Positions 1 through 64,000 of a stretch of DNA of 64,000 nt are shown piece by piece. The stretch comes from Geoglobus ahangari. GTDB lineage: Archaea > Halobacteriota > Archaeoglobi > Archaeoglobales > Archaeoglobaceae. The notes beneath the pieces are model-generated. The model searched no databases. It was given only the letters and a program-made list of their open reading frames with translations, and was not told where the DNA came from. A program made the position numbers and the translations under genes. How positions within the stretch are numbered: the first letter of the stretch is position 1; every line of letters starts with the position of its first letter. The stretch covers positions 248,001-312,000 of the forward strand of contig NZ_CP011267.1 of NCBI RefSeq assembly GCF_001006045.1. Direction: 5' to 3'.

Positions 1-635
1 TAGGTGATCTGAATCCTGCTTCCGTCCGGCAGGGTTGCGTCAACTATTGGGTTTGCGTAGCTCAGGTGCTTGTTGGCCCTCTGGGCGAGCAGTAGCACGT
101 AGTTGTCGAGCGTTTCCTTGTCAAGGGTGATGTTGGTGGCGAGGTTTCCGTACTTCCTGTGGTACACGAAGATGGGTATGTCGTACCCGTCGCAGCTTAC
201 ATCCTCGATGTTCTCGTCATGCAGAATTGGCTCCACTATGCCGAGGCCGAGAAAGTCCCTGACAAAGTAGTAGAGCATTTTCAGAAATAGCACGTCTGAC
301 GTCTTCACTGCATAGTCGTTGAGCACCTCCCTAACAGTTCTCATTAGCGAGCTGAAAGCATCATCATCCATCGAGTAGATCAGCTTCTGCCTCACATCCT
401 CGTAAACCGTGAAGAGGAGCGTGGCCTCGTCGTGAGAGACCTGGGGCTCCATAAGGTTGTACGACCTCTTCAGACTCTCCTCGTTTTCGAGGATCCTGAC
501 CTTGGCTATGCCGTCAATCACCCAGTACTCGTCAACAAGCCTCTCACCCTCGGGAACCTCCTGCTCCTCGAGCACCTCAACACCGTAGTCGTCCATCATC
601 CTCCTGAGGTCGTCGTAGCGAGGATTGCTGAGCAT
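1..635 (-). CDS. Type II/IV secretion system ATPase (GspE/VirB11-like), N-terminal part
   Basis: This gene runs off the left edge, so only about the first 211 codons are present. The start is the ATG at 635 on the minus strand, and the reading frame is open to base 1. The visible part holds the N-terminal domain typical of archaeal GspE/TadA-type ATPases: an acidic start, a stretch reading VEPILHDENIEDVSCDG, and LPDGSRIQIT at the edge, which is where the ATPase core begins in this family. Such proteins power assembly of type IV pili or archaella. Walker motifs lie outside the window. The gene is divergent from a large pilin-anchored surface protein, which is a sensible partner. Family call is firm; the exact system is not determined. 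Confidence 0.75.
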   Translation of the reverse strand, partial: MLSNPRYDDLRRMMDDYGVEVLEEQEVPEGERLVDEYWVIDGIAKVRILENEESLKRSYNLMEPQVSHDEATLLFTVYEDVRQKLIYSMDDDAFSSLMRTVREVLNDYAVKTSDVLFLKMLYYFVRDFLGLGIVEPILHDENIEDVSCDGYDIPIFVYHRKYGNLATNITLDKETLDNYVLLLAQRANKHLSYANPIVDATLPDGSRIQIT

Positions 636-715
636 CGAACTTCAATTGCTCTCCAAAAATAAAAGGGTTGTGAATCGGCAGAAACTTTATTAGTTTCCAC
701 AGGAAAAACTGAATT

Positions 716-2968
716 GTGCTGAGAGACAGCCGGGGAGTCTCGCCCGTAATCGGATTCATTCTCCTGCTTCAGATACTGATAATCTTCCTCGCATTTGTCC
801 AGACCACCCTCATCCCTGACCAGCTGAAGAGAATAGAGGCCGACAACGTCAAGGTCATCAAATCGGAGTTCGACAAGTTCTCTGCAGAGATTTCATCTGG
901 CGAGAACGCGTATCTCGTGGTCAAAACCCCTCAGTACCCGGACTACCTCTTCCTGCTCACCCCCGAGCCCGCAGGGTTCTCGATAAGGCTCGAGCCCTTC
1001 ACGATTAACGTGAGCATGAACCTCACCCTTCCCAACGGAACCGAGGTGCGTGTGGAGAGGGCATTCGAGAGCGCGAGGCTGTACCTGACGGTGGAGAACT
1101 ACTTCTATCCAGACACCACGTTCGTTCTCGAGAACACCGCCCTCTTTCAGGAGAGCAACGGCAGAGTTGCGGCCGTTGGAGACCAGAAGATGGTTAAAAA
1201 CGGGTTGAACCTCGTTCTGATCAGGGGTGAGATGTCATCTGCATACAACTCCCCGCATGAGTTCGCATTCCACGTCGTTTCCTCGGGCGGGAGGTACTAC
1301 GCCAAGAACATAACCGTCAGCTTCGATAGCTACTACCCAAACTACTGGAGGGGGCTGGGATACAACGTCACGGGGAACAGGGTGAGCATAGAGATCCCGT
1401 CGGGTTTCTTCTCGGCAACCGTGCTGTCCCCGGTTGAGGGTGGCAGGGAGAGAGCGCAGGCCATGATCAAGCTTAACCCGTTCGACAGCTACACCCTCTC
1501 TCCCGGAGACACTGTGGATTTCGAGGTGCAGCTCATAGACAGGTACCTCAACCCGGTTGCCGGGGAGAGGATTAACGTGACGGTTTCTGGCGGAGTGGGG
1601 ACAGCAACACCAGACCTCACGGAAACCGACACGGCAGGGGTGGCAAGGGCCACGTTCAGGGCCACCACACCCGGAACTGGCTCGGTTACGTTCACCTACG
1701 CCAACCTCTCGCAGAGCTACGAGGTCACCGTGAAAAGCACGGGGAGCGCTGCAGGAGGAATTCTGCAGGTGAGCTGGCTGAACACCAGCGGGACGTGGGA
1801 TGTTGGCACGTCCGGATTTCTGAGGCTGCTTGCCGTGAAGGTGACCGACACGTCAGGGCAGCCAATCCCGTCAGTCCCCGTTAGCTTTGCTGTGAGCAAC
1901 ACGAGCGTTGTCGAGCTGAACACGACCTCAGCCTACACGAACGCAGACGGTATCGCCTACACCCTCGCGTTCGCGAAGTCCAACGGGAGTGTCAGCATAT
2001 ACGCCTTCGCCGGTGATGCGGGAGACGTGCTGAGCTACAGCGTCGTGAACGTCACGAAGTTCTGGCTCGCCGGGTGGAGCTACAGGGTGCCGATAACGAT
2101 TCAGGAGAACTCCGGAACCGGACTGACAGACTACCAGGTCCTCATCACCCTCGATGGCTCGTTCAACTGGAGTGCCACCAGCTCAGACGGTTCGGACGTG
2201 AGGTTCACCGACGAGTTCGGAAACGCGCTGAGCTACTGGATAGAAGAGTGGAACTACGGAACCTCCGCGAAGATCTGGGTGAAGGTTCCGAGCATTCCCG
2301 CGAGCGGAACGACAACCATATACCTGTACTACGGAAATTCCGCAGCAAATTCCGAAAGCAACGGGACGAGCACGTTCGTTTTCTTTGACGACTTTGACGA
2401 CGGAGATGTGTCGGACTGGTACTCGAAAAATGCCTGGATAACTGGGCTTGCATTCTCTGGAAGAAATGTCCTCTATCTCTATCCAACTGGCTCGACGAGC
2501 TTTCAGCACTTCGCCGTGCCCCTGAACTGCAACATAGGCCTGCAGGACTACATCGTGGGCGCATACATCTACGACAGGAATCCCGCAGGCAGCGTGCTGC
2601 TCCACTACGTGGATGACGGGAACTGGTGGGGAATGGAGCTGTACACCGGAGGTAACAGGGACATATTCAGACCGTACATCGGCGGGGTTGACAAGGGCTG
2701 GGTGTACACCCACTGGCCCTGCTCAATATCTGCGAGGACATGGTACAAAATAGAGGTCGAAGCACATCCCGATAGCTTCAGGCTGTATGTGGATGGCACC
2801 CTTACGTGGAGCCAGAGCGTTGCGAGTGCATACCAGCTCACGGGATACTCAAAGGTTGGATTCGTGGAGCACCTCGGGTACGGCCCGCTCTATGCGGACT
2901 ACATCTACGTCAGAAAGTACGCGAGCTCTGAGCCCACAGTCATCATTGGCCCAGAGGAGAGGTACTGA
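716..2968 (+). CDS. Large surface protein with archaeal pilin-type N-terminus, Big_1-like and DUF2341 domains
   Basis: A 750-residue protein starting at a GTG. Residues 4-12 (DSRGVSPVI) followed by about 20 hydrophobic residues match the N-terminus of archaeal type IV pilin-like proteins, in which the hydrophobic helix anchors or polymerises the protein. The middle (about 240-340 and 360-450) contains Ig-like Big_1-type segments with [17 protein letters not shown] and a second similar module. From about residue 453 the sequence WSYRVPITI to LYYGNS is a DUF2341 domain, followed by a lectin-like beta-rich tail ending near residue 748. Many N-x-S/T sites suggest glycosylation. It is divergent from a secretion ATPase gene. 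Probable cell-surface adhesin or sugar-binding protein; the ligand is unknown. Confidence 0.7.
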
Positions 2969-3017
2969 AAGTTACCAAAAACGGAAAGATTATATTGTCA
3001 CCATCAACTGTGACATT

Positions 3018-4292
3018 ATGCCAGCGGTCATTGTTGATGGCGTGCGAACCCCTGTGGGAAAGTTTGGAGGTTCGCTTAAGGATCTGCAGGCTTACGAACT
3101 CGGAGCGATTGCGATAAGAGCCCTTATGAAGAGAGCCGGAGTGAAGCCACTCGCAACCAAGGACTCATACGACTTCTACCCGGCAAAGCTGCCGAAGGGC
3201 AGGATAGAGCTTGAGGGAGACTACGAGTTCGATGGTGTTGAGGTCGAGATTGATGAGGTGATCATGGGCAACGTTCTGCAGGCCGCGCAGGGCCAGAACC
3301 CGGCAAGACAGGCCGGAATTTACTCTGGAATTCCAAAGGAGATTCCTGCATATACTCTCAATAAGGTCTGCGGAAGCGGATTGAAGGCTGTTGTGGCTGC
3401 AGCTCAGTCGATCGGCGATGGGGCAAAGGCTGTTGTGGCGGGTGGAATGGAGAGCATGAGCAACGCCCCGTATGCGATGAGAAAGGCGAGATGGGGCTAC
3501 AGGATGAGCATCAACGCAATAGATGAGGTCATTGACGTGATGGTCTACGACGGGCTGTGGGAGAAGTTCTATGGATACCATATGGGCAACACGGCAGAGA
3601 ACATAGCCGAGCTCTACGGCATAAGCAGGGAGGAGCAGGACGAGCTGGCTTACGAGAGCCACATGAGGGCCGTGAAGGCGATAGATGACGGCATCTTTGC
3701 TCAGGAGATTGAGCCTGTCGTCATCAAGACCAAGAAGGGAGAGGTTGTTGTAGACACGGACGAGCACCCGAGAAGAGACACGAGCCTTGAAAAGCTCGCA
3801 AAGCTCCCGCCCGTCTTCAAGAAGGGTGGAACAGTCACGGCAGGGAATGCAAGTGGAGTGAATGACGGCGCTGCTGCTCTGCTTCTGATGGATGAGAAGT
3901 ACGCAGAGGAGCTGGGGCTCGAGCCGAAGGTGAGGGTTGTGAGCTACGCCTCGGCAGGTATTGATCCCGCGTACATGGGCCTCGGGCCGATTCCGGCGAT
4001 CCAGAAGGCGGTGAAGAGGGCAGGGATAAGCCTGGACGACATTGAGCTTATAGAGCTGAACGAGGCCTTTGCTGCCCAGGCTCTGGCTGTGGTGAAGGAG
4101 CTGAACCTTGATCTCGAGAGGGTGAACGTTCACGGCAGCGGAATCAGCCTAGGACATCCCATCGGAGCGACAGGAGCGAGGATTACCGTCACGCTGATCC
4201 ACGAAATGGAGAGGAGAAAGGCAGATTACGGTCTTGCTTCGCTCTGCATCGGCGGTGGAATGGGAATTGCAGTGGTGTTTGAGAGGGTTTGA
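3018..4292 (+). CDS. Acetyl-CoA C-acyltransferase (thiolase)
   Basis: A 424-residue thiolase: it condenses or cleaves acyl-CoA in beta-oxidation or acetoacetyl-CoA metabolism. The nucleophilic cysteine is in [11 protein letters not shown], the second active-site residues in NEAFAAQ, the histidine in GHPIGATGA, and the C-terminal cysteine in CIGGGMG. The ATG at 3018 begins [18 protein letters not shown], the normal family N-terminus; the frame is open further upstream but overlaps the previous gene. Compared with usual thiolases (about 390 residues) there is an extra segment of roughly 30 residues after position 45, before [11 protein letters not shown]. It stands alone, with a T-rich region after the stop. 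No acyl-CoA dehydrogenase is adjacent. Confidence 0.92.
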
Positions 4293-4306
4293 GTTCTTTT
4301 CAATTT

Positions 4307-4777
4307 TTATTCGTGTAGTGTGATTATTTCAAGGAAATCCACTTTTCTGAAGTCATCATCGAAGGTCGCTATTTTCTTTATTCCATAATGCTTGCAGGCT
4401 GCTGCTATCAGAGCGTCGTTGGGAAGCAGTCCATAATTAAATCCGATTTCAACCGATTTTCTTAAAATTTCGCTGTTAACGTTCAGCAGCTCAATAATGC
4501 CCGACTCGACATTTTCGATGATGAATCCGACAATGTACTTCTCAACACTCCTGAACTTTTCTCTGTGCTTCAGGAACCTGTCTTTAACAGCATATTTCCC
4601 AGTTTTGCCGAAAAGCCTCTCGGTTTCAATGTAAAGTAGCTTAAAGAACGTTTCTTCAATAACATTGGGTGAAATGACCGCATCGTTTTCGTTTAAAGCA
4701 AAATTGAGGAGCCTTATAGATTTATCAACTCCATAATAGTGCCTGATGAGAACCGAGGTATCAATGAACACCTTCAC
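4307..4777 (-). CDS. vapC: VapC-type PIN-domain toxin (ribonuclease)
   Basis: A PIN-domain RNase of about 156 residues, the toxin of a VapBC pair. The N-terminal [15 protein letters not shown] carries the first catalytic aspartate, and the C-terminal [27 protein letters not shown] carries the NDALI and TFDDDF acidic motifs, so all metal-binding positions appear intact. I chose the GTG at 4777 because it puts the canonical KVFIDTS at the N-terminus and gives a short overlap with the antitoxin gene; a TTG at 4795 would add six residues. Just upstream on the genome lies a decayed homologue (4996-5390). Confidence 0.85.
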
Positions 4778-4952
4778 TTTCGAACCTCTCTTCAAGCTCT
4801 TTAATCTTGTTTTCAGGCAATTTGGCCATTACAAATTCTTCAAGATCTACCCTCTTCAAAATGACTTTCAGCCGCTCACCTTCCTTAAGATTGACTTTTC
4901 CCACAGGTTTTAAAACTCCATTTTCATAGATTACCTCTATCACCTCTGGCAT
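4761..4952 (-). CDS. vapB: AF2212/DUF104-type antitoxin
   Basis: A 63-residue protein reading [30 protein letters not shown], the compact beta-strand domain of the AF2212-like (DUF104) antitoxin family, followed by a charged tail that would wrap its PIN partner. Its stop overlaps the toxin start, typical of co-translated toxin-antitoxin pairs. ATG at 4952 is used. A TATA-like box sits at 4976-4984 on the minus strand, about 28 bases before the start, so the transcript is probably leaderless. The antitoxin would neutralise VapC and may repress this promoter. Confidence 0.82.
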
Positions 4953-4975
4953 CAAATTAATTTATGTAGCCAGAC

Positions 4976-4984
4976 AATATAAAA
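4976..4984 (-). promoter_or_regulatory. TATA-like box of the vapBC operon
   Basis: The minus strand reads TTTTATATT, centred about 28 bases before the vapB ATG. This is the usual distance of an archaeal TATA box for a leaderless or very short-leader transcript. Confidence 0.5.
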
Positions 4985-4995
4985 TACCTTCCTAC

Positions 4996-5390
4996 AGTGT
5001 GACTACTTCAAGGAAATCGACCTCTCAAAATCATTATCGAATGTTGCTATCCTCTTTATGCCATAATGTCTGCATGTAGCCGCTATCAAAGCGTCGTTTA
5101 GTAAGAACTCATATTTCCTCATGAAATCCACAGTTTCAATTCCAACATTGCTTGGAAGCAGTTCAAAAAGGCCAAACAAATCTACAAGAGGAGTAAAGTC
5201 AATCCCAATTTTCCGACTTTTCTTTTAAGCTCATAAGCCTTTAGGCCCGTTACTGCCCTTACATAGCCGTAAGAAACTTCAGATATTACCACATCGCTGA
5301 TAAATCCGGAGATCTCTCCATCCTCCACTTTACCAATCAAAATGGTGGCTTCCTCTCTTGTATCTGACAGGTGATGCTTTTGTGGAGATC
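4996..5390 (-). pseudogene. Decayed vapC (PIN-domain) gene
   Basis: On the minus strand, translation gives PIN-domain fragments in shifting frames. One segment reads LSDTREEATILIGKVEDGEI and continues to ...AYELKRKVGK before a stop; after a frame change it continues IDFTPLVDLFGLFELLPSN and then LLNDALIAATCRHYGIKRIATFDNDF. A second frame change is needed to recover the end, VDFLEVVTL, which parallels the end of the intact VapC at 4307. The N-terminal FIDTS motif is missing. At least two frameshifts plus loss of the start make this a pseudogene, probably the remains of a duplicated or second VapBC pair. No antitoxin is visible for it. Confidence 0.75.
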
Positions 5391-5449
5391 AACAGAGAAC
5401 CGAATTTCAAACCACGACTTTTTGCGTTTTTGCGACTATCAAATAAAAC

Positions 5450-5455
5450 TATAAA
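5450..5455 (+). promoter_or_regulatory. Promoter of the cupin gene
   Basis: TATAAA lies 40 bases before the cupin ATG, and GGGTGAT at 5479-5485 serves as ribosome binding site. The hexamer TGCGAC occurs on both sides of the TATA box (5431-5436 and 5461-5466), which could be an operator, though this is only suggestive. Confidence 0.45.
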
Positions 5456-5489
5456 CCACCTGCGACAAAACTACCACTGGGTGATCTGA

Positions 5490-5804
5490 ATGCCGGATTT
5501 GGAGGTTTCAAATCTCAAAGATCTCATCAGCTACCAAGAAGACTCAATCGTGAGCAGAACGATAATAGACAGGGAAACCGGTACCGTAACGCTGTTCGCC
5601 TTCGACAAGGGGCAGGGGCTGAGCGAGCACACTGCTCCGTTCGATGCAATAGTTTACGTTGTTGAGGGAGAGGTTGAGGTGAAGATCTCCGGCAGGCCGT
5701 ATCACCTCAAGGAAGGAGACATGATAGTGATGCCGGCCAACGAGCCCCACGCTCTGAAGGCCCTGAGCAGGTTCAAGATGCTTCTGGTGATGATAAGAGA
5801 CTAA
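5490..5804 (+). CDS. Small cupin-domain protein
   Basis: A 104-residue single cupin. The first cupin motif is seen around residues 42-60 (SEHTAPFDAIVYVVEGEVEV) and the second around 68-88 (YHLKEGDMIVMPANEPHALKA), with histidines at GLSEH and EPHA and a glutamate in VVEGE that could bind a metal. Such stand-alone cupins are metal-binding or sugar/small-molecule enzymes; the substrate cannot be read from the sequence. It has its own promoter and RBS and is convergent with larE, with only three bases between the stops. Confidence 0.8.
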   Translation: MPDLEVSNLKDLISYQEDSIVSRTIIDRETGTVTLFAFDKGQGLSEHTAPFDAIVYVVEGEVEVKISGRPYHLKEGDMIVMPANEPHALKALSRFKMLLVMIRD

Positions 5805-5807
5805 AGA

Positions 5808-6620
5808 CTATCCCCCAGCAACTTTTTCCGATAATTTCCCGGTCCTGTACCCCTCCAGATCCATCAGCACATTCTTATAACCAAGCCTCCTCAGCTCCTC
5901 GACAATCCTGTCCATCACGTGCTCGCTGAAAAGCCTGCTCCTCTCCTCCCTGCCAACCTCAATCACCGCATTCTCACCAAAATCCCTCACCCTTACCTGC
6001 CTGACCCCTGCAATGGCTATGATGAGGTTTTCAGCAGCATCAATCCTCCTGAGCTTCTCCTCGTCAATCTCAACCCCGAACGGAATTCTTGATGAAAGAC
6101 AGGCCATCGACGGTTTGTCTGCAAACTCGTACCCCATGCTTCTCGCAACCTCCCTTATTTCCTCCTTTGTGATGCCGAACATTGCCCAGGGGGAATAGAC
6201 GTTCTCGAACTCCGCTATTGCTCTGTATCCCGGCCTGTGTCCCCTGAGCTCATCAGCGTTCGTGCCCTCAAAGACCGCCTGTATCCCCTCCTTCTCGGCA
6301 AACTCGGTTATTCTTGAGAGAAGCATCCTCTTGCAGAAGTAGCACCTGTCCGGAGGGTTCTTCCTGAAGTTCTCGTCCTCAAGCTCGTTCAGGTCGATCA
6401 AAACGTGCCTCACCCCAATCTCTTCGGCAAATCTCCTCGCATCCTCGAGGTCGCGGGATGGGACTGTAGGGCTGGAGGCAGTCACGGCAAAAACTCTCTC
6501 CTTTCCAAGAACCTCAGCGGTAAGGGCAAGCAAAGTGGAGCTATCAACACCTCCGCTGAAGGCTACGGCAACACTCTCAAACTGAGATATGAAGTTCCTC
6601 AGCCTCTCAAGCTTCTCCAT
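5808..6620 (-). CDS. larE: LarE: ATP-dependent sacrificial sulfur transferase
   Basis: A 270-residue PP-loop protein that adenylates and sulfurates the pyridinium dicarboxylate precursor of the nickel-pincer nucleotide cofactor of LarA-type enzymes. The PP-loop is SGGVDSS at residues 22-28. Cysteines 93 and 96 (DRCYFCK) and 174 ([10 protein letters not shown]) form the three-cysteine pattern of the iron-sulfur-dependent LarE type rather than the single sacrificial cysteine type. I use the ATG at 6620; the longer frame would extend into purM. It shares a short divergent promoter region with purM. LarC is encoded 13 kb away; LarB and LarA are not seen in the window. Confidence 0.88.
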
Positions 6621-6640
6621 TGCTCCACAATTTGCAGTAG

Positions 6641-6650
6641 ATTTTTTAAG
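6641..6650. promoter_or_regulatory. Shared divergent promoter of larE and purM
   Basis: The 51-base gap between the two start codons contains one AT-rich box (ATTTTTTAAG on plus, CTTAAAAAAT on minus). It lies about 25 bases from the larE ATG and about 27 from the purM ATG, so it could serve as TATA box in both directions for two leaderless transcripts. Confidence 0.5.
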
Positions 6651-6671
6651 GTTTGGTGTGAAAGGCTGAGC

Positions 6672-7652
6672 ATGAAATCTTACGCTGATGCCGGAGTCGA
6701 CATAAAGAGAGAGGAGAGGGCCGTAAAAAGCCTCATATCCGGGCTGAAGTTTGTGAGAAAGGGCTTCGGGCAGCCCATTCTGACAAACCACTATGCGAGC
6801 GTGATTGATGCTGGAGAGTTTGGAATCGCAATCACAACCGATGGCGTGGGGACAAAGATAAAGGTTGCCGAGATCATGAACAACTTCAGAACCATAGGTA
6901 TAGACTGCGTGGCGATGAACGTCAACGATCTCTACGCAATAAACGCCGAGCCAGTTGCAATGGTGGACTACATAGCCACAAACAGGCCTGACGAGAAAAT
7001 CATGGCCGAGATAGGAGAGGGGCTGAATAAGGGATGCGAGATGGCAAACATGACCCTCGTCGGCGGTGAGACCGCAACGCTCGACATCGTAAACGGATGG
7101 GATCTATCGGGCACGGTTATAGGCTTCGTGGACAAGGAGAGAATGATTACAGGAGAGAGGATCAAGCCGGGAGATGTTATCTTTGCAATTCCGAGCTCGG
7201 GCATCCACAGCAATGGATTGACTTTGGCAAGAAAGCTTGTGGAGGAAAGCGGCCTGAGCTACTTCGATAAATTCGAGAACCACACTATCGGGGAGGAGCT
7301 GCTCGTTCCAACCAGAATATACTCCGAGGTGCTGGAGATTGCCAGAAAGCATGACATCCACGGGATGGCCCACATCACAGGCGGAGGGCTGCTGAACCTG
7401 AAGAGGTTGAAGAAGGTCAAGTTCGTGATCGACAGCCCGCTGAAGCCCCAGAGAATATTCACATTCCTGCAGGAGCTTGGCGACATAGACGTTACGGAGA
7501 TGTACAGGACGTTCAACATGGGGATGGGCTTCATGCTGATATGCGACGAGAGCACGGCCGAGGAGCTGAGGAGAGAGGTGGAGGGAGACATCGTTGGACA
7601 TGTCGAGGAGGGAGAGGGAGTCTACCTGAATGAGGTGAGAGTTGACGTCTAA
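6672..7652 (+). CDS. purM: Phosphoribosylformylglycinamidine cyclo-ligase (AIR synthetase)
   Basis: A 326-residue PurM, which closes the imidazole ring to 5-aminoimidazole ribonucleotide in purine synthesis. The N-terminus [18 protein letters not shown] and the signature segments [49 protein letters not shown] and [10 protein letters not shown] are all in place, giving a full-length enzyme. The ATG at 6672 is preferred over longer open frame, which runs antisense through larE. The stop overlaps the start of a transporter gene by 11 bases. Confidence 0.95.
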
Positions 7653-8538
7653 GCTCCTCCTGATTTTCGTTTCCGCATCTGTGGGATACGTTCTCGGCAG
7701 GACCTTCGACACCACCGGCGTTCAGGGGCTCCTCTCCACGGTCATAACCATCCTCGTTTTCACCACAATCCTACCCTCGATGATGCTGCTCAGGCTCAGG
7801 GCGACGAGGCTTGCGAGAAAGCCCCTAATTGCCTCGCTGATCATCAACTTCATCTACTCCCCACTCTATGCGCTGCTTGTCTTAAGGCTCGCGCAGAACT
7901 ACGAGATGGGGATTGCTCTTACATCTTCACTCCTCATGCCCGTTCCGAGCATGAACCCGGTTTACGTGCTTATCTCCGGTGGAGACCTCGAACTCTCGGT
8001 ATCTCTCATGGCCGTGAACTTCCTCGCCGGAGTTGTGGCGTTTCCCGTGCTTCTCAAAGCGATAACGGGACTGCACAGCATAGCCCTCGACATGCACGCG
8101 GTTGTGAGGTCGCTATTCGTTGTAGTCATACTGCCAATAGCCTTCGGAAATCTGGCGGGCAGGTTCTTCAACCCAGACAGGGAGAGGATATCCAGGCTAA
8201 CGGAGTTCAGCCTGAACCTGCTCGTCTTCACGATATTTTTCTCCAAGGCGAGGTTTGTTCATCCCGAGTACATCCTGAGCCAGATACCCCTATCCCTCGG
8301 TTTCATACTCTCGGCAATCCTCCTCGCCGAGCTGCTTTCCAAAATTCTCGGCATGAGCCTGAGGGAGCACTTATCCTACGTGTTCATCACCGCCGGAAAG
8401 AACAACTCGAGCGTTATTGCAATTCTGACCCTATCGCTCTCGCCCGTTTATGCTGTCTATGTTATGGTGCACCAGTTCACCCAGATAGTGACCCTGTTCG
8501 TTTATGCGAAGGTGAGAAAAGGAGAAAAGGTTATTTAA
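7642..8538 (+). CDS. AEC-family (auxin efflux carrier-like) permease
   Basis: A 298-residue membrane protein with about ten hydrophobic segments, resembling auxin efflux carrier family permeases (bile acid/arsenite-like fold): the pairs of helices near residues 1-22, 28-50 and 62-82, a central [23 protein letters not shown] and a C-terminal [15 protein letters not shown] helix fit the family. It starts at a TTG inside the end of purM, so translation is probably coupled. Substrate unknown; some relatives move small carboxylates or malonate. Confidence 0.7.
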
Positions 8539-8558
8539 GGGTGCCCTGTCTTAATGCC

Positions 8559-8738
8559 ATGAAAAGACTTGCTGTCAACAGGTACAAGTGTGGCTACTGC
8601 GGTGCATGCGTGGCCGTTTGCAAGTTCAACGCCAACGAGCTTGTTGAGACATACCTCGAGATATATCACGATAAATGCACCCTCTGCATGGCCTGTGTGA
8701 AGACGTGTCCGATGAACGCTTTAGAGGTGGTCGAATGA
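8559..8738 (+). CDS. Ferredoxin, 2[4Fe-4S]
   Basis: A 59-residue two-cluster ferredoxin. The motifs are [12 protein letters not shown] (residues 12-23) and [12 protein letters not shown] (about 40-51). The ATG at 8559 is chosen because the upstream in-frame GTG at 8541 would only add six atypical residues. Its stop overlaps the start of the geranylgeranyl reductase gene (ATGA), and a ferredoxin beside this reductase is known in methanogens, where it supplies the electrons for saturating archaeal lipid chains. Confidence 0.92.
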
Positions 8739-9907
8739 CAGACTACGACGTCGTTGTTGTTGGAGCCGGGCCTGCTGGCAGCATCGCCGCGAAAACGGCT
8801 GCTGAAAAGGGTCTTGACGTCCTGCTGATCGAGAAGAGGCAGGAGATCGGAGTTCCGGTCAGGTGTGCTGAAGGTGTTAGCAGGGAGGGTCTTGAGAGCT
8901 TCGTGAAGCCTGACAGCAGGTGGATCGCCAGCGAGATTGAGAGTGCTGAGATAATCTCCCCCTCAAACCACAAGGTCGTTCTCTCTGCAGAGAGCGCCGG
9001 GAATGAGGTTGGGTACGTTCTCGAGAGGAAGATATTCGACAGATACCTCGCAAGGCTCGCAAGCAAGGCCGGTGCGGATGTTCTCACAAAAACTGCTGCA
9101 GTGTCGTTCAGGAGAGAGGACGGGATTGTAAGGCTCGGAATAAGGAGCATGGGCGAGTTCGAGGAGGTAATGACGAAGCTGGTGATCGGGGCTGATGGGG
9201 TTGAGAGCAGGGTTGCCAAGTGGGCGGGAATAGACACAACTCTAAAGCTCAACGAGATCGAGAGCTGCGTGCAGTACTTGATGACGAACATAGACTTCGA
9301 GGACGACAAGACCTACTTCTGGGTGGGCAGGAAGTACGCACCGGGCGGCTACATCTGGCTCTTCCCCAAGGGAAAGGATGCTGCGAATGTGGGCATAGGT
9401 GTGATGCCGAGCCTCGCCGAGAGGAACGCGAAATGGTACCTCGACAGATTCGTGAAGGAGAACTTCCCTGAGGGAGAGATCGTAGAGGTTGTGGTCGGCG
9501 GTGTCCCTGTGAAGGGCGCGATAGACAGTGCGGTTGCAGACAACGTGATGCTCGCAGGAGATGCGGCAAGGCACACTGACCCGATAACTGGTGGAGGGAT
9601 AATAAACGCGATGAAAGCCGGATACTATGCAGGACTGACCGCATACGAGTCGGTTGAGGCGAAAGACTACACCGCAGGCTTCCTGAAGAGGTACGACGAG
9701 CGTTGGAAGGGAGACTTCGGTGAGAACCTCGTCAGGAACAAGAAGCTGCAGGAGAAGATGGTGAAGCTCGATGATGCTACGCTCGACAAGCTGACCGAGA
9801 GCTTGGAGGGTGTGCCCATAGAGGAGATGAGCGTAAAGAGGCTCGCGCTCGAGCTGTTCAAGAAGCACCCGAAGCTTCTGTGGGATCTGAGGGAGTTTCT
9901 GAAGTAA
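8735..9907 (+). CDS. Geranylgeranyl reductase (digeranylgeranylglycerophospholipid reductase)
   Basis: A 390-residue FAD enzyme that reduces the double bonds of the isoprenoid chains of archaeal membrane lipids. The FAD-binding GxGxxG is at residues 9-14 (VGAGPAG), followed by a conserved cysteine segment (VRCAEGVS), the [12 protein letters not shown] motif, the substrate-site [12 protein letters not shown] and the second FAD motif [18 protein letters not shown]. Length and motifs match the archaeal family well. The upstream ferredoxin overlaps it by four bases and is the likely electron donor. A second member of the family is at 59447-60586. Confidence 0.92.
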
Positions 9908-10018
9908 CTCCCTCCTTTTTCCCAGCTTCATTCTCTTCTTTCCGGTTCGAATTTCTACACATTTAAACATGAAAAATTCAAAAGTCGAAAAGGTTTATAG
10001 GGAGGAATGACAACTATA

Positions 10019-10933
10019 ATGATGGTGATGAATATGTTCAGGCGAAGTTTTCTCGGCATGATGGGTGCAGCGTTCGCGACTGCACTGATGGGATGCGTGC
10101 AGGAAGAGGAGCTTGCCAAGAAGCCCCAGCCAACACCCACTCCAGCCACAACGCCCACACCGGAAGCTGAGGTCGTGGAGAAGATCGTCGAGATTCCGGA
10201 GCCGCCCTGGGAGTACAGGAAGCTCGACCCGTACGAGGTCGCGGAGCTCGGCTATCAGGGGTACTGCGGGAAGACGTTCAGCGGTGAGAAGCTTCCCGGA
10301 GCGCACTGCTGCTTTGGCGCGTTTTACGCGATCATAAAGGCACTCGCGGACGAGGTAGGGTCTCCATACAAGGAGTTCATTCCGGTTACCAGCATGGCCA
10401 CGGTTGGAAAGGGTGGAATAGTCGGGTGGAGCACGGTCTGCGGTGCACTAAACGGTGCAGCATGGGCAACGTATCTGGTTCTGCCTGAAGAGGAGGCCGA
10501 CAAGGTGATCAACGAGCTCTTCGCCTGGTACCAGTACGAGGAGCTGCCCAAGTACAAGCCGCCCAAGGCCATGAAGGCCTCTCTCGATCCGATGCCCACC
10601 TCCGTCGCAAACTCCCCGCTGTGTCACGCCTCGGTCACGAACTGGTGCACCGCCTCGGGCTACAGGGCGTTCTCCAAGGAGAGGAGCGAGAGGTGTGCGA
10701 GACTCACGGCAGATGTCGCCGGAAAGACGATCGAGCTCATAAACGCCATGCACGATGGAACGTTCGCTTACGTGTACTACGACAAGAACACCGAGCTCAA
10801 CACCTGCGGCTCGTGCCACTCCAACAAGGGAAGCACTCTGGAGGACACGAGAGGAAAGATGTACTGTGTCAGCTGCCACAGCGACAAGGGTGCAACCCAC
10901 ATAGAGAGCATAGAGGTGCACCCCAAGATCTAA
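10019..10933 (+). CDS. Split-Soret-type diheme cytochrome c, lipoprotein
   Basis: A roughly 304-residue exported redox protein. The N-terminus MFRRSFLGMMGAAFATALMGC combines a Tat-like RRSFLG with a lipobox cysteine, then a Pro/Thr linker, so it is probably a lipid-anchored protein outside the membrane. The central domain has the C-GCAxxG-C-C pattern (AHCCFGAFYAI, VCGALNGAAWA, LCHASVTNWC) and the C-terminus holds two heme sites, CGSCH and CVSCH. This combination is that of split-Soret cytochrome c of sulfate reducers. Several in-frame ATGs exist from 10007; GGAGG at 10001-10005 favours 10019. It may serve extracellular electron transfer. Confidence 0.85.
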   Translation: MMVMNMFRRSFLGMMGAAFATALMGCVQEEELAKKPQPTPTPATTPTPEAEVVEKIVEIPEPPWEYRKLDPYEVAELGYQGYCGKTFSGEKLPGAHCCFGAFYAIIKALADEVGSPYKEFIPVTSMATVGKGGIVGWSTVCGALNGAAWATYLVLPEEEADKVINELFAWYQYEELPKYKPPKAMKASLDPMPTSVANSPLCHASVTNWCTASGYRAFSKERSERCARLTADVAGKTIELINAMHDGTFAYVYYDKNTELNTCGSCHSNKGSTLEDTRGKMYCVSCHSDKGATHIESIEVHPKI

Positions 10934-11493
10934 CCCTCCTCTTTTTTTAGGCCGGCATACCCCAGAAGGAGCTCGTAAGCCTCCTTTTCTCTCCTTCCAC
11001 CGCACCTCTCGATGATCCTTCCGCAGTATCTTATCCTCTCAGCGAGAGCCTCGCTGCCTGAGAGGACGTACCTCGTCGCATGAACTGTGGCCTCAATCAG
11101 CATGTTGAAACCCCTGTTGATAGCCCTCAAATCACTCCTGAGCACCTCACCTTCAGCAAAGTCGAGAATAGCGTAATTCCCCTCAACCCTGGCGCTGAAC
11201 TTCAGCCAGCTCTCACTCCCTCTTATCACCGGAGGGTTCAGGCTCTCAAACCACTCCTCCCCCAGATCCTCGAACGCGGAGATGACGAAGACGACAGGAT
11301 CGTGAATCACGTTCACGTAGAGAACTCCAGTCCTCTCCAGAAACCTCCTCGTGTGATTGCCGTAGAGCCTGACCCTCACGTCATCTCCCACTATTATGCC
11401 CAGCGGTGCCGTGTTGATCCACTCGCCCAGTGTTATGCCGATTACCTCGTTTATCCCCTCCCTCAGCCCGAATTCGGATATCAAAACCTCCAC
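10930..11493 (-). CDS. DUF447 family protein (flavin-reductase-like)
   Basis: A 187-residue protein of the archaeal DUF447 family, which has a flavin-reductase-like split-barrel fold; the segments INTAPLGIIVGDDVRVRLYGNHTRRFL and GVLYVNVIHDPVVFV are typical. Its start overlaps the end of the CitG-like gene upstream by 13 bases, so the two are co-translated. In methanogens and methylotrophs members of these two families appear in tetrahydromethanopterin-related gene sets, so a role in pterin cofactor synthesis is possible but not shown here. Confidence 0.75.
   Translation of the reverse strand: MEVLISEFGLREGINEVIGITLGEWINTAPLGIIVGDDVRVRLYGNHTRRFLERTGVLYVNVIHDPVVFVISAFEDLGEEWFESLNPPVIRGSESWLKFSARVEGNYAILDFAEGEVLRSDLRAINRGFNMLIEATVHATRYVLSGSEALAERIRYCGRIIERCGGRREKEAYELLLGYAGLKKEEG
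10935..10950. terminator. T/A-rich convergent terminator region
   Basis: A CTTTTTTTA tract lies between the convergent stops of the cytochrome gene and the DUF447 gene. Archaeal termination often needs only such a T run. Confidence 0.35.
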
Positions 11494-12332
11494 CCCTCAG
11501 CAAGAGCTAAATATATCGAAGAGATCACGAGATCCGCGACGCTTCCGGGGTTCACGCCGAGACCCCTAACCCTCAGGTCAAGTTCCTCGAATACCGCGAA
11601 GTTTCCCGTGCTCTGGTAAACCTCCAGCGCCTCTCCCGCCATCTCCCTAACCCTGACCGCCACATCTCTTCCCCTCTTGGCGATTATGAGGGGGTCTTCG
11701 AGCTCTGACAGGAAGGAGAGGTAGCACAAAACTATGGCTCTGTTCACGTCCTCCGTTTCGCCGTAGAACTCCATGATCCTCTCCTTTCCGGTCAAGCTGA
11801 GCCTGAATCCGGTAACATATTCCTTGGCTATGAAGTTCTCCTCCGGCGCGAGCCTCATCCAGTCCACAAGGCTAAGTCCCTTCTCCTCAATCTCCCTCTC
11901 CACCTCATCACCCCTCAAATCCATGGTGTGCGCGTCAACAACCCTCGCCTTCGACAGGTCGAATGCCCTCTTGACCGCAATCGAGTCTTTCCAGGAGGTG
12001 CTCTCGACCAGCTCCCTCGCCCTCCCAGCATCCCCGAGAGAGGCCACGAGCGGTGAGAGAAGGAGGAAGGCACCGAAGTGCACGTTATCCGCGAGGTGTA
12101 GCTCAGAAGTGGTTCTCACGAGCTCAAAGACGCCCTCTCCAACACCAAGCTTTCCCTGAGCTATCCTCACGAACACTGGGAAGCTTGCAGACGCTGAGGC
12201 TAAGAAGTGCTCGTACCTCAGATCGTGGAAGTCGTGATCTCTATCCACGTTTCCCGGTTTGGGGCTCGCAGAGACCTCGAGAAGCATGGAAAGCACCGCT
12301 GAGACTGCAGCCTTCTCCGGGCTCTCGAACAT
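11481..12332 (-). CDS. CitG-like triphosphoribosyl-dephospho-CoA synthase family protein
   Basis: A 283-residue all-helical protein of the CitG/MdcB family. The diagnostic N-terminal segment SASPKPGNVDRDHDFHDL, with the metal/nucleotide-binding acidic and histidine residues, and the central NVHFGAFLLLSPL are present. Archaea with this gene generally lack citrate lyase, so the actual reaction is probably a related ATP-dependent ribosyl transfer; the overlap with the DUF447 gene suggests one pathway, perhaps methanopterin cofactor synthesis. Starts at ATG 12332 just after GGTGAT. Confidence 0.8.
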   Translation of the reverse strand: MFESPEKAAVSAVLSMLLEVSASPKPGNVDRDHDFHDLRYEHFLASASASFPVFVRIAQGKLGVGEGVFELVRTTSELHLADNVHFGAFLLLSPLVASLGDAGRARELVESTSWKDSIAVKRAFDLSKARVVDAHTMDLRGDEVEREIEEKGLSLVDWMRLAPEENFIAKEYVTGFRLSLTGKERIMEFYGETEDVNRAIVLCYLSFLSELEDPLIIAKRGRDVAVRVREMAGEALEVYQSTGNFAVFEELDLRVRGLGVNPGSVADLVISSIYLALAEGWRF

Positions 12333-12371
12333 GGTATCACCTTTTTAAACCCACAGCGAGATTTGCGTTCA

Positions 12372-13244
12372 ATGATTAAAAAGCTTGGGCTGATAATGGA
12401 CTTCATAAAGATCGAGCACACCCTCTTTGCCCTCCCCTTCGCCTACCTCGGGGCGTTTCTCGCCCAGAACGGGCTCATCAGCCTGAGAACGTTCATACTG
12501 ATAGCTACAGCATTCACGGGGCTGAGGACTGCCGCCATGTCCCTCAACAGGATAATAGACAGGGAGATAGACGCCCTGAACCCGAGAACCGCGAGCAGGC
12601 ACATTCCCGCCGGGCTCATCTCCCTGAGAGAGGCCTATGCTATAGTCGCGATCTCCCTCGCCGTCTACTTCGTCTCCGCATACCTGATCAACGAGACCGC
12701 GTTCATACTCTCCCCAATCCCCGTGATTACCGCCTACGTCTACCCCTACCTCAAGAGGTTTACAGTTCTCTCCCATTACGTCCTCGGGCTCAATCTTGCC
12801 TTTGCACCGATGGGAGGGTGGATAGCCGTCACCAACAGCTTCGACTTCCTCGGAAAGGACATGCTGGCGTTCCTGATAGGCGTGGCCGTGATATTCTGGG
12901 TTGCCGGGTTTGACATGATCTACGCCCTGCAGGACTACGATTTCGACAGGAAGCACGGCCTCCACAGCTTCCCGGCCAGATTTGGCATAAGGGCCAGCAA
13001 GGCTGTGGCGTTCATCAACCACATCGCATTCTTCTCAATCCTGAGCTACGCGATGCTCCACGTCTACAGCCCCGGGCTGTTTGTCAGAATCGGTCTCGCG
13101 ACTATTCTGGCGATCATAATAGCTGAGCACCTGATCGTCAACCTTGGAAAGGACGAGAAGGCCATTCAGATAGCCTTCTTCTACATGAACGCTGCTCTCA
13201 GCTCGGTTCTGCTCGTCTTCACTTTTCTTGACGTTCTCCTATAG
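12372..13244 (+). CDS. UbiA-family prenyltransferase
   Basis: A 290-residue integral membrane prenyltransferase with about eight helices. The first aspartate-rich motif is NRIIDREIDALNPRT (about residues 57-71) and the second DYDFDRKHG (about 190-198); both bind Mg-diphosphate. The family attaches prenyl chains to aromatic acids, as in the quinone or heme pathways. In this organism a menaquinone-type product that feeds the Fqo complex would make sense, but the acceptor cannot be read from sequence. ATG at 12372 (MIKKLGLIMDFIKIEHTLFALP) is preferred over a TTG nine bases upstream. Confidence 0.85.
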   Translation: MIKKLGLIMDFIKIEHTLFALPFAYLGAFLAQNGLISLRTFILIATAFTGLRTAAMSLNRIIDREIDALNPRTASRHIPAGLISLREAYAIVAISLAVYFVSAYLINETAFILSPIPVITAYVYPYLKRFTVLSHYVLGLNLAFAPMGGWIAVTNSFDFLGKDMLAFLIGVAVIFWVAGFDMIYALQDYDFDRKHGLHSFPARFGIRASKAVAFINHIAFFSILSYAMLHVYSPGLFVRIGLATILAIIIAEHLIVNLGKDEKAIQIAFFYMNAALSSVLLVFTFLDVLL

Positions 13245-13872
13245 CCCTCTCCACCTGCCTCTTGTGGATGTGGGCGGCGCGGTGAATCTTGCCGTCAATT
13301 CCGCGGGAGGCGAAGCACGGGTAGATCTGGGTGAAGTAGCCAGCCTTTGAGGGAGCCTCATCGACCCTCATGCCCTTCAGCTTCTCTGCCACGAAGTACG
13401 TGGAGCCGCAAATCGCCGCTCTCTTGACGATAACGTCCTTAATCACCCCGTCCTCCACCACGATCTCGAACTCGGGCATCCCGAACTCCCTGAAGAACTC
13501 CCCGATCTCCTCGTCATCGATCAGTGGAGTGGCGCAGCACACGTCCTCCCACACCACCCTAACACCATGCGTCTCTCCGAGCTCCTTCAGCTGCATCCTC
13601 GATCCGCTCTTGGCACCTCCGGGCAGTATCACGTACTTGACGCGCGTACCCTCGGCCCTCCTGATGATCTCGTAGTTGACGTCCGGGTGGAGCGCGTAGC
13701 TCAGGATTATGTCCGCGTCGAAGATGTAGTCCGGGAGCTCGATCTCTTCAGGCTCGTCTATTATCTCAGGCAGCTCGTCGGGCAGCCTGAAGGTAACGAC
13801 CTCAAACTTCCTTGCAATCTGCTCAGCCGCCCTCCTGCCGTACTTCTTCCTCAGAACTATTGCCACCCTCAC
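13219..13872 (-). CDS. DUF166 family protein
   Basis: About 217 residues of the archaeal DUF166 family, sometimes described as thymidylate-synthase-like although activity is unproven. Seen here: VRVAIVLRKKYGRRAAEQ at the start, a Rossmann-like middle with ADIILSYALHPDVNYE, a conserved VCCATPL, and the cysteine-containing AAICGSTYF. It begins one base after the stop of the CooC-type ATPase gene and is convergent with and overlaps the UbiA gene end by 26 bases. Possible co-function with the ATPase in metal or cofactor handling is inference. Confidence 0.7.
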   Translation of the reverse strand: MRVAIVLRKKYGRRAAEQIARKFEVVTFRLPDELPEIIDEPEEIELPDYIFDADIILSYALHPDVNYEIIRRAEGTRVKYVILPGGAKSGSRMQLKELGETHGVRVVWEDVCCATPLIDDEEIGEFFREFGMPEFEIVVEDGVIKDVIVKRAAICGSTYFVAEKLKGMRVDEAPSKAGYFTQIYPCFASRGIDGKIHRAAHIHKRQVERAIGERQEK

Positions 13873-13873
13873 C

Positions 13874-14623
13874 TCACTCACCCACAAGCTTCACTATGTT
13901 CCTCTTGATCTCCTCAAAGGGTTTGAGATCAACAACCTTGTATGGCGGGATATTCTCAAGGTCGGCCCTCACAAACTCCTGACTGTAGGGAATTACTCCA
14001 AGAAGTGGCTTCTCTATGCTCTCCACAAGCTCCCTCGCCCTCTCGCTCTCTATGTACTTGTTGACAACAACAGCGATGCTGTCTATCCCTATGTCGCTGG
14101 CGAGCTTCTCTATCCTCGCGAGGGTCTCGAAGCTCCTCATCCCGGGCTCGACCACGGCTATCAGCAGGTCAACACCCTTGGCCGTACCCCTTCCGAGGTG
14201 CTCTATGCCGGCCTCCATGTCCAGAAGGAGCACGTCCTTTTCCCTGAATATTGCATGCCTGAGAATCGCCCTGAGAAACGCGTTTTCAGGGCAGAAGCAC
14301 CCATCACCTCCCTTCTCTATGGTGCCGAGCACCGCCACTCTGACGCCATCCTCGTTTCTCACCGAGTACATCTCGAAGATGTCGTCAACCTTGGGGTTGA
14401 CCCTGTACGTTCCCATCGGCCCCCTCACCCTCTCGTCAATGACCTCCTTCAGCTCCGAGAGGGGCTTCACCCCGCTGACGCCAAGAGCTGTTGGAAGATT
14501 CATGGCAGAGTCAGCGTCAATGGCTGTGACGTTGTACCCGTCCCTCGCGAATAGATGAGCGAGGACTGCGGTGAGGGTTGTCTTCCCGACACCCCCCTTT
14601 CCTGAAACCGCGAGCTTGACCAT
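13874..14623 (-). CDS. cooC: CooC-type nickel-insertion ATPase (carbon monoxide dehydrogenase accessory)
   Basis: A 249-residue MinD/NifH-class P-loop ATPase. Residues 8-16 form the deviant Walker A (GKGGVGKTT), and cysteines 109 and 111 (GCFCPEN) form the C-x-C pair that binds nickel at the dimer interface in CooC1. The segment LLLDMEAGIEHLGRGTAKGVD is typical of the CooC branch. These proteins load nickel into CO dehydrogenase; no CODH gene is in this window. ATG at 14623 (MVKLAVSGKGG) is the natural start. It is followed by the DUF166 gene. Confidence 0.85.
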   Translation of the reverse strand: MVKLAVSGKGGVGKTTLTAVLAHLFARDGYNVTAIDADSAMNLPTALGVSGVKPLSELKEVIDERVRGPMGTYRVNPKVDDIFEMYSVRNEDGVRVAVLGTIEKGGDGCFCPENAFLRAILRHAIFREKDVLLLDMEAGIEHLGRGTAKGVDLLIAVVEPGMRSFETLARIEKLASDIGIDSIAVVVNKYIESERARELVESIEKPLLGVIPYSQEFVRADLENIPPYKVVDLKPFEEIKRNIVKLVGE

Positions 14624-14725
14624 AATTCCACTCACTCCAGCAGTGATTTAAACGTTAGCGTTTTTTGACCCGCGCTTCACCACACCTCTGGAAAGTTATT
14701 ATATCTCGCCAGAGGAGTCTGTTCG

Positions 14726-15559
14726 ATGAGCCTCAGAGACCTGCTGAAAGACAGGGTTAAGCCGGAGGAGCTGGCGAAGGTCAGGAGGAGCTTCGAGATA
14801 ATCGGCGACGTCGTGATAGTGGATATCCCAGACGAGGTTTACCACCTGAAGGACGAGATCGTTAAGGCGATTCTCACCAAGCACAAGCACGTCAAGACGA
14901 TTCTCAGGAAGACAGGGGAGGTGAGCGGAGAGTACAGGGTGGCGAGGTACGAGGTGATCTATGGCGGCGAAACCGAGACCATCGCGAGGGAGCACGGGTG
15001 CAGGTTCAGGGTCGATCCGACGAAGGCCTACTACACAGTCAAGCTGTCAGGGGAGAGGGAGAGAATAGCGAGGCTTGTTGGGGAGGGTGAGAGAGTTCTC
15101 GTGATGTTCGCGGGCGTCGGGCCTTACGCGATCGTAATCGCGAGGCTATCAAGACCAAGGGAGGTCGTGGGTGTCGAGATAAACCCCGCGGCTGTCAGCT
15201 ACTTCAGGGAGAACGTGAGGCTCAACAAGGTTGAGAGCATAGTGAGGGTGTACGAGGGGGACGTCAGGGAGGTCGTGCCGAGGCTTGAGGGCGAGTTCGA
15301 TAGAGTTCTGATGCCAGCCCCGTACAACGCGGACGATTTTCTGGACATAGCGGTTCAGAAGGTCAAGGATGGGGGAGTGATCCACATCTACACTTTCGCG
15401 GGAGAGGAGGAGGTGGAGGAGAAGAGGGAGAGGATCCTCGAGAGGCTCAGAGACCTTGGCTTCGAGGGAGAGGTGCTGTTCTACAGGGAGTGCGGGAACT
15501 TCGCGCCGAGGGTGAACAGGTACGTCTTCGACGTCAGGGTTTCAAGAGCTCGCGGATGA
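14726..15559 (+). CDS. tRNA(G37) methyltransferase Trm5 / TYW2 family
   Basis: A 277-residue class I SAM-dependent enzyme of the Trm5/TYW2 family that acts on position 37 of tRNA. The middle RFRVDPTKAYYTVKLSGERERIA is characteristic, as are motif I VLVMFAGVGPYAIVIA and VGVEINPAAVSYFRENVRLN. The position of the catalytic NLP/NPP-like motif reads MPAPYNA (about residue 199), so the usual asparagine is replaced. Full length and close to a TATA box (TTATTATATC near 14697). It may be Trm5a or the wybutosine aminocarboxypropyl transferase; I cannot separate the two by eye. The 3' end overlaps the convergent deacetylase-fold gene by 26 bases. Confidence 0.8.
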   Translation: MSLRDLLKDRVKPEELAKVRRSFEIIGDVVIVDIPDEVYHLKDEIVKAILTKHKHVKTILRKTGEVSGEYRVARYEVIYGGETETIAREHGCRFRVDPTKAYYTVKLSGERERIARLVGEGERVLVMFAGVGPYAIVIARLSRPREVVGVEINPAAVSYFRENVRLNKVESIVRVYEGDVREVVPRLEGEFDRVLMPAPYNADDFLDIAVQKVKDGGVIHIYTFAGEEEVEEKRERILERLRDLGFEGEVLFYRECGNFAPRVNRYVFDVRVSRARG

Positions 15560-16361
15560 TCGCAAGCGTCGATTCTCTTGCTATCTCCGGCACGCTGCCC
15601 CCGCCAAGAACCACCACAAGCCTGTCGTCGCAGCACCTTGCAGCAAGCCCCTTCAGAAACCTCGCGATTCTTGTATAGTCCGCGACCGTGAGCCCTATGT
15701 CGCCGTAGTCGCCAACATGCGTGTCGTGTCCGAAGTACCAGATCAGGATGTCGGGCTCGAACTCTGACACGCGCTCCCCAAACCCCTCCACGGCTGAGTG
15801 GTAGGGGGTTGTGAAGTAGCTCACGTCAACCTTCAGCCCATCACTGCTTTCGTAGCTTGAAGAGCATATGCAGTAGTGCAGGAAGCTCCCATCGCCCTTC
15901 ACGAGTTCCCTCGTTCCATCCCCGTGGTGCGCGTCTGTGTCGATCACCGCGACCCTCACATCCCCGTGCCTGTTCCTCAGGTTTCTCGTGGCCAGCACAA
16001 CATCGTTGAAGCAGCAGTACCCCCAGAAGTAGCTTCTCCCGGCGTGATGCCCTCCAGCACCTATGTAGGCGAAGGCGTTTCTCAGCTCGCCCTCGTAGAC
16101 CATCTCCACCGCCTTAACAACTCCACCAGCTGAGTGCCAAGCGGTGCTGCACAGAGTGTCTGCCCTCACGCCCTCAAGAAGCTCTGGAGTGTGAACCTGA
16201 AGGACGAGATCCTCGCTCACCCTCGGGCTCTCAATTAGCCTGAAGTTTTCGAAGCTTTTGAGTGGCTCGAAAGCCTGAGGAAAGTCCCTGAGCCTCGTGC
16301 CCACGGTCAGGTAGCTCCTCCTGCTGAAGCTCTCGTGGTAGAAAACGCCGGTGGGCTTCAT
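15534..16361 (-). CDS. Histone deacetylase / AcuC-like amidohydrolase family
   Basis: A 275-residue arginase/deacetylase-fold protein. The catalytic histidine pair is in GAGGHHAG, the zinc ligands in DTDAHHGDG and in GHDTHVGDYG, and the glycine-rich loop in VVLGGGSVPEIA. These Zn enzymes remove acetyl groups from lysines, polyamines or other amides; the archaeal substrate is unknown. ATG at 16361 gives MKPTGVFYHESF, the normal start with the conserved H in YHESF; an upstream extension is unlikely. It may act on archaeal chromatin proteins, but that is inference. Confidence 0.85.
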   Translation of the reverse strand: MKPTGVFYHESFSRRSYLTVGTRLRDFPQAFEPLKSFENFRLIESPRVSEDLVLQVHTPELLEGVRADTLCSTAWHSAGGVVKAVEMVYEGELRNAFAYIGAGGHHAGRSYFWGYCCFNDVVLATRNLRNRHGDVRVAVIDTDAHHGDGTRELVKGDGSFLHYCICSSSYESSDGLKVDVSYFTTPYHSAVEGFGERVSEFEPDILIWYFGHDTHVGDYGDIGLTVADYTRIARFLKGLAARCCDDRLVVVLGGGSVPEIARESTLAIIRELLKP

Positions 16362-16392
16362 GATCAAACGTTGCGATTTATCGTTAAAAACC

Positions 16393-17079
16393 TTACACAA
16401 GCCAGAGGGCGAAGAAGACCGCGAATATTCCTGTCAGGAATATGCCGTCAAACGTTCCAGCCCCACCTATGCTCACCACTCCTCCCCCAACCTTCTCGAT
16501 CTCGTTGAGGTGCAGGATGTCCGCGCCGACAAGCGAGCCGAGGACTCCCGCAGAGAACGCGAGCCTCGGAATGTCGATCGCTGGAAGGGAGAAGATCTGG
16601 GCGGAGAGGAAGGCTGAGAGGGCAGAAACGAGCGGGGGGAGAAACATCGGAACGGCTATGCCGACCCCGGGAACGGGGCGGGCGAAGGAGTACGTGGCCA
16701 GAGTGGTTATGGCGAAACTGAGCAGGAACGCGTTCAGGTTCAGACTCGTGAGGAGCTTGGCTGAAAGAAGGACGGGAATGACGCATCCCCCAACGTTCAC
16801 CGCGATTATTATCCTCGTCCTCCTCCTGACGGTGTAGATGAAGCCGAAGAAGCTGTACCTCTGCTCGACCACCCTCCCCTCCTTCTCGTAGAGAGGGATG
16901 TTTATCAGCGAGCCTATCGCGATCATCACGAAGACGAGCATAGCATCGCTGACCGGCATGTCGAGGACGATGGAGATTGCCGAAGATGCGGAAAAGGCGA
17001 AGAAGAGTAGAAACAGGGGTAGAAGTATGAGCAGCAGGAAAAGCGGAAGGACGAGGGGTGGGAAGAAGTAATCCCTCAT
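16393..17079 (-). CDS. DUF1614 integral membrane protein
   Basis: A 228-residue membrane protein of the DUF1614 family. There is a strongly hydrophobic N-terminus, the conserved loop GSLINIPLYE, and further helices containing VNVGGCVIPVLLSAKLL, PGVGIAVPMFLPPLVSAL, and a C-terminal GGAGTFDGIFLTGI, all matching this family. Its function is not known. The ATG overlaps the stop of the small PRC-barrel gene by three bases, so the two are co-translated, hinting that the PRC-barrel protein works at the membrane with it. Confidence 0.72.
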   Translation of the reverse strand: MRDYFFPPLVLPLFLLLILLPLFLLFFAFSASSAISIVLDMPVSDAMLVFVMIAIGSLINIPLYEKEGRVVEQRYSFFGFIYTVRRRTRIIIAVNVGGCVIPVLLSAKLLTSLNLNAFLLSFAITTLATYSFARPVPGVGIAVPMFLPPLVSALSAFLSAQIFSLPAIDIPRLAFSAGVLGSLVGADILHLNEIEKVGGGVVSIGGAGTFDGIFLTGIFAVFFALWLV

Positions 17080-17312
17080 CAGATCCTCTTCCTGTCTATC
17101 ACGACGTAGTCGCTCACAGACCTGACGCTCTCGAACGGAATTATGTAGTAACCATCCTCCTTCTTCAACCCCTCAACCTCGTTTTTGGGCCTGACGACCA
17201 CGTTTACAAGGCTCCCGGTCTTGTAGTCGAACGTGAGGGTGTGCACAACACCCACTATTGTTCCGTCAGAAAGCAGCACGACCTTGTTGAGCATTTCCCT
17301 TGCTAAAACCAT
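17079..17312 (-). CDS. PRC-barrel domain protein
   Basis: A 77-residue small beta-barrel. LNKVVLLSDGTIVGVVHTLTFD and LVNVVVRPKN match the PRC-barrel fold, and the C-terminus YYIIPFESVRSVSDYVVIDR is typical of archaeal stand-alone PRC proteins thought to bind RNA or partner proteins. The ATG at 17312 is preceded by an AGGTGG sequence; a GTG six bases upstream is possible. Forms a two-gene operon with DUF1614. Confidence 0.8.
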   Translation of the reverse strand: MVLAREMLNKVVLLSDGTIVGVVHTLTFDYKTGSLVNVVVRPKNEVEGLKKEDGYYIIPFESVRSVSDYVVIDRKRI

Positions 17313-17360
17313 CAGCACCACCTGTTTAACAATAAAGTTTTGAAGGGTATAAAAGTTTCG

Positions 17361-19772
17361 CTAACCGTAGCCCAGCAGAGCCTTCTCGCTCCTTTTCGCC
17401 TCCTTCACTCTCTCCTCAAACTTCTCGTAGAAGCTTATCATGCTCTCCGTCATGCTCGGCCTGATCTTCCTTATCGCCTCAAGGAAGTGCCTCATCTCTA
17501 TCTTCTCAGCGTTCAGGTTCTCCCTGAGGGCGAGCATGACCGCCTCCCTGCACACTGCCTCGATGTCGGCGCCAACGTAACCCTCGGTTATTGTAGCAAG
17601 CTCCTCGAGATCCACGTCATCGGCAAGGGGCATGTCCTTGGTGTGGATCCTGAATATCGCATACCTGCTCGCCTTGTCTGGCGGCCTCACGTAGACGAGC
17701 CTGTCGAACCTGCCGGGCCTTAGCAGTGCGGGGTCAAGGATGTCGGGCCTGTTTGTCGCGCCAATCACCACCACCCCATCGAGCTCTTCAAGCCCGTCCA
17801 TCTCGGTTAGCAGCTGGTTGACCACCCTCTCCACAGCCCTGCTCCCCTCGTCAATCCCCCTCATCTGAGCTATCGCGTCAATCTCGTCGAAGAAGACTAT
17901 GCACGGTGCCACCTGCCTTGCCTTCCTGAATATCTTCCTGACAGCCTTCTCGCTCTCACCGAGCCACTTCGAGAGGAGCTCGCTCCCCTTGACGCTTATG
18001 AAGTTCGCCTCGCTCTCGTTCGCGACGGCCTTAGCTATCAAGGTCTTCCCCGTGCCCGGAGGGCCGTAGAGAAGTATGCCCTTCGGCGGCCTGATCCCGA
18101 ACTTCTTGAACTTCTCCGGGTACCTGAGGGGCCATTCCACCGCCTCGACGATCTCCCTCTTCACGTCCTCGAGCCCGCCAACGTCGTCCCACGTTATCTT
18201 CGGAACCTCAACGAACACCTCCCTCATCGCCGATGGCTCGATCTCCTTCAGCGACTCCTTGAAGTCGGACATAGTCACCCTCACGGACTCCAGAACCTCT
18301 GGGGGTATGGTGTCCTCGTTCAGGTCGATCTTGGGCAGAATCCTGCGTAATGCCTTCATCGCCGCCTCCTTGCACAGCGCTTCGATGTCCGCACCGACGA
18401 AGCCGTGGGTCTGGTCGGCAAGGTACCTCAGCATCGCCCTTATGATCTCCCTCGAGAGCTCCTCCCTGAGGTCGGACGGCAGCATGTTCTCAACGGCCTT
18501 CCTGATCTCGTCCGCCTTCTCCATGTCCCTGACCTCTTCCATGAAGAAGTCTATGTCCCTCCACCTGACGTCCCCATTCTCCCTGAGGGACTCCCTCAGG
18601 CTTTCAAGGGCGGGTATGACGAACTCTAAGGAGTAGTCCGGCTCGAGCGGCATGTTCCTCGTGTGTATCTGCAGAATCTCGAACCTCCCCTCTCTGTCAG
18701 GGACACCTATCTCGATCTCCCTGTCGAACCTGCCCGGCCTCCTCAACGCAGGATCGACGGCCTCAATCCTGTTGGTTGCACCTATGACTATGACCTGCCC
18801 CCTCTCCTCGAGGCCGTCCATCAGGGTGAGAAGCTGGGCCACGACCCTCCTCTCGACCTCTCCCGTGACCTCATCCCTTCTGGGGGCTATGGCGTCAATC
18901 TCGTCAATGAAGATGATGCTCGGAGAGTTCTCCTTCGCTTCCTCAAAAATCTCCCTCAGCCTCTGCTCGCTCTCCCCATAAAACTTGCTCATTATCTCCG
19001 GCCCGTTTATCGTGAAGAAGCTCGCCCCTATCTCGTTCGCGACGGCCTTAGCTATCAAGGTCTTCCCCGTTCCCGGAGGGCCGTGTAAAAGCACGCCCTT
19101 GGGCGGGTCTATGCCGAGCCTCTTGAAGAGCTCCGGATACTTCAGCGGAAGCTCTATGACCTCCCTGACCTTCTGGAGCTCCTTCTTCAGGCCTCCAATG
19201 TCCTCATAGGTGACTCCACCTCTCCCGAACCTCTCGAAGCCCTTGACGGGCTTGTCCCTGAAGACTATCTTGGTGATCTCGTCTATTATAACCGCACCCT
19301 TGGGCTCCGTCTTGACCACGGCAAGCAGAACCGCCTGCTGGGGCTGCCTGCCGAAGCTGAAGGCTGTTCCGAGAACGGGGACGATGTCACCCTCAACGAC
19401 GGGCCTCTTCAGGAACTGGTGCTTCAGGTACCCCTCCACATCCCCGCCGAGGATCCTGAAGTCCAGCTTCTTGAGCGGGGCGAAGATGACCTGCTTGGCT
19501 ATCTTGTAGTCCGCCTTCCTTATCTTGACCGTATCTCCTATGCTGACCCCCGCGTTCTCCCTTATGAAGCGGTCTATCCTGATTATTCCCTTGCCCCAGT
19601 CCTTTTTCGGTGCTCTCCACACCTTCGCAACGGTCTTCCTTCTCCCCTCAATCTCGATGATGTCTCCGGGTGAGATGTTGAGCCTGAACATCGTTTCGGG
19701 ATCGAGTCTGGCTATACCCCTCCCCGAATCGCTGGGGTAAGCCTGATTAACCTTCAGAGTGATCTCTTCCAT
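17361..19772 (-). CDS. Cdc48/VCP-type AAA+ ATPase with an enlarged D1 domain
   Basis: An 803-residue double-AAA unfoldase that extracts and unfolds proteins, often for the proteasome. The N-domain starts at ATG 19772 ([21 protein letters not shown]). Walker A motifs GPPGTGKT lie at about 231-238 and 570-577, Walker [10 protein letters not shown] near 286 and IVFFDEIDA near 625, and both arginine fingers ([18 protein letters not shown]) are present. Between NMPL (373) and HGFVGAD (456) there are about 80 residues where the family usually has about 18, so roughly 65 residues of charged helix are inserted into the D1 small domain. It ends in a YG-type C-terminus (ALLGYG). Confidence 0.95.
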
Positions 19773-19816
19773 AGTAATAGTTAAACCGGAGGGAGCATAA
19801 AAAGTGTTGTGGTGGT

Positions 19817-20983
19817 ATGATGAGAGCAGCAATATTTGACTGCTTTTCAGGAGCGAGCGGAAACATGATCCTCGCGTCCCTCCTCAACGTCACGCTCACC
19901 GAAAGGGATCTCGAGGATGTTGTAAGGAAGCTGAACCTCAACCTCGATTTTGAGGTCAGGCAGGTGAGCAGAAAGGGCATATCCGCCCCGCTGATCGAGG
20001 TGAGCGAGGGGAGCGGGAAAACAAGGACGTTTGAAGAGGTTGTCGGGCTGATCAGAGGTTCTGAACTGGACAGCAGAGTTAAGGCCGAGAGTCTGAAGGT
20101 GTTCGAGAGGCTCGCGGTTGCCGAGGGAAGGGTTCACGGGAGAGACTACAGGAAAGCAGTTTTCCACGAGGTTGGAGGCGATGATGCCATCTTCGACGTC
20201 GTCTCGGCCGTCATAGGCATTCTGAGGCTCATGGACATGGGATACAGGGTGTTCACCACACCGATCATGACAGGCAGGGGGTTTGCCGAGACCATGCACG
20301 GCAGATACCCCATTCCCGCTCCCGCAACGCTTGAGATCGCCAGAGAAAGCAGATTGAAGCTCGTGATCGATGGGGAGGGTGAGCTGCTCACGCCAACAGG
20401 GGCTGCCATCTTAGCCCACTTCTCCGAGGGGGAGCCGCCGAACCCTCTTATGGTGAGGGAGGTTAGCTACGGAGCGGGGAGCGTGGAGAGAGAGGTTCCC
20501 AACGTCCTCAGGCTGATTCTCGCCGAAGTTTTTGAGAGAGATGAGATAGCGATTGTCGAAACGAATGTGGACGATATGAGCGGGGAGGATCTGGCCTTCG
20601 CGGTGGAGAGGATAATGGAGCTCAGCCACGACGTTTCCGTGATACCTGCTCTCGGAAAGAAGGGGAGGCCTGCTTACCTTATCAGGGCGATAAGCGACCT
20701 GAGCAATGCTGAGGATGTTGCGAGGGCCATGATGGAGCACACCACCACCATAGGCGTGAGGATACTCCCGGCGTACCACAGGGTCAAGGAGGTCAGGAGG
20801 GCTGGGAGAGTTGAGGTCGAGGTGCTGGGAAGACAATATGAGGTAGGAGTCAAGGTCGCAGGGGGGAGGGCTAAGCCAGAGTACGAGGATCTCAGGAGGA
20901 TAGCGGTCGAGACCGGGATTAGCATGAGCAGGCTGAGGGAGATCGTGAAGAGGGAGATGGATGAAGCTGCCAACCGGGAGTAA
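19817..20983 (+). CDS. larC: LarC: nickel-pincer cofactor cyclometallase
   Basis: A 388-residue LarC (DUF111), the CTP-dependent enzyme that inserts nickel into the pincer nucleotide. The N-terminal [17 protein letters not shown] is diagnostic, followed by [37 protein letters not shown] and [13 protein letters not shown], and a C-terminal domain beginning [21 protein letters not shown]. In some bacteria the gene is split; here it is one continuous frame. The start is ATG 19817, divergent from cdc48. The 3' end overlaps radB by 23 bases. LarE is at 5808-6620. Confidence 0.92.
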
Positions 20984-21617
20984 GTGCATAGATGAGCTCC
21001 TCTCAGGAGGGGTGGAGACCGCCTGTGTCACGCAGATTTACGGGGAAAGCGGCACGGGAAAAACGTCGTTCTGCCTGATGCTGTCCTACAACACCGCGAA
21101 GAGCCACAAGGTCGCGTACATAGACACAGAGGGTCTTTCAGGCGAGAGGATAGACCAGATTTTTCAGGAAAAGGAGCTGCTAAAGAACGTGTTCATTTAC
21201 GAGGTCTTTGACTTCAGACAGCAGAGCACGGCGATCAGGGAAGTGTCAAAGCTCGTGAAGGGCGAGGACGTGAAGCTTGTGGTGATAGACTCCCTCACCG
21301 CTTTGTACAGGAGCGAGCTTGAGGACGAGAAGAGGCAGCTGAAGATGAAGAGGGAGCTCACCTCCCAGCTCACGTTCCTCCTCGGAATTGCGAGGAAGCA
21401 CGACCTTGCAGTGGTGTTCACGAACCAGATGTTCACGGATATAGGCACGGGGGTGATAAAGCCCCTCGGAGGCCCGAGCATAGACCACCTGTCAAAAACA
21501 ATAATCTCGTTCGAGAAGAGCGGAAACGAGAGGGTTGCGAGGCTCATCAAGCACAGGTCGAGGCCTGAAGGCATCTACTGCTTTTTCAAAATCACCGACA
21601 GGGGCATAGAGCCTTAG
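20961..21617 (+). CDS. radB: RadB, RecA/RadA paralogue
   Basis: A 218-residue archaeal RadB, a recombinase mediator-like ATPase lacking the RadA N-terminal domain. Walker A is GESGTGKTS near residues 29-37 and Walker B LVVIDSLTALYR near 104-115. The start ATG 20961 lies inside the end of larC, suggesting translational coupling. The stop is just before the feoB promoter. Confidence 0.93.
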   Translation: MKLPTGSKCIDELLSGGVETACVTQIYGESGTGKTSFCLMLSYNTAKSHKVAYIDTEGLSGERIDQIFQEKELLKNVFIYEVFDFRQQSTAIREVSKLVKGEDVKLVVIDSLTALYRSELEDEKRQLKMKRELTSQLTFLLGIARKHDLAVVFTNQMFTDIGTGVIKPLGGPSIDHLSKTIISFEKSGNERVARLIKHRSRPEGIYCFFKITDRGIEP

Positions 21618-21622
21618 CAAAG

Positions 21623-21650
21623 TTTATATGTTTTTAGGCTACCCTAAATT
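21623..21650 (+). promoter_or_regulatory. feoB promoter with DtxR/IdeR-type operator
   Basis: TTTATAT at 21623-21629 is a TATA box 25 bases before the feoB ATG at 21652. Immediately downstream, 21633-21648 is a perfect inverted repeat TTTAGG-CTAC-CCTAAA, close in form to the TTAGG...CCTAA operators of iron-dependent DtxR/IdeR repressors. Its position between TATA and transcript start would block polymerase when bound. A DtxR-type regulator is encoded directly after feoB. Confidence 0.75.
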
Positions 21651-21651
21651 T

Positions 21652-23574
21652 ATGCACTGCCATGGGTCAAGCGACATCATCGAATGCTACGACGTGCTGC
21701 TGGTGGGCAACCCCAATGTTGGAAAGAGCGTGATATTCCACAGGCTCACCGGCAGGTACGCGGACGTCTCCAACTACCCGGGAACAACGGTGGACATAAT
21801 GGTAGGGAGGATAAAGAGCCTCGGAATGAGCATAGCAGACCTGCCGGGAATGTACTCCTTCTTCTCGATAACCGAAGAGGAGAGGGTCGCGAAGAGGATT
21901 CTCCTGAGCTCGAGGCCCAAGGTCGTCGTGAACGTCGTGGATGCGAAGAACATAGACAGAAGCCTGCCATTGACCCTCCAGCTTATCGACTCGTGCTTCA
22001 AGGTCATCCTCGTGCTCAACGCGATGGATGAGGCCGAGAAGATTGGGATGAGGATAGACGCGAGGAAGCTTGAGAGGAGGCTCGGAATTCCAGTCATCAC
22101 CACAGTTGCGACAAAGGGGAAGGGCATCAGGGAGCTCGTGGAGAAGATCAGGGAGGTATCTGAAGGCGAGCAGGAGAAGAAGACATTCAGATTCTCGGAT
22201 GACCTCGAAAGGGCGATAGAGGAGGTGGAGGAGAAGATTGAGGGTGAGCATGCAGTAAGCAGGAGGATACTCGCGATCCTTGCCCTCGCCAACGACGAGG
22301 ATGTTATCGATGAGTACGGCCTCGACAGGGAGTTCCTCAGCAGAATCAGGCACAGGTTTGGGAGGTCTCCTGCATTCCACCTCGCGCTTGACTACCAGAG
22401 AATCTCCTCCGAGATTCTGAGCGGAGTCGTCAGCTACGAGGAGAAAAAGAGGAGGTACTACGACAGGATCAACGAGCTCAGCCTGAACCCCGTAACTGCA
22501 ATCCCAATGTCCCTTCTGGCCCTCGTCCTTCTGTACCTCTTCGCCGGAGTTCTCGGGGCGCAGATCTTTGTGGACGCCATCGAGACGTGGTACGAGACGT
22601 ACATAAACGTCCCCCTCAACTCGTGGCTCAAGGCGAACGTCCCAAGCTACTGGGCGAGGGAGCTAATAGGAGGGGAGTACGGGGTGATAACCCTCGGACT
22701 GAGGTACGCAATAGCGATAGTCTTTCCCATCGTTACCATGTTCTTCCTCGCCTTCTCCCTCCTCGAGGACTCTGGCTTCCTGCCGAGAATGGCCATGCTC
22801 CTCGACAGGCTGTTCAAGAAGGTCGGCCTGAGCGGGAGGGCTGTCATACCCCTGATCCTCGGACTCGGGTGCGGGACGATGGCAGTGATTGTCACGAGGG
22901 TGCTCGAGTCGAGGAGGGAGAGGATGATAGCCACGCTCATGCTCGCAGTTGCCATACCATGCTCAGCCCAGCTGGGGATAATGCTCGGAATCGCCCCGGA
23001 CTTCACCTCGCTGATGCTCTGGGCCGGGGTGGTGTTCGGGATTCTAATTGCGATAGGCCTGCTCGCCTCCAAGTACATGCCCGGAGAGAATCCGGTCTTC
23101 TATATGGAGATCCCACCGCTCAGGATGCCGTCCATCTCAAACGTGTTCATGAAGACGTTCTCGAGGCTCGAGTGGTACATCAAGGAGGTCATCCCCATAT
23201 TCGTCATGATCAGCGTCGCGATATGGGTTGGAAGGATCACGGGCATCTTCGACCTTGTGATCTCGGCCCTCACGTATCCATCGAGATTCCTCGGCCTGCC
23301 GGACAAGATGGCGGAGGTGTTCCTGTACGGATTCTTCAGGAGGGACTACGGCACCGCAGGGCTCTACGACCTGATCTCGTCCGGCCTGCTTGACTACTCT
23401 CAGGTGATCGTGGCCATGGTTACGCTGACGCTCTTCGTGCCCTGTGTGGCACAGTTTTCTGCGATGGCCAAGGAGAGGGGAATTAGGTTCGCGGCAGTCA
23501 CGTTTTTAACCGCGCTGACAATAGCATTCACAACCGGATACATACTCAGGCTCGCCTTAGAGGTGATCATGTGA
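21652..23574 (+). CDS. feoB: FeoB ferrous iron transporter
   Basis: A 640-residue membrane GTPase that imports Fe2+. The G-domain is N-terminal: G1 GNPNVGKS (about 19-26), G3 DLPGMYS, and G4 NAMDEAEK. The membrane part shows two Gate repeats, with GLGCGTMAVIVTR and ...VPCVAQFSAMA, where conserved cysteines lie on the iron path. The short N-terminus MHCHGSSDIIECYD is Cys/His-rich. I place the start at 21652 rather than at the ATG 21628, because the latter overlaps the TATA box and operator. The stop overlaps the regulator gene by four bases. Confidence 0.93.
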   Translation: MHCHGSSDIIECYDVLLVGNPNVGKSVIFHRLTGRYADVSNYPGTTVDIMVGRIKSLGMSIADLPGMYSFFSITEEERVAKRILLSSRPKVVVNVVDAKNIDRSLPLTLQLIDSCFKVILVLNAMDEAEKIGMRIDARKLERRLGIPVITTVATKGKGIRELVEKIREVSEGEQEKKTFRFSDDLERAIEEVEEKIEGEHAVSRRILAILALANDEDVIDEYGLDREFLSRIRHRFGRSPAFHLALDYQRISSEILSGVVSYEEKKRRYYDRINELSLNPVTAIPMSLLALVLLYLFAGVLGAQIFVDAIETWYETYINVPLNSWLKANVPSYWARELIGGEYGVITLGLRYAIAIVFPIVTMFFLAFSLLEDSGFLPRMAMLLDRLFKKVGLSGRAVIPLILGLGCGTMAVIVTRVLESRRERMIATLMLAVAIPCSAQLGIMLGIAPDFTSLMLWAGVVFGILIAIGLLASKYMPGENPVFYMEIPPLRMPSISNVFMKTFSRLEWYIKEVIPIFVMISVAIWVGRITGIFDLVISALTYPSRFLGLPDKMAEVFLYGFFRRDYGTAGLYDLISSGLLDYSQVIVAMVTLTLFVPCVAQFSAMAKERGIRFAAVTFLTALTIAFTTGYILRLALEVIM

Positions 23575-24188
23575 GGAAAAACGGGGAAGAGCTGGAGAAC
23601 CTGCTGAAGGAGATCTACGTGAGAACTGTTGAGAATGAGGAGAGCTTCGAGATTGAGGACAGCAGGCTCAGAGAAGAGCTCAGGAGGCTCGGATACATAG
23701 ACGATCACGGCAGGCTGACCGAAATGGGTCTCGAGAGGGCGAAGAAGATAATAAGGCTCCACAGGCTTGCTGAAAGGCTGCTGCACGATGTTCTCAGGGC
23801 GAGCGAGCATGAAGTTGAGAGCTCTGCATGCAGGTTCGAGCACGTGATAAGCGAGGAGGTTGAGGAGGCGATCTGCACACTCCTCGGGCATCCCACAGTC
23901 TGTCCCCACGGCAGGGAGATACCGAGGGGAGAGTGCTGCATAAGGGGAGAGGAGGAGGTCAAGAGCCTCGTTGTCAGGCTCACCTCCCTGTCTCCGGGGG
24001 AGGAGGGTGAGATAAAGTACCTGTCCGGGGACGAGGACATCATAAAGAAAATCATCTCAATAGGCCTCCTTCCCGGGAAGAGGATCAGAGTCCTGAGGGT
24101 GTTCCCAACATTCCTCGTTCAGGTTGGCAACACGCAGATCGCCCTCGACGAGAAAATTGGAGAGGCAATACACGTAATGAGGGTATGA
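23571..24188 (+). CDS. DtxR/MntR-like metal regulator with FeoA-type C-terminal domain
   Basis: A 205-residue protein translated from a GTG overlapping the feoB stop. Residues about 60-120 form the metal-binding and dimerisation domain (IIRLHRLAERLLHDVL, CRFEHVISEEVEEAI, GHPTVCPHGREIP), and the C-terminal 70 residues (SLSPGEEGEIKYL to IALDEKIGEAIHV) are an SH3-like FeoA domain. The N-terminal winged helix is short: between the first helix and [12 protein letters not shown] the residues that normally form helix 2 of the helix-turn-helix are missing. It may therefore bind DNA weakly or act on FeoB rather than on DNA. Confidence 0.82.
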   Translation: MRKNGEELENLLKEIYVRTVENEESFEIEDSRLREELRRLGYIDDHGRLTEMGLERAKKIIRLHRLAERLLHDVLRASEHEVESSACRFEHVISEEVEEAICTLLGHPTVCPHGREIPRGECCIRGEEEVKSLVVRLTSLSPGEEGEIKYLSGDEDIIKKIISIGLLPGKRIRVLRVFPTFLVQVGNTQIALDEKIGEAIHVMRV

Positions 24189-24712
24189 GGGGGAGACACT
24201 CCGAGATTGTGCTGAGGGGAGACAGGGTCATCAAGAGGTTCAGGAGGGGGCTTGAGTACAACTTCTGGAAGGAGGCCAGAGTTCTGACGATGCTCCAGCC
24301 CTTCAGCTTCGTTCCGAAGCTGTACTCCGTAAGGCCGTCGGAGCTTGAGATAGAGATGGAGTTCGTGCAGGGCACACATCTGGGAGAGGTGCTGGATTCT
24401 CTGAGAAAGAGAGAGGTCGAGAAGATTCTCGACATCTGTAGGACTCTCGACAGGCTCGGAATACAGAAGGAGGAGATGAACCACCCCGACAGGCACGTAA
24501 TACTCTCGGAGAGAGTCGTCTTCGTCGACTTCGAGAGGAGCGTTTTCAAAAACAGACCCTCTAATCTGACGCAGTTCGCGGTGTACTTAAACACCCGACT
24601 GAGGCTGATGGGGCACGAAGAGCTTGCGGAGATCCTAAGGGCTTACAAGCGGGACTTCAGCGAGGGTGCGTATAGGGAAGTGAAAGGTAGAATTCTCGAA
24701 CTTTTTGGTTGA
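24185..24712 (+). CDS. Predicted small Ser/Thr protein kinase (COG2112-like)
   Basis: A 175-residue kinase-fold protein. The lysine in DRVIKRFRRG, the glutamate region MEFVQGTHLGEVLDSL, the catalytic-loop-like MNHPDRHVIL (with an HPD in place of HRD) and the metal-binding VFVDFERS are recognisable; the C-terminal lobe is reduced. It belongs to the archaeal small kinase family related to RIO/Bud32 kinases. The ATG overlaps the stop of the regulator gene (ATGA), so feoB, the regulator and this kinase are one transcription unit. A role in controlling iron uptake is suggested by position only. Confidence 0.7.
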   Translation: MRGRHSEIVLRGDRVIKRFRRGLEYNFWKEARVLTMLQPFSFVPKLYSVRPSELEIEMEFVQGTHLGEVLDSLRKREVEKILDICRTLDRLGIQKEEMNHPDRHVILSERVVFVDFERSVFKNRPSNLTQFAVYLNTRLRLMGHEELAEILRAYKRDFSEGAYREVKGRILELFG

Positions 24713-24723
24713 TGTTCAAAAAC

Positions 24724-24732
24724 TATATATTT
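24724..24732 (+). promoter_or_regulatory. TATA box of the rubrerythrin gene
   Basis: TATATATTT is centred about 36 bases before the ATG at 24764, and GGGTGAT at 24754-24760 is a ribosome binding site, so this message has a short leader. Confidence 0.55.
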
Positions 24733-24763
24733 TTCGAAACTACACAGTAAAAAGGGTGATAGC

Positions 24764-25264
24764 ATGTCAACCGAGGAAAACCTTAAGGGTGCCTTTGCAG
24801 GCGAGAGTCAGGCCAGCGTGAAGTACAGGATCTTTGCCGAGCTGGCAAAGGAGAAGGGGTTGAGAAACCTCGCGAGAGTTTTTGAGGCTTTCTCCTTCTC
24901 AGAGTTCGTTCACGCCAAAAACCACCTCAAGAACCTAAGGGATCTGGACGATCCTGTTGCCAACCTTGAGGAGGCCATTAAGGGCGAGACCTACGAGGTC
25001 GAGGAGATGTACCCGAAGTTCTACGAGGAGGCGATAAAGGAGAACAAAAAGAGGGCAGCAACGTCTTTCAGATGGGCGATGGAGGCGGAGAAGGAGCATG
25101 CGGAAGTCTACAGGAGGCTCAAGGTTCTTGTGGAGAGCGGAAGGGACAAGGCGTTTGAGGAGAAGATTTACGTCTGCCCGACGTGCGGCTACATATTCGT
25201 CGGCGAGGCTCCGGAGGTCTGCCCGCTCTGCAGCGTCTCCAGGGAGACCTTCAGGGTCTTCTGA
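24764..25264 (+). CDS. Rubrerythrin
   Basis: A 166-residue rubrerythrin, a peroxide-scavenging di-iron protein of anaerobes. The four-helix part has the glutamate/histidine ligands in AGESQASVKYR, FSFSEFVHAKNH, EEMYPKFYEEA and AMEAEKEHAEVY; the C-terminus is a rubredoxin-like Fe(Cys)4 site with CPTCGYIF and CPLCSVSRETF. One of the diiron positions reads SEFVHAKNH rather than the usual ExxH-rich EEEEHA, as in some archaeal forms. It has its own promoter after the iron-uptake operon, fitting oxidative-stress handling of iron. Confidence 0.92.
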   Translation: MSTEENLKGAFAGESQASVKYRIFAELAKEKGLRNLARVFEAFSFSEFVHAKNHLKNLRDLDDPVANLEEAIKGETYEVEEMYPKFYEEAIKENKKRAATSFRWAMEAEKEHAEVYRRLKVLVESGRDKAFEEKIYVCPTCGYIFVGEAPEVCPLCSVSRETFRVF

Positions 25265-25324
25265 ACCTGCTCTCCATTTTTACCAAAAGTTTGATAAACC
25301 TGCCCGGGAAAATTCAACCTGCGG

Positions 25325-25408
25325 GCCGGGGTGGCAGAGAGGCACTGCGCGGGCCTGGAGAGCCCGTGTGCCGTAAGGCACGCGTGGGTTCAAGTCCCAC
25401 CCCCGGCG
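25325..25408 (+). tRNA. tRNA-Ser (anticodon GGA)
   Basis: The sequence folds as a class II tRNA. The acceptor stem is GCCGGGG/CCCCGGC with discriminator G, the anticodon stem CGGGC/GCCCG encloses loop CTGGAGA with anticodon GGA, a long variable arm GTGCC-GTAA-GGCAC follows, and the T arm is GTGGG-TTCAAGT-CCCAC. Anticodon GGA reads UCC and UCU. CCA is not encoded. The gene marks the left edge of the variable island containing the CRISPR array. Confidence 0.95.
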
Positions 25409-25457
25409 TGTTTTCCAATGTGAAGCCGTATTTAACCAAAAGCAGCTCTCTGACACG

Positions 25458-25571
25458 CTAAATTATTGCGTTCTCAGCTATTTCGCTGATGTTGAGTTCG
25501 AACTTGTCTGCGAGCTCTTTTACGTCTTTTCTTAATGTGATGGTGGTACGGACTTTTGGTAGGATATGGCT
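25458..25571 (-). pseudogene. Remnant of a ribbon-helix-helix (CcdA-like) antitoxin
   Basis: On the minus strand an open frame of about 38 codons reads LPKVRTTITLRKDVKELADKF followed by ELNISEIAENAII and a stop. This is the strand-helix-helix of small archaeal CcdA-like or CopG-like antitoxins. A stop precedes it and no start codon is present, so the 5' end appears lost, probably when the CRISPR end was formed or rearranged. No toxin gene is adjacent. Confidence 0.5.
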
Positions 25572-25584
25572 TCAAACTTTAAAT

Positions 25585-26405
25585 GCTCCTCCCTGAACCA
25601 ACGAAATAAGGAGATCCCCGAAGGTGCCAAAGCGCTCCACCCTCTCCTTGTTTCTCCCTGAACCTCCTCGATGAGCTGAAGCTTCTCAAACACCCTCGTC
25701 TTGCTCCACCCTCTCCTTGTTTCTCCCTGAACTTGGAGGGGGATCTATCGTAATAGAGGAGCAGAACACGCTCCACCCTCTCCTTGTTTCTCCCTGAACC
25801 CGACAGGGATTAAGAGAAAGTTCACCGACATTGACGCTCCACCCTCTCCTTGTTTCTCCCTGAACTCCCCCCATACGTCAAAGGCAGGCTCGGTAAGAAT
25901 AGCTCCACCCTCTCCTTGTTTCTCCCTGAACGGGGACACGTTCCCCGTGAAGGATGTTGTGAAGAAGTAGCTCCACCCTCTCCTTGTTTCTCCCTGAACT
26001 CAGCAGCACGACAGAGCCGGTCTTCTCGTTCCCTCCGGCTCCACCCTCTCCTTGTTTCTCCCTGAACACACTTCATATAAGCGAGATACCAGTTCTCACT
26101 ATTCAGCTCCACCCTCTCCTTGTTTCTCCCTGAACAATGCAAAAAAGAGATAATAAAAGTCAGAACAGCTTATTGCTCCACCCTCTCCTTGTTTCTCCCT
26201 GAACGATACGATGTCACGGTTTATGAGGAGCACGAGCAGATGCTCCACCCTCTCCTTGTTTCTCCCTGAACCCAATGTTAATCTGATTGTCTCTCAGCGT
26301 CTCGAACGCTCCACCCTCTCCTTGTTTCTCCCTGAACGCACGCGAGGTTGCACTCGTTGTACGGGAAGATGATGAGCTCCACCCTCTCCTTGTTTCTCCC
26401 TGAAC
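25585..26405 (-). CRISPR. CRISPR array, 12 full repeats plus one degenerate end repeat
   Basis: Twelve identical 30-base repeats start at 25634, 25703, 25770, 25836, 25902, 25970, 26038, 26106, 26175, 26242, 26308 and 26376. On plus they begin GCTCCACCCTC and end TTTCTCCCTGAAC. The eleven spacers are 36-39 bases. At 25585-25598 a degenerate copy (GCTCC joined to TCCCTGAAC) lacks the middle 16 bases and is followed by one more 35-base spacer. Degeneration at the left end and a TATA box at the right (26611-26618) indicate transcription on the minus strand. No cas gene is in the window, so effector proteins must be encoded elsewhere. The long open frames through the array are repeat artefacts. 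Confidence 0.97.
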
Positions 26406-26610
26406 CACCAGTAATTCCGTCAGCCCTGTTATCACTGCCGAGCATCACCCCCCGCAGGGAGCTCATCTTTTACCTCCTCTCGCCGTGTGGGGACGGTTCC
26501 GCACTGCGTCACCGCCAGCCCCACGGCGGAGTCATCGAACCGTCCGGGGAGCCTGCGGACGGGTGCCCTCCCACTGGGTAGGGCTCGGAGTAGAATAGGG
26601 TGGAGGGAGT
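26406..26610 (-). ncRNA. CRISPR leader region with a GC-rich, potentially structured RNA
   Basis: Between the TATA box and the first repeat the sequence becomes unusually GC-rich (about 26480-26590). On the minus strand it can form a long hairpin: GGACGGTTC (26537-26545) pairs perfectly with GAACCGTCC (26491-26499), enclosing a CCGCC/GGCGG stem (26525-26529 with 26512-26516). A preceding hairpin with CCCT and CCC pairing to GGG and AGGG spans about 26567-26584. Archaeal CRISPR leaders are normally AT-rich, so this is either a separate small RNA gene placed in the leader or a structured pre-crRNA leader. No known RNA family was recognised. Confidence 0.5.
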
Positions 26611-26618
26611 ATTTATAG
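26611..26618 (-). promoter_or_regulatory. TATA box upstream of the CRISPR leader
   Basis: The minus strand reads CTATAAAT, a good archaeal TATA box. A transcript would begin near 26588, just before the GC-rich hairpins, and run into the CRISPR array. Confidence 0.55.
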
Positions 26619-26943
26619 GTTACGAGGGGTCAGCGGTAGCGCCAAACACCTCCAAGAGGTCTTGGAGATGATTTTTGCACAAGAAGTAAAACTGCATCAA
26701 AACCCCGGTGGTGCATGCGAGCCAGCCCTCACGCGACTTTTATTTGGGGGAGATTTCGGCCATTTGAGATCATTTCCAGCTACGATCTGCAATCAAAGAA
26801 TCTTCGGCAGGGAAGAGTGGCAAAATAAAAATCCTGCCACCACAATCCGCGAAAGAAGAATAGAATAGTGGGTGCTTACTATCGCAGTGCCGGGCTTCTA
26901 TTGGGTTTTGCGGAAAGTGTTGCTCCCAAAATGTCCTCTCAAA
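26619..26943. other. Non-coding stretch between CRISPR leader and tnpB
   Basis: About 325 bases without a convincing gene. It contains a perfect inverted repeat CTCCAAGA-GG-TCTTGGAG at 26650-26667, able to form a hairpin with a seven-base stem and four-base loop. This could be the right-end hairpin of an IS605-type element or a terminator. The part next to the tnpB stop is where the guide (omega) RNA of a TnpB normally lies, but I cannot define its ends. Confidence 0.4.
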
Positions 26944-28131
26944 CTATCCGGCAATCCCCGCATCTGCCTCCATCTCCACGTTACCGGCATCTTTTGCCCT
27001 TTTTGCGTAAAACTCCTTGTAAGCCTTAATGGCGATGTTCCTCGCGGAGTTCAGGTCTCTGCTGAAGTCCTTTAGCCCGCAGGACGGGCACGTTATCAGC
27101 CTCTTGTGCTTTCCGTGAATCTTAACCTCGCTCCCACACCTGTGGCAGAGCTTCGAGGTGTACGCTGGACTCACCTCCACAACCTCGTACTGACGGCTGT
27201 CCAAGAGGATCCCAAACCTCCTGTAGCACCACTGGGAGTGGAGCCACCTGTTGAACGGGGCGTAATCCTTTCCAGCTCTCTTCGTGATGCCCTTCAGCTC
27301 CTCCACCGCGAACACGACATCGTAGCCCTTTTCCCAGTAGGCATCGGCGACCTCCAACAGCTTCCGGATGAAGTCTCCGTGGCCCTTGTCAATAACCTTC
27401 CTGATCCTCTCGTAAAGCTTGTTGATCTGCTCCCGCTCTTCCTCCGTCAGCTCAGTGGGCTTCCTCCCTCTCTGGATCTGACTGATTTTTCTCTGGATCT
27501 CCTTTATTTTTCTATCCACGGGCTCGAGGTCGAAGAACGTGTTCCACTCGAACCTGCCCGTTTCTGGGTTGTAGAGCGAGGCGGCGTGCTTCCTCTGGTT
27601 GAGGTCTATACCTATGACGACTACTGGCCTCTCATCCTCCCACCTCTTCTCAACGGGAATTGTGACTGTTAGGAAGTAGTCATCACCCTGCTGATATATC
27701 ACGGCCGGATACGCAGTGCCGTCTATTATGTCCGAGTAATACTTGTTGTCAGTTCTGCATATTGGGATCAGCTCTTTTGCCTCTTTTCTCGACCTTCCTT
27801 TTGCGCTCCTTAAGAGAACTTCAATGAACCAGCCTCTCCCACTAGGATTCACGAACTTGTAGTTTCTTTCGTCAAGTGGTAGCACTTTGTTGGACATAAG
27901 GCTCTTAGAGATCCTCTGAACCATTAAGTCAAGCAGTCTCGACGACACGTCAAACTGCTCTTCCTTAAATTTGTGGTATATCTGCTTCTGGAATTCGTAT
28001 CGGGAGATCTCAAGCATTTTCACAACAGTCTGAAGATTTCGTTCAAGGAGTCTTTTTTGTTTCTTAGTTGGCTCAAGCCTAAGCGTTATTGCCCTGTAAT
28101 TCTCTCCCGAGCTCCTGCCTCGCCCACTCAC
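26944..28131 (-). CDS. tnpB: TnpB, RNA-guided DNA endonuclease of IS200/IS605-type elements
   Basis: A 395-residue TnpB. The RuvC catalytic residues are all present: Asp about 176 in GIDLNQ, Glu about 278 in VEELKG, and Asp about 359 in SRDLNSARNIA. The zinc ribbon is CHRCG (about 329-333) and CPSCG (about 348-352). TnpB is guided by an RNA made from the element's right end and cuts the donor site after transposition. The GTG at 28131 is preferred because GGGGAGGTGA precedes it at five bases; an upstream GTG at 28152 would add seven residues. No TnpA transposase gene is seen, so the element cannot move by itself, or TnpB is domesticated. It lies 540 bases from the CRISPR array. Confidence 0.9.
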   Translation of the reverse strand: MSGRGRSSGENYRAITLRLEPTKKQKRLLERNLQTVVKMLEISRYEFQKQIYHKFKEEQFDVSSRLLDLMVQRISKSLMSNKVLPLDERNYKFVNPSGRGWFIEVLLRSAKGRSRKEAKELIPICRTDNKYYSDIIDGTAYPAVIYQQGDDYFLTVTIPVEKRWEDERPVVVIGIDLNQRKHAASLYNPETGRFEWNTFFDLEPVDRKIKEIQRKISQIQRGRKPTELTEEEREQINKLYERIRKVIDKGHGDFIRKLLEVADAYWEKGYDVVFAVEELKGITKRAGKDYAPFNRWLHSQWCYRRFGILLDSRQYEVVEVSPAYTSKLCHRCGSEVKIHGKHKRLITCPSCGLKDFSRDLNSARNIAIKAYKEFYAKRAKDAGNVEMEADAGIAG

Positions 28132-28248
28132 GCGCTCACCTCCCCTCAGCACATCCTATCTGCATGGAAGTATTTAGACCTTAGGAGTCCCTGAAATTTA
28201 AATCACAATTCTACACATATATGCCCATTTTGTGAATAACGTCATTGA

Positions 28249-28280
28249 CTATCTCAGTTCATATCTATCTTAGTTACATA
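28249..28280. repeat. Tandem imperfect 16-base direct repeat
   Basis: CTATCTCAGTTCATAT (28249-28264) is followed directly by CTATCTTAGTTACATA (28265-28280). It lies in the gap before the small gene at 28328 and may be its operator or an end of the tnpB element. The TATA-like AAAGTTTAAG near 28293-28302 follows. Confidence 0.45.
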
Positions 28281-28327
28281 CGATGATTCAAAAAAGTTTA
28301 AGTAACATAACTCACACATACAACACT

Positions 28328-28756
28328 ATGAGAGCGGACATAAAAGATGGGGTCATCCGAAGGGTAGTGGTGGGCGCTTACGAGTTCGTAGCTACGGTCC
28401 CTGCTGACAAGGCGGGAGAGGTCGAGAAGCACTTTACGGCGCTGGCAGAGCTCGGAGTCAGGTTTGACATAAAGAGGATAGACGACGCGAAGATCGAGAA
28501 GTTCATCAGGGAACTCACGGACAAGCAGAGGAGAATCCTCGAACACTTCAGGGACTCAGACGAGGTGTCAATGGACGACCTTAGAGGAGATGTTGGTGAC
28601 TTAAGGGGCCCCATTGCCGGGTTAAATACTAAAGCCCGGAGGGAGGGGCTCGTCGGAGAAAACGAACAGGCCCTCGAGCCTGATGTGGAAAAAGGAGTTT
28701 ACAGACTGAACCCAAAGATGAGGGTGGTCGTGGAGAGGCTCGTGAGGGGTAAGTAA
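28328..28756 (+). CDS. Hypothetical protein with probable C-terminal winged helix
   Basis: A 142-residue soluble, highly charged protein with no family that I recognise. Residues about 1-50 look beta-rich (MRADIKDGVIRRVVVGAYEFV), and 62-120 look like a winged helix-turn-helix: LTDKQRRILEHFRDSDEVSM, DDLRGDVGDLRGPIAGL, then a KARREGLV strand-like turn. I use the ATG at 28328 because a TATA-like box lies about 30 bases before it; the ATG at 28283 would precede that box. Tandem repeats sit just upstream. Its place beside tnpB and CRISPR suggests a regulator from a mobile element. Confidence 0.55.
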   Translation: MRADIKDGVIRRVVVGAYEFVATVPADKAGEVEKHFTALAELGVRFDIKRIDDAKIEKFIRELTDKQRRILEHFRDSDEVSMDDLRGDVGDLRGPIAGLNTKARREGLVGENEQALEPDVEKGVYRLNPKMRVVVERLVRGK

Positions 28757-29087
28757 GGTTACGACTTATCCCAGCTTTTTACTCTTTTTTTCTGAGCTCC
28801 GCTTTTTTCGTGCCGTGGTAAGAAGATTAACCCCGCCACGATGTGTGGCTCAAATGCATCCTTTTCACATCTCATTATTTTCGCATAAACTCTGAAAATA
28901 TCACTCTTCTTCAGCTTTTTATGGTGCTCCACAATCTCTCATTCTGAGAGAGGAACCAGTCTCCGCTACTATCCACCTTCTTTATTTCAACATCAGTTTT
29001 CATTCAGATTCATCATTAGCATTGTATTATGGATCGTGGCCAAGCTAAGCTTTTCATTCCACTCGACTTACCCAAAAAAAATCAAGC
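28757..29087. other. Intergenic stretch with possible gene remnant
   Basis: About 330 bases. Just after the stop at 28756 is a T-rich run (CTTTTTTTC near 28785) that may terminate transcription. On the minus strand a 57-codon open frame beginning at a GTG near 28931 is present, along with a neighbouring fragment in another frame reading KTDVEIKKVDSSGDWFLS. Neither resembles a family I know. They may be remains of a broken small gene. Confidence 0.3.
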
Positions 29088-31427
29088 TCAGCTCACCATC
29101 TCTTTCGTCACCTTCTCAATCTCCATTCTCGCCACATACCTCACTCCCGGAATAAGGGAGGCGAGGAGAACGACGAACGTGACAGCTGCCGTCAGAATAT
29201 ACGTCCTCGGATAGATTACGAACGGCATGTAGTACATCTCGCTCTGGAATGACTGAAAGAGCAGTTTCGCCGCGAGGTATCCAAGGGGAATTCCGACCAC
29301 TATCCCTATCACACCGATAACTACAACCTCTATCAGCAGGCTGAAAGCGATCTCTCTGGTTGTGTAGCCGAGCATTCTGAGAGTGGCGATCTCTCGCCTC
29401 CTCTCAAGGACGTTAATCATCGTGGTGTTGAATATTGACGCGAAACCGAGAGATGCGCCAAATAGAAGGGTGAAGTATATGAAGACGTAGAAGAAGGTCA
29501 TTATCTCATCCACATACTCCCTGAGGTCGTCTATCGAGTCCGTTCTTATGCCATCCATATCCGAAATCCTGCCCTTCCCCTGCTCCTCAAATCCCGGCCT
29601 GAATTTAACAAGGAGAGCGTTGAATTCAATGCCTGCCTTTTTGGAGAAGTGGAGGATGTCGGCATAGCATGCTGCGGTTAGGGGCTGGTTGTAGATCTCC
29701 GACACCCTGACATTCATCCTGCCAAACTCAGTGAGGGCTTTCAGGCTTTCCTCTTCGGCCACGCTGAGCTTCGATGCAATTACTTTAGGCATAACAATGC
29801 CCTTGGGCGGAGGGTGGTGCTGCCTTCCCCCAGCATCATAGAGGTTAAGAAGACCCTGATCGTGCCCGATAGCATACAGGGTCGAGCTTTTGGTCACTCC
29901 GCCTTTCTCAAAGACTATCCAGGTCTCAATTACCTTGGCAACCTCCTGAACCTCCGGCATGTTCTTAACAGCCCTGTAAACCTCTGGATCAGACGTGTAA
30001 ATCTTCATGTCATAGGTCGTGATCCTGTCGAATTGAGTTGATATAGCAAAGTCGTTGGCATCCAAGAAGACCATCGACGCCAGAATTAGAGTTACGCTGG
30101 CCGCCACTCCAAGCAGGGAGTAAGCGGCTCTCCGCGGGCTTCTGAAGATGTTTCTGAGAGATAGCTTCGTGAGCATCGAGATTCTGCCCAAGAGCTCGAA
30201 AACCCTATCAAGCCTGATCCTCTTTGCGTCCTCACTCACGCCTCTCATGGCTATAGCCGGATCTATCTTCGACGCTGCATAGGCCGTCGAAATTCCCGCA
30301 ACAAGCGGAACGATCAGGCCTATCGCCAGACCCTGCAGCATCACGTCTCCATGAACTTCCGCAACGTAAAACGGGACGTTCAGCAGCTTTGTGTACTCAG
30401 CAGTCATGAAAATTGAGATTAGGTACCCTCCAGCCACCCCTGTGAGAGACCCCACCACGCCTATAACTGCAGAGTGGGTCAGGTAGTGCAGCAGGATGTC
30501 TTTTCTGCTGTAACCGAGGGCTCTCATAACTGCTATGCTCCCTGTCTGTTCCCTGACCACCCTTGAAAGCAGCACATAGACCATTAATGCGGAAACGAAG
30601 AGAAAGAAGCTCGGAAACATGAACGAGAGCTCTCTGAATCCATCGAGATCCATCTTGACGAGTTTGTTGCTGGGCTGGTCTTCTCTCTTGTAGCTGGCGG
30701 AAATGCCGTAGTCTGCGAAGATTTCCGTAACCCTGTTCAGCACCTCATCCACCCTGCTGTCGTCGTAAACTGTAACGTGAACCTCACTCACCGCGCTGCC
30801 TATCCCAAGAGTGTCTTCAAGCACTTTCTGCGGAACATAGGCTACCCCAAACGTCTTGGGAGTTGTGATCCAGCTTCCGGACTCCACAATCCATATGAAC
30901 TCAGGAGAGAATGCAAGACCTACAACCTTGAGGTTCACCCTTCTCCCGCCGATGTCCACAGAAATACTCTCCCCAACCTTTATGCCGTGGTAGTCGGCAA
31001 ACTTCTTCAGGATGACAGCAGCTTTTTCTTCAGGCTCAGGATACCTGCCCTCGACAATTACGAGCCTGTTTACTTCAAGCTTCTCTGGCAGGGACAGCAG
31101 CTTGAGGGTTATTCTGCTGCCCTCCCTTTCAAACGTGGCATAATGGACAATTCTGCCATAAACCTCCTCAACTCCGTCAATCTTCCTCACCTCAGACAGA
31201 AGACTGGCTGGCGCAGGAGAGGAGGGGTTGAGTATTACCGCAAGATCCTCAAAGTTGGTTTTTTCGTAGAACCTGTCATACGTTTTTCCCAGATTGAGGT
31301 AGGACATGTAGAACGACGTGTATAAAGCTACACCAAGAAAGACCAGAAAGACCACGGCCATGAACTGCCACTTCTGGGCCTTGAGGTCCCTGAATGCCTT
31401 CAGGCTGAGAATCCTTGCGATGCTCAT
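29088..31427 (-). CDS. ABC transporter permease, FtsX/MacB-like
   Basis: A 779-residue membrane protein with the layout of large FtsX-type permeases: one N-terminal helix (residues about 17-37), a big extracytoplasmic domain, three helices around 275-400, then a fourth helix near 440, a second extracytoplasmic domain, and three C-terminal helices with the motif LERRREIATLRMLGYTTREIA. The duplicate LGYSRKDILLHYL occurs near 305. Such permeases move lipids, lipoproteins or peptides or transmit force across the membrane. The start ATG at 31427 follows the ATPase stop by one base. Partner proteins are the ATPase and the CARDB-type surface protein. Confidence 0.88.
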   Translation of the reverse strand: MSIARILSLKAFRDLKAQKWQFMAVVFLVFLGVALYTSFYMSYLNLGKTYDRFYEKTNFEDLAVILNPSSPAPASLLSEVRKIDGVEEVYGRIVHYATFEREGSRITLKLLSLPEKLEVNRLVIVEGRYPEPEEKAAVILKKFADYHGIKVGESISVDIGGRRVNLKVVGLAFSPEFIWIVESGSWITTPKTFGVAYVPQKVLEDTLGIGSAVSEVHVTVYDDSRVDEVLNRVTEIFADYGISASYKREDQPSNKLVKMDLDGFRELSFMFPSFFLFVSALMVYVLLSRVVREQTGSIAVMRALGYSRKDILLHYLTHSAVIGVVGSLTGVAGGYLISIFMTAEYTKLLNVPFYVAEVHGDVMLQGLAIGLIVPLVAGISTAYAASKIDPAIAMRGVSEDAKRIRLDRVFELLGRISMLTKLSLRNIFRSPRRAAYSLLGVAASVTLILASMVFLDANDFAISTQFDRITTYDMKIYTSDPEVYRAVKNMPEVQEVAKVIETWIVFEKGGVTKSSTLYAIGHDQGLLNLYDAGGRQHHPPPKGIVMPKVIASKLSVAEEESLKALTEFGRMNVRVSEIYNQPLTAACYADILHFSKKAGIEFNALLVKFRPGFEEQGKGRISDMDGIRTDSIDDLREYVDEIMTFFYVFIYFTLLFGASLGFASIFNTTMINVLERRREIATLRMLGYTTREIAFSLLIEVVVIGVIGIVVGIPLGYLAAKLLFQSFQSEMYYMPFVIYPRTYILTAAVTFVVLLASLIPGVRYVARMEIEKVTKEMVS

Positions 31428-31428
31428 G

Positions 31429-32133
31429 CTACCACGCCAGCTCTTCCGGCTCCTTAGGCTCCTCATTCACAATGACCCTCGCAACTTTACCATCCCTGAG
31501 GTGGATTACCCTGTCAGCCATCTCAGAAATGACCGAGTTGTGGGTCACAAGGATGAATGTCACGCCCTCATCCCGATTTATCCTCCTCATGACTCCCAGA
31601 ACCATCTTTCCAGTTTCGAAGTCAAGGCTACCTGTTGGCTCATCCGCCAGAATGAGAGGAGGGTTCTTTACGAGCGCCCTCGCTATTGCAACTCTCTGCT
31701 GCTGTCCTCCACTCAGCTCCGATGGGAAGTGCTCTGATCTGTCTTTCAGCCCGACTATTTCGAGAACCTCATCCACATCCCTCGGGTTCTCCACGAGCTC
31801 TGCGGCGAGCATCACATTCTCTCTCGCGGTGAGAGTCGGGATCAGGTTAAAAAACTGGAAGATGAACCCCACATTTCTCCTTCTGTGCATTGTAAGCTCC
31901 TCCTCACTCAGCGAGGACACGTTGATGCCGTTGAAGAGGATGTCCCCTCTCGTGGGGGTGTCAATTCCTCCAACCAGATTCAGCAGTGTTGTCTTGCCCG
32001 AGCCTGAGGGGCCAAGAACGACAACAAACTCCCCCCTCTTAACCTCCAAGTCTATTCCCCGAAGTGCATGCACATCTACGGCACCCATTCTGTAAGTCTT
32101 CCATACATCAACGAGCTTCAGCAGCTCGCTCAT
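31429..32133 (-). CDS. ABC transporter ATP-binding protein, LolD/MacB-like
   Basis: A 234-residue ABC ATPase with Walker A GPSGSGKTT, Q-loop near FIFQFFNLIP, signature LSGGQQQRVAIARAL, Walker B LILADEPTGSLD and the H-loop VTHN. The insert HRRRNVGFIFQFFNL is typical of the MacB/LolD class that works with FtsX permeases. ATG at 32133 overlaps the stop of the preceding gene by four bases. Confidence 0.94.
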   Translation of the reverse strand: MSELLKLVDVWKTYRMGAVDVHALRGIDLEVKRGEFVVVLGPSGSGKTTLLNLVGGIDTPTRGDILFNGINVSSLSEEELTMHRRRNVGFIFQFFNLIPTLTARENVMLAAELVENPRDVDEVLEIVGLKDRSEHFPSELSGGQQQRVAIARALVKNPPLILADEPTGSLDFETGKMVLGVMRRINRDEGVTFILVTHNSVISEMADRVIHLRDGKVARVIVNEEPKEPEELAW

Positions 32134-33617
32134 CTGGTTTTCCTCCTCCACAGGTACCCTCCAGTCAGTAGCACAATCAGCAAAGCAAGAGCCACTATTT
32201 CCTCCATTCTGCTCTCTCCCGGAAACACGTAGACTGAGAACTCCTTCTCAACACTATACCTGTCAAGCTTGGAGTCCATGTACGTTATCACGGCCTTAAT
32301 CTTGTACTCGCCCGGCCTGTCCGGGGCTACGAGGTCGAATGTCGATGTTGCCGAATCTCCCTTTTCGAGCGTGCCTATGAAGTACTGGTTCTTCCCATCG
32401 AATCCCTCCGGCAGGATGAGCTTTACTGCCACAGCCCTTGCATCCTGCTTTCCGGAGTTCTCAATTTGTAAGGAGAGGGTGAACTCTGACGATGGTGTCA
32501 CCTTTCTCGGAGAGAAGTAGAGCCCCGAGACATCGAGGCTTATAACTCCGAGCTCATCAACAAAGATTGAGAAGTCGAAGCTCCTCTCCATCTCTCCACT
32601 ATCATCAGCATACCTCACGGTGAGCCTGAAGGGGTAGCTTCCGCTTTCAGCATCTTTGCCTGCTTTTAACTTGAAGTCCACGCTCGCCTTCTCTCCCCTC
32701 TTCAGCGTTCCCAGAAATGCCTCCTTTTCTCCAGAGAAAACATCAGGATAGCTCAGAGTCAGCAAAACGTTCCTCGCCTCATCCTTTCCCGTATTTTCCA
32801 AGGTCAGGCTCAGAACAAAGTCATCATCAGGATAGATTCTCTCCGGAGCTGTCGTAAAGCCTGAGAAGGAAATCTCAGCCCTCCCCTCAACAACGATGGC
32901 GAACTGAATCTCCTCCCGATAGGCGTTCCCCAGCCTGTCGGTGAAGCTGAAGATCAGGTTTGCGGGATAAACTCCAACTGAGACATCCTCGCTTGCCGAG
33001 ATGTTGAAGCTCAAACTCCTGACCTCCTCACCACCCCATCTGTCAAAGCTCATCCTCGATGTTTCGACAACAAACCCGTCTGGAGCTGAGAGGGTTGCCA
33101 CGACGTTCCTTGCCACCCCTCCACTGTTCTTCACTTCAAAGGTGACCTTTCCACATCCACCGGGCTCTATCACCGGCTGGACTACGTTTTCAACAACCAT
33201 CGACGGCCTGTCAACGACAACTACTGGAACCACCTCTTCCAAGCTCCCGGTTCCGTAGTTGTAGCTGAGCCTGACCTTCACCTGATACACACCCTCTTCA
33301 TCTGCCCTCAGCTTGACCGACGTCAGGGCAGAGCCAGCGACGTCTCCGAGGTTGATGGTCAGATACGAAACCTCCTTTCCATCCGAGATTATCGCCAGAT
33401 CATCTTCATTTTCCGACACGGTCAGCTTCGCATCCCTGATCGCATATCCCGAATTTACAACGACGATCTGCAGCACGAAGATGTCTCCCGGCGATGGAGC
33501 TTCAGGCAGAGTGCTGTAATTCAGAGACAGCACCGGCTGTGCTGAAACTGCGCCCACAAACAGTTCCGCAAGTATAACCAAAATCAGAAACAGCATTCCA
33601 GACCTCACTTTCTGCAC
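32130..33617 (-). CDS. Secreted CARDB-like repeat protein (COG1361-type S-layer domain)
   Basis: A 495-residue exported protein: signal sequence at residues 8-27 ending near VSAQP, then three or four Ig-like beta-sandwich repeats (for example IVVVNSGYAIRDAKLTV, VKNSGGVARNVVATLS, LENTGKDEARNVLLTLSYP, IENSGKQDARAVAVKLILP), and a C-terminal anchor helix VALALLIVLLTGGYLWRRK. This is the COG1361 archaeal surface repeat type. It is placed between the TetR regulator and the ABC genes and so probably acts as the external partner of the exporter. Starts at GTG 33617, overlapping the regulator by 13 bases. Confidence 0.85.
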   Translation of the reverse strand: MQKVRSGMLFLILVILAELFVGAVSAQPVLSLNYSTLPEAPSPGDIFVLQIVVVNSGYAIRDAKLTVSENEDDLAIISDGKEVSYLTINLGDVAGSALTSVKLRADEEGVYQVKVRLSYNYGTGSLEEVVPVVVVDRPSMVVENVVQPVIEPGGCGKVTFEVKNSGGVARNVVATLSAPDGFVVETSRMSFDRWGGEEVRSLSFNISASEDVSVGVYPANLIFSFTDRLGNAYREEIQFAIVVEGRAEISFSGFTTAPERIYPDDDFVLSLTLENTGKDEARNVLLTLSYPDVFSGEKEAFLGTLKRGEKASVDFKLKAGKDAESGSYPFRLTVRYADDSGEMERSFDFSIFVDELGVISLDVSGLYFSPRKVTPSSEFTLSLQIENSGKQDARAVAVKLILPEGFDGKNQYFIGTLEKGDSATSTFDLVAPDRPGEYKIKAVITYMDSKLDRYSVEKEFSVYVFPGESRMEEIVALALLIVLLTGGYLWRRKTR

Positions 33618-34141
33618 CTCCCTTTCACGAATTCAATAATAACTTCTCCAATCTCGTCAAGGTCGAGATTTGGGACGAAGAGAGAGTAAACGTAAACACC
33701 ATCGAGCATCGCCATGAAAACCACTGCCGTTTCCCTCGGCCTTTTCACGCCCATCTCCTCGAAAAGCCCCGTTATGAATCCAAGCATCTCATCATAGAGC
33801 GCCTTTGTGAACGCCGTATCGCCTGAGAAAAGCTCCTTCTCGAAGACATAGTACCACAGCATTGTGAGCTTCGGATTTTCCCTCGCAACTCTCAGCGACT
33901 CTCGGACTATCCTCTCCAGCACTTCTTCATCTCTCGACTCCTCAAAAACCCATGAGAAGTACTTTTCCACGGAGTACCTCACCAGCTCCTTCTCAAGCCC
34001 GTCCTTGCTCCCAAAGTGGTAGAAAACCGTACCCTTGGACACGCCCGCCTCCCTCGCAACCTCATCCATCGTCACGGCATGGGGCGGTTTGGACGTGTAG
34101 AGCCTGAGGGCCGCCTCGAGTATGGCAACTCTCGCATCCAT
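33605..34141 (-). CDS. TetR/AcrR-family repressor
   Basis: A 178-residue TetR-type regulator. The helix-turn-helix is VTMDEVAREAGVSKGTVFYHFGSKDGLEKEL (residues about 23-53), with a ligand domain of helices after it. It heads the operon regulator-CARDB protein-ABC ATPase-FtsX permease. A palindromic operator lies directly in front of its start codon, so it most likely represses its own operon and is released by a small molecule. Confidence 0.92.
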   Translation of the reverse strand: MDARVAILEAALRLYTSKPPHAVTMDEVAREAGVSKGTVFYHFGSKDGLEKELVRYSVEKYFSWVFEESRDEEVLERIVRESLRVARENPKLTMLWYYVFEKELFSGDTAFTKALYDEMLGFITGLFEEMGVKRPRETAVVFMAMLDGVYVYSLFVPNLDLDEIGEVIIEFVKGRCRK

Positions 34142-34145
34142 TATT

Positions 34146-34163
34146 TGACTGACTGGTCAGTCA
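34146..34163. promoter_or_regulatory. TetR operator
   Basis: TGACTGAC-TG-GTCAGTCA: eight-base perfect arms around two bases, typical of TetR-family sites. On the minus strand a TATA-like TTTAAATAAT (34166-34175) lies just upstream, so the operator sits between TATA and the tetR start codon at 34141. Confidence 0.8.
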
Positions 34164-34234
34164 GATTATTTAAATTTTTTTACCTCCCTCATGAGACGCC
34201 ACAAAGTTTAAGCCTATGCGTTCCGAGAAAGGCC

Positions 34235-34822
34235 ATGCGAAAGCTCAGGCTCCACACCACAGTCTCCCCAGAGACCCAGAGAAAGATAGAGGAGCTGAGG
34301 GAGAGGTACAGGACGGTCAGCGGGGTGATAGAGGCTGCCGTGGAAAAGCTGTTCACGGACTCAGGAGGAGAGAGCATAACCGAGGACGACCTCCTTCTGC
34401 TGAAGTTCGTCAGGGAGCTGAACTTCACGGTCTGTGCGAAGGATCACTACACGGGGCTCGCTGAAGGAGTGCCTGAGAGGGCTGTGAGGGAGAGCATGAT
34501 CGAGATGGCCATAAAGTACCTCACGAAAAAGCCGCTTAGCGAGCTGGGACTTGAGGAGTTTCTGGAGAGCCTGAGGAGGCTGTGGCTCATTCTGAACAGA
34601 GCGGAGCACGTGGAGATAGAGAGGCTCGGAAAGAGCATAAACTTCGTTTTCTACCACGACATGAGGAGCATCAGGGTCTCGGAAATCCACCTCGGGCTCG
34701 TCAGGTTCGTCTACGAGAAGTACTACTCCGGAGACTACGAGATGACGGTTGATGCAGTAACCGTGAACGGCTTCTCCGTGATATTCAGGAGGAGAAGTCA
34801 GGATCGTCCAGATCGCCCGTGA
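34235..34822 (+). CDS. Conserved protein with N-terminal ribbon-helix-helix-like region
   Basis: A 195-residue protein. Residues 1-43 (MRKLRLHTTVSPETQRKIEELRERYRTVSGVIEAAVEKL) fit a ribbon-helix-helix DNA-binding unit. The remainder is alpha/beta without a recognised family, including a helical part about 55-125 and a C-terminal beta-rich part ending FSVIFRRRSQDRPDRP. The ATG at 34235 is used; upstream open frame overlaps the tetR promoter. A TATA-like AAGTTTAAG is at 34204-34212. Convergent with the Fe-alcohol dehydrogenase gene, overlapping its end by 38 bases. Confidence 0.55.
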   Translation: MRKLRLHTTVSPETQRKIEELRERYRTVSGVIEAAVEKLFTDSGGESITEDDLLLLKFVRELNFTVCAKDHYTGLAEGVPERAVRESMIEMAIKYLTKKPLSELGLEEFLESLRRLWLILNRAEHVEIERLGKSINFVFYHDMRSIRVSEIHLGLVRFVYEKYYSGDYEMTVDAVTVNGFSVIFRRRSQDRPDRP

Positions 34823-35960
34823 TTGCCTTCTCCAGCAGAGCGAACAGCTCCTTCCTCCTCACAGGTCTCGGATTTCTGAGGACGTGCTTCTCACTCGCAA
34901 ACGTCCTCTCGACGATTGAAGGAATGTCCCTCTCGGTCACACCAAGCTCGGAGAGGTTTGACGGAACTCCCAGCTCGTCCAAAAACTCTGCAAACACCCT
35001 GCCAACAGCTATTGCCACGTTTCTCACATCCCTCTCGTCAGCATTCGCTCCGAAAGCTCTTGCAATCGTGGCATGCTTTTCCGAACAGGCGAAGGAGTTG
35101 TACTGCAGGACGTACGGCATAGTAACAGCGACGGAGATGCCGTGAGGTTTGCCGTGAAGCGGGGCATGAGCATAGCCGAGGGCGTGGCCGAGGACCGTCC
35201 CAGCGTTGTTTATCGCCATTCCGGCAAAGAGTGAGGCGAGGGACATCCTCTCCCTACCATCCCTGCTGTTCTCAGACGGGACGAGCGGTAGGCTTTCTAC
35301 AGCATACTCCATGGCCCTCATGGACAGCATCTCGGTGAATGGGTTAGAGACGAGCGAGACGAGGGACTCGATCGCATGACACAGCGCATCAAGACCCGAG
35401 CTTACCGTTACGGACTTTGGTAACGATAGCGTTAGCTGGGGGTCAACTATCGCAACGTCGGCCTGAAGCGCGCTGCCCTCAAACACCCTCCTGACCTCAG
35501 AGCCCTCAAGCTTCACGACCGCGAGATTTGTCACCTCCGAGCCAGTTCCGGCCGTTGTCGGGCACAGAACAAGCCCGTATTCCCTTTCCGACACCTCAGC
35601 ACCGGAAAACTCTGATAGAGGTTTGTCGGAGTGGGATAAGCCTGCTGCGAGCTTTGCCACGTCCAGAGCGCTTCCACCGCCCACGCCGATCACCACATCG
35701 TACCTCCCATCCCTTACCGCTTTCCTCGCCATCTCCACCAGCCTTTCATCCGGTTCTGGCGTTACACTACTCCAGACGTCCACATGCACCCCCTCAAGCT
35801 GTGGAAGCACGTGCTTCGGAACCACTTGCCTTCCAACGTTCCTTCCGGTGATGATGATCGCCTTTCCTCCAAACCTCCCGGCAATCTCCTCGAGCTCTTC
35901 GATGGCATTCCACCCGAAGATTACGTCTCTGACCGACGAGACTCTGAACCTCAAGCCCAC
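34785..35960 (-). CDS. Iron-containing (type III) alcohol dehydrogenase
   Basis: A 391-residue Fe-dependent NAD(P) alcohol dehydrogenase. The NAD site GVGGGSALDVAKLAA is near residues 92-106, and the metal ligands are in SSGLDALCHAIES (Asp, His), GHALGYAHAPLHGKPHG (His residues). TTAGTGSEVTNLAV is also typical. It is the last gene of a six-gene minus-strand operon and probably oxidises an alcohol or reduces an aldehyde formed by the TPP enzyme. Its GTG start overlaps the TauE gene end by ten bases. Confidence 0.92.
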   Translation of the reverse strand: MGLRFRVSSVRDVIFGWNAIEELEEIAGRFGGKAIIITGRNVGRQVVPKHVLPQLEGVHVDVWSSVTPEPDERLVEMARKAVRDGRYDVVIGVGGGSALDVAKLAAGLSHSDKPLSEFSGAEVSEREYGLVLCPTTAGTGSEVTNLAVVKLEGSEVRRVFEGSALQADVAIVDPQLTLSLPKSVTVSSGLDALCHAIESLVSLVSNPFTEMLSMRAMEYAVESLPLVPSENSRDGRERMSLASLFAGMAINNAGTVLGHALGYAHAPLHGKPHGISVAVTMPYVLQYNSFACSEKHATIARAFGANADERDVRNVAIAVGRVFAEFLDELGVPSNLSELGVTERDIPSIVERTFASEKHVLRNPRPVRRKELFALLEKAITGDLDDPDFSS

Positions 35961-36682
35961 ACCCCCGAGTATCTCACCACAAGCACGAGCGAGGATGCAA
36001 GGACGACCGACAGAACCGCTTTCCTGAGACTGTGGCTGTCCATCCTCCCGAGCAGCCTCCTGCCAGTTAGATGTGCGAGGAAAACGGCAGGCGAGAGGAT
36101 GGCGAAGATCCTGACGATCTCCCAGCTCATGTACCCAAGAGCGATGAAGAGGAGCAGGATGAGCGTGTCAATGATGATCAGGTACGCGATTATGAAGGAT
36201 CTTATGAACTTCGCATCGTAACCCTGATTGCTCAGGGCGAGAACTATTTGCGGTCCGTTGACCCCGGTGAGAACTCCCATCAGCCCGCTGATGAGGCCAG
36301 AGAAGAACAGCAGCGGCCTTTCCCTTCTGACCTCAAACCTCACACCTCTCATCATGAGGGCCGAAAGGGCAGCCATTCCCGCCCCTATTCCGAGCCCAAT
36401 CAGCCTCTGCGAGAGGGCACCAAACAGTGCCATTCCCGCCATTATTCCAGCAAACCCCCCTGCATAAACCTCTCCCAGTCTTAGCGTGAGCCTCTCCCTG
36501 AGCAGGAAGTTTAAGTTTATCAGGGACTCGAGCAGGATCATCAGAACCACCACGTCCTTGGGAGGAAGAAGGTTCGACAGGAGAGGGGAGAGCAGGATCG
36601 CGCTTCCAAAGCCCGTGACGACGCGGACGTTGAAGGCCAGAAAGACGAGTGGGAAGAGAAGCACAAGCGCATAGGTGTCCAT
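35951..36682 (-). CDS. TauE/SafE-family membrane exporter
   Basis: A 243-residue membrane protein with about eight helices. The motif pair TGFGSAILLSPLL near the N-terminus and GLISGLMGVLTGVNGPQIVLAL in the second half is the internal repeat of the TauE/SafE family, which exports sulfite, sulfoacetate or related organic anions. The RBS GGAGGG directly precedes the ATG at 36682. Lying in an operon with a TPP enzyme and an Fe-alcohol dehydrogenase it may release a small acidic product. Confidence 0.85.
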   Translation of the reverse strand: MDTYALVLLFPLVFLAFNVRVVTGFGSAILLSPLLSNLLPPKDVVVLMILLESLINLNFLLRERLTLRLGEVYAGGFAGIMAGMALFGALSQRLIGLGIGAGMAALSALMMRGVRFEVRRERPLLFFSGLISGLMGVLTGVNGPQIVLALSNQGYDAKFIRSFIIAYLIIIDTLILLLFIALGYMSWEIVRIFAILSPAVFLAHLTGRRLLGRMDSHSLRKAVLSVVLASSLVLVVRYSGVWA

Positions 36683-36701
36683 TCCTCCCTCCACCTGCAG
36701 G

Positions 36702-37607
36702 TCACCCTTCCAGTGTTCTGAGGAATCTGAGCATCCCGAGTATCTTCTCTATCCTCTCGACGAGCATCTCCGACTGATCCCTGTCGTAGCTGTAAATCCC
36801 CCTGCCGGTCTTTACCCCGAGCTCTCCCCTCTCCACCTTCTCTACGAGCCAGTCGGGGATCGCTATCCTCTCCCCCGTGGAGCTGAGGTACTTTGAGACG
36901 AGCAAAATCGTGTCGAGGCCCACGTAGTCGAGGTTTCCGAGGGGACCGAAGAGCGTGTACAGTATTCCGAGGTGGTACCTCCACACCGTGTCTATTTCCT
37001 CGAACGACATGCCGTCGCTCTCCATCATCCTCTCCGCCTCAGCAAGCACGGCTGCGCTGAACCTGTTCACGGCAGACTGCTCCCTGCAGACCACCACCCT
37101 CTTCCCTATGCCCCTCAGAAACTCCGCAACCCTGCCCGCAACACCTTCGTCAGTATATCTGGACGTCACAACCTCAACGAGGGGCATCACGTGGGGCGGG
37201 TTCATCCAGTGAACCCCAAGAAATCTCTTCTTCCTCTCCAGAAACCCGGCAAGGTCGCTCACCCTGATGATGGACGTGTTCGTGCAGACTGGCGCGTTCT
37301 CACCTACAACAGCCTCGATGTCCCTCAGAACCCTGCCCTTCAGCTCCACATCCTCCGGAACTGCCTCAAAGGCGATGTCTGCAGCGTCACCATCCTCGAT
37401 CCTCGTCGTGAACGTTATCCTGTTCAGGACGCTCCTGTCCGCCATTCCGTGCTTCTCGAGGGTTTTCAGTGAGAGCTCTATTCCCCTCCTCGCCCTCTCC
37501 AGCGCATCCTCGCTCACGTCGCAGAGCACAACCTCCTCAACTCCCCTGCTAACTTCGACCGCTATGCCCTGCCCCATCAGGCCGGCCCCAACCACAAGCG
37601 CCCTCAC
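36702..37607 (-). CDS. 3-hydroxyacyl-CoA dehydrogenase
   Basis: A 301-residue NAD enzyme of the HbdA/FadB type. The NAD fold starts VVGAGLMGQGIA, and the catalytic motif is in LGVHWMNPPHVMPLVEVV (His-Glu pair); the C-terminal domain has SAVNRFSAAVLAEAERM and GLDTILLVSKYL. It oxidises 3-hydroxyacyl-CoA or a related beta-hydroxy acid. In this operon a beta-hydroxy acid intermediate is likely. Adjacent genes overlap or nearly so, so it is co-transcribed. Confidence 0.85.
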   Translation of the reverse strand: MRALVVGAGLMGQGIAVEVSRGVEEVVLCDVSEDALERARRGIELSLKTLEKHGMADRSVLNRITFTTRIEDGDAADIAFEAVPEDVELKGRVLRDIEAVVGENAPVCTNTSIIRVSDLAGFLERKKRFLGVHWMNPPHVMPLVEVVTSRYTDEGVAGRVAEFLRGIGKRVVVCREQSAVNRFSAAVLAEAERMMESDGMSFEEIDTVWRYHLGILYTLFGPLGNLDYVGLDTILLVSKYLSSTGERIAIPDWLVEKVERGELGVKTGRGIYSYDRDQSEMLVERIEKILGMLRFLRTLEG

Positions 37608-38569
37608 GCTCCCACCTCTCTTTTTAGGGTTTCCACGTGGTCCTTTACCATCTTCTCAGCGCTGTCGAACTCGATCTGCCAGCCCACATCCTCGATCCTT
37701 CCAAACCTCTCGACCATCCTCTCCCTGAGGGCGAGTTCAGTCAAAGCAGCCCACTCCCCCGCTATCCTCATCGAAGCATCATCCACCTCATTCTCAACAA
37801 TAGCGTCTGGAACCACCCTCTTCAGGCTGCTAACGAGCTCTCCAACCGAGACAACCACACCGCCCACGATGTAGATGTCCCTGAGCTTTCCGTTGTGGCT
37901 GATTAGAAGCCTGAGTAGCCTTGCGGCATCCCTGACATAGAGGAGCGGAATTCTGGTCTCCAGAGGGAGCCTCACGACCCCCTTGCCTTCGAGCACCGCA
38001 CTGTCGATGAGGGACGAGATCGTAACCGAAGCACCCTCGCCCCTTCTGTAGGGCCCTGTGATGATCGGGAACCTCACCGCAGAGAAGTCGAGACCGTGAG
38101 AGCTCGCATAGTACGAGCCGACTATCTCCGAGCACGCCTTCGTCACCCCGTAGAACGTGGCCGGGTCTCTGAAAGAGGTTTCGCTGACGGGCATGCTCCT
38201 CAGGCCAAAGACGGAGAGGCTGCTCGTGAAAACAACTCTATCGACATCAAACATCCGTGACAGCTCGAGGACATTCAAAGTCGCCTCAACGTTCGTCCTG
38301 AAGGACTCGATCCTCGACCTCTCGGCCCTGAGCGACAGGTCTGCTGCCGTATGAACAACAGCATCAATCTCGTGGGTCTTGAAGACCTCGGCCAGATCTG
38401 CCCAAGACGTGACGTTACCCTCAACCAGATCCACCCTGTCCTCGTATCCCCTCAGCCTCGTCAGGTCTAAGCGCAAGTCCATCAGAATCGGCCTCTCACC
38501 TCTATCGCAGAGCTCCCTCGCCAGAAATGAGCCGAGAAAGCCGGTTCCTCCGGTGATGAGGACTGCCAT
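37604..38569 (-). CDS. NAD(P)-dependent epimerase/dehydratase (extended SDR)
   Basis: A 321-residue extended short-chain dehydrogenase. TGGTGFLGSFLA (residues 6-17) is the nucleotide-binding loop and the active-site pair is in TFYGVTKACSE (YxxxK) preceded by the serine in FTSSLSVFG. The family includes sugar epimerases, dihydroflavonol-type and 3-beta-hydroxysteroid-type reductases. Its start overlaps the stop of the TPP enzyme gene. Substrate unknown. Confidence 0.85.
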   Translation of the reverse strand: MAVLITGGTGFLGSFLARELCDRGERPILMDLRLDLTRLRGYEDRVDLVEGNVTSWADLAEVFKTHEIDAVVHTAADLSLRAERSRIESFRTNVEATLNVLELSRMFDVDRVVFTSSLSVFGLRSMPVSETSFRDPATFYGVTKACSEIVGSYYASSHGLDFSAVRFPIITGPYRRGEGASVTISSLIDSAVLEGKGVVRLPLETRIPLLYVRDAARLLRLLISHNGKLRDIYIVGGVVVSVGELVSSLKRVVPDAIVENEVDDASMRIAGEWAALTELALRERMVERFGRIEDVGWQIEFDSAEKMVKDHVETLKREVGA

Positions 38570-40224
38570 CAGCCCTCAACTCCCGAGAGCATGTAGGCAA
38601 GCGGGGACATCTCCTCACGGGAGATGCGCACGTCTATCACCGCAGGCATCCCCGACTCGACAGCCCTCCTGATCGCCTCGGTGAGCTCGCCCTTCTTCTC
38701 CACCAGCTCTCCATAAGCTCCGAGGCTCTCTGCGAACTTGTCGTACCTCGCGTTCTCGTTGAGCAGCGTTCCAAAGCAGGCCCTCTCCTTGGAGCCCGTT
38801 GAAAGGTACCGGGTGTGGCACACCATCCCCCACGCGCTGTCGTTGGCGACTATGACGATTATCGGCAGCTCATGTCTCACCGCCGTCTCTATCTCCACGC
38901 CGTTGAACAGGAAGCTCCCATCTCCCGTGACCACGAAGACCCTCTTCTCGGGAAATGCCGACTTCGCTGCTATTCCCATCGGCACCCCAGCTCCGAGGTG
39001 GCCGAGCTCCCCCTGAGAGTTGAAGACGTTCCCAGCCCTCTCTGCCTTCAGAAGCAGCAGTCCCCACGCTGTGGTCTCTCCACCATCCAGAACCACTATG
39101 TCGTCTCTCGTAATGAGGCTCGAGAGTTCGAGCATCATCTCCTGAGGCTTCAGCATTCCGTTTTCGGAGGCTGGCCTGACAAGCATCTCCATCATGCCCT
39201 TGGCCATCTCCCCGAACTCCTTAGCCCAGTAATCAAACCTCTTTATCCCATTCGCTCTCTCCAGCAGCCCGCTCAGGAATGCTTTGGCATCGCTGACAAC
39301 TCCCAGATCCACGTACCTGTTCTTCCCTATCTGGCTCCAGTCTATGTCCACCTGAATGATCCTCGCCTCATCCGAAAACAGGCCCACACCAAAGCCGAGG
39401 AAATCATCGAGCCTCGTTCCGATCACCATGACCAGATCCGCCTCCTTCAAAAGCACGTTGCCCGGCGCTGGGCCAGCGTAGAGGGGATGGGTGGTTGGTA
39501 TTGTGCCAAAAGCCATCCCGTTAACCGCCACGGGAATCGAGAGTCTCTCGGCCAGCATCCTCAGCTCCTCCTCAGCCCCAGACCAGTAAACCCCGCTTCC
39601 CGCAACAATTACCGGCTTTTCTGCAGAGTTCAGCATCTCAATTGCTCTATCAAAGAACCTGCTCTCGCACACTATCCTACCGGTGTACCTGTACCTCTCC
39701 GGTGGAGCGAGCTCAACATCGTTCTCAACCTCGGCGTTCAGCACATCCTTCGGAATCTCGAGTAAAGCCGGCCCGAACTTCCCGCTCAGCGCGTGCCTGA
39801 AGGCCTCCTGCACGTACTCGTGGAGCCTTTCCGGAAAGATGGGCATCTTCGACCACTTCACGTACCTCTCAACCCACCTCGCCCCTTCAATCTCCTCAAA
39901 CGCGTTCCTGTCGAGGTTCTCGAACTTCGAGTGACCTGAGATGGCGACAATGGGGCTTCCCGAGTAGTAGGCCTGCGCCAGAGCGGGCATTAGGCTCGCG
40001 AGCCCCGGGCCGGTCGGAACTATCGCAACCCCGGCATTTCTCGTAACCCTCGCGTAGCCCTCGGCCATATTCCCCACAGCCTGCTCGTGCCTCGCGAAGA
40101 TTACATTCACTCCTTCATCCCTCAGATGCTCGCACAGGGGAAGAATCTCACCGCTCGGAAGTGCGAACACGCTCCTTACTCCCTCGTTCACAATCACCTT
40201 TGCAACAAGCTCTGAAGCTTCCAC
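38569..40224 (-). CDS. Thiamine-diphosphate enzyme (acetolactate synthase-like)
   Basis: A 551-residue ThDP enzyme of the acetolactate synthase / benzaldehyde lyase / 2-hydroxyacyl-CoA lyase superfamily. The catalytic glutamate is in FARHEQAVGNMAEGYARV (about residue 44), the central FAD/ADP-like domain has VIVAGSGVYWSG, and the ThDP motif is GDGSFLFNGVEIETAVRHELPIIVIVANDSAWG. I prefer the GTG at 40224 (VEASELVAKVIVNEGV), which follows an AAGGGGG ribosome site. It does not look like a plain IlvB because the regulatory partner is absent, so a carboligase or lyase on a hydroxy- or oxo-acid is likely. Confidence 0.8.
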   Translation of the reverse strand: MEASELVAKVIVNEGVRSVFALPSGEILPLCEHLRDEGVNVIFARHEQAVGNMAEGYARVTRNAGVAIVPTGPGLASLMPALAQAYYSGSPIVAISGHSKFENLDRNAFEEIEGARWVERYVKWSKMPIFPERLHEYVQEAFRHALSGKFGPALLEIPKDVLNAEVENDVELAPPERYRYTGRIVCESRFFDRAIEMLNSAEKPVIVAGSGVYWSGAEEELRMLAERLSIPVAVNGMAFGTIPTTHPLYAGPAPGNVLLKEADLVMVIGTRLDDFLGFGVGLFSDEARIIQVDIDWSQIGKNRYVDLGVVSDAKAFLSGLLERANGIKRFDYWAKEFGEMAKGMMEMLVRPASENGMLKPQEMMLELSSLITRDDIVVLDGGETTAWGLLLLKAERAGNVFNSQGELGHLGAGVPMGIAAKSAFPEKRVFVVTGDGSFLFNGVEIETAVRHELPIIVIVANDSAWGMVCHTRYLSTGSKERACFGTLLNENARYDKFAESLGAYGELVEKKGELTEAIRRAVESGMPAVIDVRISREEMSPLAYMLSGVEG

Positions 40225-40237
40225 ACAATTCACCCCC

Positions 40238-41467
40238 TTAAAAGTCCTCAAGCTCCCTGCCCTTTGTCTCGGGCAGGAGCCACGGAAGGATTACCATTAG
40301 CGCGAAGGCTATTCCGCCGAGAAGCATTCCGTAGATGAGCTCCGCGAAGGTTGCGATGTACCCGACTATGAACCCCCCGAACGACAGGCCCCTCGCAACG
40401 CTGAATATCACCGACGTTGCGGTTGCGCGGTACTTCGTAGGAAACAGCTCGCTGCTCCAGACTCCAAAGAGGGCGTGAGATCCGAAGCCCAGCGGGATTA
40501 TGAACAGGCTCAGCATCGCCATAGAGGGGTTGAAGTCAACCAGAGTGAAGTAGCCCAGCATCAAACATCCAAGCAGGCCGAGAAGGGCAGATGCTGCGAA
40601 GCTCAGCCTCCTTCCGATGTAGTCGCTTATGAGCCCGACGAACGGCAGGATGATGAGCGCGACAAGGGAGATCTTCATAACCAGCTTGCTCGCCTCTTCT
40701 GGGGGATAGTTGAACTGCCTGATTATGAAGGTGGGCGACCAGTCAACTATCGCGTGGTAGGCAAATTCAGCAAGCCAGAAGAGGAACGTGCTCAGGATCA
40801 TTAGCTTCAGGTAGTAGCGGTTCCCGAGTATCTCCTTCAGCTTCATCTTGCTGACCTCTTCCTCGGCGGAGTGCTTCTCCCATATCCTCGATTCCGGAAG
40901 GTAGCGGGCGAAGAGTATCAGGAAAGGTATCGGGTAGAGAGTCACGAGGAAGCAGGCCCTCCAGCCGTAGAGCGGGTAGATGTAGGAGACAGAAAGGGCG
41001 GAGATTATGAAGCCGAAGATGAAGGTCGCGTGGATGATTCCGCCAAACAGCCCTCTCCTCTTGGGAGAGTAGACCTCGGAGATGTATGTGAACGCGAGCC
41101 CCCACGTCACACCCATGCCCGATATCAGCCTCAGGGCTGCGAGAGTCCAGAAGTTTGGTGCTAAAGCGGAGAGGACGCTGAACACCACGACCCACAGAAT
41201 CGACAGAATGAGGGCGTTCTTCCTCCCGAACCTGTCCCCCAGCTCCCCGAACAGCATCGCACCAAAAATGCAGAGGATGTACTGGGCGGAAAAAACGAAC
41301 CCCACCTCGAGCGTCGAGACTCCGAACTCCTTCATTATCGGCTCTGCCAGAAAGTTGAGAAGCGTTAGGCCAACAGCATCGTGGCTCCAGCCTATTGCAG
41401 CGGCGATGAGAACTATGATCTTCTCGTTCCTCGTAAAGTGCACGTGCCCGCGGGCGTTAACCTCCAT
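40238..41467 (-). CDS. MFS transporter (organic acid/sugar porter type)
   Basis: A 409-residue major facilitator with 12 helices. Motif A is GELGDRFGRKNAL after helix 2 and GLISDYIGRRLSF in the second half, PESRIWEK follows helix 6, and PETKGRELEDF ends the protein as in the sugar/organic-acid porter branch (ShiA/benzoate-like). It is the first gene of the catabolic operon, so it probably brings in the substrate. Its promoter contains a palindrome. Confidence 0.88.
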   Translation of the reverse strand: MEVNARGHVHFTRNEKIIVLIAAAIGWSHDAVGLTLLNFLAEPIMKEFGVSTLEVGFVFSAQYILCIFGAMLFGELGDRFGRKNALILSILWVVVFSVLSALAPNFWTLAALRLISGMGVTWGLAFTYISEVYSPKRRGLFGGIIHATFIFGFIISALSVSYIYPLYGWRACFLVTLYPIPFLILFARYLPESRIWEKHSAEEEVSKMKLKEILGNRYYLKLMILSTFLFWLAEFAYHAIVDWSPTFIIRQFNYPPEEASKLVMKISLVALIILPFVGLISDYIGRRLSFAASALLGLLGCLMLGYFTLVDFNPSMAMLSLFIIPLGFGSHALFGVWSSELFPTKYRATATSVIFSVARGLSFGGFIVGYIATFAELIYGMLLGGIAFALMVILPWLLPETKGRELEDF

Positions 41468-41481
41468 AACCCAGTTCTAAA

Positions 41482-41498
41482 TTTTTAATGATTAAAAA
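41482..41498 (-). promoter_or_regulatory. Palindromic promoter element of the MFS/TPP operon
   Basis: TTTTTAAT-G-ATTAAAAA, perfect eight-base arms, centred about 23 bases before the MFS ATG. It overlaps the probable TATA box. The core TTAATGATTAA recurs in the fqo promoter at 55457-55467. Confidence 0.5.
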
Positions 41499-41543
41499 AT
41501 TTATGCAAAATCCTGCACACTCGTGTTGATGGAATGGGCAATA

Positions 41544-41840
41544 TCACCAGCACCTGTACTCCCTGCACTGCTGGGGTTTTGTCTCGTGAATCCCGCAGTA
41601 CACCTTCCCATTCCTCTCCACGATGAAGGGGCACCGCTCAAGCCTGTTGCCATGCTCGTCGAACCATACCTCCCCTCCCTCGATCTTCTCCCCCTCGAGG
41701 AGGTCGTAGTAGTGGTAGACGAAGACGTGTTTGAGGATGTCGGTTCTTCCCTCCCTCATCCACCTCTTTATGTCGTCGGGGGTTGCGTATATCTTGGTCC
41801 CCATCTCAACGCAGCACTTCCCGCAGTGTCTGCAGGACAT
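41544..41840 (-). CDS. YkgJ-family Cys-rich (zinc/iron-chelating) protein
   Basis: A 98-residue protein with CRHCGKCC at the start, then CPFI, CGIHETKPQQCREYRC at the end: the eight-cysteine pattern of the YkgJ/UPF0153 family, thought to bind iron-sulfur or zinc. ATG at 41840 (MSCRHCGKCC) is the natural start. It follows the oxidase-like gene by 43 bases on the same strand. Confidence 0.82.
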   Translation of the reverse strand: MSCRHCGKCCVEMGTKIYATPDDIKRWMREGRTDILKHVFVYHYYDLLEGEKIEGGEVWFDEHGNRLERCPFIVERNGKVYCGIHETKPQQCREYRCW

Positions 41841-41883
41841 CGAAATTAAAAGAGATGAAAACAAATTAAAGCTCTTTCCCGGC

Positions 41884-43032
41884 TCATCTCCTCTGAACCA
41901 TGACCATGTCGTAGGAGAAGGCTACAAAGACTGCAAGCAGCAGCACTCCACCAAGAGCCCTGACCTGCGGGAGAAGGAGCATGACCGTTCCGATTACCGA
42001 GAGAGCGAGCAACACCTCTCCAAGCCTGAGATTGAAGAGGTCACCTATCATGGGCACGTCCTCAATTCCAAGCTTCTCAGAGTACTTTTCCATCCAGGTG
42101 ATCATCGGGATTATGTGGTACTCAGCGCCTATTATCGTCAGGGTTATCCAGCCCACCAGCATCAGGTGGGAGTGCAGGAACCTCTCGACACTCATCAGGC
42201 CGACGAAGATTCCCGCGAGGCCGAAGAAGAGTGCCGGAACGAAGAACTTCACGCTTATGTCGAGGGGGGCTGGGGTGTCGGACTTGCTTGCAAGCGTTGC
42301 AAGCAGGTTCACGACCATCAAAACAAAGGACGCCGCATAGCCAGCCCCACCGGCAGAGACAAGGCTTTCCTGTCCGCTCTGCAGACCGTAGAGCATAACA
42401 ACGAGCGAGAGAGTTGCGAGAGGAAACGTGAACCACGCAGCACTCTGACTCCTGAGCTTTCTCAGGGCCAGCATCGGAAAGAGCTCGTAAAGGCCTCCGA
42501 ACGTGGTGAGGCCGATCCAGCCTGCCGTGAGCAGGTGGTTGTGAACCGCAACCCTGAAGGGGATTGTCCCGATGAACCCGAGGGTGGCGTAGAGTATTCC
42601 GGCGAGGTGGAACAGAATAGCTGCCCCGAAGAACGGCACTGCCACGCTCCTGAGCTTCATGTCGAGCAGCGTGACGAAAACAACGGCAGCAAACGCCAGA
42701 GCTCCGAGGAAATACACAGCCCCCGAGATGCTGAACGGAAAGACACCAAAGAATGCCGCCAGAAGCATTACAAGACCTGCGTTCAGCAGGTAGAAGCTGA
42801 GCTCCGCAACACCCCTCATCCTGAGCTCAGTGCCCGTAACCGTGGGAACGAGCTGGTACATCGACCCCACTATCGTCAGGCTGACGAAGCCTGCGAGCAT
42901 CAGGTGGGAATGGACGGGTTTGAAGGAATATCCAAAGACATTGAGAATTCCCAAGAAAGCGGAAATGATCAGGTAAAAGAGCCCGAAGTACAGAAACCTG
43001 AGAGGCAGATTCCTCCACGCAACCGGAGCCAT
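41884..43032 (-). CDS. Heme-copper-oxidase subunit I-like membrane protein with three-fold repeat
   Basis: A 382-residue protein with about twelve membrane helices. Three near-identical modules begin at HSHLMLAGF (residues 41-49), HNHLLTAGW (164-172) and HSHLMLVGW (287-295), exactly 123 residues apart; each continues ...LT..G..Y..(L/I).P. The paired histidines at the start of a helix resemble heme and copper ligands of oxidase/nitric oxide reductase subunit I or NnrS. It may bind heme or copper. Immediately upstream are a DUF2249 protein and a MIP18 protein. Usual oxidase motifs such as a HPEVY-type loop are absent, so oxygen reduction is not assumed. Confidence 0.7.
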   Translation of the reverse strand: MAPVAWRNLPLRFLYFGLFYLIISAFLGILNVFGYSFKPVHSHLMLAGFVSLTIVGSMYQLVPTVTGTELRMRGVAELSFYLLNAGLVMLLAAFFGVFPFSISGAVYFLGALAFAAVVFVTLLDMKLRSVAVPFFGAAILFHLAGILYATLGFIGTIPFRVAVHNHLLTAGWIGLTTFGGLYELFPMLALRKLRSQSAAWFTFPLATLSLVVMLYGLQSGQESLVSAGGAGYAASFVLMVVNLLATLASKSDTPAPLDISVKFFVPALFFGLAGIFVGLMSVERFLHSHLMLVGWITLTIIGAEYHIIPMITWMEKYSEKLGIEDVPMIGDLFNLRLGEVLLALSVIGTVMLLLPQVRALGGVLLLAVFVAFSYDMVMVQRR

Positions 43033-43245
43033 TCACTCCCTCCAGATCCTGACTATCCACTTCTCCCCGTCAAATCTGGACTCGAACTCGTACCCCTGCT
43101 GCTTCAGCATCGTCATGAGTGGCTTTGGCTCGACCTCCACGATGATCTCTACCTCTCCGTGCTCCTTCAGCTTCTGCATTATGAGGGGTGGCCTCTCGGG
43201 ATGCGGGAGGCCGCGAACGTCCAGCCTCTCAGTCACAGCACTCAC
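43033..43245 (-). CDS. DUF2249 domain protein
   Basis: A 70-residue TusA-like domain of the DUF2249 family: RLDVRGLPHPERPPLIMQKL is the signature N-terminus, and GYEFESRFDGEKWIVRIWR the C-terminus. The typical CPxP of TusA is replaced by HPER, so it is not a sulfur carrier in the usual way. These genes accompany nitric-oxide-related and MIP18 proteins in other microbes. Its GTG start overlaps the MIP18 stop by four bases and its stop abuts the next gene. Confidence 0.8.
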   Translation of the reverse strand: MSAVTERLDVRGLPHPERPPLIMQKLKEHGEVEIIVEVEPKPLMTMLKQQGYEFESRFDGEKWIVRIWRE

Positions 43246-43511
43246 TTCCCCAGAACCTCGTTGAGCTCCTTCTCCTTCACATAACCAACAACCTTGACCT
43301 TCGCCTTCACTCCGAGCTCCTCGACGCTCCTCTTTATCGCGAAGGCAAGCTGCTGACCGATCGGGCAGAAGGGCGATGAGGGGCGGAACGTGAGGTTCAC
43401 TTCGTTACCCTCAACCTTCAGATCCTCTATCAGACCCATGTCCCACACGCTCTGCCTCGTGTGGGGATCCATAACCTTCCTGAGCTTTTCGATAACCTGC
43501 TGCTCATCCAC
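43242..43511 (-). CDS. MIP18/DUF59-family iron-sulfur assembly protein
   Basis: An 89-residue DUF59 domain: IEKLRKVMDPHTRQSVWDMGLIEDLKV and the conserved cysteine in SSPFCPIGQQLAFAIKRSV. MIP18-type proteins help Fe-S cluster insertion. GTG at 43511 is preceded by TGAGGTGA at nine bases; a TTG three bases upstream is an alternative. First gene of the four-gene operon ending in YkgJ. Confidence 0.85.
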   Translation of the reverse strand: MDEQQVIEKLRKVMDPHTRQSVWDMGLIEDLKVEGNEVNLTFRPSSPFCPIGQQLAFAIKRSVEELGVKAKVKVVGYVKEKELNEVLGK

Positions 43512-43613
43512 CAATTTCCTTCACCTCAGTCAATGTTAAGTTGCAGGTGATATATAGGACTAACCCCTAAGAATTTCAGATAGGTTTTTAACTGCCGGGA
43601 ATTATGGGAGTGC

Positions 43614-44357
43614 ATGGAGCTTCAGCACGTGGTGAGCTTTCTGGACGATTACCTGAGGATAAACTCCTATCCTGACTCCAGCGTTAACGGGCTTCAGGTT
43701 GAGGGAGGCGAGAGTGTTGAGAGAATCGCTTTCGCAGTTGATGCCTCAATGCAGAGCTTCATGTACGCGGTTGAGGTTGAGGCAGACATGCTTGTCTGCC
43801 ACCACGGCATAATCTGGAACGGCATAGAGAGGGTTACAGGGCTTGTGAAAGAGAGGCTGAAGTTCCTGCTCGAGAATGAGATCTCGCTGTACGCGGCTCA
43901 CATACCTCTCGACGCCCATCCAGAGATAGGGAACAACGCGATGATTCTGAGGAGCCTCGGAATCGAGCCCGAGGAGGAGTTTGGAGATTACAGAGGAGTG
44001 AAGATAGGGTTTGCCGGCTACACCAGCGAGGAGTTCGAGGACATCCTCGAAAAACTCGAGGAGAGGTTTGGGGACGTGGGCTACATGAAGTTTGGTGAGG
44101 ATCTGGTGGAGAAGGTCGCTGCGGTGTCTGGGAGGGGTGCGGGCTACATAGAGGAGGCTGTGAGGGCTCAGGTGGATCTGCTGATAACTGGAGAGGTGGA
44201 GCATGCTGCATACCACACCGCCAGAGACGCCGGGATGAACGTGATCTATCTGGGACACTACAGCAGCGAGACCCTCGGTCTGAAGGCGCTTATGAATGTT
44301 GTTGAGAGTGAGCTCGGCCTTGACGTGGAGTTCATAGACATACCAACAGAGCTGTAA
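43614..44357 (+). CDS. Nif3-like dinuclear metal-centre protein
   Basis: A 247-residue Nif3/DUF34 protein. NGLQVEGGESVERIAFAVDA, LVCHHGIIWNG (metal histidines), YAAHIPLDAHPEIGNNAML-like segment, and the C-terminal LITGEVEHAAYHTARDAGMNVIYLGHYSSE supply the metal ligands. The family is universal; recent ideas are nucleotide or GTP-cyclohydrolase-like hydrolysis, but function is unsettled. A TATA-like GGTTTTTAAC lies about 32 bases before the ATG. Confidence 0.9.
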   Translation: MELQHVVSFLDDYLRINSYPDSSVNGLQVEGGESVERIAFAVDASMQSFMYAVEVEADMLVCHHGIIWNGIERVTGLVKERLKFLLENEISLYAAHIPLDAHPEIGNNAMILRSLGIEPEEEFGDYRGVKIGFAGYTSEEFEDILEKLEERFGDVGYMKFGEDLVEKVAAVSGRGAGYIEEAVRAQVDLLITGEVEHAAYHTARDAGMNVIYLGHYSSETLGLKALMNVVESELGLDVEFIDIPTEL

Positions 44358-44475
44358 AAGTGTAATTGGCGGCTTGCCGACGGCCCTTCATCGCATAGCC
44401 AGAGCTGCCTCTGGCCGCAACGGCGGGTAAGAGAACGGCGGGTAAGAGAAATATGGCAAAAAGGGGATAAAAAAT
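44358..44475. repeat. Intergenic hairpin and 15-base tandem duplication
   Basis: Between the convergent nif3 and fqoF genes, GCCAGAG-CTGC-CTCTGGC at 44398-44415 can form a seven-base stem. Just after it ACGGCGGGTAAGAGA is repeated twice in tandem (about 44420-44449). It may act as a bidirectional terminator; no gene is seen. Confidence 0.5.
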
Positions 44476-45579
44476 TTACTCCTTCTTCTCCTCTTCAGCC
44501 TTCCCTTCCTCGGCCTCGCACTCCTCGGTCTTCGGGTTGTATGGGTGGATCTTGACCTTGAAGTCGCAGAGCTTCTGCACGATGTTCAGCTTCGCCTCTG
44601 CAGTTTCTATGTAGCCCTTCTCGAGCATGTAGTCGTAGATCTTCTTTGCGGTCTCGCTCCTTATGAGCACGGTCGAGAACCCGGCCTTGCTCCCAACACT
44701 TCCGACGCTCACGTCGGCCTCTATCGCTGAGAAGTCCTGACAGACGTGACATCCGCTCGGGACTATCTCCTCCATCTCCTTGACAGAGATCGTGAACTCG
44801 GAGCCGTCTTTGAACGTGACTATGAAGTTGCCCTTCTTGATGTCGGTCTTGACCGCGTTCTTCAGGTCAGCACCCCTCTCCTTCAGGAAGTCGTAAAGCT
44901 CGTGCCAGTAGAAGTTCTCAGTGCAGAACAGCCCGACCGCAAGCTTGACCTTCTTCTTGTAGAGGGGAACCTTCTCCTGAAGCTTCCTGAGGCCTGAGAT
45001 CATGCAGGGCGTGCCGATTATGCCGACGCTGTCAACCCTCCTGATTATCCTGTGGAGCTCCGGCATGACGTTCGCGTAGCTGTACTTCGTACCCGTAATG
45101 CGCTGGTCGAGAAGCTCGTCGGGGGTTCTGACGTGCACGACGTATGGCCTGAACATCTCGTCCCTCGCGACAAAGAGGGCGACCTCTATCTCGCCCATCT
45201 CCAGTGCGGTCGCCATGAACTCCGAGACCATGGCACCGTCCTGCCCGACGAACCTCTTGGACTTGCCCGCAACCGCCTCAATGTACTCTCCAAGGCCGCT
45301 TATGGGCTGGTAGTTGTACCTCGGGCAGACTGCAACGCACACACCGCAGCCCATGCACCCCTTCTTCGGGTCGAAGTCCACGGGTCTGTCCTCGAGGATT
45401 ATCAGGTCAACGGGACAGATAGTGCACGTTCCGCAGTGGCTGCATATCCCGGCATCCACAACCTTTTCCTTGAGCAGCCTGTAGCTGCTTGACCTGTCCG
45501 GCTTCTCAGCGTACCTCAAACACGGCAGATCCTCGAGCTCCTTGAAGTCTATGCTGACCCATCCCTTAGGAATCGTCAT
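44476..45579 (-). CDS. fqoF: FqoF, F420H2-oxidising subunit of the Fqo complex
   Basis: A 367-residue FrhB/FpoF-type flavoprotein, the electron entry point that oxidises reduced F420. Two [4Fe-4S] motifs CSHCGTCTICP and CMGCGVCVAVCP lie in the first quarter, then the FrhB domain with RITGTKYSYANVMPEL and IGIIGTPCMISGLRKLQE, and CHVCQDFSAIEADVSVGSVG near the end, binding FAD and F420. The tail is acidic/lysine-rich (GKAEEEKKE). ATG at 45579 overlaps the fqoI stop by four bases. Last gene of the operon, as in A. fulgidus. Confidence 0.93.
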   Translation of the reverse strand: MTIPKGWVSIDFKELEDLPCLRYAEKPDRSSSYRLLKEKVVDAGICSHCGTCTICPVDLIILEDRPVDFDPKKGCMGCGVCVAVCPRYNYQPISGLGEYIEAVAGKSKRFVGQDGAMVSEFMATALEMGEIEVALFVARDEMFRPYVVHVRTPDELLDQRITGTKYSYANVMPELHRIIRRVDSVGIIGTPCMISGLRKLQEKVPLYKKKVKLAVGLFCTENFYWHELYDFLKERGADLKNAVKTDIKKGNFIVTFKDGSEFTISVKEMEEIVPSGCHVCQDFSAIEADVSVGSVGSKAGFSTVLIRSETAKKIYDYMLEKGYIETAEAKLNIVQKLCDFKVKIHPYNPKTEECEAEEGKAEEEKKE

Positions 45580-46322
45580 TTGCTCACCTCCTCCCTGACC
45601 GGAGCGAGAACGAGAACCTCGGTCGGGCAGATCCTCACGCAGATGCCGCACCCGGTGCACTTCTCGAAGTCTGTTGTGAGCGAGACCTTCGTTCCCTCAA
45701 GCTTTGAGGATATCGCATCAACGGGACAGGAGAACATGCACAGCCTGCACCCTATGCAGTTCTCCGGGTTCTCCGGAATCGCGTAGAACTTCGGTCTGTC
45801 CGGCTTGTCGAACTCCACCGTGAGTTCTTCCCTCTCCTTCCTCTTTATCAGCTTTATGTCGCCCTCGAAGTCGTACTCGACCGTCTTCTCGTCCTCCCTC
45901 ACGACCTCGGGCACGTTCTCCATCTGATCGGGAGTTACCTCCATCGACTCAACGTCCTTGAACGCCACGTCGTGGATCTTCGACGGCTTGAGTGCCGCAG
46001 TAGGGCAGGAGTCAACGCAGAAGTGGCAGAGGATGCACTTTGCGTAGTCAACACCCGGGTAGTACCTGCCCTTGTCGTCGGGGTACATCTGAATCGCGTT
46101 CGCAGGACATATGTGGGCGCACCTGAAGCAGCTTATGCAGTCCTCCTTTTCAAAGAGGATTATGCCCCTGAAGTTGTCCGGCAGCTTCCTTCTCTCCCTC
46201 GGGTAGTGAATGGTGATCGTGCCCGGGTTCACAACCTCCTTCGCCACCTCGGTGATTGCCCTCAGATGGCCTATAGCGCTCCTAACCAGATTCTTCTCGG
46301 GAGGTTTCACAACCTTAACCAT
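45576..46322 (-). CDS. fqoI: FqoI, iron-sulfur subunit with four [4Fe-4S] motifs
   Basis: A 248-residue NuoI-like protein. CISCFRCAHICP and CILCHFCVDSCP form the usual two-cluster domain; a second pair, CIGCRLCMFSCP and CTGCGICVRICP, is near the C-terminus after an acidic linker. It therefore has twice the clusters of standard NuoI/FpoI and may extend the electron wire from FqoF. ATG at 46322 starts inside the end of fqoH, with 16 bases overlap. Confidence 0.88.
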   Translation of the reverse strand: MVKVVKPPEKNLVRSAIGHLRAITEVAKEVVNPGTITIHYPRERRKLPDNFRGIILFEKEDCISCFRCAHICPANAIQMYPDDKGRYYPGVDYAKCILCHFCVDSCPTAALKPSKIHDVAFKDVESMEVTPDQMENVPEVVREDEKTVEYDFEGDIKLIKRKEREELTVEFDKPDRPKFYAIPENPENCIGCRLCMFSCPVDAISSKLEGTKVSLTTDFEKCTGCGICVRICPTEVLVLAPVREEVSK

Positions 46323-47422
46323 GCCACCCACCCCGCTGATATGAACAGAGCTATCAGCGCCATTGACATTATCACGCTCCACCCCATCTTCAGCGTCTGG
46401 TCAAGCCTGTACCTCGCGTAGATTGATCTCGCAAGGGAGACGACGCACATGAATACGATCGTCTTTATGTAGAGCCAGATGACCGGAGCGAGGTCGCCGA
46501 GCGGTGCTATTGCAGGCCCGTTCCACCCGCCGAAGAACAGTATCACCGAGAGCATTGACAGGAGGTAGAGCTTCTCGTACGGGAGCATCATCGTCAAACC
46601 GAAGAGGATTCCGGAGTACTCAACATACGGCCCGAACGCGACCTCCTGATCGGCCTCAGGTATGTCGAAGGGGAGCCTCGACGTGGCTATGAGGACAGTT
46701 ATGAAGAACGCGAGGAAAGCTATCGGATTGATGAACACTCCGGGAATGCTCTGCTTGGCGACGATCTCGAACGGGTCTGCGGTCTGGTAGATCAGTATCA
46801 TCGCAACCACTGCGAGTATGAACGGAATCTCGTAGGCGAAGTACATGAAGGCCTCTCTCACGCTTCCGATGTAGGCGAACTTGCTGTTTGATGCCCACCC
46901 CATCGCGATTATGAAGACTGGGATCAGGGAGATGAGCGCCATTGCTATCGGAATGGCGTAGAGGCTCTTGATCCCATACGTTCCTCCAGCCGGCAGGAAC
47001 AGGAGGGGTAGGAGCACAGGTAGGAACGAGATGAGCGGGAACTGCAGGAAGTAGAACGCGTGCGCATCCCTGTGGACTATGACCTCCTGGAAGAAGTACC
47101 TCATACCGTCCGCGAGGGCCTGTATGACTCCTCCTGTCCTCCTCGACACCTCCTTCGGCCCGACCCTCCACTGAACTCTCGCAGTTATCTTCCTCTCGAA
47201 GTAGATTATGAACAGCAGAACGAGAGTCAGGCCAATCATCCCTGGGAGTATCAGAACGTGAAATATGGGCTTCCACAGCAGGAACGCGACGAGGACGTTG
47301 AGGAAGGGTATGTCGAGCAGCCTTTCCACAAGCGGGTTTATCGCCGGTATGTTCACGAGGTTCTTGGTGAATGTGCTCAGGATCTTCTCGAGGAGTATGA
47401 AAACCACATTCTCTTCAGCCAT
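46307..47422 (-). CDS. fqoH: FqoH, NuoH-like membrane subunit
   Basis: A 371-residue NuoH homologue that connects the hydrophilic arm to the membrane proton pumps and forms part of the quinone site. The signature FERKITARVQWRVGP and the loop EAFMYFAYEIPF and RLPFDIPEADQEVAFGPYVEYSG are present, with about eight helices. Confidence 0.95.
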   Translation of the reverse strand: MAEENVVFILLEKILSTFTKNLVNIPAINPLVERLLDIPFLNVLVAFLLWKPIFHVLILPGMIGLTLVLLFIIYFERKITARVQWRVGPKEVSRRTGGVIQALADGMRYFFQEVIVHRDAHAFYFLQFPLISFLPVLLPLLFLPAGGTYGIKSLYAIPIAMALISLIPVFIIAMGWASNSKFAYIGSVREAFMYFAYEIPFILAVVAMILIYQTADPFEIVAKQSIPGVFINPIAFLAFFITVLIATSRLPFDIPEADQEVAFGPYVEYSGILFGLTMMLPYEKLYLLSMLSVILFFGGWNGPAIAPLGDLAPVIWLYIKTIVFMCVVSLARSIYARYRLDQTLKMGWSVIMSMALIALFISAGWVAWLRL

Positions 47423-47433
47423 TTCTCACCACC

Positions 47434-48669
47434 TCACCTATCGGCCTCGGGCGGGAAGTACCCGAAGCTCCCGTAAATCGCCTGCAGGTCTGCGAGCCTG
47501 TGTCCCTTGCACGCTTCCATGAAGCCCTTCAGGTACATCCACCCCGGAGTGACTATCCTCACCCTGTAAGGCGTCGTCGACTCGCCGTCGCTGATTATGG
47601 AGAACAGCAGCGTTCCTCTCGCAGACTCCGTCAGGGTCGTGTACTCTCCCTCGGGCAGGACCATGTCCGCGTAGGCCTCGAAGAAGCTGCCCCTTATGTC
47701 CTTCTTGTCGAATGCAATTATGTCGTCGCTCAGCACATCTCCCTCCGGCATGTTGTCAACGAGCTGCCTTATCATCGAGAGACTCTGGGCAACCTCCTCA
47801 ACTCTGACGAGGAACCTCGTGTAACCATCTCCGTCGTAGCCCATCACCATCTCCCAGTCGATTTCCTCATACGCCTCATATGGCTCGATCTTCCTCACAT
47901 CGTATTCTACCCCAGATGCCCTGACGAAGGGGCCGACGACTCCGTACCTGACCGCCTCCTCCCTCGTGAGGACACCAACCTCCCTCAGCCTCGCTATGGT
48001 CGTGGGGTTCTTTATGAACACCCTCTCGAACTTCTTGAGCCTGTTCTCCATCGCGTAGGTCATCCTCTTTATCATGTCAAGCGTTTTCTGGTCTATGTCC
48101 CTCCTGACACCTCCAGGGACTATAAACGAACCGGTTATCCTCGTCCCGGTGATCCTCATGAATATCTCGATTATGAACTCTCTCAGGGCAAAAGGCCACA
48201 TGAAGCCAGTAGTGTGGCCAAGGAAGACCGCAAGGATTCCCGCATCGTAGAGGTGAGTTCCGACCCTTCCGAGTTCGGCGAGGAGAGTTCTGATGTACTT
48301 TGCCCTCTCGGGCACCTCAATGTCGAGGGCCTCCTCTATCGCCCTCACGTAGCCGAGGTTGTAGTTTCCAAAGTCGATTATGGACGGCCTCTCGAAGAGC
48401 GGGATGTTCTGGATGTAGAGCTTCGTCTCTGCAAGCTTCTCCATGGATCTGTGCACGTAGCCGGGATCAGGAATGACCTCCTCGATGAAGTCTCCCTTCA
48501 CCCTGACGATCAGCCTCATGTGCCCGCTTCCACCGTGCTGCGGGCCCGTGAAGACCACGAAGTCGTCGCTCTTGTAAGCGTCTTCCAGAAACTCCTTTGG
48601 AACAGGGACGAAGTAGGCCTCGTACTCCTTGGGCGGCGTCACTGGGACGTCAATTGCATACTCCTTCAC
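47434..48669 (-). CDS. fqoD: FqoD, 49-kDa-type subunit
   Basis: A 411-residue NuoD-like protein that forms the quinone-reduction site with BC. It begins (GTG, 48669) with a 35-residue leader before the family start TGPQHGGSGHMRLIVRV; RTLLAELGRVGTHLYDAG and VVGPFVRASGVEYDVRK are typical. The [NiFe]-hydrogenase cysteines are absent, as expected for this quinone-linked branch. Overlaps fqoBC by four bases. Confidence 0.94.
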   Translation of the reverse strand: MKEYAIDVPVTPPKEYEAYFVPVPKEFLEDAYKSDDFVVFTGPQHGGSGHMRLIVRVKGDFIEEVIPDPGYVHRSMEKLAETKLYIQNIPLFERPSIIDFGNYNLGYVRAIEEALDIEVPERAKYIRTLLAELGRVGTHLYDAGILAVFLGHTTGFMWPFALREFIIEIFMRITGTRITGSFIVPGGVRRDIDQKTLDMIKRMTYAMENRLKKFERVFIKNPTTIARLREVGVLTREEAVRYGVVGPFVRASGVEYDVRKIEPYEAYEEIDWEMVMGYDGDGYTRFLVRVEEVAQSLSMIRQLVDNMPEGDVLSDDIIAFDKKDIRGSFFEAYADMVLPEGEYTTLTESARGTLLFSIISDGESTTPYRVRIVTPGWMYLKGFMEACKGHRLADLQAIYGSFGYFPPEADR

Positions 48670-49757
48670 TTTCCATCACCTCCCACGTAGACCTCGGGCT
48701 CAAGCTTGAAGTCCTTCCTGAGCGGGTTCTTTGGCGTGTCTGGCGCCAAGAGGAAGTTCTTGCCCATCCACGGATTGCCATCGAACCACACGCCGAAGAG
48801 GTCGTGCAGCTCTCTCTCAAGGTAGTCGGCTGAGGGCCACACCTCGATCATGCTCGGGAACATAGCGTCCTCCCTGTCAATTTCCGAAACAAGGGTGACG
48901 AGCAGCCTGACAAACTCGGGCTTGAGGTAGCTCGAGACCGTATACTCAACTATGAACTTGTTCTCGTGCGGAACATCGATAACGTTTACAGACTTCACGT
49001 GGTCGAAGCCAGCTTCGAGCATCCTCTTTCCAGCTTCCACGAAGTCGTCCTTCTCCACCCTCGCGCTTATCCTGTACCTGCCGGTAATCGTCACCTTCTT
49101 GGCAAGCTCTCCGAGGATGTCGGAGACCTGCTTTCTGAGCTCCTCGCCCTCCTTCCACTTCTCGCTCCTGTCTATGTCCACAACAACGGACGGATTCTCG
49201 GCCACATACTTGGGGGAGGGCGGAACCCTCTTGGGCCTCTTCTTCCTCTTCTTCTCGCCCTCGACCTCCTCCCTCCGGAGGATCGGATAAACGATGGTGT
49301 TCTTCGCCTCTCCAGTTACGATTTCGTCCTGAAGTGCCCTGAAGCACCTCAGAAGCGACTCAGGCGTTGGCGGACATCCGGGAGCGAAGTACTTCACAGG
49401 AACGACCTCGAACGGCTTCACCATGTGGTAGCCGTTCCAGAACAGGCCGCCCTTTATTCCGCAGACGCCCATCACTATGACGAACTTCGGATCAGGCATC
49501 TGCTCGTAGGTCATCTTGAGCACTCTCGCCATCTTCCTCGTTATCGCACCCTCAACAACGATGCAGTTCGTCTGTCTGGCCATTCCGAAGTTCAGAACGC
49601 CAAGTCTCTCTCCATCGTAGCCGCTTGCAAAGGCGTGTGCCAGTTCAACACCGCAGCACGCGGTAACGAGGTGAGTTGGCCAGATACTCCACTTAGTCCC
49701 CCACTTCTTTATCGGTGCGAGAGGACCCTTATGCAGGAATTCGATCATCTCATCCAT
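48666..49757 (-). CDS. fqoBC: FqoBC, fused NuoB/NuoC-type subunit
   Basis: A 363-residue fusion. Residues about 1-150 are NuoB-like, with N2-cluster cysteines in TACCGVELAHAF, GVCGIKGGLF and GCPPTPESLL; a lysine-rich linker (GEKKRKKRPKR) leads to a NuoC-like domain ending SADYLERELHDLFGVWFDGNPWM. The same fusion is known for Archaeoglobus. ATG 49757 overlaps fqoA by eight bases. Confidence 0.95.
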   Translation of the reverse strand: MDEMIEFLHKGPLAPIKKWGTKWSIWPTHLVTACCGVELAHAFASGYDGERLGVLNFGMARQTNCIVVEGAITRKMARVLKMTYEQMPDPKFVIVMGVCGIKGGLFWNGYHMVKPFEVVPVKYFAPGCPPTPESLLRCFRALQDEIVTGEAKNTIVYPILRREEVEGEKKRKKRPKRVPPSPKYVAENPSVVVDIDRSEKWKEGEELRKQVSDILGELAKKVTITGRYRISARVEKDDFVEAGKRMLEAGFDHVKSVNVIDVPHENKFIVEYTVSSYLKPEFVRLLVTLVSEIDREDAMFPSMIEVWPSADYLERELHDLFGVWFDGNPWMGKNFLLAPDTPKNPLRKDFKLEPEVYVGGDGK

Positions 49758-50112
49758 ACACATCCCTCCTGTTGGCAGCATCATAGGCTATGCGATACGC
49801 AAAGTAGAATCCGGGTAGGAGAGCGATCATGGAGATTGCGAGGAACTTCAGGTAGTCGAGCCCCGGGAATGCTGCGAACAGCAGCAGGAGCACCACTATT
49901 GGCTCGAAGGCCATAAAGAGGACGACAAAACCGTAGTACTGCATCGGCAGGGTGTACTTCGGCAGTCCGACCGAGATATTTCCGGACTCCCACCTGAGGT
50001 ACTTGAGCTCCGTGGGGTTCCTCTTCGGCAGTATCCTTGAGAGCCCGTAGATTACAACGTCAACTACCACGCTGAGGATTATAACGAATCCAACCACGAT
50101 GACCTCATCCAT
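49750..50112 (-). CDS. fqoA: FqoA, NuoA-like membrane subunit
   Basis: A 120-residue three-helix NuoA homologue. LKYLRWESGNISVG marks the conserved loop between helices 1 and 2, the FVVLFMAFEPIVVLLLL helix holds the conserved acidic residue. ATG 50112 is preceded by GGAGGTG; a GTG at 50121 is an alternative. Confidence 0.92.
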   Translation of the reverse strand: MDEVIVVGFVIILSVVVDVVIYGLSRILPKRNPTELKYLRWESGNISVGLPKYTLPMQYYGFVVLFMAFEPIVVLLLLFAAFPGLDYLKFLAISMIALLPGFYFAYRIAYDAANRRDVYG

Positions 50113-50113
50113 C

Positions 50114-51337
50114 TCACACACCTCCGATTGGCAGGTAGTTCATCAGAATCCTGCTGGACTCCACTATCCAGTTCGGCGGAACCACTGTCATCAGCATGAG
50201 GACTGCAGTCACGGTGATCAGGTATCCGGCAACCTTCCTGTAACCGCTGCTCCCCTCAAACAGCCTTATCAGCCTGACGTAATACGGCACGGACATTGCG
50301 GAGTTCAGGACGAGTATAACGGCGAGCCAAATAAGGTTCGCGTAGACGAGCGACGCGACTATGTAGAGCTTGCCCCAGAACCCCATGAGCGGTGGGAGGC
50401 CGATGAACGAGAGGGCGAGGAGGTAGGTTTCCACCGTCGGCATTGACTTCTCCTTTATCCCCACGAAGAAGCCAATCTTTCCGAACGAGTTGGTCAGCAG
50501 CTGAAGCATCGCTCCGGCGAAGGCAAGGTATACGAACTCCTCCTTCCCGATTACCGCGAGGGTCGCGATTATGTAGCCCATGTTGGCCACAGTCGAGTAG
50601 GCCAGAATTCTGGCGGGCTTGTTGGACGTCAGGGCTCCTATGTTCCCGACGAGCATCGAGACCACGGCTATTATGCCTATGAGCAGTATCACTCCGATTC
50701 CACCATCGTAGGTTGAGTAGATTATCTTGTACGTGACGACGAAGGGCACAAACTTCGCGACGCTCGCTATAATTGAGATCGGAATTGGATCGGCAGTATC
50801 GAACACATCGGGAACCCACTCGTGGAAGGGCGCTGCACCAACCTCTATGGCAAGTCCTACGAGCAGCATGGCGAAGCCGACATAGTAGAGAGTGGAGCTT
50901 GCCGTGGCGCTGGCGTGAACCATGAGCACCGCGCCTATGAGGAAGAGGACCGTGGCGATGACCATGAACGTTATGTACTTTATGCCAACATCCATCCTCA
51001 CTTCCTTGTCGCTGGCCATCACGAGCATGTACGTCGGCACGCTTGCAACCACAAACATCGTCAGCAGGAACGCGAGGCTCTGGGAGTAAAAGGCGTAGAC
51101 GGTCGCAACGAATATTAAACCTACGAGGGTGTAGTCCACGCCCCTGAGGAACCCCCTCATGAGGTCAAGGGAGGCGAGGTTTATCAGCGCCACCACAAGA
51201 ACCATCAGCAGGAGGGGGTTGTTGACGGTCATTATCAGTACGCTTATCAGCGCTCCTGCCAGCCCTATGTACTTCTGCTTCACCGAAAGCGCTCCGCTTA
51301 CCGCAAGTATGAGCAGAGAGATTATCGCGAGCTCCAT
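50114..51337 (-). CDS. fqoN: FqoN, antiporter-like membrane subunit
   Basis: A 407-residue NuoN/MrpD-type proton-translocating subunit with about 12-13 helices, shorter than the usual 14. EVGAAPFHEWVPDVFDTADPIPI and the lysine-bearing TSNKPARILAYSTVANMGYI are the hallmark helix and loop of the family. It ends one base before the fqoA start. Confidence 0.94.
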   Translation of the reverse strand: MELAIISLLILAVSGALSVKQKYIGLAGALISVLIMTVNNPLLLMVLVVALINLASLDLMRGFLRGVDYTLVGLIFVATVYAFYSQSLAFLLTMFVVASVPTYMLVMASDKEVRMDVGIKYITFMVIATVLFLIGAVLMVHASATASSTLYYVGFAMLLVGLAIEVGAAPFHEWVPDVFDTADPIPISIIASVAKFVPFVVTYKIIYSTYDGGIGVILLIGIIAVVSMLVGNIGALTSNKPARILAYSTVANMGYIIATLAVIGKEEFVYLAFAGAMLQLLTNSFGKIGFFVGIKEKSMPTVETYLLALSFIGLPPLMGFWGKLYIVASLVYANLIWLAVILVLNSAMSVPYYVRLIRLFEGSSGYRKVAGYLITVTAVLMLMTVVPPNWIVESSRILMNYLPIGGV

Positions 51338-53275
51338 TTACAACCACCCCGCCACAGATACAGCAACGAGTACCACCAGCACCGCGCTAACCACAATCTT
51401 GGCATACCTCTCGAGGCTTCCGTTCTGAATCACCCTGACACCGTACGACAGGGCCTCGAACAGTCCCGGTATGAACGTGTGGGTGAAGAAGTCAACCGCC
51501 CTGTTGAAGATGTCGACCACCCACGCAATCGCCCAGCCTATCTTGGGCACTATGTAGTCGTTGAGTGCCATCATGTAGAACCTGTCGTAGAGCACCTGTC
51601 CGACCTTGGACTCGTGCTCGGGCTTGATGAATCCTATAACGTAAGTCACGAGGACGAGCGTTCCCACCATGAACGACGTTGTAGCAAGCCCCGCGTGCAC
51701 GAACTCTCCAGCGTGCTCGTCAATTCCGAGCATTATTACCGCGAGCAGCACGAGCAGCATCGACACCATGAGGCTGTACGCCGTCTTCATTATCCCTCCG
51801 CCGTGCAGGTGGAGGTGAACGTGCCTGCCCTTCCAGAAGTTCAGGGCGAAGAACTTGGCGAGGAATGCCGAGTATATGGCCGAGATTGTCACGAGCATTA
51901 TCAGCGGCAGCGCGTTGACCTCGTGGATGAGCTCGTGCAGCACCTCGTCCATGGCAGACTTGACCCAGTAAGCCGTGAGGGGCGGAATTCCCGCGAGCAC
52001 CACTGTGGCGAAGAGAGTGACTATTGCCGTGACCTTCATCTTGTTGAATACCTCCCTGTCACCGCCAAGGAACCTGTCGTGGGTCTCGTGGATTATGTGG
52101 CCTGCGACGAGGAAGAGCGTCGCCTTGGCGAACGCGTGGGTTATGAGGTACCAGAACGCCACTATTATCGCGAACAGCCCCACCCACTTGCTTGCTGCTG
52201 CAGCAGCGAACATCAGGCCAAGGCTGGACATGGTCGAAGCGGCAAGCAGAACCTTCCTCTCCCTGCTCGCAAGGGCCACGAGAGCCCCGTAAAGGCTGCT
52301 CACAAGCCCGAGGAACAGGACGAAGAGGTAGATCACCTCGACACCGGGCAGGTGGATGTTCCAGGGCTGCACGTACCAGCTAAGCCTCATGAAGAGATAG
52401 GTTCCCGCGGCAACCATCGTCGCAGAGTGGAGGAGCGCGGAGACCGTGGTTGGACCGGTCATGGCCGTCATCAGCCACTCGCTGAAGGGGAGCTGGGCTG
52501 ACTTCGTGAAGGGGCCCATGAGGAACGCTATGAGCAGGATGATTGTGCCCACCGTCCCAATACTCTCGAAGAGCTGCTCCCAGTGGATCTGGGATATGTC
52601 GAGGGAGCCGGTGAGGGCGTAGATGGCCGCGACTGCCAGAAACATCGGCATGTCTCCAACCCTGATCGTCGAGATGGCTCTCCATCCGCCGGTGCTCGGG
52701 CTCCAGAACATCTTGAGCGGGCCAACAGTTCTGTTCAGAACACCGACGTAGCTGAGCTCGTCATCATCCCTGAACCAGTGGCCGATCAGGCCCCAAGAGG
52801 CTATTCCGAGGCCCTCCCAGCCAATGAGGAGCATGAAGAGGTTGTCGCTGTAAACGACAAGGAGCATCGAGGCGGTGAAGAGGTTGAAGAAGAACCAGTA
52901 CCAGCCAAGCCTGTAGTCCTCCTTCATGTACTCGAGGCCGTAGACTCCGATTATGAAGGCGATGAAGCCGGTCAGTGCTCCCATGTACTTGCTGAGGTAG
53001 TCAACGACGAATACGAAGTTTATCCCAAGCGTTGGGAGCCAGGGATAGACGTACCTACCCTCCTCAACGTTGAAGAGTATGAAGAGCGTTATGATGAAGG
53101 ACACGAACAGTCCGAAGACGCTGAGCATCGGCAGCTTCCTTGCGAACTCGTCCTGCCTCTGAGGCCAGATGTATGCTATCGGGAAGCTCGCGAGTATGGG
53201 TGTGAAGAACAGCGCGAGCCAGATGACTGGGTTGAGGTGAAGTTCCATAAGCTCGGGAATGGCTCCGGCTTCCAT
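51338..53275 (-). CDS. fqoL: FqoL, antiporter-like membrane subunit
   Basis: A 645-residue NuoL homologue, with the extra C-terminal lateral helix that braces the membrane arm. TKSAQLPFSEWLMTAMTGPTTVSALLHSATMVAAG is in the standard place, and ERKVLLAASTMSSLGLMF holds the conserved Lys region. A His-rich loop (RHVHLHLHGGG) is near residue 480. TAATG overlap with fqoM. Confidence 0.95.
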   Translation of the reverse strand: MEAGAIPELMELHLNPVIWLALFFTPILASFPIAYIWPQRQDEFARKLPMLSVFGLFVSFIITLFILFNVEEGRYVYPWLPTLGINFVFVVDYLSKYMGALTGFIAFIIGVYGLEYMKEDYRLGWYWFFFNLFTASMLLVVYSDNLFMLLIGWEGLGIASWGLIGHWFRDDDELSYVGVLNRTVGPLKMFWSPSTGGWRAISTIRVGDMPMFLAVAAIYALTGSLDISQIHWEQLFESIGTVGTIILLIAFLMGPFTKSAQLPFSEWLMTAMTGPTTVSALLHSATMVAAGTYLFMRLSWYVQPWNIHLPGVEVIYLFVLFLGLVSSLYGALVALASRERKVLLAASTMSSLGLMFAAAAASKWVGLFAIIVAFWYLITHAFAKATLFLVAGHIIHETHDRFLGGDREVFNKMKVTAIVTLFATVVLAGIPPLTAYWVKSAMDEVLHELIHEVNALPLIMLVTISAIYSAFLAKFFALNFWKGRHVHLHLHGGGIMKTAYSLMVSMLLVLLAVIMLGIDEHAGEFVHAGLATTSFMVGTLVLVTYVIGFIKPEHESKVGQVLYDRFYMMALNDYIVPKIGWAIAWVVDIFNRAVDFFTHTFIPGLFEALSYGVRVIQNGSLERYAKIVVSAVLVVLVAVSVAGWL

Positions 53276-54696
53276 TACAGCCCACCTCCTAAGAACGTCA
53301 CAACAGCATCAACAAACCACGTCGCCAGCGGTGGCAGTATGAAGAGTATCGAAAGCGCACCAATCACGTAGAGCGGTGTGTCGAGGAGCCTGCTCAGCTT
53401 GACCTTCTCGTAGTCCTTGACCTTGCCGTAGTAGATCCTCTTCATCGTGTAGAAGCTGTAAAGTCCGGAGATTATGAAGACGAACACAACGAGCAGTATA
53501 GCGTCAAGGCTGAGGCCAAAGGTGTCGACAAGCCCCTTCAGGATGAAGAACTCCCCGATCATGCCTATCGCGAGTATTCCGCTGAGGTTCATGAAGCCGA
53601 GCAGCGCGGCGTTTGCGATTGTGGGGATCTGCTCGTGCAGCCCACCCATCTTCTCCACATCTCTCAGGCCGTGGTATGCGGCTATGATCGCTCCCGCGCT
53701 CATGAACAAGATGGACTTACCGAAGGCGTGGGAGATGTACTGGATCACGACTCCGACTATTCCAGCCGTGCCGAGGGCGAAGGCTATGAGTATGTAGCCC
53801 ATCTGAGAAACTGTAGAGTATGCGAGGAGCTTCTTGTGGTCAGTCTGCTTGAAGACAGCAAAGCCTGCAACAACGCTCGTTAGAACACCGTACAGGAAAA
53901 TCTCCCACCTGTAGGCGAGAATGAAGCTCGGGTCTACCAGATACACCCTGATCAGGATGAAGGCCGCAAGACCGACGGTGAGGGGACTTAGCAGGGCACT
54001 AACAGGGGTTGGGGCTTCCGCGTGGGCCCAGGGCAGCCACACGTGCGGGCCAAGTCCCGGGAGCTTCACGATCATTCCGAGGAATATCAGGAGCCACGCG
54101 AGCATGCTCACGCTCGCTATTCCGTCGAGGGCCATGGTTCCGTTGTCGAAGCCCACCATCAGGAAGCCAACAAGGGCGAGAACACCCGCGATATTGGCCC
54201 ACACGAAGTAGAGCAGCGCGACCCAGACCCTGTTGCCGTAGCCGTAGTAGTAGATCAGAAGGAACGAGGCAATGAGGGAAATCTCGAAGAACACGTAGAT
54301 GAGCAGCAGGTTTCCGGCGTAAACCAGCCAGAGCATCGATGCCGCGTAGAGGTTGTAGAGGAACCAGTACTTCCTGAACTCCCTGTCGCTGTCGAGCTCC
54401 ATCTCCTCAAACCTGTGCTTCATGTAGGGGTATGAGTAGAGGGCAACCATCGCGGAGACGATTGCTATGGTGAAGCCAAAAGCGTGGCTTATCGTGTCGC
54501 CCAGCAAGTATATCTTGCCAACCGGCTCAAGGGCGTTGAATAGCAGAGCGGTGTAGTTCCTCTGAGCCACAAGATCGGCAAGAATGAAGACGAACGATGC
54601 CAGAAATGTGAGGGCTGACAGGTACGCGGCCCCCTTTCCCCTTATGAAAGGCGCTATTGCTATGGCGATTACCGGAATGAATATGGCCTCAATCAC
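53275..54696 (-). CDS. fqoM: FqoM, antiporter-like membrane subunit
   Basis: A 473-residue NuoM homologue. KLPGLGPHVWLPWAHAEAPTPVSALLSPLTVG and KQTDHKKLLAYSTVSQMGYI are canonical. Fourteen hydrophobic helices expected. GTG at 54696 overlaps the fqoK stop by four bases. Confidence 0.95.
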   Translation of the reverse strand: MIEAIFIPVIAIAIAPFIRGKGAAYLSALTFLASFVFILADLVAQRNYTALLFNALEPVGKIYLLGDTISHAFGFTIAIVSAMVALYSYPYMKHRFEEMELDSDREFRKYWFLYNLYAASMLWLVYAGNLLLIYVFFEISLIASFLLIYYYGYGNRVWVALLYFVWANIAGVLALVGFLMVGFDNGTMALDGIASVSMLAWLLIFLGMIVKLPGLGPHVWLPWAHAEAPTPVSALLSPLTVGLAAFILIRVYLVDPSFILAYRWEIFLYGVLTSVVAGFAVFKQTDHKKLLAYSTVSQMGYILIAFALGTAGIVGVVIQYISHAFGKSILFMSAGAIIAAYHGLRDVEKMGGLHEQIPTIANAALLGFMNLSGILAIGMIGEFFILKGLVDTFGLSLDAILLVVFVFIISGLYSFYTMKRIYYGKVKDYEKVKLSRLLDTPLYVIGALSILFILPPLATWFVDAVVTFLGGGL

Positions 54697-54992
54697 AGGG
54701 CATCCCCTCCTTTCGTTACCGTCTCAATGCTCGTTGACCTGAACTTCCTGTCGAGGAAGATTATGGCCGAGATTAGTATGAGCAGCTCTCCGGCACTGGT
54801 GAAGACGGTCAGAATCGCTATGGCATTACCCTCGGCCACCATGGCTGGATTCGTGAACAGGGGGACGAGGGAGAGGAAAACGGCCGAGAACATCAGCTCG
54901 AGGGAAATCAGCAGCCTTATCACGTCCTTTGCAGACGTGGCTATCAGGTACCCCACAACCAGCAGTGCAAGTGACGCTCCGGTCTCTATCAT
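54693..54992 (-). CDS. fqoK: FqoK, NuoK-like membrane subunit
   Basis: A 99-residue three-helix NuoK homologue with the conserved glutamates in RLLISLELMFSAVFL and FTSAGELLILIS, which lie on the proton path. Overlaps fqoJ by four bases. Confidence 0.93.
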   Translation of the reverse strand: MIETGASLALLVVGYLIATSAKDVIRLLISLELMFSAVFLSLVPLFTNPAMVAEGNAIAILTVFTSAGELLILISAIIFLDRKFRSTSIETVTKGGDAL

Positions 54993-55441
54993 GCGCTATC
55001 CCTCCTCAACATGCTTACGGCAGAAAGCATCAGCAGGGCGGTGAGGACGACGAGAAACGTGACGAGCACGAGGTAGTCTGAGAGAACCCTGTCAAAGGCG
55101 TCGCTGAACTCGCCGGCCATGAACGTGTTGAGGCCAACGGTCACCGCAAGCAGAACAGCAACGAGCTCTGCAACGATTAGCCACTTCTCGCTCACCTGCC
55201 TCGGCTCGATGAACCTGTACGTCGCTGCCAGTGCAACGGTGATTATGCCTATGGCGCCTATGAATATGAACGCTATCAGCACGAAGACTGAGTGGATCCC
55301 GTGAAGGGCGAAGATGCCTCCTACGCTGAGCATCACTGCCGACATGTATATCGCTGAGTAGAAATTATCTCTGGAAACCCACGCTCCTATTCCGAAAACT
55401 ATCGCAAGTATTGAGAGTAAAGCGACGACAACAACATCCAT
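54989..55441 (-). CDS. fqoJ: FqoJ, NuoJ-like membrane subunit
   Basis: A 150-residue NuoJ homologue with about four or five helices; FYSAIYMSAVMLSVGGIFALHGIHSVFVLIAFIFIGAIGIITV is typical of the pi-bulge helix region, and the usual C-terminal extra domain is missing. First gene of the operon; its promoter is at 55456-55471. Confidence 0.92.
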   Translation of the reverse strand: MDVVVVALLSILAIVFGIGAWVSRDNFYSAIYMSAVMLSVGGIFALHGIHSVFVLIAFIFIGAIGIITVALAATYRFIEPRQVSEKWLIVAELVAVLLAVTVGLNTFMAGEFSDAFDRVLSDYLVLVTFLVVLTALLMLSAVSMLRRDSA

Positions 55442-55455
55442 ACCTGCGGACTAAA

Positions 55456-55471
55456 ATTAATGATTAATAAG
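55456..55471 (-). promoter_or_regulatory. fqo operon promoter with palindrome
   Basis: ATTAAT-G-ATTAAT at 55456-55468 is centred 21 bases before the fqoJ ATG, overlapping CTTATTAAT (minus strand) as likely TATA box. The core TTAATGATTAA is shared with the MFS operon promoter at 41484-41494 and stands at almost the same distance from the start codon. Confidence 0.55.
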
Positions 55472-55537
55472 CTTTGCTAAATTTATCGAATAATTTTATT
55501 GTTACTAAAAATCATGATAATTCGAAAAAATTTCGGG

Positions 55538-56698
55538 CTACCGAACCACCTCTCCGCCCCTTGGCCTGTAGATGCACCTCGGCTCTGCGGCGAGATAGTC
55601 ACCTGTCATCGCGTAGGCCCTCGCCCTGCTCCCACCGCAGATGTAGCGGAACTCGCACCTGCCGCACTTCCCCTTAAGCATGTCCGGATTTTTGAGCTCG
55701 GTAAAGACCCTGGAGTTCATGTATATCTCCTTGAGAGTGGTTTCCCTGACGTTTCCTGCGATGATCGGGAGAAAGCCGCTGGGGTAAACCTCGCCGATGT
55801 GGCTTATGAAGAACATTCCCCTCCCATCCGTTATCCCCATCATCCTGCGTATCCCGTCCCTCGCCACGCTCCTCCCATGTGCGCCAGCAACAATCTCCTT
55901 CGATTCTCCCTGAGGGAGGTTCTCAAGCTCCTTCATCAGCTCATGGTAGAGCTCGCCATGCCCTAAGTCATACTCTCCCCTGTCCCTCATGTACTCGACC
56001 CTTCTGAGGTGGGTTGCCGCGGAGCTCTTCACGTTCAGCGGTGTTTTTCTTGATACATCATACAGCCAGTTCAGCACGTCCTCAAACTCCTGTGCGGTGG
56101 GCATGTACTCCGCCTTCGCCCTTCCGGTGGGAACGACGAAGAAGACGTCCCAGAGGGCCACTTCGTTTTCTATTCCTATCCTCGCTATGTTGGGCAAATC
56201 CTTGATGTTGAATGTGGTCACGGTCGTGTTTATCTGGCGGGAGATGTCAAGCTCCCTCGCGGTCTCGATGATCTCAAGACTCGTCTCGAACGTGCCCGTA
56301 ACTCCCCTGAAGTGGTCGTGGATCTCGGGCGTGCTCCCATCCAGACTTATGGCTATCCTCGAAATGCCCGCGTCCTTTAGCCTCTCAAGCCTCTCCCTCG
56401 TGGCGAGCTTGGTTCCGCTGAACGCTATAGCAGCCCTTATCCCCTTGCTTGTGGCGTACTCGACGATGTCGAAGACATCCTCCCTCATCAGAGGGTCTCC
56501 ACCCGTGAAGACGATGAGCGGATATGGCTGCCCGAACTCCGTGATCTGATCAACAACGCCAAACGCCTCCTCTGTCGTCAGCTCGTCAGGATGCCTCTTC
56601 CTTATCGCCTTCGCCCTGCAGTGCTTGCAGGCGAGCATGCACGCTCTCGTCAGCTCCCAGAATATTATGAAGGGCTTCTTCGTGATGTCGTAGAACAT
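55538..56698 (-). CDS. Radical SAM/SPASM protein (TIGR04053/AhbC-AhbD-like)
   Basis: A 386-residue radical SAM enzyme. The SAM cluster motif is CMLACKHC (residues about 19-26), GGDPLMRED follows, and the C-terminal SPASM-type part has CGRCEFRYICGGSRARAYAMTGDYLAAEPRC. This architecture is shared by heme-d1/alternative heme enzymes (NirJ, AhbC, AhbD) and by the TIGR04053 group. A heme-biosynthetic step would fit the cytochrome and oxidase-like genes here, but the exact member is not settled. It follows an M20 peptidase gene by nine bases. Confidence 0.8.
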   Translation of the reverse strand: MFYDITKKPFIIFWELTRACMLACKHCRAKAIRKRHPDELTTEEAFGVVDQITEFGQPYPLIVFTGGDPLMREDVFDIVEYATSKGIRAAIAFSGTKLATRERLERLKDAGISRIAISLDGSTPEIHDHFRGVTGTFETSLEIIETARELDISRQINTTVTTFNIKDLPNIARIGIENEVALWDVFFVVPTGRAKAEYMPTAQEFEDVLNWLYDVSRKTPLNVKSSAATHLRRVEYMRDRGEYDLGHGELYHELMKELENLPQGESKEIVAGAHGRSVARDGIRRMMGITDGRGMFFISHIGEVYPSGFLPIIAGNVRETTLKEIYMNSRVFTELKNPDMLKGKCGRCEFRYICGGSRARAYAMTGDYLAAEPRCIYRPRGGEVVR

Positions 56699-56707
56699 GC
56701 AACCACC

Positions 56708-57919
56708 TCAGAGGTCGTGGGCGAGGAGGGCAAACACCTTGGCATCCTCGATTATGTTGGACACCTTAGCGTACTCGTTCGGCTCATGAGCCTTACCATC
56801 GAGGGTGCTCCACACCGCAGTCTCGAATCCGGCCTTCCTGAAAAAGGAGGCACAGGTGTTGCCACCAATGCCTATCAGCTTGGCATCGATGTTCCTCGCA
56901 ACCTTCAGCGCCTTCTTCAGCCTCACCACGATCTCGCTGTTTTCGGGCGTGGGCGGGCTGCTCTCGTTCTGGACAACCTCGAGCCTGCACGGGTATCCGT
57001 CCTCTTCTTCCTTCCTCCTGAGGAAGTCCCTCACAAGCCCGATAACTTCCTCGTTGGAGTACTGGGGCAGAACCCTGCAGTCCAGGTAGCTCACATCGAG
57101 CCCGGGGATCGTGTTTGGGTTGTCCACGTTCTTCTCCCTCTTGGTGGGCTCGAAGGTTGAGTAGGGTGGCTCGAAAAGGTCGTTCCTCGCGTTAAACCTC
57201 TCGTGGAGCATTTTGTCGAGCTCGAGGACAATCTTCATCGCCCTCCTGCTGGCGTTGAAGAACATGTCGGGTCTCGAAGCATGCCCCTGCTTTCCGTGGA
57301 TCTCGAGCTTAAGCCAGAGGATGTTCTTCTCAGCAACCTCGATCAGGCTGCCATCCGGACTGCCTGTGTCGGGAACAAGGAAGAGGTCTCCTTCTTTAAA
57401 GATTCCCTGCTGAAGGAGGTGCCTGATCCCGTACCTGCTGCCGGTCTCCTCGTCGGAGACGAACACAATCCCGAACGTCAGCTCGGGCCTGTGCTCGGCA
57501 AGAAACATCCCTGCCAGTATTGTGGAGACTATCGCCTGACCGTTGTCTTCAGCTCCCCTGCCGTAAACCCTGTCCCCCTCAATGCGAGGTGTGAACGGGT
57601 CGCTCTCCCAGAGACTCAGATCCCCCTCTGGCACGACATCCATGTGGCTCACGACCCACAGGGTTCTCCTGCTCCTCCCGTTGATCCTCGCCACGATGTT
57701 TGGCCTGAGGCCGTTCTTCGCCCTCTCATCTTCAGCGTCATACCTCTCAACGCTGTCGGCAAAATCGAGGAGGGACTGGATGTACTCGGCCTTGTCCCAC
57801 TCACCCTCCCCACCGTTCTCGGGGGAGAGAGCCCTGATCTCTATGAGCCTCGAGAGATACTCGACGGCTCTGTCGCGGTAGCCGTCTATCTCCCCGAGCC
57901 TCTCGAGTATGTCAGCCAT
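56708..57919 (-). CDS. M20-family metallopeptidase / deacylase
   Basis: A 403-residue M20 enzyme (ArgE/DapE/dipeptidase type). Metal ligands: WVVSHMDVVPEGD (His, then catalytic Asp), GRGAEDNGQAIV (Asp), FVSDEETGSRYG (catalytic and binding Glu), LVPDTGSPDG (Asp) and a late His in KAHEPNEY. The dimerisation domain is between about 190 and 310. The substrate could be an N-acyl amino acid or dipeptide. Its start overlaps the end of the regulator gene by eight bases. Confidence 0.88.
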   Translation of the reverse strand: MADILERLGEIDGYRDRAVEYLSRLIEIRALSPENGGEGEWDKAEYIQSLLDFADSVERYDAEDERAKNGLRPNIVARINGRSRRTLWVVSHMDVVPEGDLSLWESDPFTPRIEGDRVYGRGAEDNGQAIVSTILAGMFLAEHRPELTFGIVFVSDEETGSRYGIRHLLQQGIFKEGDLFLVPDTGSPDGSLIEVAEKNILWLKLEIHGKQGHASRPDMFFNASRRAMKIVLELDKMLHERFNARNDLFEPPYSTFEPTKREKNVDNPNTIPGLDVSYLDCRVLPQYSNEEVIGLVRDFLRRKEEEDGYPCRLEVVQNESSPPTPENSEIVVRLKKALKVARNIDAKLIGIGGNTCASFFRKAGFETAVWSTLDGKAHEPNEYAKVSNIIEDAKVFALLAHDL

Positions 57920-58379
57920 TCAGAATCTCCTCTACCTGTGCCCGCAAGTGCCTTATCTTCTCCATGGCCTCGGAGTCCCGGGTCTCGATTCTCTCAAGCT
58001 CGGCCTTCACAGGCAAGAGCATCTTCAGCACGTCCTCACCGCGCTGGCCGTTGAGCCCGTGAATCGCGCTTTCAAGCATCTTAACCTTCTTTCTTACAAC
58101 AAAGTCCCTGCTGAGAAGCTTCTTGAGCTCTATGAGGAGTTCCGCCACCCTCTTGCCCTCTTCCGTCAGCCTCACCTTTCGTATTCTTCCCTCAAACTCG
58201 CTCTCGATCAGGGCATTCTCCTCAAAAACGCCGAGAACCTTGGATATGTAGCTGTAAGGAGAACCGACCTCACGGGAGATGCTCAGGGGATAAGCATAAT
58301 CTCCGTTTTTCTCCGCCTCATATATCTTGACGAGAACCTCAACCGCCTTTTCGTGCAGGAACAACTTCTCCATGCTCAT
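57912..58379 (-). CDS. MarR/PadR-like winged-helix protein
   Basis: A 155-residue regulator with a winged helix in residues about 15-85: SISREVGSPYSYISKVLGVFEENALI is the helix-turn-helix, then VRLTEEGKRVAELL the wing end, followed by a helical coiled-coil-like C-terminus. The ATG at 58379 (MSMEKLFLHEKA) is used. First gene ahead of the M20 peptidase and radical SAM genes, which it may regulate. Confidence 0.75.
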   Translation of the reverse strand: MSMEKLFLHEKAVEVLVKIYEAEKNGDYAYPLSISREVGSPYSYISKVLGVFEENALIESEFEGRIRKVRLTEEGKRVAELLIELKKLLSRDFVVRKKVKMLESAIHGLNGQRGEDVLKMLLPVKAELERIETRDSEAMEKIRHLRAQVEEILNG

Positions 58380-58453
58380 TTTTCTCCCCCCGCTACGTTC
58401 CGGATGCATTGAATTTATATTTTATGCTGGGAAATATCCGATGACTGTGAAGA

Positions 58454-58585
58454 TCAGGACTGAAGGGAAATCAGGGCGAACACGAAGACTGAAACAAGGA
58501 TGGATATGGCAAAGAGGACGTCGAACTCATCCATGGTCTCGTCGTAATCAGCGTAATCGGTCTCCTGCTCGAATCCTAAGACCAT
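58454..58585 (-). CDS. Small single-helix membrane protein
   Basis: A 43-residue open frame starting at ATG 58585 with an acidic soluble part (EQETDYADYDETMDEFD) and one hydrophobic helix FDVLFAISILVSVFVFALISL. A TATA-like GTATTTATTG at 58607-58616 lies about 26 bases upstream, as for a leaderless gene. It is shorter than usual annotation cut-offs. Function unknown. Confidence 0.5.
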   Translation of the reverse strand: MVLGFEQETDYADYDETMDEFDVLFAISILVSVFVFALISLQS

Positions 58586-58672
58586 GCTTAGAGAGTGACA
58601 GCATAACAATAAATACCTTTTCCCCATAATAATGGCCAAGCCCTGCCCCAAAACGTTTTTAGATTTTACGAA

Positions 58673-59446
58673 ATGACCAAAAAGTTTATGTTGGGTCTGA
58701 TAAATGCTGGAACGATGCTCGAACTATATCTCGCCATGCTTCTGGCGTTCCTGACCCTCTACAACACGACAATGCTGAATTCAGCCGGAAACAGGAAGAA
58801 AGTGGTCGAGCATGAGCTGAACAGATACGCGATGAGGATACTCATCTCCTTTATCGTGATAACCGTAATCTACCTTATCCTCTCAGTCTTTGAGACCATA
58901 AACCTCGCGCTTTACCTCAGCGGGGGCGGAATGATTACGATGAAGGCATTTGAGGTGATCAACATCCTCTACCTCTTTCCAGCACTGCTCTCCACCTACA
59001 TCCTCTTTGCGAGCCACAAGCACTTCAAGATGCTCGTTCCCCAGATCAACCTGCCAAACCTGCTCCTCGTTCAGGGACTTGCAGTCTTCTGGATGTACCT
59101 GAACGTGCTCAGAAGCGAGTTCACAGTTCTGGCAACGCACATCTCCATCGCGCTCAGCGGAGTGTTCGTTGTGTCCATCTTCCTCGCCCTCTACCTCCTC
59201 TACCTCCAGCTAAACTACCTCGGGCTCCTGAAGAGGGGGCACCTTCTGGAGAACATAGACTTCTACCCCTTCATCTTCAAGCTTAACCTTGCCCTCACGC
59301 TCTTTGGCTTCGCCATGCTCTCCAAGGTGACTCAGGGGTGCATAATAGTCATCTGCAACATAATGCTCGCCGGACACGCGATACTCATGAACCACACGCT
59401 CTCCGAGCTCGGAAGAGCGATAAAAAGGAATATCGGGATGAAATGA
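58673..59446 (+). CDS. Hypothetical multi-pass membrane protein
   Basis: A 257-residue protein with about seven hydrophobic segments, one near each of residues 10-32, 52-74, 90-112, 126-146, 152-176, 200-218 and 222-240; the N- and C-termini are positively charged. I recognise no family. An ATG at 58715 is an alternative start because AAAAGTTTATG at 58679-58689 could be the TATA box. It is flanked by genes on the opposite strand. Confidence 0.6.
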   Translation: MTKKFMLGLINAGTMLELYLAMLLAFLTLYNTTMLNSAGNRKKVVEHELNRYAMRILISFIVITVIYLILSVFETINLALYLSGGGMITMKAFEVINILYLFPALLSTYILFASHKHFKMLVPQINLPNLLLVQGLAVFWMYLNVLRSEFTVLATHISIALSGVFVVSIFLALYLLYLQLNYLGLLKRGHLLENIDFYPFIFKLNLALTLFGFAMLSKVTQGCIIVICNIMLAGHAILMNHTLSELGRAIKRNIGMK

Positions 59447-60586
59447 TCACAGAATTCTGTTCAGAACGGGCATCAGAATGCCCGCCAGCATCACCTTCGC
59501 CGGCACCCTCGAGCGGAGGATTGCTGCCATATCCCTTTTCGAGACGAGTTTGAAGTACCTGATGACTCTCTCATCACTCTCGGCCATTCTGTCCCAGAGC
59601 CTCTTGATGTAGTACCCGCTTTCCATGGCGCTGAGCATGACCCTCCTCCACCTGAAGTCGTAGCTCTCGAGGGGCAGGCCCTCCCTGAGGTGCTGGGAGA
59701 TCACCTCTCCGGCAATCTTTCCTGCGACCATTGACGTTGGTATGCCCGCACCGACGTGGCTTATGACCATGCTCGCCGAATCTCCCACGAACAGCACGTT
59801 CCCGTGGACTGTTCTGTCGAGGGGTCTGTCGACCGGCACTACTGCACCAATTTTGCTAATTACCCTCGCCTTCCTCAGCATCTCGCTGCTGTGGGGCCAC
59901 TCCTTCACGAACCTGTCCAGCGCTTTGTGTATGGTATCTCCCTTCTCAGCAAACTCCGGCCTGAAGCCGACGCCCACGTTGGCTATACCATTACCCTTAG
60001 GGATTATCCACGCATACCCGCCCGCGCATATCTTCTTCCCCACATACATGTAAATCGTGTCTTCATCGCCCTCAAAGCCCTCCATCACGTACTGCTTTGC
60101 AGGAGACACCTCGAATCCCCCAACCCCCATCCTCCTCCTTATGACCGAGTTCGCGCCATCGCTCGCGACGATCACCTTCCCATTAACTCTCTTGTCCCCA
60201 ACGACCACGCCGTCGCGATAGTCGAACCTCTCCCCAAGCATGAGCTCCTTCCCCGACTCCTCGGCGATGGTCTGAATCATCCTCGCCCTGTCAAGAACGA
60301 GCATGTCGAACTCCACGTCTATGCTCTTCCCGTTTGGGAGCACGAACTCGAACCTCTTGGTTCTGTTGACCGCAAACCTTTCAGGAATCTCGAATATCGA
60401 GTAATCGTCAAGCTCGGGGAGCAGGATCTCCATCTCCTTTTTTGAAGGGACTATCTCTCCGCACTCAACAGGATAGCCGAGCCTCTCCCTCTTGTCGATG
60501 CCAACAGCCCTCACTTCATCTGAGAGGTGATACAGGGTGAACGCACCGGCGATGCCGACTCCAGCAACCACAACGTCATAGTCCAT
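59447..60586 (-). CDS. Geranylgeranyl-reductase-family flavoprotein (second copy)
   Basis: A 379-residue FAD protein. GVGIAGAFTLYHL is the dinucleotide fold; ECGEIVPSKKEMEILLPEL, VASDGANSVIRRRMG, CAGGYAWIIPKG and FVGDSASMVISHVGAGIPTSM are the family motifs. The YxWxxPK motif marks it as a geranylgeranyl-reductase family member, and the sequence differs clearly from that at 8735-9907, so it probably acts on another isoprenoid, such as a quinone side chain or polyprenol. No ferredoxin gene is adjacent. Confidence 0.82.
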   Translation of the reverse strand: MDYDVVVAGVGIAGAFTLYHLSDEVRAVGIDKRERLGYPVECGEIVPSKKEMEILLPELDDYSIFEIPERFAVNRTKRFEFVLPNGKSIDVEFDMLVLDRARMIQTIAEESGKELMLGERFDYRDGVVVGDKRVNGKVIVASDGANSVIRRRMGVGGFEVSPAKQYVMEGFEGDEDTIYMYVGKKICAGGYAWIIPKGNGIANVGVGFRPEFAEKGDTIHKALDRFVKEWPHSSEMLRKARVISKIGAVVPVDRPLDRTVHGNVLFVGDSASMVISHVGAGIPTSMVAGKIAGEVISQHLREGLPLESYDFRWRRVMLSAMESGYYIKRLWDRMAESDERVIRYFKLVSKRDMAAILRSRVPAKVMLAGILMPVLNRIL

Positions 60587-60634
60587 GGGACTGGCTGGAG
60601 AGAAAGGTTTTTAATTTTTCGTCAGACTCTGTGC

Positions 60635-60925
60635 GTGGAATGGCAGGGAACTCTGAGAAGAATTCTTGAGGTAAAGCCCGCTCTGAGGGTCATAATGAGG
60701 GAGAGGTGTGTCGAGAGGGGCGACTGTCTCGTCATAATGGACGGCCCTCTTGAGATAGAGATAGGCAGCAGGGACGTCAGGTTCGTGGTTGAAGGTGAGC
60801 TCGCAGGACTGCTCTCCGAATCCGGGCTTGAGGTTTTCGATGAGGATGCGAGGGAGGAGATCGAGTACTGGTGCGTCGCACTAACCTCTCCCGGCTTCAA
60901 GAGGTTTACGATCAAGAGGAAGTAG
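60635..60925 (+). CDS. Hypothetical 96-residue protein
   Basis: A short open frame starting at GTG 60635. Composition is mixed alpha/beta: VIMRERCVERGDCLVIMDGPLEIEI with three cysteines in all. It has no recognised family. A TATA-like GGTTTTTAAT (60606-60615) is about 24 bases upstream. It is followed after 12 bases by the SepCysS gene, so the two may be one operon and it might have a role in tRNA or sulfur metabolism, but that is only positional. Confidence 0.55.
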   Translation: MEWQGTLRRILEVKPALRVIMRERCVERGDCLVIMDGPLEIEIGSRDVRFVVEGELAGLLSESGLEVFDEDAREEIEYWCVALTSPGFKRFTIKRK

Positions 60926-60934
60926 AGGTGATAG

Positions 60935-62793
<1,859 letters not shown>

Positions 62794-62892
62794 CCCCTCA
62801 TCATGAAAGTAATGATACCTCACCCCATTATGATAATCAAGTATATAAAATTAACCTGAAAACTTAAAAAACATCAAAACCACTTACGAACC

Positions 62893-64000
62893 ATGAGCAA
62901 GATTACTGTTAGTTTGATTAAGGCAGACGTTGGCGGTTTGCCGGGGCACGTGACTGTTGCTGACGAGCTTATAAAGGCTGCTGAGGAGAACCTGCAGAAC
63001 GCGAAGGATAGCGGGCTCATAATAGACTTCAGAGTCTTCAGAGCTGGGGACGACCTCGAACTTGTCATGACCCACACGAAGGGGGTTGACAACGAGGAGA
63101 TCCACAAGCTTGCCTGGGACACGTTCGAGAAGGCGACTGCCATCGCCAAGGATCTCAAGCTCTACGGAGCCGGTCAGGATCTGCTGAGCGATGCGTTCTC
63201 GGGGAACGTCAGGGGAATGGGCCCGGGAGTTGCGGAGATGGAGTTCACAGAGAGGGGGGCGGAGCCAGTAATCGCGTTCATGATGGACAAGACCGAGCCC
63301 GGAGCGTTCAATCTGCCAATATTCAGGATGTTTGCCGATCCTTTCAACACCGCCGGCTTAGTTATCGATCCGAACCTCCACAACGGATTTGTCTTCGAGA
63401 TATGGGACATCTACGAGCACAAGAAGGTGCTGATGAGGGCTCCTGAGGAGATGTACGACATCCTCGCGCTCATAGGGGCCAAGTCAAGGTTTGTCATCAA
63501 GAGGGTATTCCCGAAGGAGGGAGGAAAGCTTCCGGCAGACGAGCCTGTCGCGGTCATCAGCACGGAGAAGCTCTACCAGATTGCCGGAGAGTATGTGGGC
63601 AAGGATGATCCAGTCGCGCTTGTCAGAGCACAGAGCGGGCTGCCTGCAGTCGGAGAGGTTCTCGAGCCATTCGCGTTCCCGCACCTCGTCAGCGGGTGGA
63701 TGCGAGGTTCCCACAACGGCCCGCTGATGCCTGTGCCATTCAACTACTCGAAGTGCACGAGGTTTGACGGCCCGCCGAGGGTTATTGCCGCTGGCTTTCA
63801 GCTTGCCAACGGAAGGCTCGTTGGGCCTGTCGACCTCTTCGACGATCCGGCCTACGACTACACCAGACAGAAGGCTGTTGAGATAGCTGAGTACATGAGG
63901 AGACACGGCCCCTTCGAGCCCCACCGCCTGCCAATGGAAGACATGGAGTACACGACGCTGCCAAAGGTCATGGACAGGCTGAAGGACAGGTTCGAGAGCA
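62893..64000 (+). CDS. Fructose-1,6-bisphosphate aldolase/phosphatase (right end cut)
   Basis: The first 369 codons of the bifunctional archaeal gluconeogenic enzyme, which both forms and dephosphorylates fructose-1,6-bisphosphate. KITVSLIKADVGGLPGHV (metal and Schiff-base environment), GAGQDLLSDAFSGNVRGMGPG, EPGAFNLPIFRMFADPFNTAGLVIDP and FQLANGRLVGPVDLFDDPAYD are diagnostic. The window ends only a few residues before the expected C-terminus. Confidence 0.95.
   Translation, partial: MSKITVSLIKADVGGLPGHVTVADELIKAAEENLQNAKDSGLIIDFRVFRAGDDLELVMTHTKGVDNEEIHKLAWDTFEKATAIAKDLKLYGAGQDLLSDAFSGNVRGMGPGVAEMEFTERGAEPVIAFMMDKTEPGAFNLPIFRMFADPFNTAGLVIDPNLHNGFVFEIWDIYEHKKVLMRAPEEMYDILALIGAKSRFVIKRVFPKEGGKLPADEPVAVISTEKLYQIAGEYVGKDDPVALVRAQSGLPAVGEVLEPFAFPHLVSGWMRGSHNGPLMPVPFNYSKCTRFDGPPRVIAAGFQLANGRLVGPVDLFDDPAYDYTRQKAVEIAEYMRRHGPFEPHRLPMEDMEYTTLPKVMDRLKDRFES

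Follow-up and report, generated by a model that had tools for sequence, protein, structure and literature searches.

In Azoarcus, the degradation of cyclohexane-1,2-diol proceeds through dehydrogenases that form a vicinal diketone, ThDP-dependent cleavage of a C-C bond, and subsequent oxidation of the aldehyde. To our knowledge, cyclohexane-1,2-dione hydrolase (CDH) of Azoarcus has no link to transporters of the MFS or to dehydrogenases of the SDR and 3HCDH families. CDH is a ThDP enzyme that cleaves a C-C bond, according to PMC12247030. We analyzed a stretch of 64,000 nucleotides from Geoglobus ahangari (the window), which contains an operon that combines these protein families. Judging from its genes, the operon probably serves to import a small organic acid, oxidize it, and split a C-C bond to yield an aldehyde.

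The operon occupies positions 34785-41467 and consists of six genes, all head to tail on the minus strand. They encode an MFS transporter (409 aa; 40238..41467; MFS_1, 156.6 bits), a ThDP-dependent enzyme (560 aa as listed; 38569..40251; TPP_enzyme N/M/C, 114/129.5/112.6 bits), an extended SDR dehydrogenase (321 aa; 37604..38569; Epimerase, 126.2 bits), a 3HCDH-family dehydrogenase (HCDH; 301 aa; 36702..37607; 3HCDH_N/3HCDH, 163.2/57.6 bits), a TauE/SafE-family membrane protein (TauE; 247 aa; 35951..36694; TauE, 61.9 bits), and an iron-type (group III) alcohol dehydrogenase (Fe-ADH; 391 aa; 34785..35960; Fe-ADH/ADH_Fe_C, 127.1/134.5 bits). The junctions along the operon measure -14, -1, -4, +7, and -10 bp. 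A preliminary description of this DNA had reported the same six families with overlaps or tiny gaps; all six open reading frames are present, and each protein scored above its Pfam cut-off. That inventory was correct for the six genes but missed a seventh conserved part, a convergent regulator-like gene (195 aa; 34235..34822, plus strand) that overlaps the 3' end of the Fe-ADH gene. The ThDP gene probably begins downstream of its listed start at 40251 (TTG), as an alignment of orthologues favors a GTG at 40224, and with this start the overlap with the MFS gene becomes a 13-bp gap. A promoter/terminator scan gave matches no more numerous than those in shuffled sequences.

The complete set was found in 9 of the 294 genomes of the phylum, with all seven genes in identical order each time. 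Since the same six genes stand in the same order in eight further genomes from two genera, their grouping goes beyond chance. The most conserved gene of the operon is the MFS gene, with 79-82% identity to its orthologues. The operon recurs in hyperthermophilic Archaeoglobus-type archaea, and a four-gene core recurs in Asgard archaea. Of the 20 Asgard ThDP loci examined, 10 have SDR and HCDH genes next to the ThDP gene, and in nine of these ten the MFS gene is clustered with the trio as well. The Asgard core takes three arrangements, all of them different from the Archaeoglobaceae one, so the link between MFS, ThDP, SDR, and HCDH is not merely one inherited operon layout. Identity matrices of the four core proteins are correlated (r = 0.92-0.98; none of 999 label permutations as high), and shared ancestry contributes to this value. 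The 10 Asgard ThDP loci that lack the SDR-HCDH pair belong to paralogue clades, so a tie to the module does not hold for the entire ThDP clade.

The gene that could handle an aldehyde differs between the two groups. Fe-ADH is encoded in all nine Archaeoglobaceae loci, whereas in 6 of the 10 Asgard module loci a tungsten aldehyde oxidoreductase (AOR) adjoins the core instead. There is no AOR near the other four, although the contig of one of the loci (L102) ends early. TauE and Fe-ADH were absent from all 10 Asgard module loci and were seen only in Archaeoglobaceae loci. The Fe-ADH and AOR neighbors support the aldehyde intermediate that the preliminary description had put forward. A search of the class of genome G322 covered only four genomes and found no further module. 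The scan of genome contigs used two narrow peptide patterns, which divergent bacterial modules may escape, and at the loci it retrieved (L069-L076) no SDR, HCDH, or MFS relatives adjoin the ThDP gene at E <= 1e-4. Plasmid records were rejected as a source of module relatives, with 33.1% identity at the best listed place, and served for named reference enzymes only.

The regulator-like gene is conserved in all nine Archaeoglobaceae loci. By eye, its N-terminus, mostly below pLDDT 70, resembles a ribbon-helix-helix; no Pfam family was found at E <= 0.001. All 15 Foldseek matches of the predicted structure (mean pLDDT 74) at E <= 0.001 are H-NOX domains, with weak TM-scores of 0.31-0.39, and VIA gave a best Z of 8.1, with other folds up to 7.5. 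The weak H-NOX-like match, which concerns the C-terminal domain, was not raised to a claim; no match named V4R appeared, which does not speak against a V4R-like fold. In a further Archaeoglobaceae genome, a relative of this regulator adjoins genes for an AOR and a glycyl-radical enzyme. At the MFS promoter, seven of the nine module genomes carry a 22-bp palindrome, TTATGCA-N8-TGCATAA or close to it, once per genome, and the reversed-pattern control gave none. The palindrome was not found at three mismatches in the window or in genome G170; of its two halves, the right one, TTTTGCATAA, is all that remains at the corresponding position of the window (41501..41522, minus strand). We propose the palindrome as a candidate operator-like site of the convergent regulator.

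The ThDP enzyme has three TPP domains, a catalytic Glu (Glu56), and the GDG...N cofactor motif, all as in the ThDP decarboxylase superfamily. Glu56, the cofactor motif, H418, W474, and H479 are invariant in the 19 module sequences. Val replaces the catalytic Glu in glyoxylate carboligase (Gcl), and E. coli Gcl has Val in that alignment column. IlvB and Xsc have the same three-domain architecture and catalytic Glu, yet the module enzyme misses the cut-offs of both and sits on separate branches from them. The preliminary description had proposed a phylogeny of this enzyme and would have taken firm grouping with IlvB as evidence against its reading. In our tree the module enzymes form a clade with Asgard paralogues (support 100/100) outside IlvB, Xsc, and Gcl, and the IlvB clade (98/98) excludes them, so that the earlier view of an enzyme distinct from both IlvB and Xsc was supported. 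One could still argue for a plain acetolactate synthase paralogue among neighbors of unrelated function, as the IlvB model TIGR00118 gives the highest NCBIfam score (350.3 bits). This score falls short of the cut-off of 538.35, however, the window genome carries a separate IlvB-type gene (L001), and the module enzyme has NDxAWG and GHLG where acetolactate synthase has NNxxLG and GTMG. We regard this explanation as extremely improbable.

Oxalyl-CoA decarboxylase (Oxc) and 2-hydroxyacyl-CoA lyase (HACL) are nearer. They are the closest solved structures (228.1 bits) and form the neighboring clade, at a node with support 99/97. Nevertheless, the module enzyme stays outside the Oxc/HACL pair and scores 270.9 bits against a cut-off of 600 for the lyase model NF058623. 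These relatives suggest a CoA-dependent pathway, in which the ThDP enzyme would be a 2-hydroxyacyl-CoA lyase releasing formyl-CoA and an aldehyde and HCDH a true 3-hydroxyacyl-CoA dehydrogenase. HCDH does retain the catalytic set of its family, and a PaaK-type CoA ligase gene lies upstream of the MFS gene in three of the nine Archaeoglobaceae loci. The ligase is missing from the other six and was rejected as a pathway member since it occurs in just three; the conserved core holds no CoA ligase or transferase. PMC4600277 lists GAH_00328 of G. ahangari as a likely beta-oxidation dehydrogenase and thereby appears to assume such a route, and by counting genes we infer that GAH_00328 is the HCDH gene of the operon. 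Taken together, we consider a CoA-dependent pathway unlikely.

The two dehydrogenases themselves appear intact. The SDR enzyme has the glycine-rich NAD motif and YxxxK of extended SDRs, with Tyr140 and Lys144 invariant in 19 of 19 sequences, and its nearest named families are L-threonine 3-dehydrogenase (PDB) and D-erythronate dehydrogenase (NCBIfam, below cut-off). HCDH combines an NAD domain with a C-terminal domain and has Ser112, His133, Glu145, and Asn181 invariant in all 19; it reached no equivalog cut-off. The name 3-hydroxyacyl-CoA dehydrogenase given to it in the preliminary description stands for the family and does not imply use of acyl-CoA. A tree of HCDH proteins that included three outgroups did not show the Heimdall-type set joining the remaining module sequences. 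The nearest solved chain is 1zej, presumably from Archaeoglobus fulgidus, which was deposited as a 3-hydroxyacyl-CoA dehydrogenase, a name given by homology; a literature search found no functional paper on it. Compared by eye, this chain reads the same as the module HCDH protein of locus L059, and 1zej is therefore a solved structure of this operon's HCDH enzyme. If our reading holds, both 1zej, which was solved as an enzyme of beta-oxidation, and GAH_00328 would seem to belong elsewhere.

TauE had led the preliminary description to hint at sulfonate breakdown. In such a pathway, MFS would import a C2 or C3 sulfonate, the ThDP enzyme would form sulfoacetaldehyde, Fe-ADH would reduce it to isethionate, and TauE would export sulfite or a sulfonate. 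Fe-ADH has the group III set of one Asp and three His (D191, H195, H259, and H273, which we take to be the metal-ligand positions) invariant in nine of nine sequences. Its best NCBIfam model is the sulfoacetaldehyde reductase SarD (NF050025), but at 214 bits against a cut-off of 700, and ErcA (212.1 bits) and lactaldehyde reductase (203.6 bits) score about equally. TauE belongs to its family by PF01925 (61.9 bits; gathering score 32.6), and we propose it as a putative exporter of an anionic product; both proteins are absent from the Asgard modules, which weighs against a sulfonate route. The search for desulfonating enzymes covered Xsc, the SuyB/UxaA C-terminal domain, and glycyl-radical lyases. 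Xsc was above cut-off in none of the 19 module genomes (the module ThDP enzyme itself reaches 267.8 bits against 676.4 for TIGR03457), and the SuyB/UxaA-type domain was found in three. Glycyl-radical enzymes occur in 16 of the 19, but that of the window genome, the only one classified, fits PFL2 (2f3o, 1236.6 bits) rather than isethionate sulfite-lyase (7kq3, 385.4 bits). The sulfonate reading was rejected, as none of the desulfonating enzymes covered is consistent across the 19 genomes, and we consider it very doubtful.

We instead favor an inducible operon for the catabolism of a single small, hydroxylated organic acid, ending in C-C cleavage to an aldehyde, and we give this about an even chance of being correct. 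The MFS protein, a putative importer whose direction is not readable from sequence, would bring the anion into the cell; its best solved relatives (GlcP, OCT/OAT, and SV2) were not informative and were rejected as a guide to substrate. The SDR and HCDH enzymes would then oxidize hydroxyls with NAD(P) to a 2-oxo acid, acyloin, or vicinal diketone, and the ThDP enzyme would cleave the activated C-C bond, by decarboxylation or acyloin/diketone cleavage. The aldehyde may be reduced by Fe-ADH in Archaeoglobaceae or oxidized by a tungsten aldehyde:ferredoxin oxidoreductase in Asgard archaea, the anionic product may leave through TauE, and the convergent regulator may act on the palindrome in the MFS promoter. 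This explanation builds on the conserved gene order, the preserved catalytic residues, a ThDP clade of its own, an aldehyde enzyme as a recurrent neighbor, and the single operator-like site. The earlier claim of one functional unit is supported. Since no operon enzyme passes an NCBIfam equivalog cut-off, each single step could be different.

The two dehydrogenases and the ThDP enzyme could also run reductively or carboligate. Ligation is common among ThDP enzymes of this superfamily, according to PMC12247030, and the dehydrogenases are reversible, with a direction that is not readable from sequence. A biosynthetic unit might then ligate two small molecules into an acyloin, reduce it to a diol with SDR and HCDH, and export it through MFS and TauE. 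We find this quite improbable: the neighboring AOR oxidizes aldehydes, a local regulator and a patchy distribution (9/294) fit catabolism better, and no recurrent biosynthetic gene was seen beside the module loci. Returning to the catabolic reading, a bolder version of it is possible, which we consider, taken as a whole, less likely than not. In it, an undescribed archaeal pathway was exchanged between Asgard archaea and Archaeoglobaceae, a new clade of ThDP lyases splits a two-fold oxidized hydroxy acid into an aldehyde for Fe-ADH or tungsten AOR, and the regulator is of a new class that joins a ribbon-helix-helix to an H-NOX/V4R-like sensor.

Although the enzyme families are known, two archaeal phyla share their combination, with differing aldehyde-handling partners, and this marks a genuine pathway and not a random grouping of genes. 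If our reading holds, some Asgard archaea would gain a defined carbon route, and their tungsten AORs would be tied to a concrete aldehyde-forming reaction. A. fulgidus is culturable and has the whole operon, presumably under the names AF2013-AF2019 and hbd-9, so the pathway is directly testable there. Searches of the literature by locus names, family pairs, and PDB code turned up no account of this operon; AF201x genes are not mentioned in the main texts of two transcriptome papers on A. fulgidus, PMC3949148 and PMC4543118.

Among described ThDP enzymes, benzaldehyde lyase and formolase belong to the same superfamily (196/194 bits) and have the catalytic Glu of the module enzyme. The cofactor loop of the module enzymes also has a Trp-Gly pair, as that of benzaldehyde lyase presumably does. 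The module enzymes differ at position 35, which is Glu, His, or Ser, from the near-cofactor His of benzaldehyde lyase, which we take to be His29. CDH is a distant relative (2pgn, 162.8 bits compared to 228.1 for the best match). By analogy, however, the logic of the module would resemble that of the Azoarcus cyclohexane-1,2-diol route, with dehydrogenases, ThDP-dependent C-C cleavage, and oxidation of the aldehyde.

The six operon genes (window 34785-41467, minus strand) encode an MFS transporter, a ThDP enzyme, an SDR, a 3HCDH-family dehydrogenase (HCDH), a TauE protein and an Fe-ADH. The head-to-tail operon of the preliminary description was borne out and extended. The six ORFs are separated by gaps of -14, -1, -4, +7 and -10 bp, and the family assignment of each protein passes the Pfam cut-off. 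Judging from the sequence, the ThDP start given earlier is probably 27 bases too far upstream. The window covers bases 248001-312000 of a contig of 1,770,093 bp. The operon adjoins complex I/F420H2 dehydrogenase-type subunits (44476-54696), which are probably GAH_00337-00347 of the genome paper (PMC4600277).

When 294 genomes of the phylum were searched with the SDR protein, relatives were found in nine at E <= 5.9e-90; matches beyond these fall to E of about 1e-30. The nine are the window genome, one congener and all seven listed members of a second genus, and the order and orientation of the six genes are the same in every one. With their counterparts in the other eight genomes, the window proteins share 79-82% identity for MFS, 60-64% for ThDP, 48-53% for SDR, 50-56% for HCDH, 51-56% for TauE and 46-47% for Fe-ADH. 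The transporter is therefore the most constrained part. The HCDH of one second-genus genome matches PDB chain 1zej, presumably an A. fulgidus protein, in sequence. In only three of the Archaeoglobaceae genomes (loci L058, L059 and L060) does a PaaK-type CoA ligase (440 aa) lie immediately upstream of MFS.

A seventh part was found in 9/9 genomes: a gene that converges on the operon and encodes a protein of about 187-195 aa, 59-64% identical to the window copy. This regulator-like gene (34235-34822, plus strand) has a ribbon-helix-helix (RHH)-like N-terminus and a C-terminal domain with no Pfam match; in an AlphaFold2 model (mean pLDDT 74) the C-terminal part gave weak H-NOX-like matches, which serve as a lead only. 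It stands between the operon and a series of ABC-type permease and ATPase-like ORFs, a secreted repeat protein and a TetR regulator (29088-34141). Common to the MFS promoters is a palindrome that approximates TTATGCA-N8-TGCATAA. At up to 3 mismatches, this 22-mer occurs exactly once per genome, at the MFS promoter, in seven of the nine genomes, and a reversed-pattern control gave 0 occurrences. The window and genome G170 have no palindrome at this threshold; the window keeps the right half. Distant regulator relatives (39-45% identity to the window protein; L128-L133) adjoin other catabolic clusters in Archaeoglobaceae. Five have acyl-CoA ligase, thiolase, MaoC and acyl-CoA dehydrogenase-like neighbours, named by eye, and one adjoins aldehyde:ferredoxin oxidoreductase (AOR), glycyl-radical enzyme and LarA-type genes. 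L131 (genome G012, 2249-8815) groups a glycyl-radical enzyme and its activase with a LarA-like racemase, AOR and an RHH-type regulator; this glycyl-radical enzyme passes the general TIGR01774 model only.

Two peptide patterns, run against GTDB species genomes, turned up one more archaeon that does not belong to Archaeoglobaceae: a Heimdallarchaeota genome in which ThDP, SDR and HCDH follow one another, with a divergent AOR gene. Across 195 genomes of its phylum, 23 places encode ThDP proteins with at least 41% identity to the Heimdall protein (E <= 1.4e-110). Surroundings were examined at 20 of these, L068 included and those in G329, G412 and G470 left out. SDR and HCDH relatives adjoin the ThDP gene in ten loci; nine of the ten also have MFS, six have AOR (broken into two frames in L100) and none has TauE or Fe-ADH relatives. 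ThDP-SDR-HCDH are in series in L068 and L093-L095, MFS-ThDP is divergent from SDR-HCDH in L099 and L100, and the two pairs are convergent in L101-L104. None of these three arrangements matches the one in Archaeoglobaceae, and this speaks for selection on the gene set. Of the ten loci that lack the SDR-HCDH pair, L107, L110 and L111 carry a sister ThDP clade with classical SDR copies, small membrane proteins and an NAD-kinase-like gene, and this neighbourhood is a second undescribed ThDP cluster. Zinc alcohol dehydrogenases were found in L107, L109 and L111. L096 and L097 hold a second ThDP paralogue, without other module genes, in G322 and G330, the genomes with the closest Asgard modules; it is 60% identical to the G322 module enzyme.

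In a 54-row ThDP tree, the 19 module enzymes and eight Asgard paralogues form one clade (100/100), and archaeal and E. coli IlvB form a separate one (98/98). The closest group outside the module clade with good support is made up of Oxc/HACL and a number of bacterial proteins (99/97); Xsc, Gcl, PoxB, AlsS, IolD and benzoylformate decarboxylase sit on other branches. Because reference branches are long and some rows have odd composition, the tree is used for the module and IlvB splits only. The Archaeoglobaceae rows join G322/G330 (99/94) within the Asgard module rows, which suggests a transfer between the two phyla. SDR and HCDH trees, built with short tree searches, have the same sub-groups, and identity matrices of the four core proteins correlate at 0.92-0.98.

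The recurrent set combines a transporter with two dehydrogenases, a C-C-cleaving cofactor enzyme and an aldehyde enzyme. From family chemistry, it is best read as a pathway in which the transporter would take up the substrate, the two dehydrogenases would oxidize it in either order, the ThDP enzyme would cleave the product to an aldehyde, and the aldehyde would be disposed of by reduction or ferredoxin-linked oxidation. "Catabolic operon of unknown substrate" stands as the likeliest description, and the earlier hint of sulfonate breakdown does not stand. The genome paper lists GAH_00328, which by gene counting is probably the HCDH gene, with the beta-oxidation dehydrogenases of G. ahangari (PMC4600277); its setting in the module speaks against a plain role in beta-oxidation. 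A literature search for this gene set found no paper describing it.

Active-site residues are kept in 19/19 module sequences for ThDP (catalytic Glu56, the GDG...N motif, H418, W474, H479), SDR (Tyr140/Lys144) and HCDH (Ser112/His133/Glu145/Asn181), as are the Fe-ADH metal ligands in 9/9. ThDP position 35, which lies next to the cofactor, varies: the Archaeoglobaceae and four Asgard rows have Glu, the four Heimdall-type rows have His and two rows have Ser, so that the substrates may differ between module sub-groups. The ThDP loops of the module enzymes read GHLG and NDxAWG, in contrast to GTMG and NNxxLG in IlvB.

Follow-up and report, generated by a model that had tools for sequence, protein, structure and literature searches.

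The window (the whole analysed stretch of Geoglobus ahangari DNA, 64,000 nucleotides) contains a gene for an HCOH-type homologue of the heme-copper oxidases (HCO), which is neither an oxidase nor a nitric oxide (NO) reductase. With a probability of roughly 0.55, this three-unit HCOH is a multi-heme protein carrying up to three b-type hemes, and may form an NO-handling module with the DUF2249 and DUF59 proteins encoded beside it.

A three-unit protein with the heme-copper oxidase fold

G. ahangari 234T is an obligate Fe(III)-reducing vent archaeon (PMC4600277), and its genome is a single contig of 1,770,093 bases. The HCOH gene (41884-43032, minus strand) has an ATG start and encodes a membrane protein of 382 aa with 12 predicted TM helices. 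The 123-residue period and the predicted helices define three units, all on the minus strand: EU1 (residues 1-123, TM1-4; 42664..43032), EU2 (residues 124-246, TM5-8; 42295..42663), and EU3 (residues 247-369, TM9-12; 41926..42294). Each unit contains one HxH motif: HSHLMLAGF at residue 41, HNHLLTAGW at residue 164, and HSHLMLVGW at residue 287. The protein has eight His residues in total, and just 142 and 306 lie outside these motifs. Compared with itself without gaps at an offset of 123, the sequence scores +37 (BLOSUM62) across 259 positions, with 50 identities; shuffles preserving hydrophobicity and composition had a mean of -137 (sd 32), and 0 of 1000 reached +37 at any offset. The second-best self-match was found at offset 246. 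Both the spacing of the three HxH motifs and the clear three-fold signal, as claimed in an earlier note on this DNA, were borne out by this comparison. The signal is unusually clear, yet not unique: local scores between units are 84-194 in the six-His clade, 64-102 in one cbb3 CcoN protein, and 28-53 in two rhizobial relatives. A 517-aa open frame lies antisense to the HCOH gene (41731-43284 of the window, plus strand); it is a mechanical mirror ORF without sign of being real.

The target matches COX1 in Pfam (E=1e-13), and is the sole COX1-family gene in the G. ahangari genome. The AlphaFold2 model, built from a 12-sequence alignment, contains 12 long helices (pLDDT 90.9, pTM 0.90). The Foldseek search with this model identified cbb3 CcoN (8smr_E, TMq 0.80) as the best PDB fold, followed by aa3, bo3, and NOR subunits. 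The profile of 23 homologues also matched cbb3 CcoN in the PDB (E 4e-9), whereas phmmer of the PDB with the single target sequence gave no match; NCBIfam and PHROGs, searched with the target, assigned no family. Moreover, the family profiles of EU1 and EU2 align with TM9-12 of CcoN, and their HxH falls onto the HxH of CcoN TM10. The family link to the oxidases, only conjectured earlier, is thus supported by the Pfam match, the confident 12-helix model, and the CcoN fold.

At the fold level, the target belongs to the HCO superfamily, with 12 TM helices, three pseudo-symmetric 4-TM units, and similarity to subunit I. The catalytic ligand set of the O2/NO reductases is incomplete: H166 is present at the TM6 position, and the His-His (HH) of TM7 is absent. 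Because the protein has eight His in all and no TM7 HH, the CuB/FeB site of the true reductases is missing. With the HCO fold but no TM7 HH, the target is therefore an HCOH-type homologue of the HCO proteins and no oxidase. The target agrees with the three-unit HCOH class in being HCO-like, in lacking the catalytic metal ligands, and in having DUF2249 nearby. The idea of a decaying oxidase remnant was rejected; the clade is long-conserved, the operon is intact, and the six HxH residues are all kept at 41% identity.

Other oxidase-like genes were noticed during these searches. Two fragmented genomes of the Geoglobus genus (G004 and G005, loci L091 and L092) carry an apparent true subunit I oxidase gene, which is missing in G. 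ahangari and may be binning contamination; the gene at L091 encodes 537 aa with an HHQF motif. In archaeal genomes of one family (f5; L086, L087), a single ORF of 900-950 aa joins CcoN to CcoO-like and cytochrome-c-like portions.

Histidine pairs between neighbouring units

In oxidases of known structure, the ligands of the low-spin heme are at the first His position of TM2 and the second of TM10; the heme-b3/CuB site involves the first position of TM10 and the second of TM6. In the CcoN register, the TM2 His falls on the first motif position, the TM6 His on the second, and the TM10 HxH on both. From this register and the known ligand roles, two pairs of the target coincide with the oxidase pairs: site A (H41 and H289), the oxidase position of the low-spin heme b, and site B (H287 and H166), the heme-b3/CuB position. 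Rotation of the oxidase pairs by one unit predicts a third pair, EU2-first and EU1-second (site C, H164 and H43). By this register, the putative site C has no counterpart in the oxidases. The EU1 HxH (H41, H43; 42904..42912, minus strand) would thus serve sites A and C; the EU2 HxH (H164, H166; 42535..42543, minus strand) would serve C and B; and the EU3 HxH (H287, H289; 42166..42174, minus strand), which is aligned with the CcoN TM10 HxH, would serve B and A. The HCO fold, the presence of site A, and the heme-b3 His found in site B could be expected of a minimal but true O2 or NO reductase. However, this explanation is highly improbable, since only eight His and no TM7 HH leave no CuB/FeB ligand set, and the relatives with two pairs or one pair lack the site entirely.

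The pair rule was examined in 131 proteins. The motif was located by a profile with both His columns set to zero, and the residues were then read. In the pair statistics, which pool several families (the L093-L097 family was excluded for want of an EU3 register, and NnrS was inspected but left uncounted), the cyclic pairing was the best of the 15 perfect matchings at all four redundancy levels (n=125, 89, 45, and 12). The summed phi values were 2.47, 2.45, 2.51, and 2.82, against 1.31, 1.45, 1.30, and 1.56 for the runner-up. In the haloarchaea alone, loss of H41 accompanies loss of H289 (Fisher p 0.003-0.005). A plain MAFFT alignment placed EU3 of the haloarchaeal members wrongly; the registers were instead taken from the His-masked profile, which is off by one residue in EU3 of a few haloarchaeal members and does not place the EU3 of L093-L097. 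As the His residues are gained and lost by cross-unit pairs, the functional unit is the cross-unit pair, not the HxH. Three equal HxH sites had been proposed earlier; the three-fold His set stands, whereas the equal HxH units give way to the pairs 41+289, 287+166, and 164+43, of which relatives keep three, two, or one. Homologues lacking two of the three HxH motifs, which the earlier note would have counted against its proposal, do exist literally among distant bacteria; these keep one complete cross-unit site.

The retained pairs differ among the relatives. All members of the Archaeoglobi/Hydrothermarchaeota clade have six His apart from L018 and L019, which come from two complete genomes within the same genus and combine H166Y with H287V. 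This double change removes exactly one predicted heme site, site B. In the His-masked profile, most haloarchaea keep A and C, members from rhizobia, Thermus, and Aliarcobacter have C alone, and a second haloarchaeal family has B alone; A and B are found in cbb3 in the same masked register. NnrS, placed in this register by inspection, has pair A and one extra EU1 His. The predicted site C is the one conserved throughout the family proper.

Several haloarchaeal and other relatives have unusual arrangements. The second haloarchaeal three-unit HCOH family (L100, ORF of 398 aa; L101, 414 aa; and a second ORF in L033, 9109-10293, minus strand) keeps only the second His of EU2 and the first His of EU3, a mirror image of what the bacterial site-C family retains. 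In the unit tree, the EU3 of this second family clusters with the EU2 of bacteria (support 83), which looks like a shift by one unit. In a third haloarchaeal family (L093-L097, 450-484 aa), EU1 and EU2 each carry an HxH, and EU3 has a single His. The HCOH at L088 (510 aa) contains site B and one extra His; its C-terminal extension resembles a DUF1858-type domain and a CxxC stretch.

In the broad alignment, no His other than H43 and H164 is invariant, and these two alone are present in the rhizobial, Thermus, and Aliarcobacter members. The target might accordingly be a one-heme HCOH as already described, with heme at site C only and the other four His binding nothing or something else. This is rather unlikely: the 12-sequence archaeal set keeps the six His without exception, even at 41% identity, which is hard to explain if they are unused; A and B coincide with real oxidase sites; and both B partners are gone together in L018 and L019. 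In the preferred multi-heme reading, sites A and B may be empty even where their His residues are present.

Gene neighbourhood and the putative role in nitric oxide metabolism

The first gene of the operon encodes a DUF59/FeS_assembly_P protein, similar to metal-sulfur cluster assembly factors (43242..43514, minus strand; PF01883, 4e-14). The second gene, directly upstream of HCOH, encodes a DUF2249 protein of 70 aa from a TusA-like fold family (43033..43245, minus strand; PF10006, 5e-10). In G. ahangari, the DUF59, DUF2249, and HCOH genes are consecutive, touching or overlapping. The promoter/terminator scan of 43500-43640, with a scanner for bacterial promoters only, gave nothing. The DUF59-DUF2249-HCOH order, at times with an extra DUF2249 gene, is found at the Archaeoglobi loci and most of the Hydrothermarchaeota loci. 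The DUF59 gene was not found at L010, where the contig starts inside DUF2249, nor at L011. A CxxCxxCC (YkgJ-like) metal-binding protein is encoded 19 bp downstream of HCOH (41544..41864, minus strand). This gene lies directly 3' of HCOH in several Geoglobus loci only; it was not found beside HCOH in the Ferroglobus or Hydrothermarchaeota loci.

NnrS is reported to hold copper in addition to heme. Together with the assembly-type domains of DUF59 and DUF2249 and the CxxCxxCC protein downstream, this might suggest that copper or another metal is the ligand of the HxH sites, and that the module assembles or repairs a metal centre, with DUF59 and DUF2249 as metal/sulfur carriers. However, the His register is that of the oxidase heme ligands and the cross-unit pairing matches heme bridging, which makes this explanation improbable. 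NnrS itself has been termed a heme-copper membrane protein (PMC1274295).

Within the Archaeoglobaceae, HCOH is carried by 7/7 Geoglobus genomes (that of the window and six more), one further genus, and the genus including Ferroglobus; it is absent from the 26 other family genomes sampled. These carriers match the iron reducers (Table 5, PMC4600277), and three bis-His hemes would be suitable for electron transfer. HCOH might thus serve as a cytochrome for electron transfer in Fe(III) respiration of Geoglobus and Ferroglobus, and not as an NO protein. We regard this as unlikely. The haloarchaeal, rhizobial, and Thermus relatives accompany denitrification genes; the operon partners are DUF59 and DUF2249, with no multiheme cytochromes; and the predicted hemes all lie at one depth, and so would not span the membrane.

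The link between HCOH and denitrification genes is found in several distant lineages. In Sinorhizobium meliloti, Ensifer canadensis, Rhizobium etli, and Shinella, the gene order is DUF2249-HCOH-DUF2249-DUF59, and these four loci sit between norCBQD/hemN and NnrS/nirK/Crp-Fnr regulator genes. The Mesorhizobium variant locus has NnrS-HCOH-DUF2249-DUF1858 near nos genes. In Thermus thermophilus JL-18, nar is followed by two DUF2249 genes (in the drpAB position), a protoglobin gene, HCOH, and DUF59. The adjacency of HCOH, DUF2249, and DUF59 in G. ahangari is thus the same set as in rhizobia and Thermus. On a Haloprofundus plasmid, the HCOH gene is near nirK and three DUF2249 genes. HCOH is present in 161 of the 242 haloarchaeal genomes sampled: 120/127 of those with a strong NirK versus 41/115 of those without one (odds ratio 31, p 5e-24, with kinship ignored). 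It lies within 10 kb of nirK in 34 of the 102 genomes with both positions listed. The annotated family copies inspected carry the name "hypothetical protein", and three bacterial members searched against Pfam gave no match. A broad family of haloarchaea, rhizobia, and Thermus known by that name is thereby tied to NO metabolism.

DUF2249 proteins are induced or required during denitrification (PMC11218638, PMC6282519, PMC1274295): their genes are among the NnrR/NsrR regulon members (PMC1274295), respond to nitrate in Thermus (PMC6282519), and are induced in Haloferax (PMC11218638). The link of HCOH to DUF2249 and denitrification was already drawn by Pei et al. 2014, according to the passage citing that work in PMC11218638. 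The suggestion of an NnrS-like NO/O2 sensor or channel, made in the earlier note, is therefore upheld as to an NO-related setting by gene neighbourhood. NnrS identity was rejected; the target has no PF05940 match, though the model detects a real NnrS. No NnrS was found in the G. ahangari genome, and none was above the cut-off in 60 relatives.

We infer heme binding because the His residues are in register with the oxidase heme ligands. Most likely, up to three b-type hemes would occupy three symmetric bis-His sites near the outer membrane face, each formed by the first His of one unit and the second His of the neighbouring unit. By the positive-inside count (13 K/R inside, 3 outside), the HxH ends of TM2, TM6, and TM10 face outward. 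With no TM7 HH, site B probably holds a bis-His heme; the heme of site C would sit in the pore that the oxidases leave empty. These hemes may bind NO or pass electrons. The TM10-TM11 loop (W313..Y317..G322..P327..D331; 42040..42096, minus strand) is predicted to be cytoplasmic, and its residues W313, G322, P327, and D331 do not vary across the range from Geoglobus to rhizobia. This conserved loop might couple the hemes to iron-sulfur repair or signalling by the cytoplasmic DUF2249 and DUF59 proteins. Two points count against the NO reading. Bis-His hemes are six-coordinate, and are poor binders of NO and O2 unless a ligand leaves. G. ahangari is without denitrification, and neither NO nor N2O reductase genes are present (PMC4600277), so that its NO would need another source. 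In such an iron reducer, NO might arise from Fe(II) and nitrite outside the cell.

Origin of the three units and comparison with known systems

How the heme-copper oxidases arose is an old question; three fused units are usually argued to have come first. In the unit tree, EU3 of the core archaea, haloarchaea, and bacteria forms one group (support 71; core and haloarchaea 87). Each core unit forms its own group (61, 100, and 93), and the deeper nodes are weakly supported. As the units group across lineages, the triplication is old and predates the family of the target. A recent triplication within Geoglobus was rejected, since every unit clusters with its counterpart in relatives. Single-unit 4-TM relatives with one HxH were found at four archaeal loci: L027 and L028, from two genomes of the order to which Geoglobus belongs, and L089 and L090, from a different lineage of the phylum. 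Two single-unit proteins were tested against Pfam, and both match COX1 at TM9-12. All four are candidate homotrimers that would give the same six-His ring.

The unit tree and the single-unit relatives are compatible with an old ring of three like units, without proving that six His are ancestral. That the target is near the ancestral state, as suggested earlier, is possible; the triplication is older than its family, and the deeper nodes are weak. A bolder proposal is offered tentatively, and we give it less than even odds. The six-His clade might hold three hemes in a near-perfect three-fold ring within a single oxidase fold, one of them in the pore left empty by known oxidases. The superfamily might then have descended from a ring of this kind as sites were lost pair by pair, leaving A and B in the oxidases, A and C in the haloarchaeal HCOH, C in the bacterial HCOH, and A in NnrS. 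A living protein with three symmetric sites, and a pair rule that predicts the retained heme sites, would make the question of oxidase origin testable.

Pei and co-workers reportedly described, in 2014, HCOH proteins in single-unit (4-TM) and three-unit forms; most three-unit members are said to have two conserved His and one heme. These HCOH families (Pei, Li, Kinch and Grishin 2014, Protein Sci 23:1220) are cited in passages of PMC11218638 and PMC4602095. Like the target, they have 12 TM helices in three homologous 4-TM units and are HCO-like. Unlike the two conserved His ascribed to them, the clade of the target has six His in three cyclic pairs. The HCOH class is thus already known; what appears to be new is a clade with six His and a third site foreign to the oxidases, together with the pair rule tested here, although part of this may stand in Pei et al. 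2014. The single-unit HCOH proteins have one HxH unit each, encoded by separate, unfused genes, and their homotrimer would have the six-His arrangement of the target. Among proteins of known structure, cbb3 CcoN (PDB 3mk7, 8smr, 9g6b) is the top match by both sequence and fold, with the TM10 HxH in register. However, CcoN has pairs A and B, the TM7 HH, and CuB, but no pair C; the target has C and lacks the HH. NnrS (PF05940) is also a three-unit HCO relative, adjoins denitrification genes, and lies a few genes from HCOH in rhizobia; its His pattern is pair A and the extra EU1 His, without the pair C of the target. NorB (cNOR) belongs to the same superfamily and neighbours HCOH in the rhizobial clusters, but differs from the target in having the TM7 HH and the FeB ligand set.
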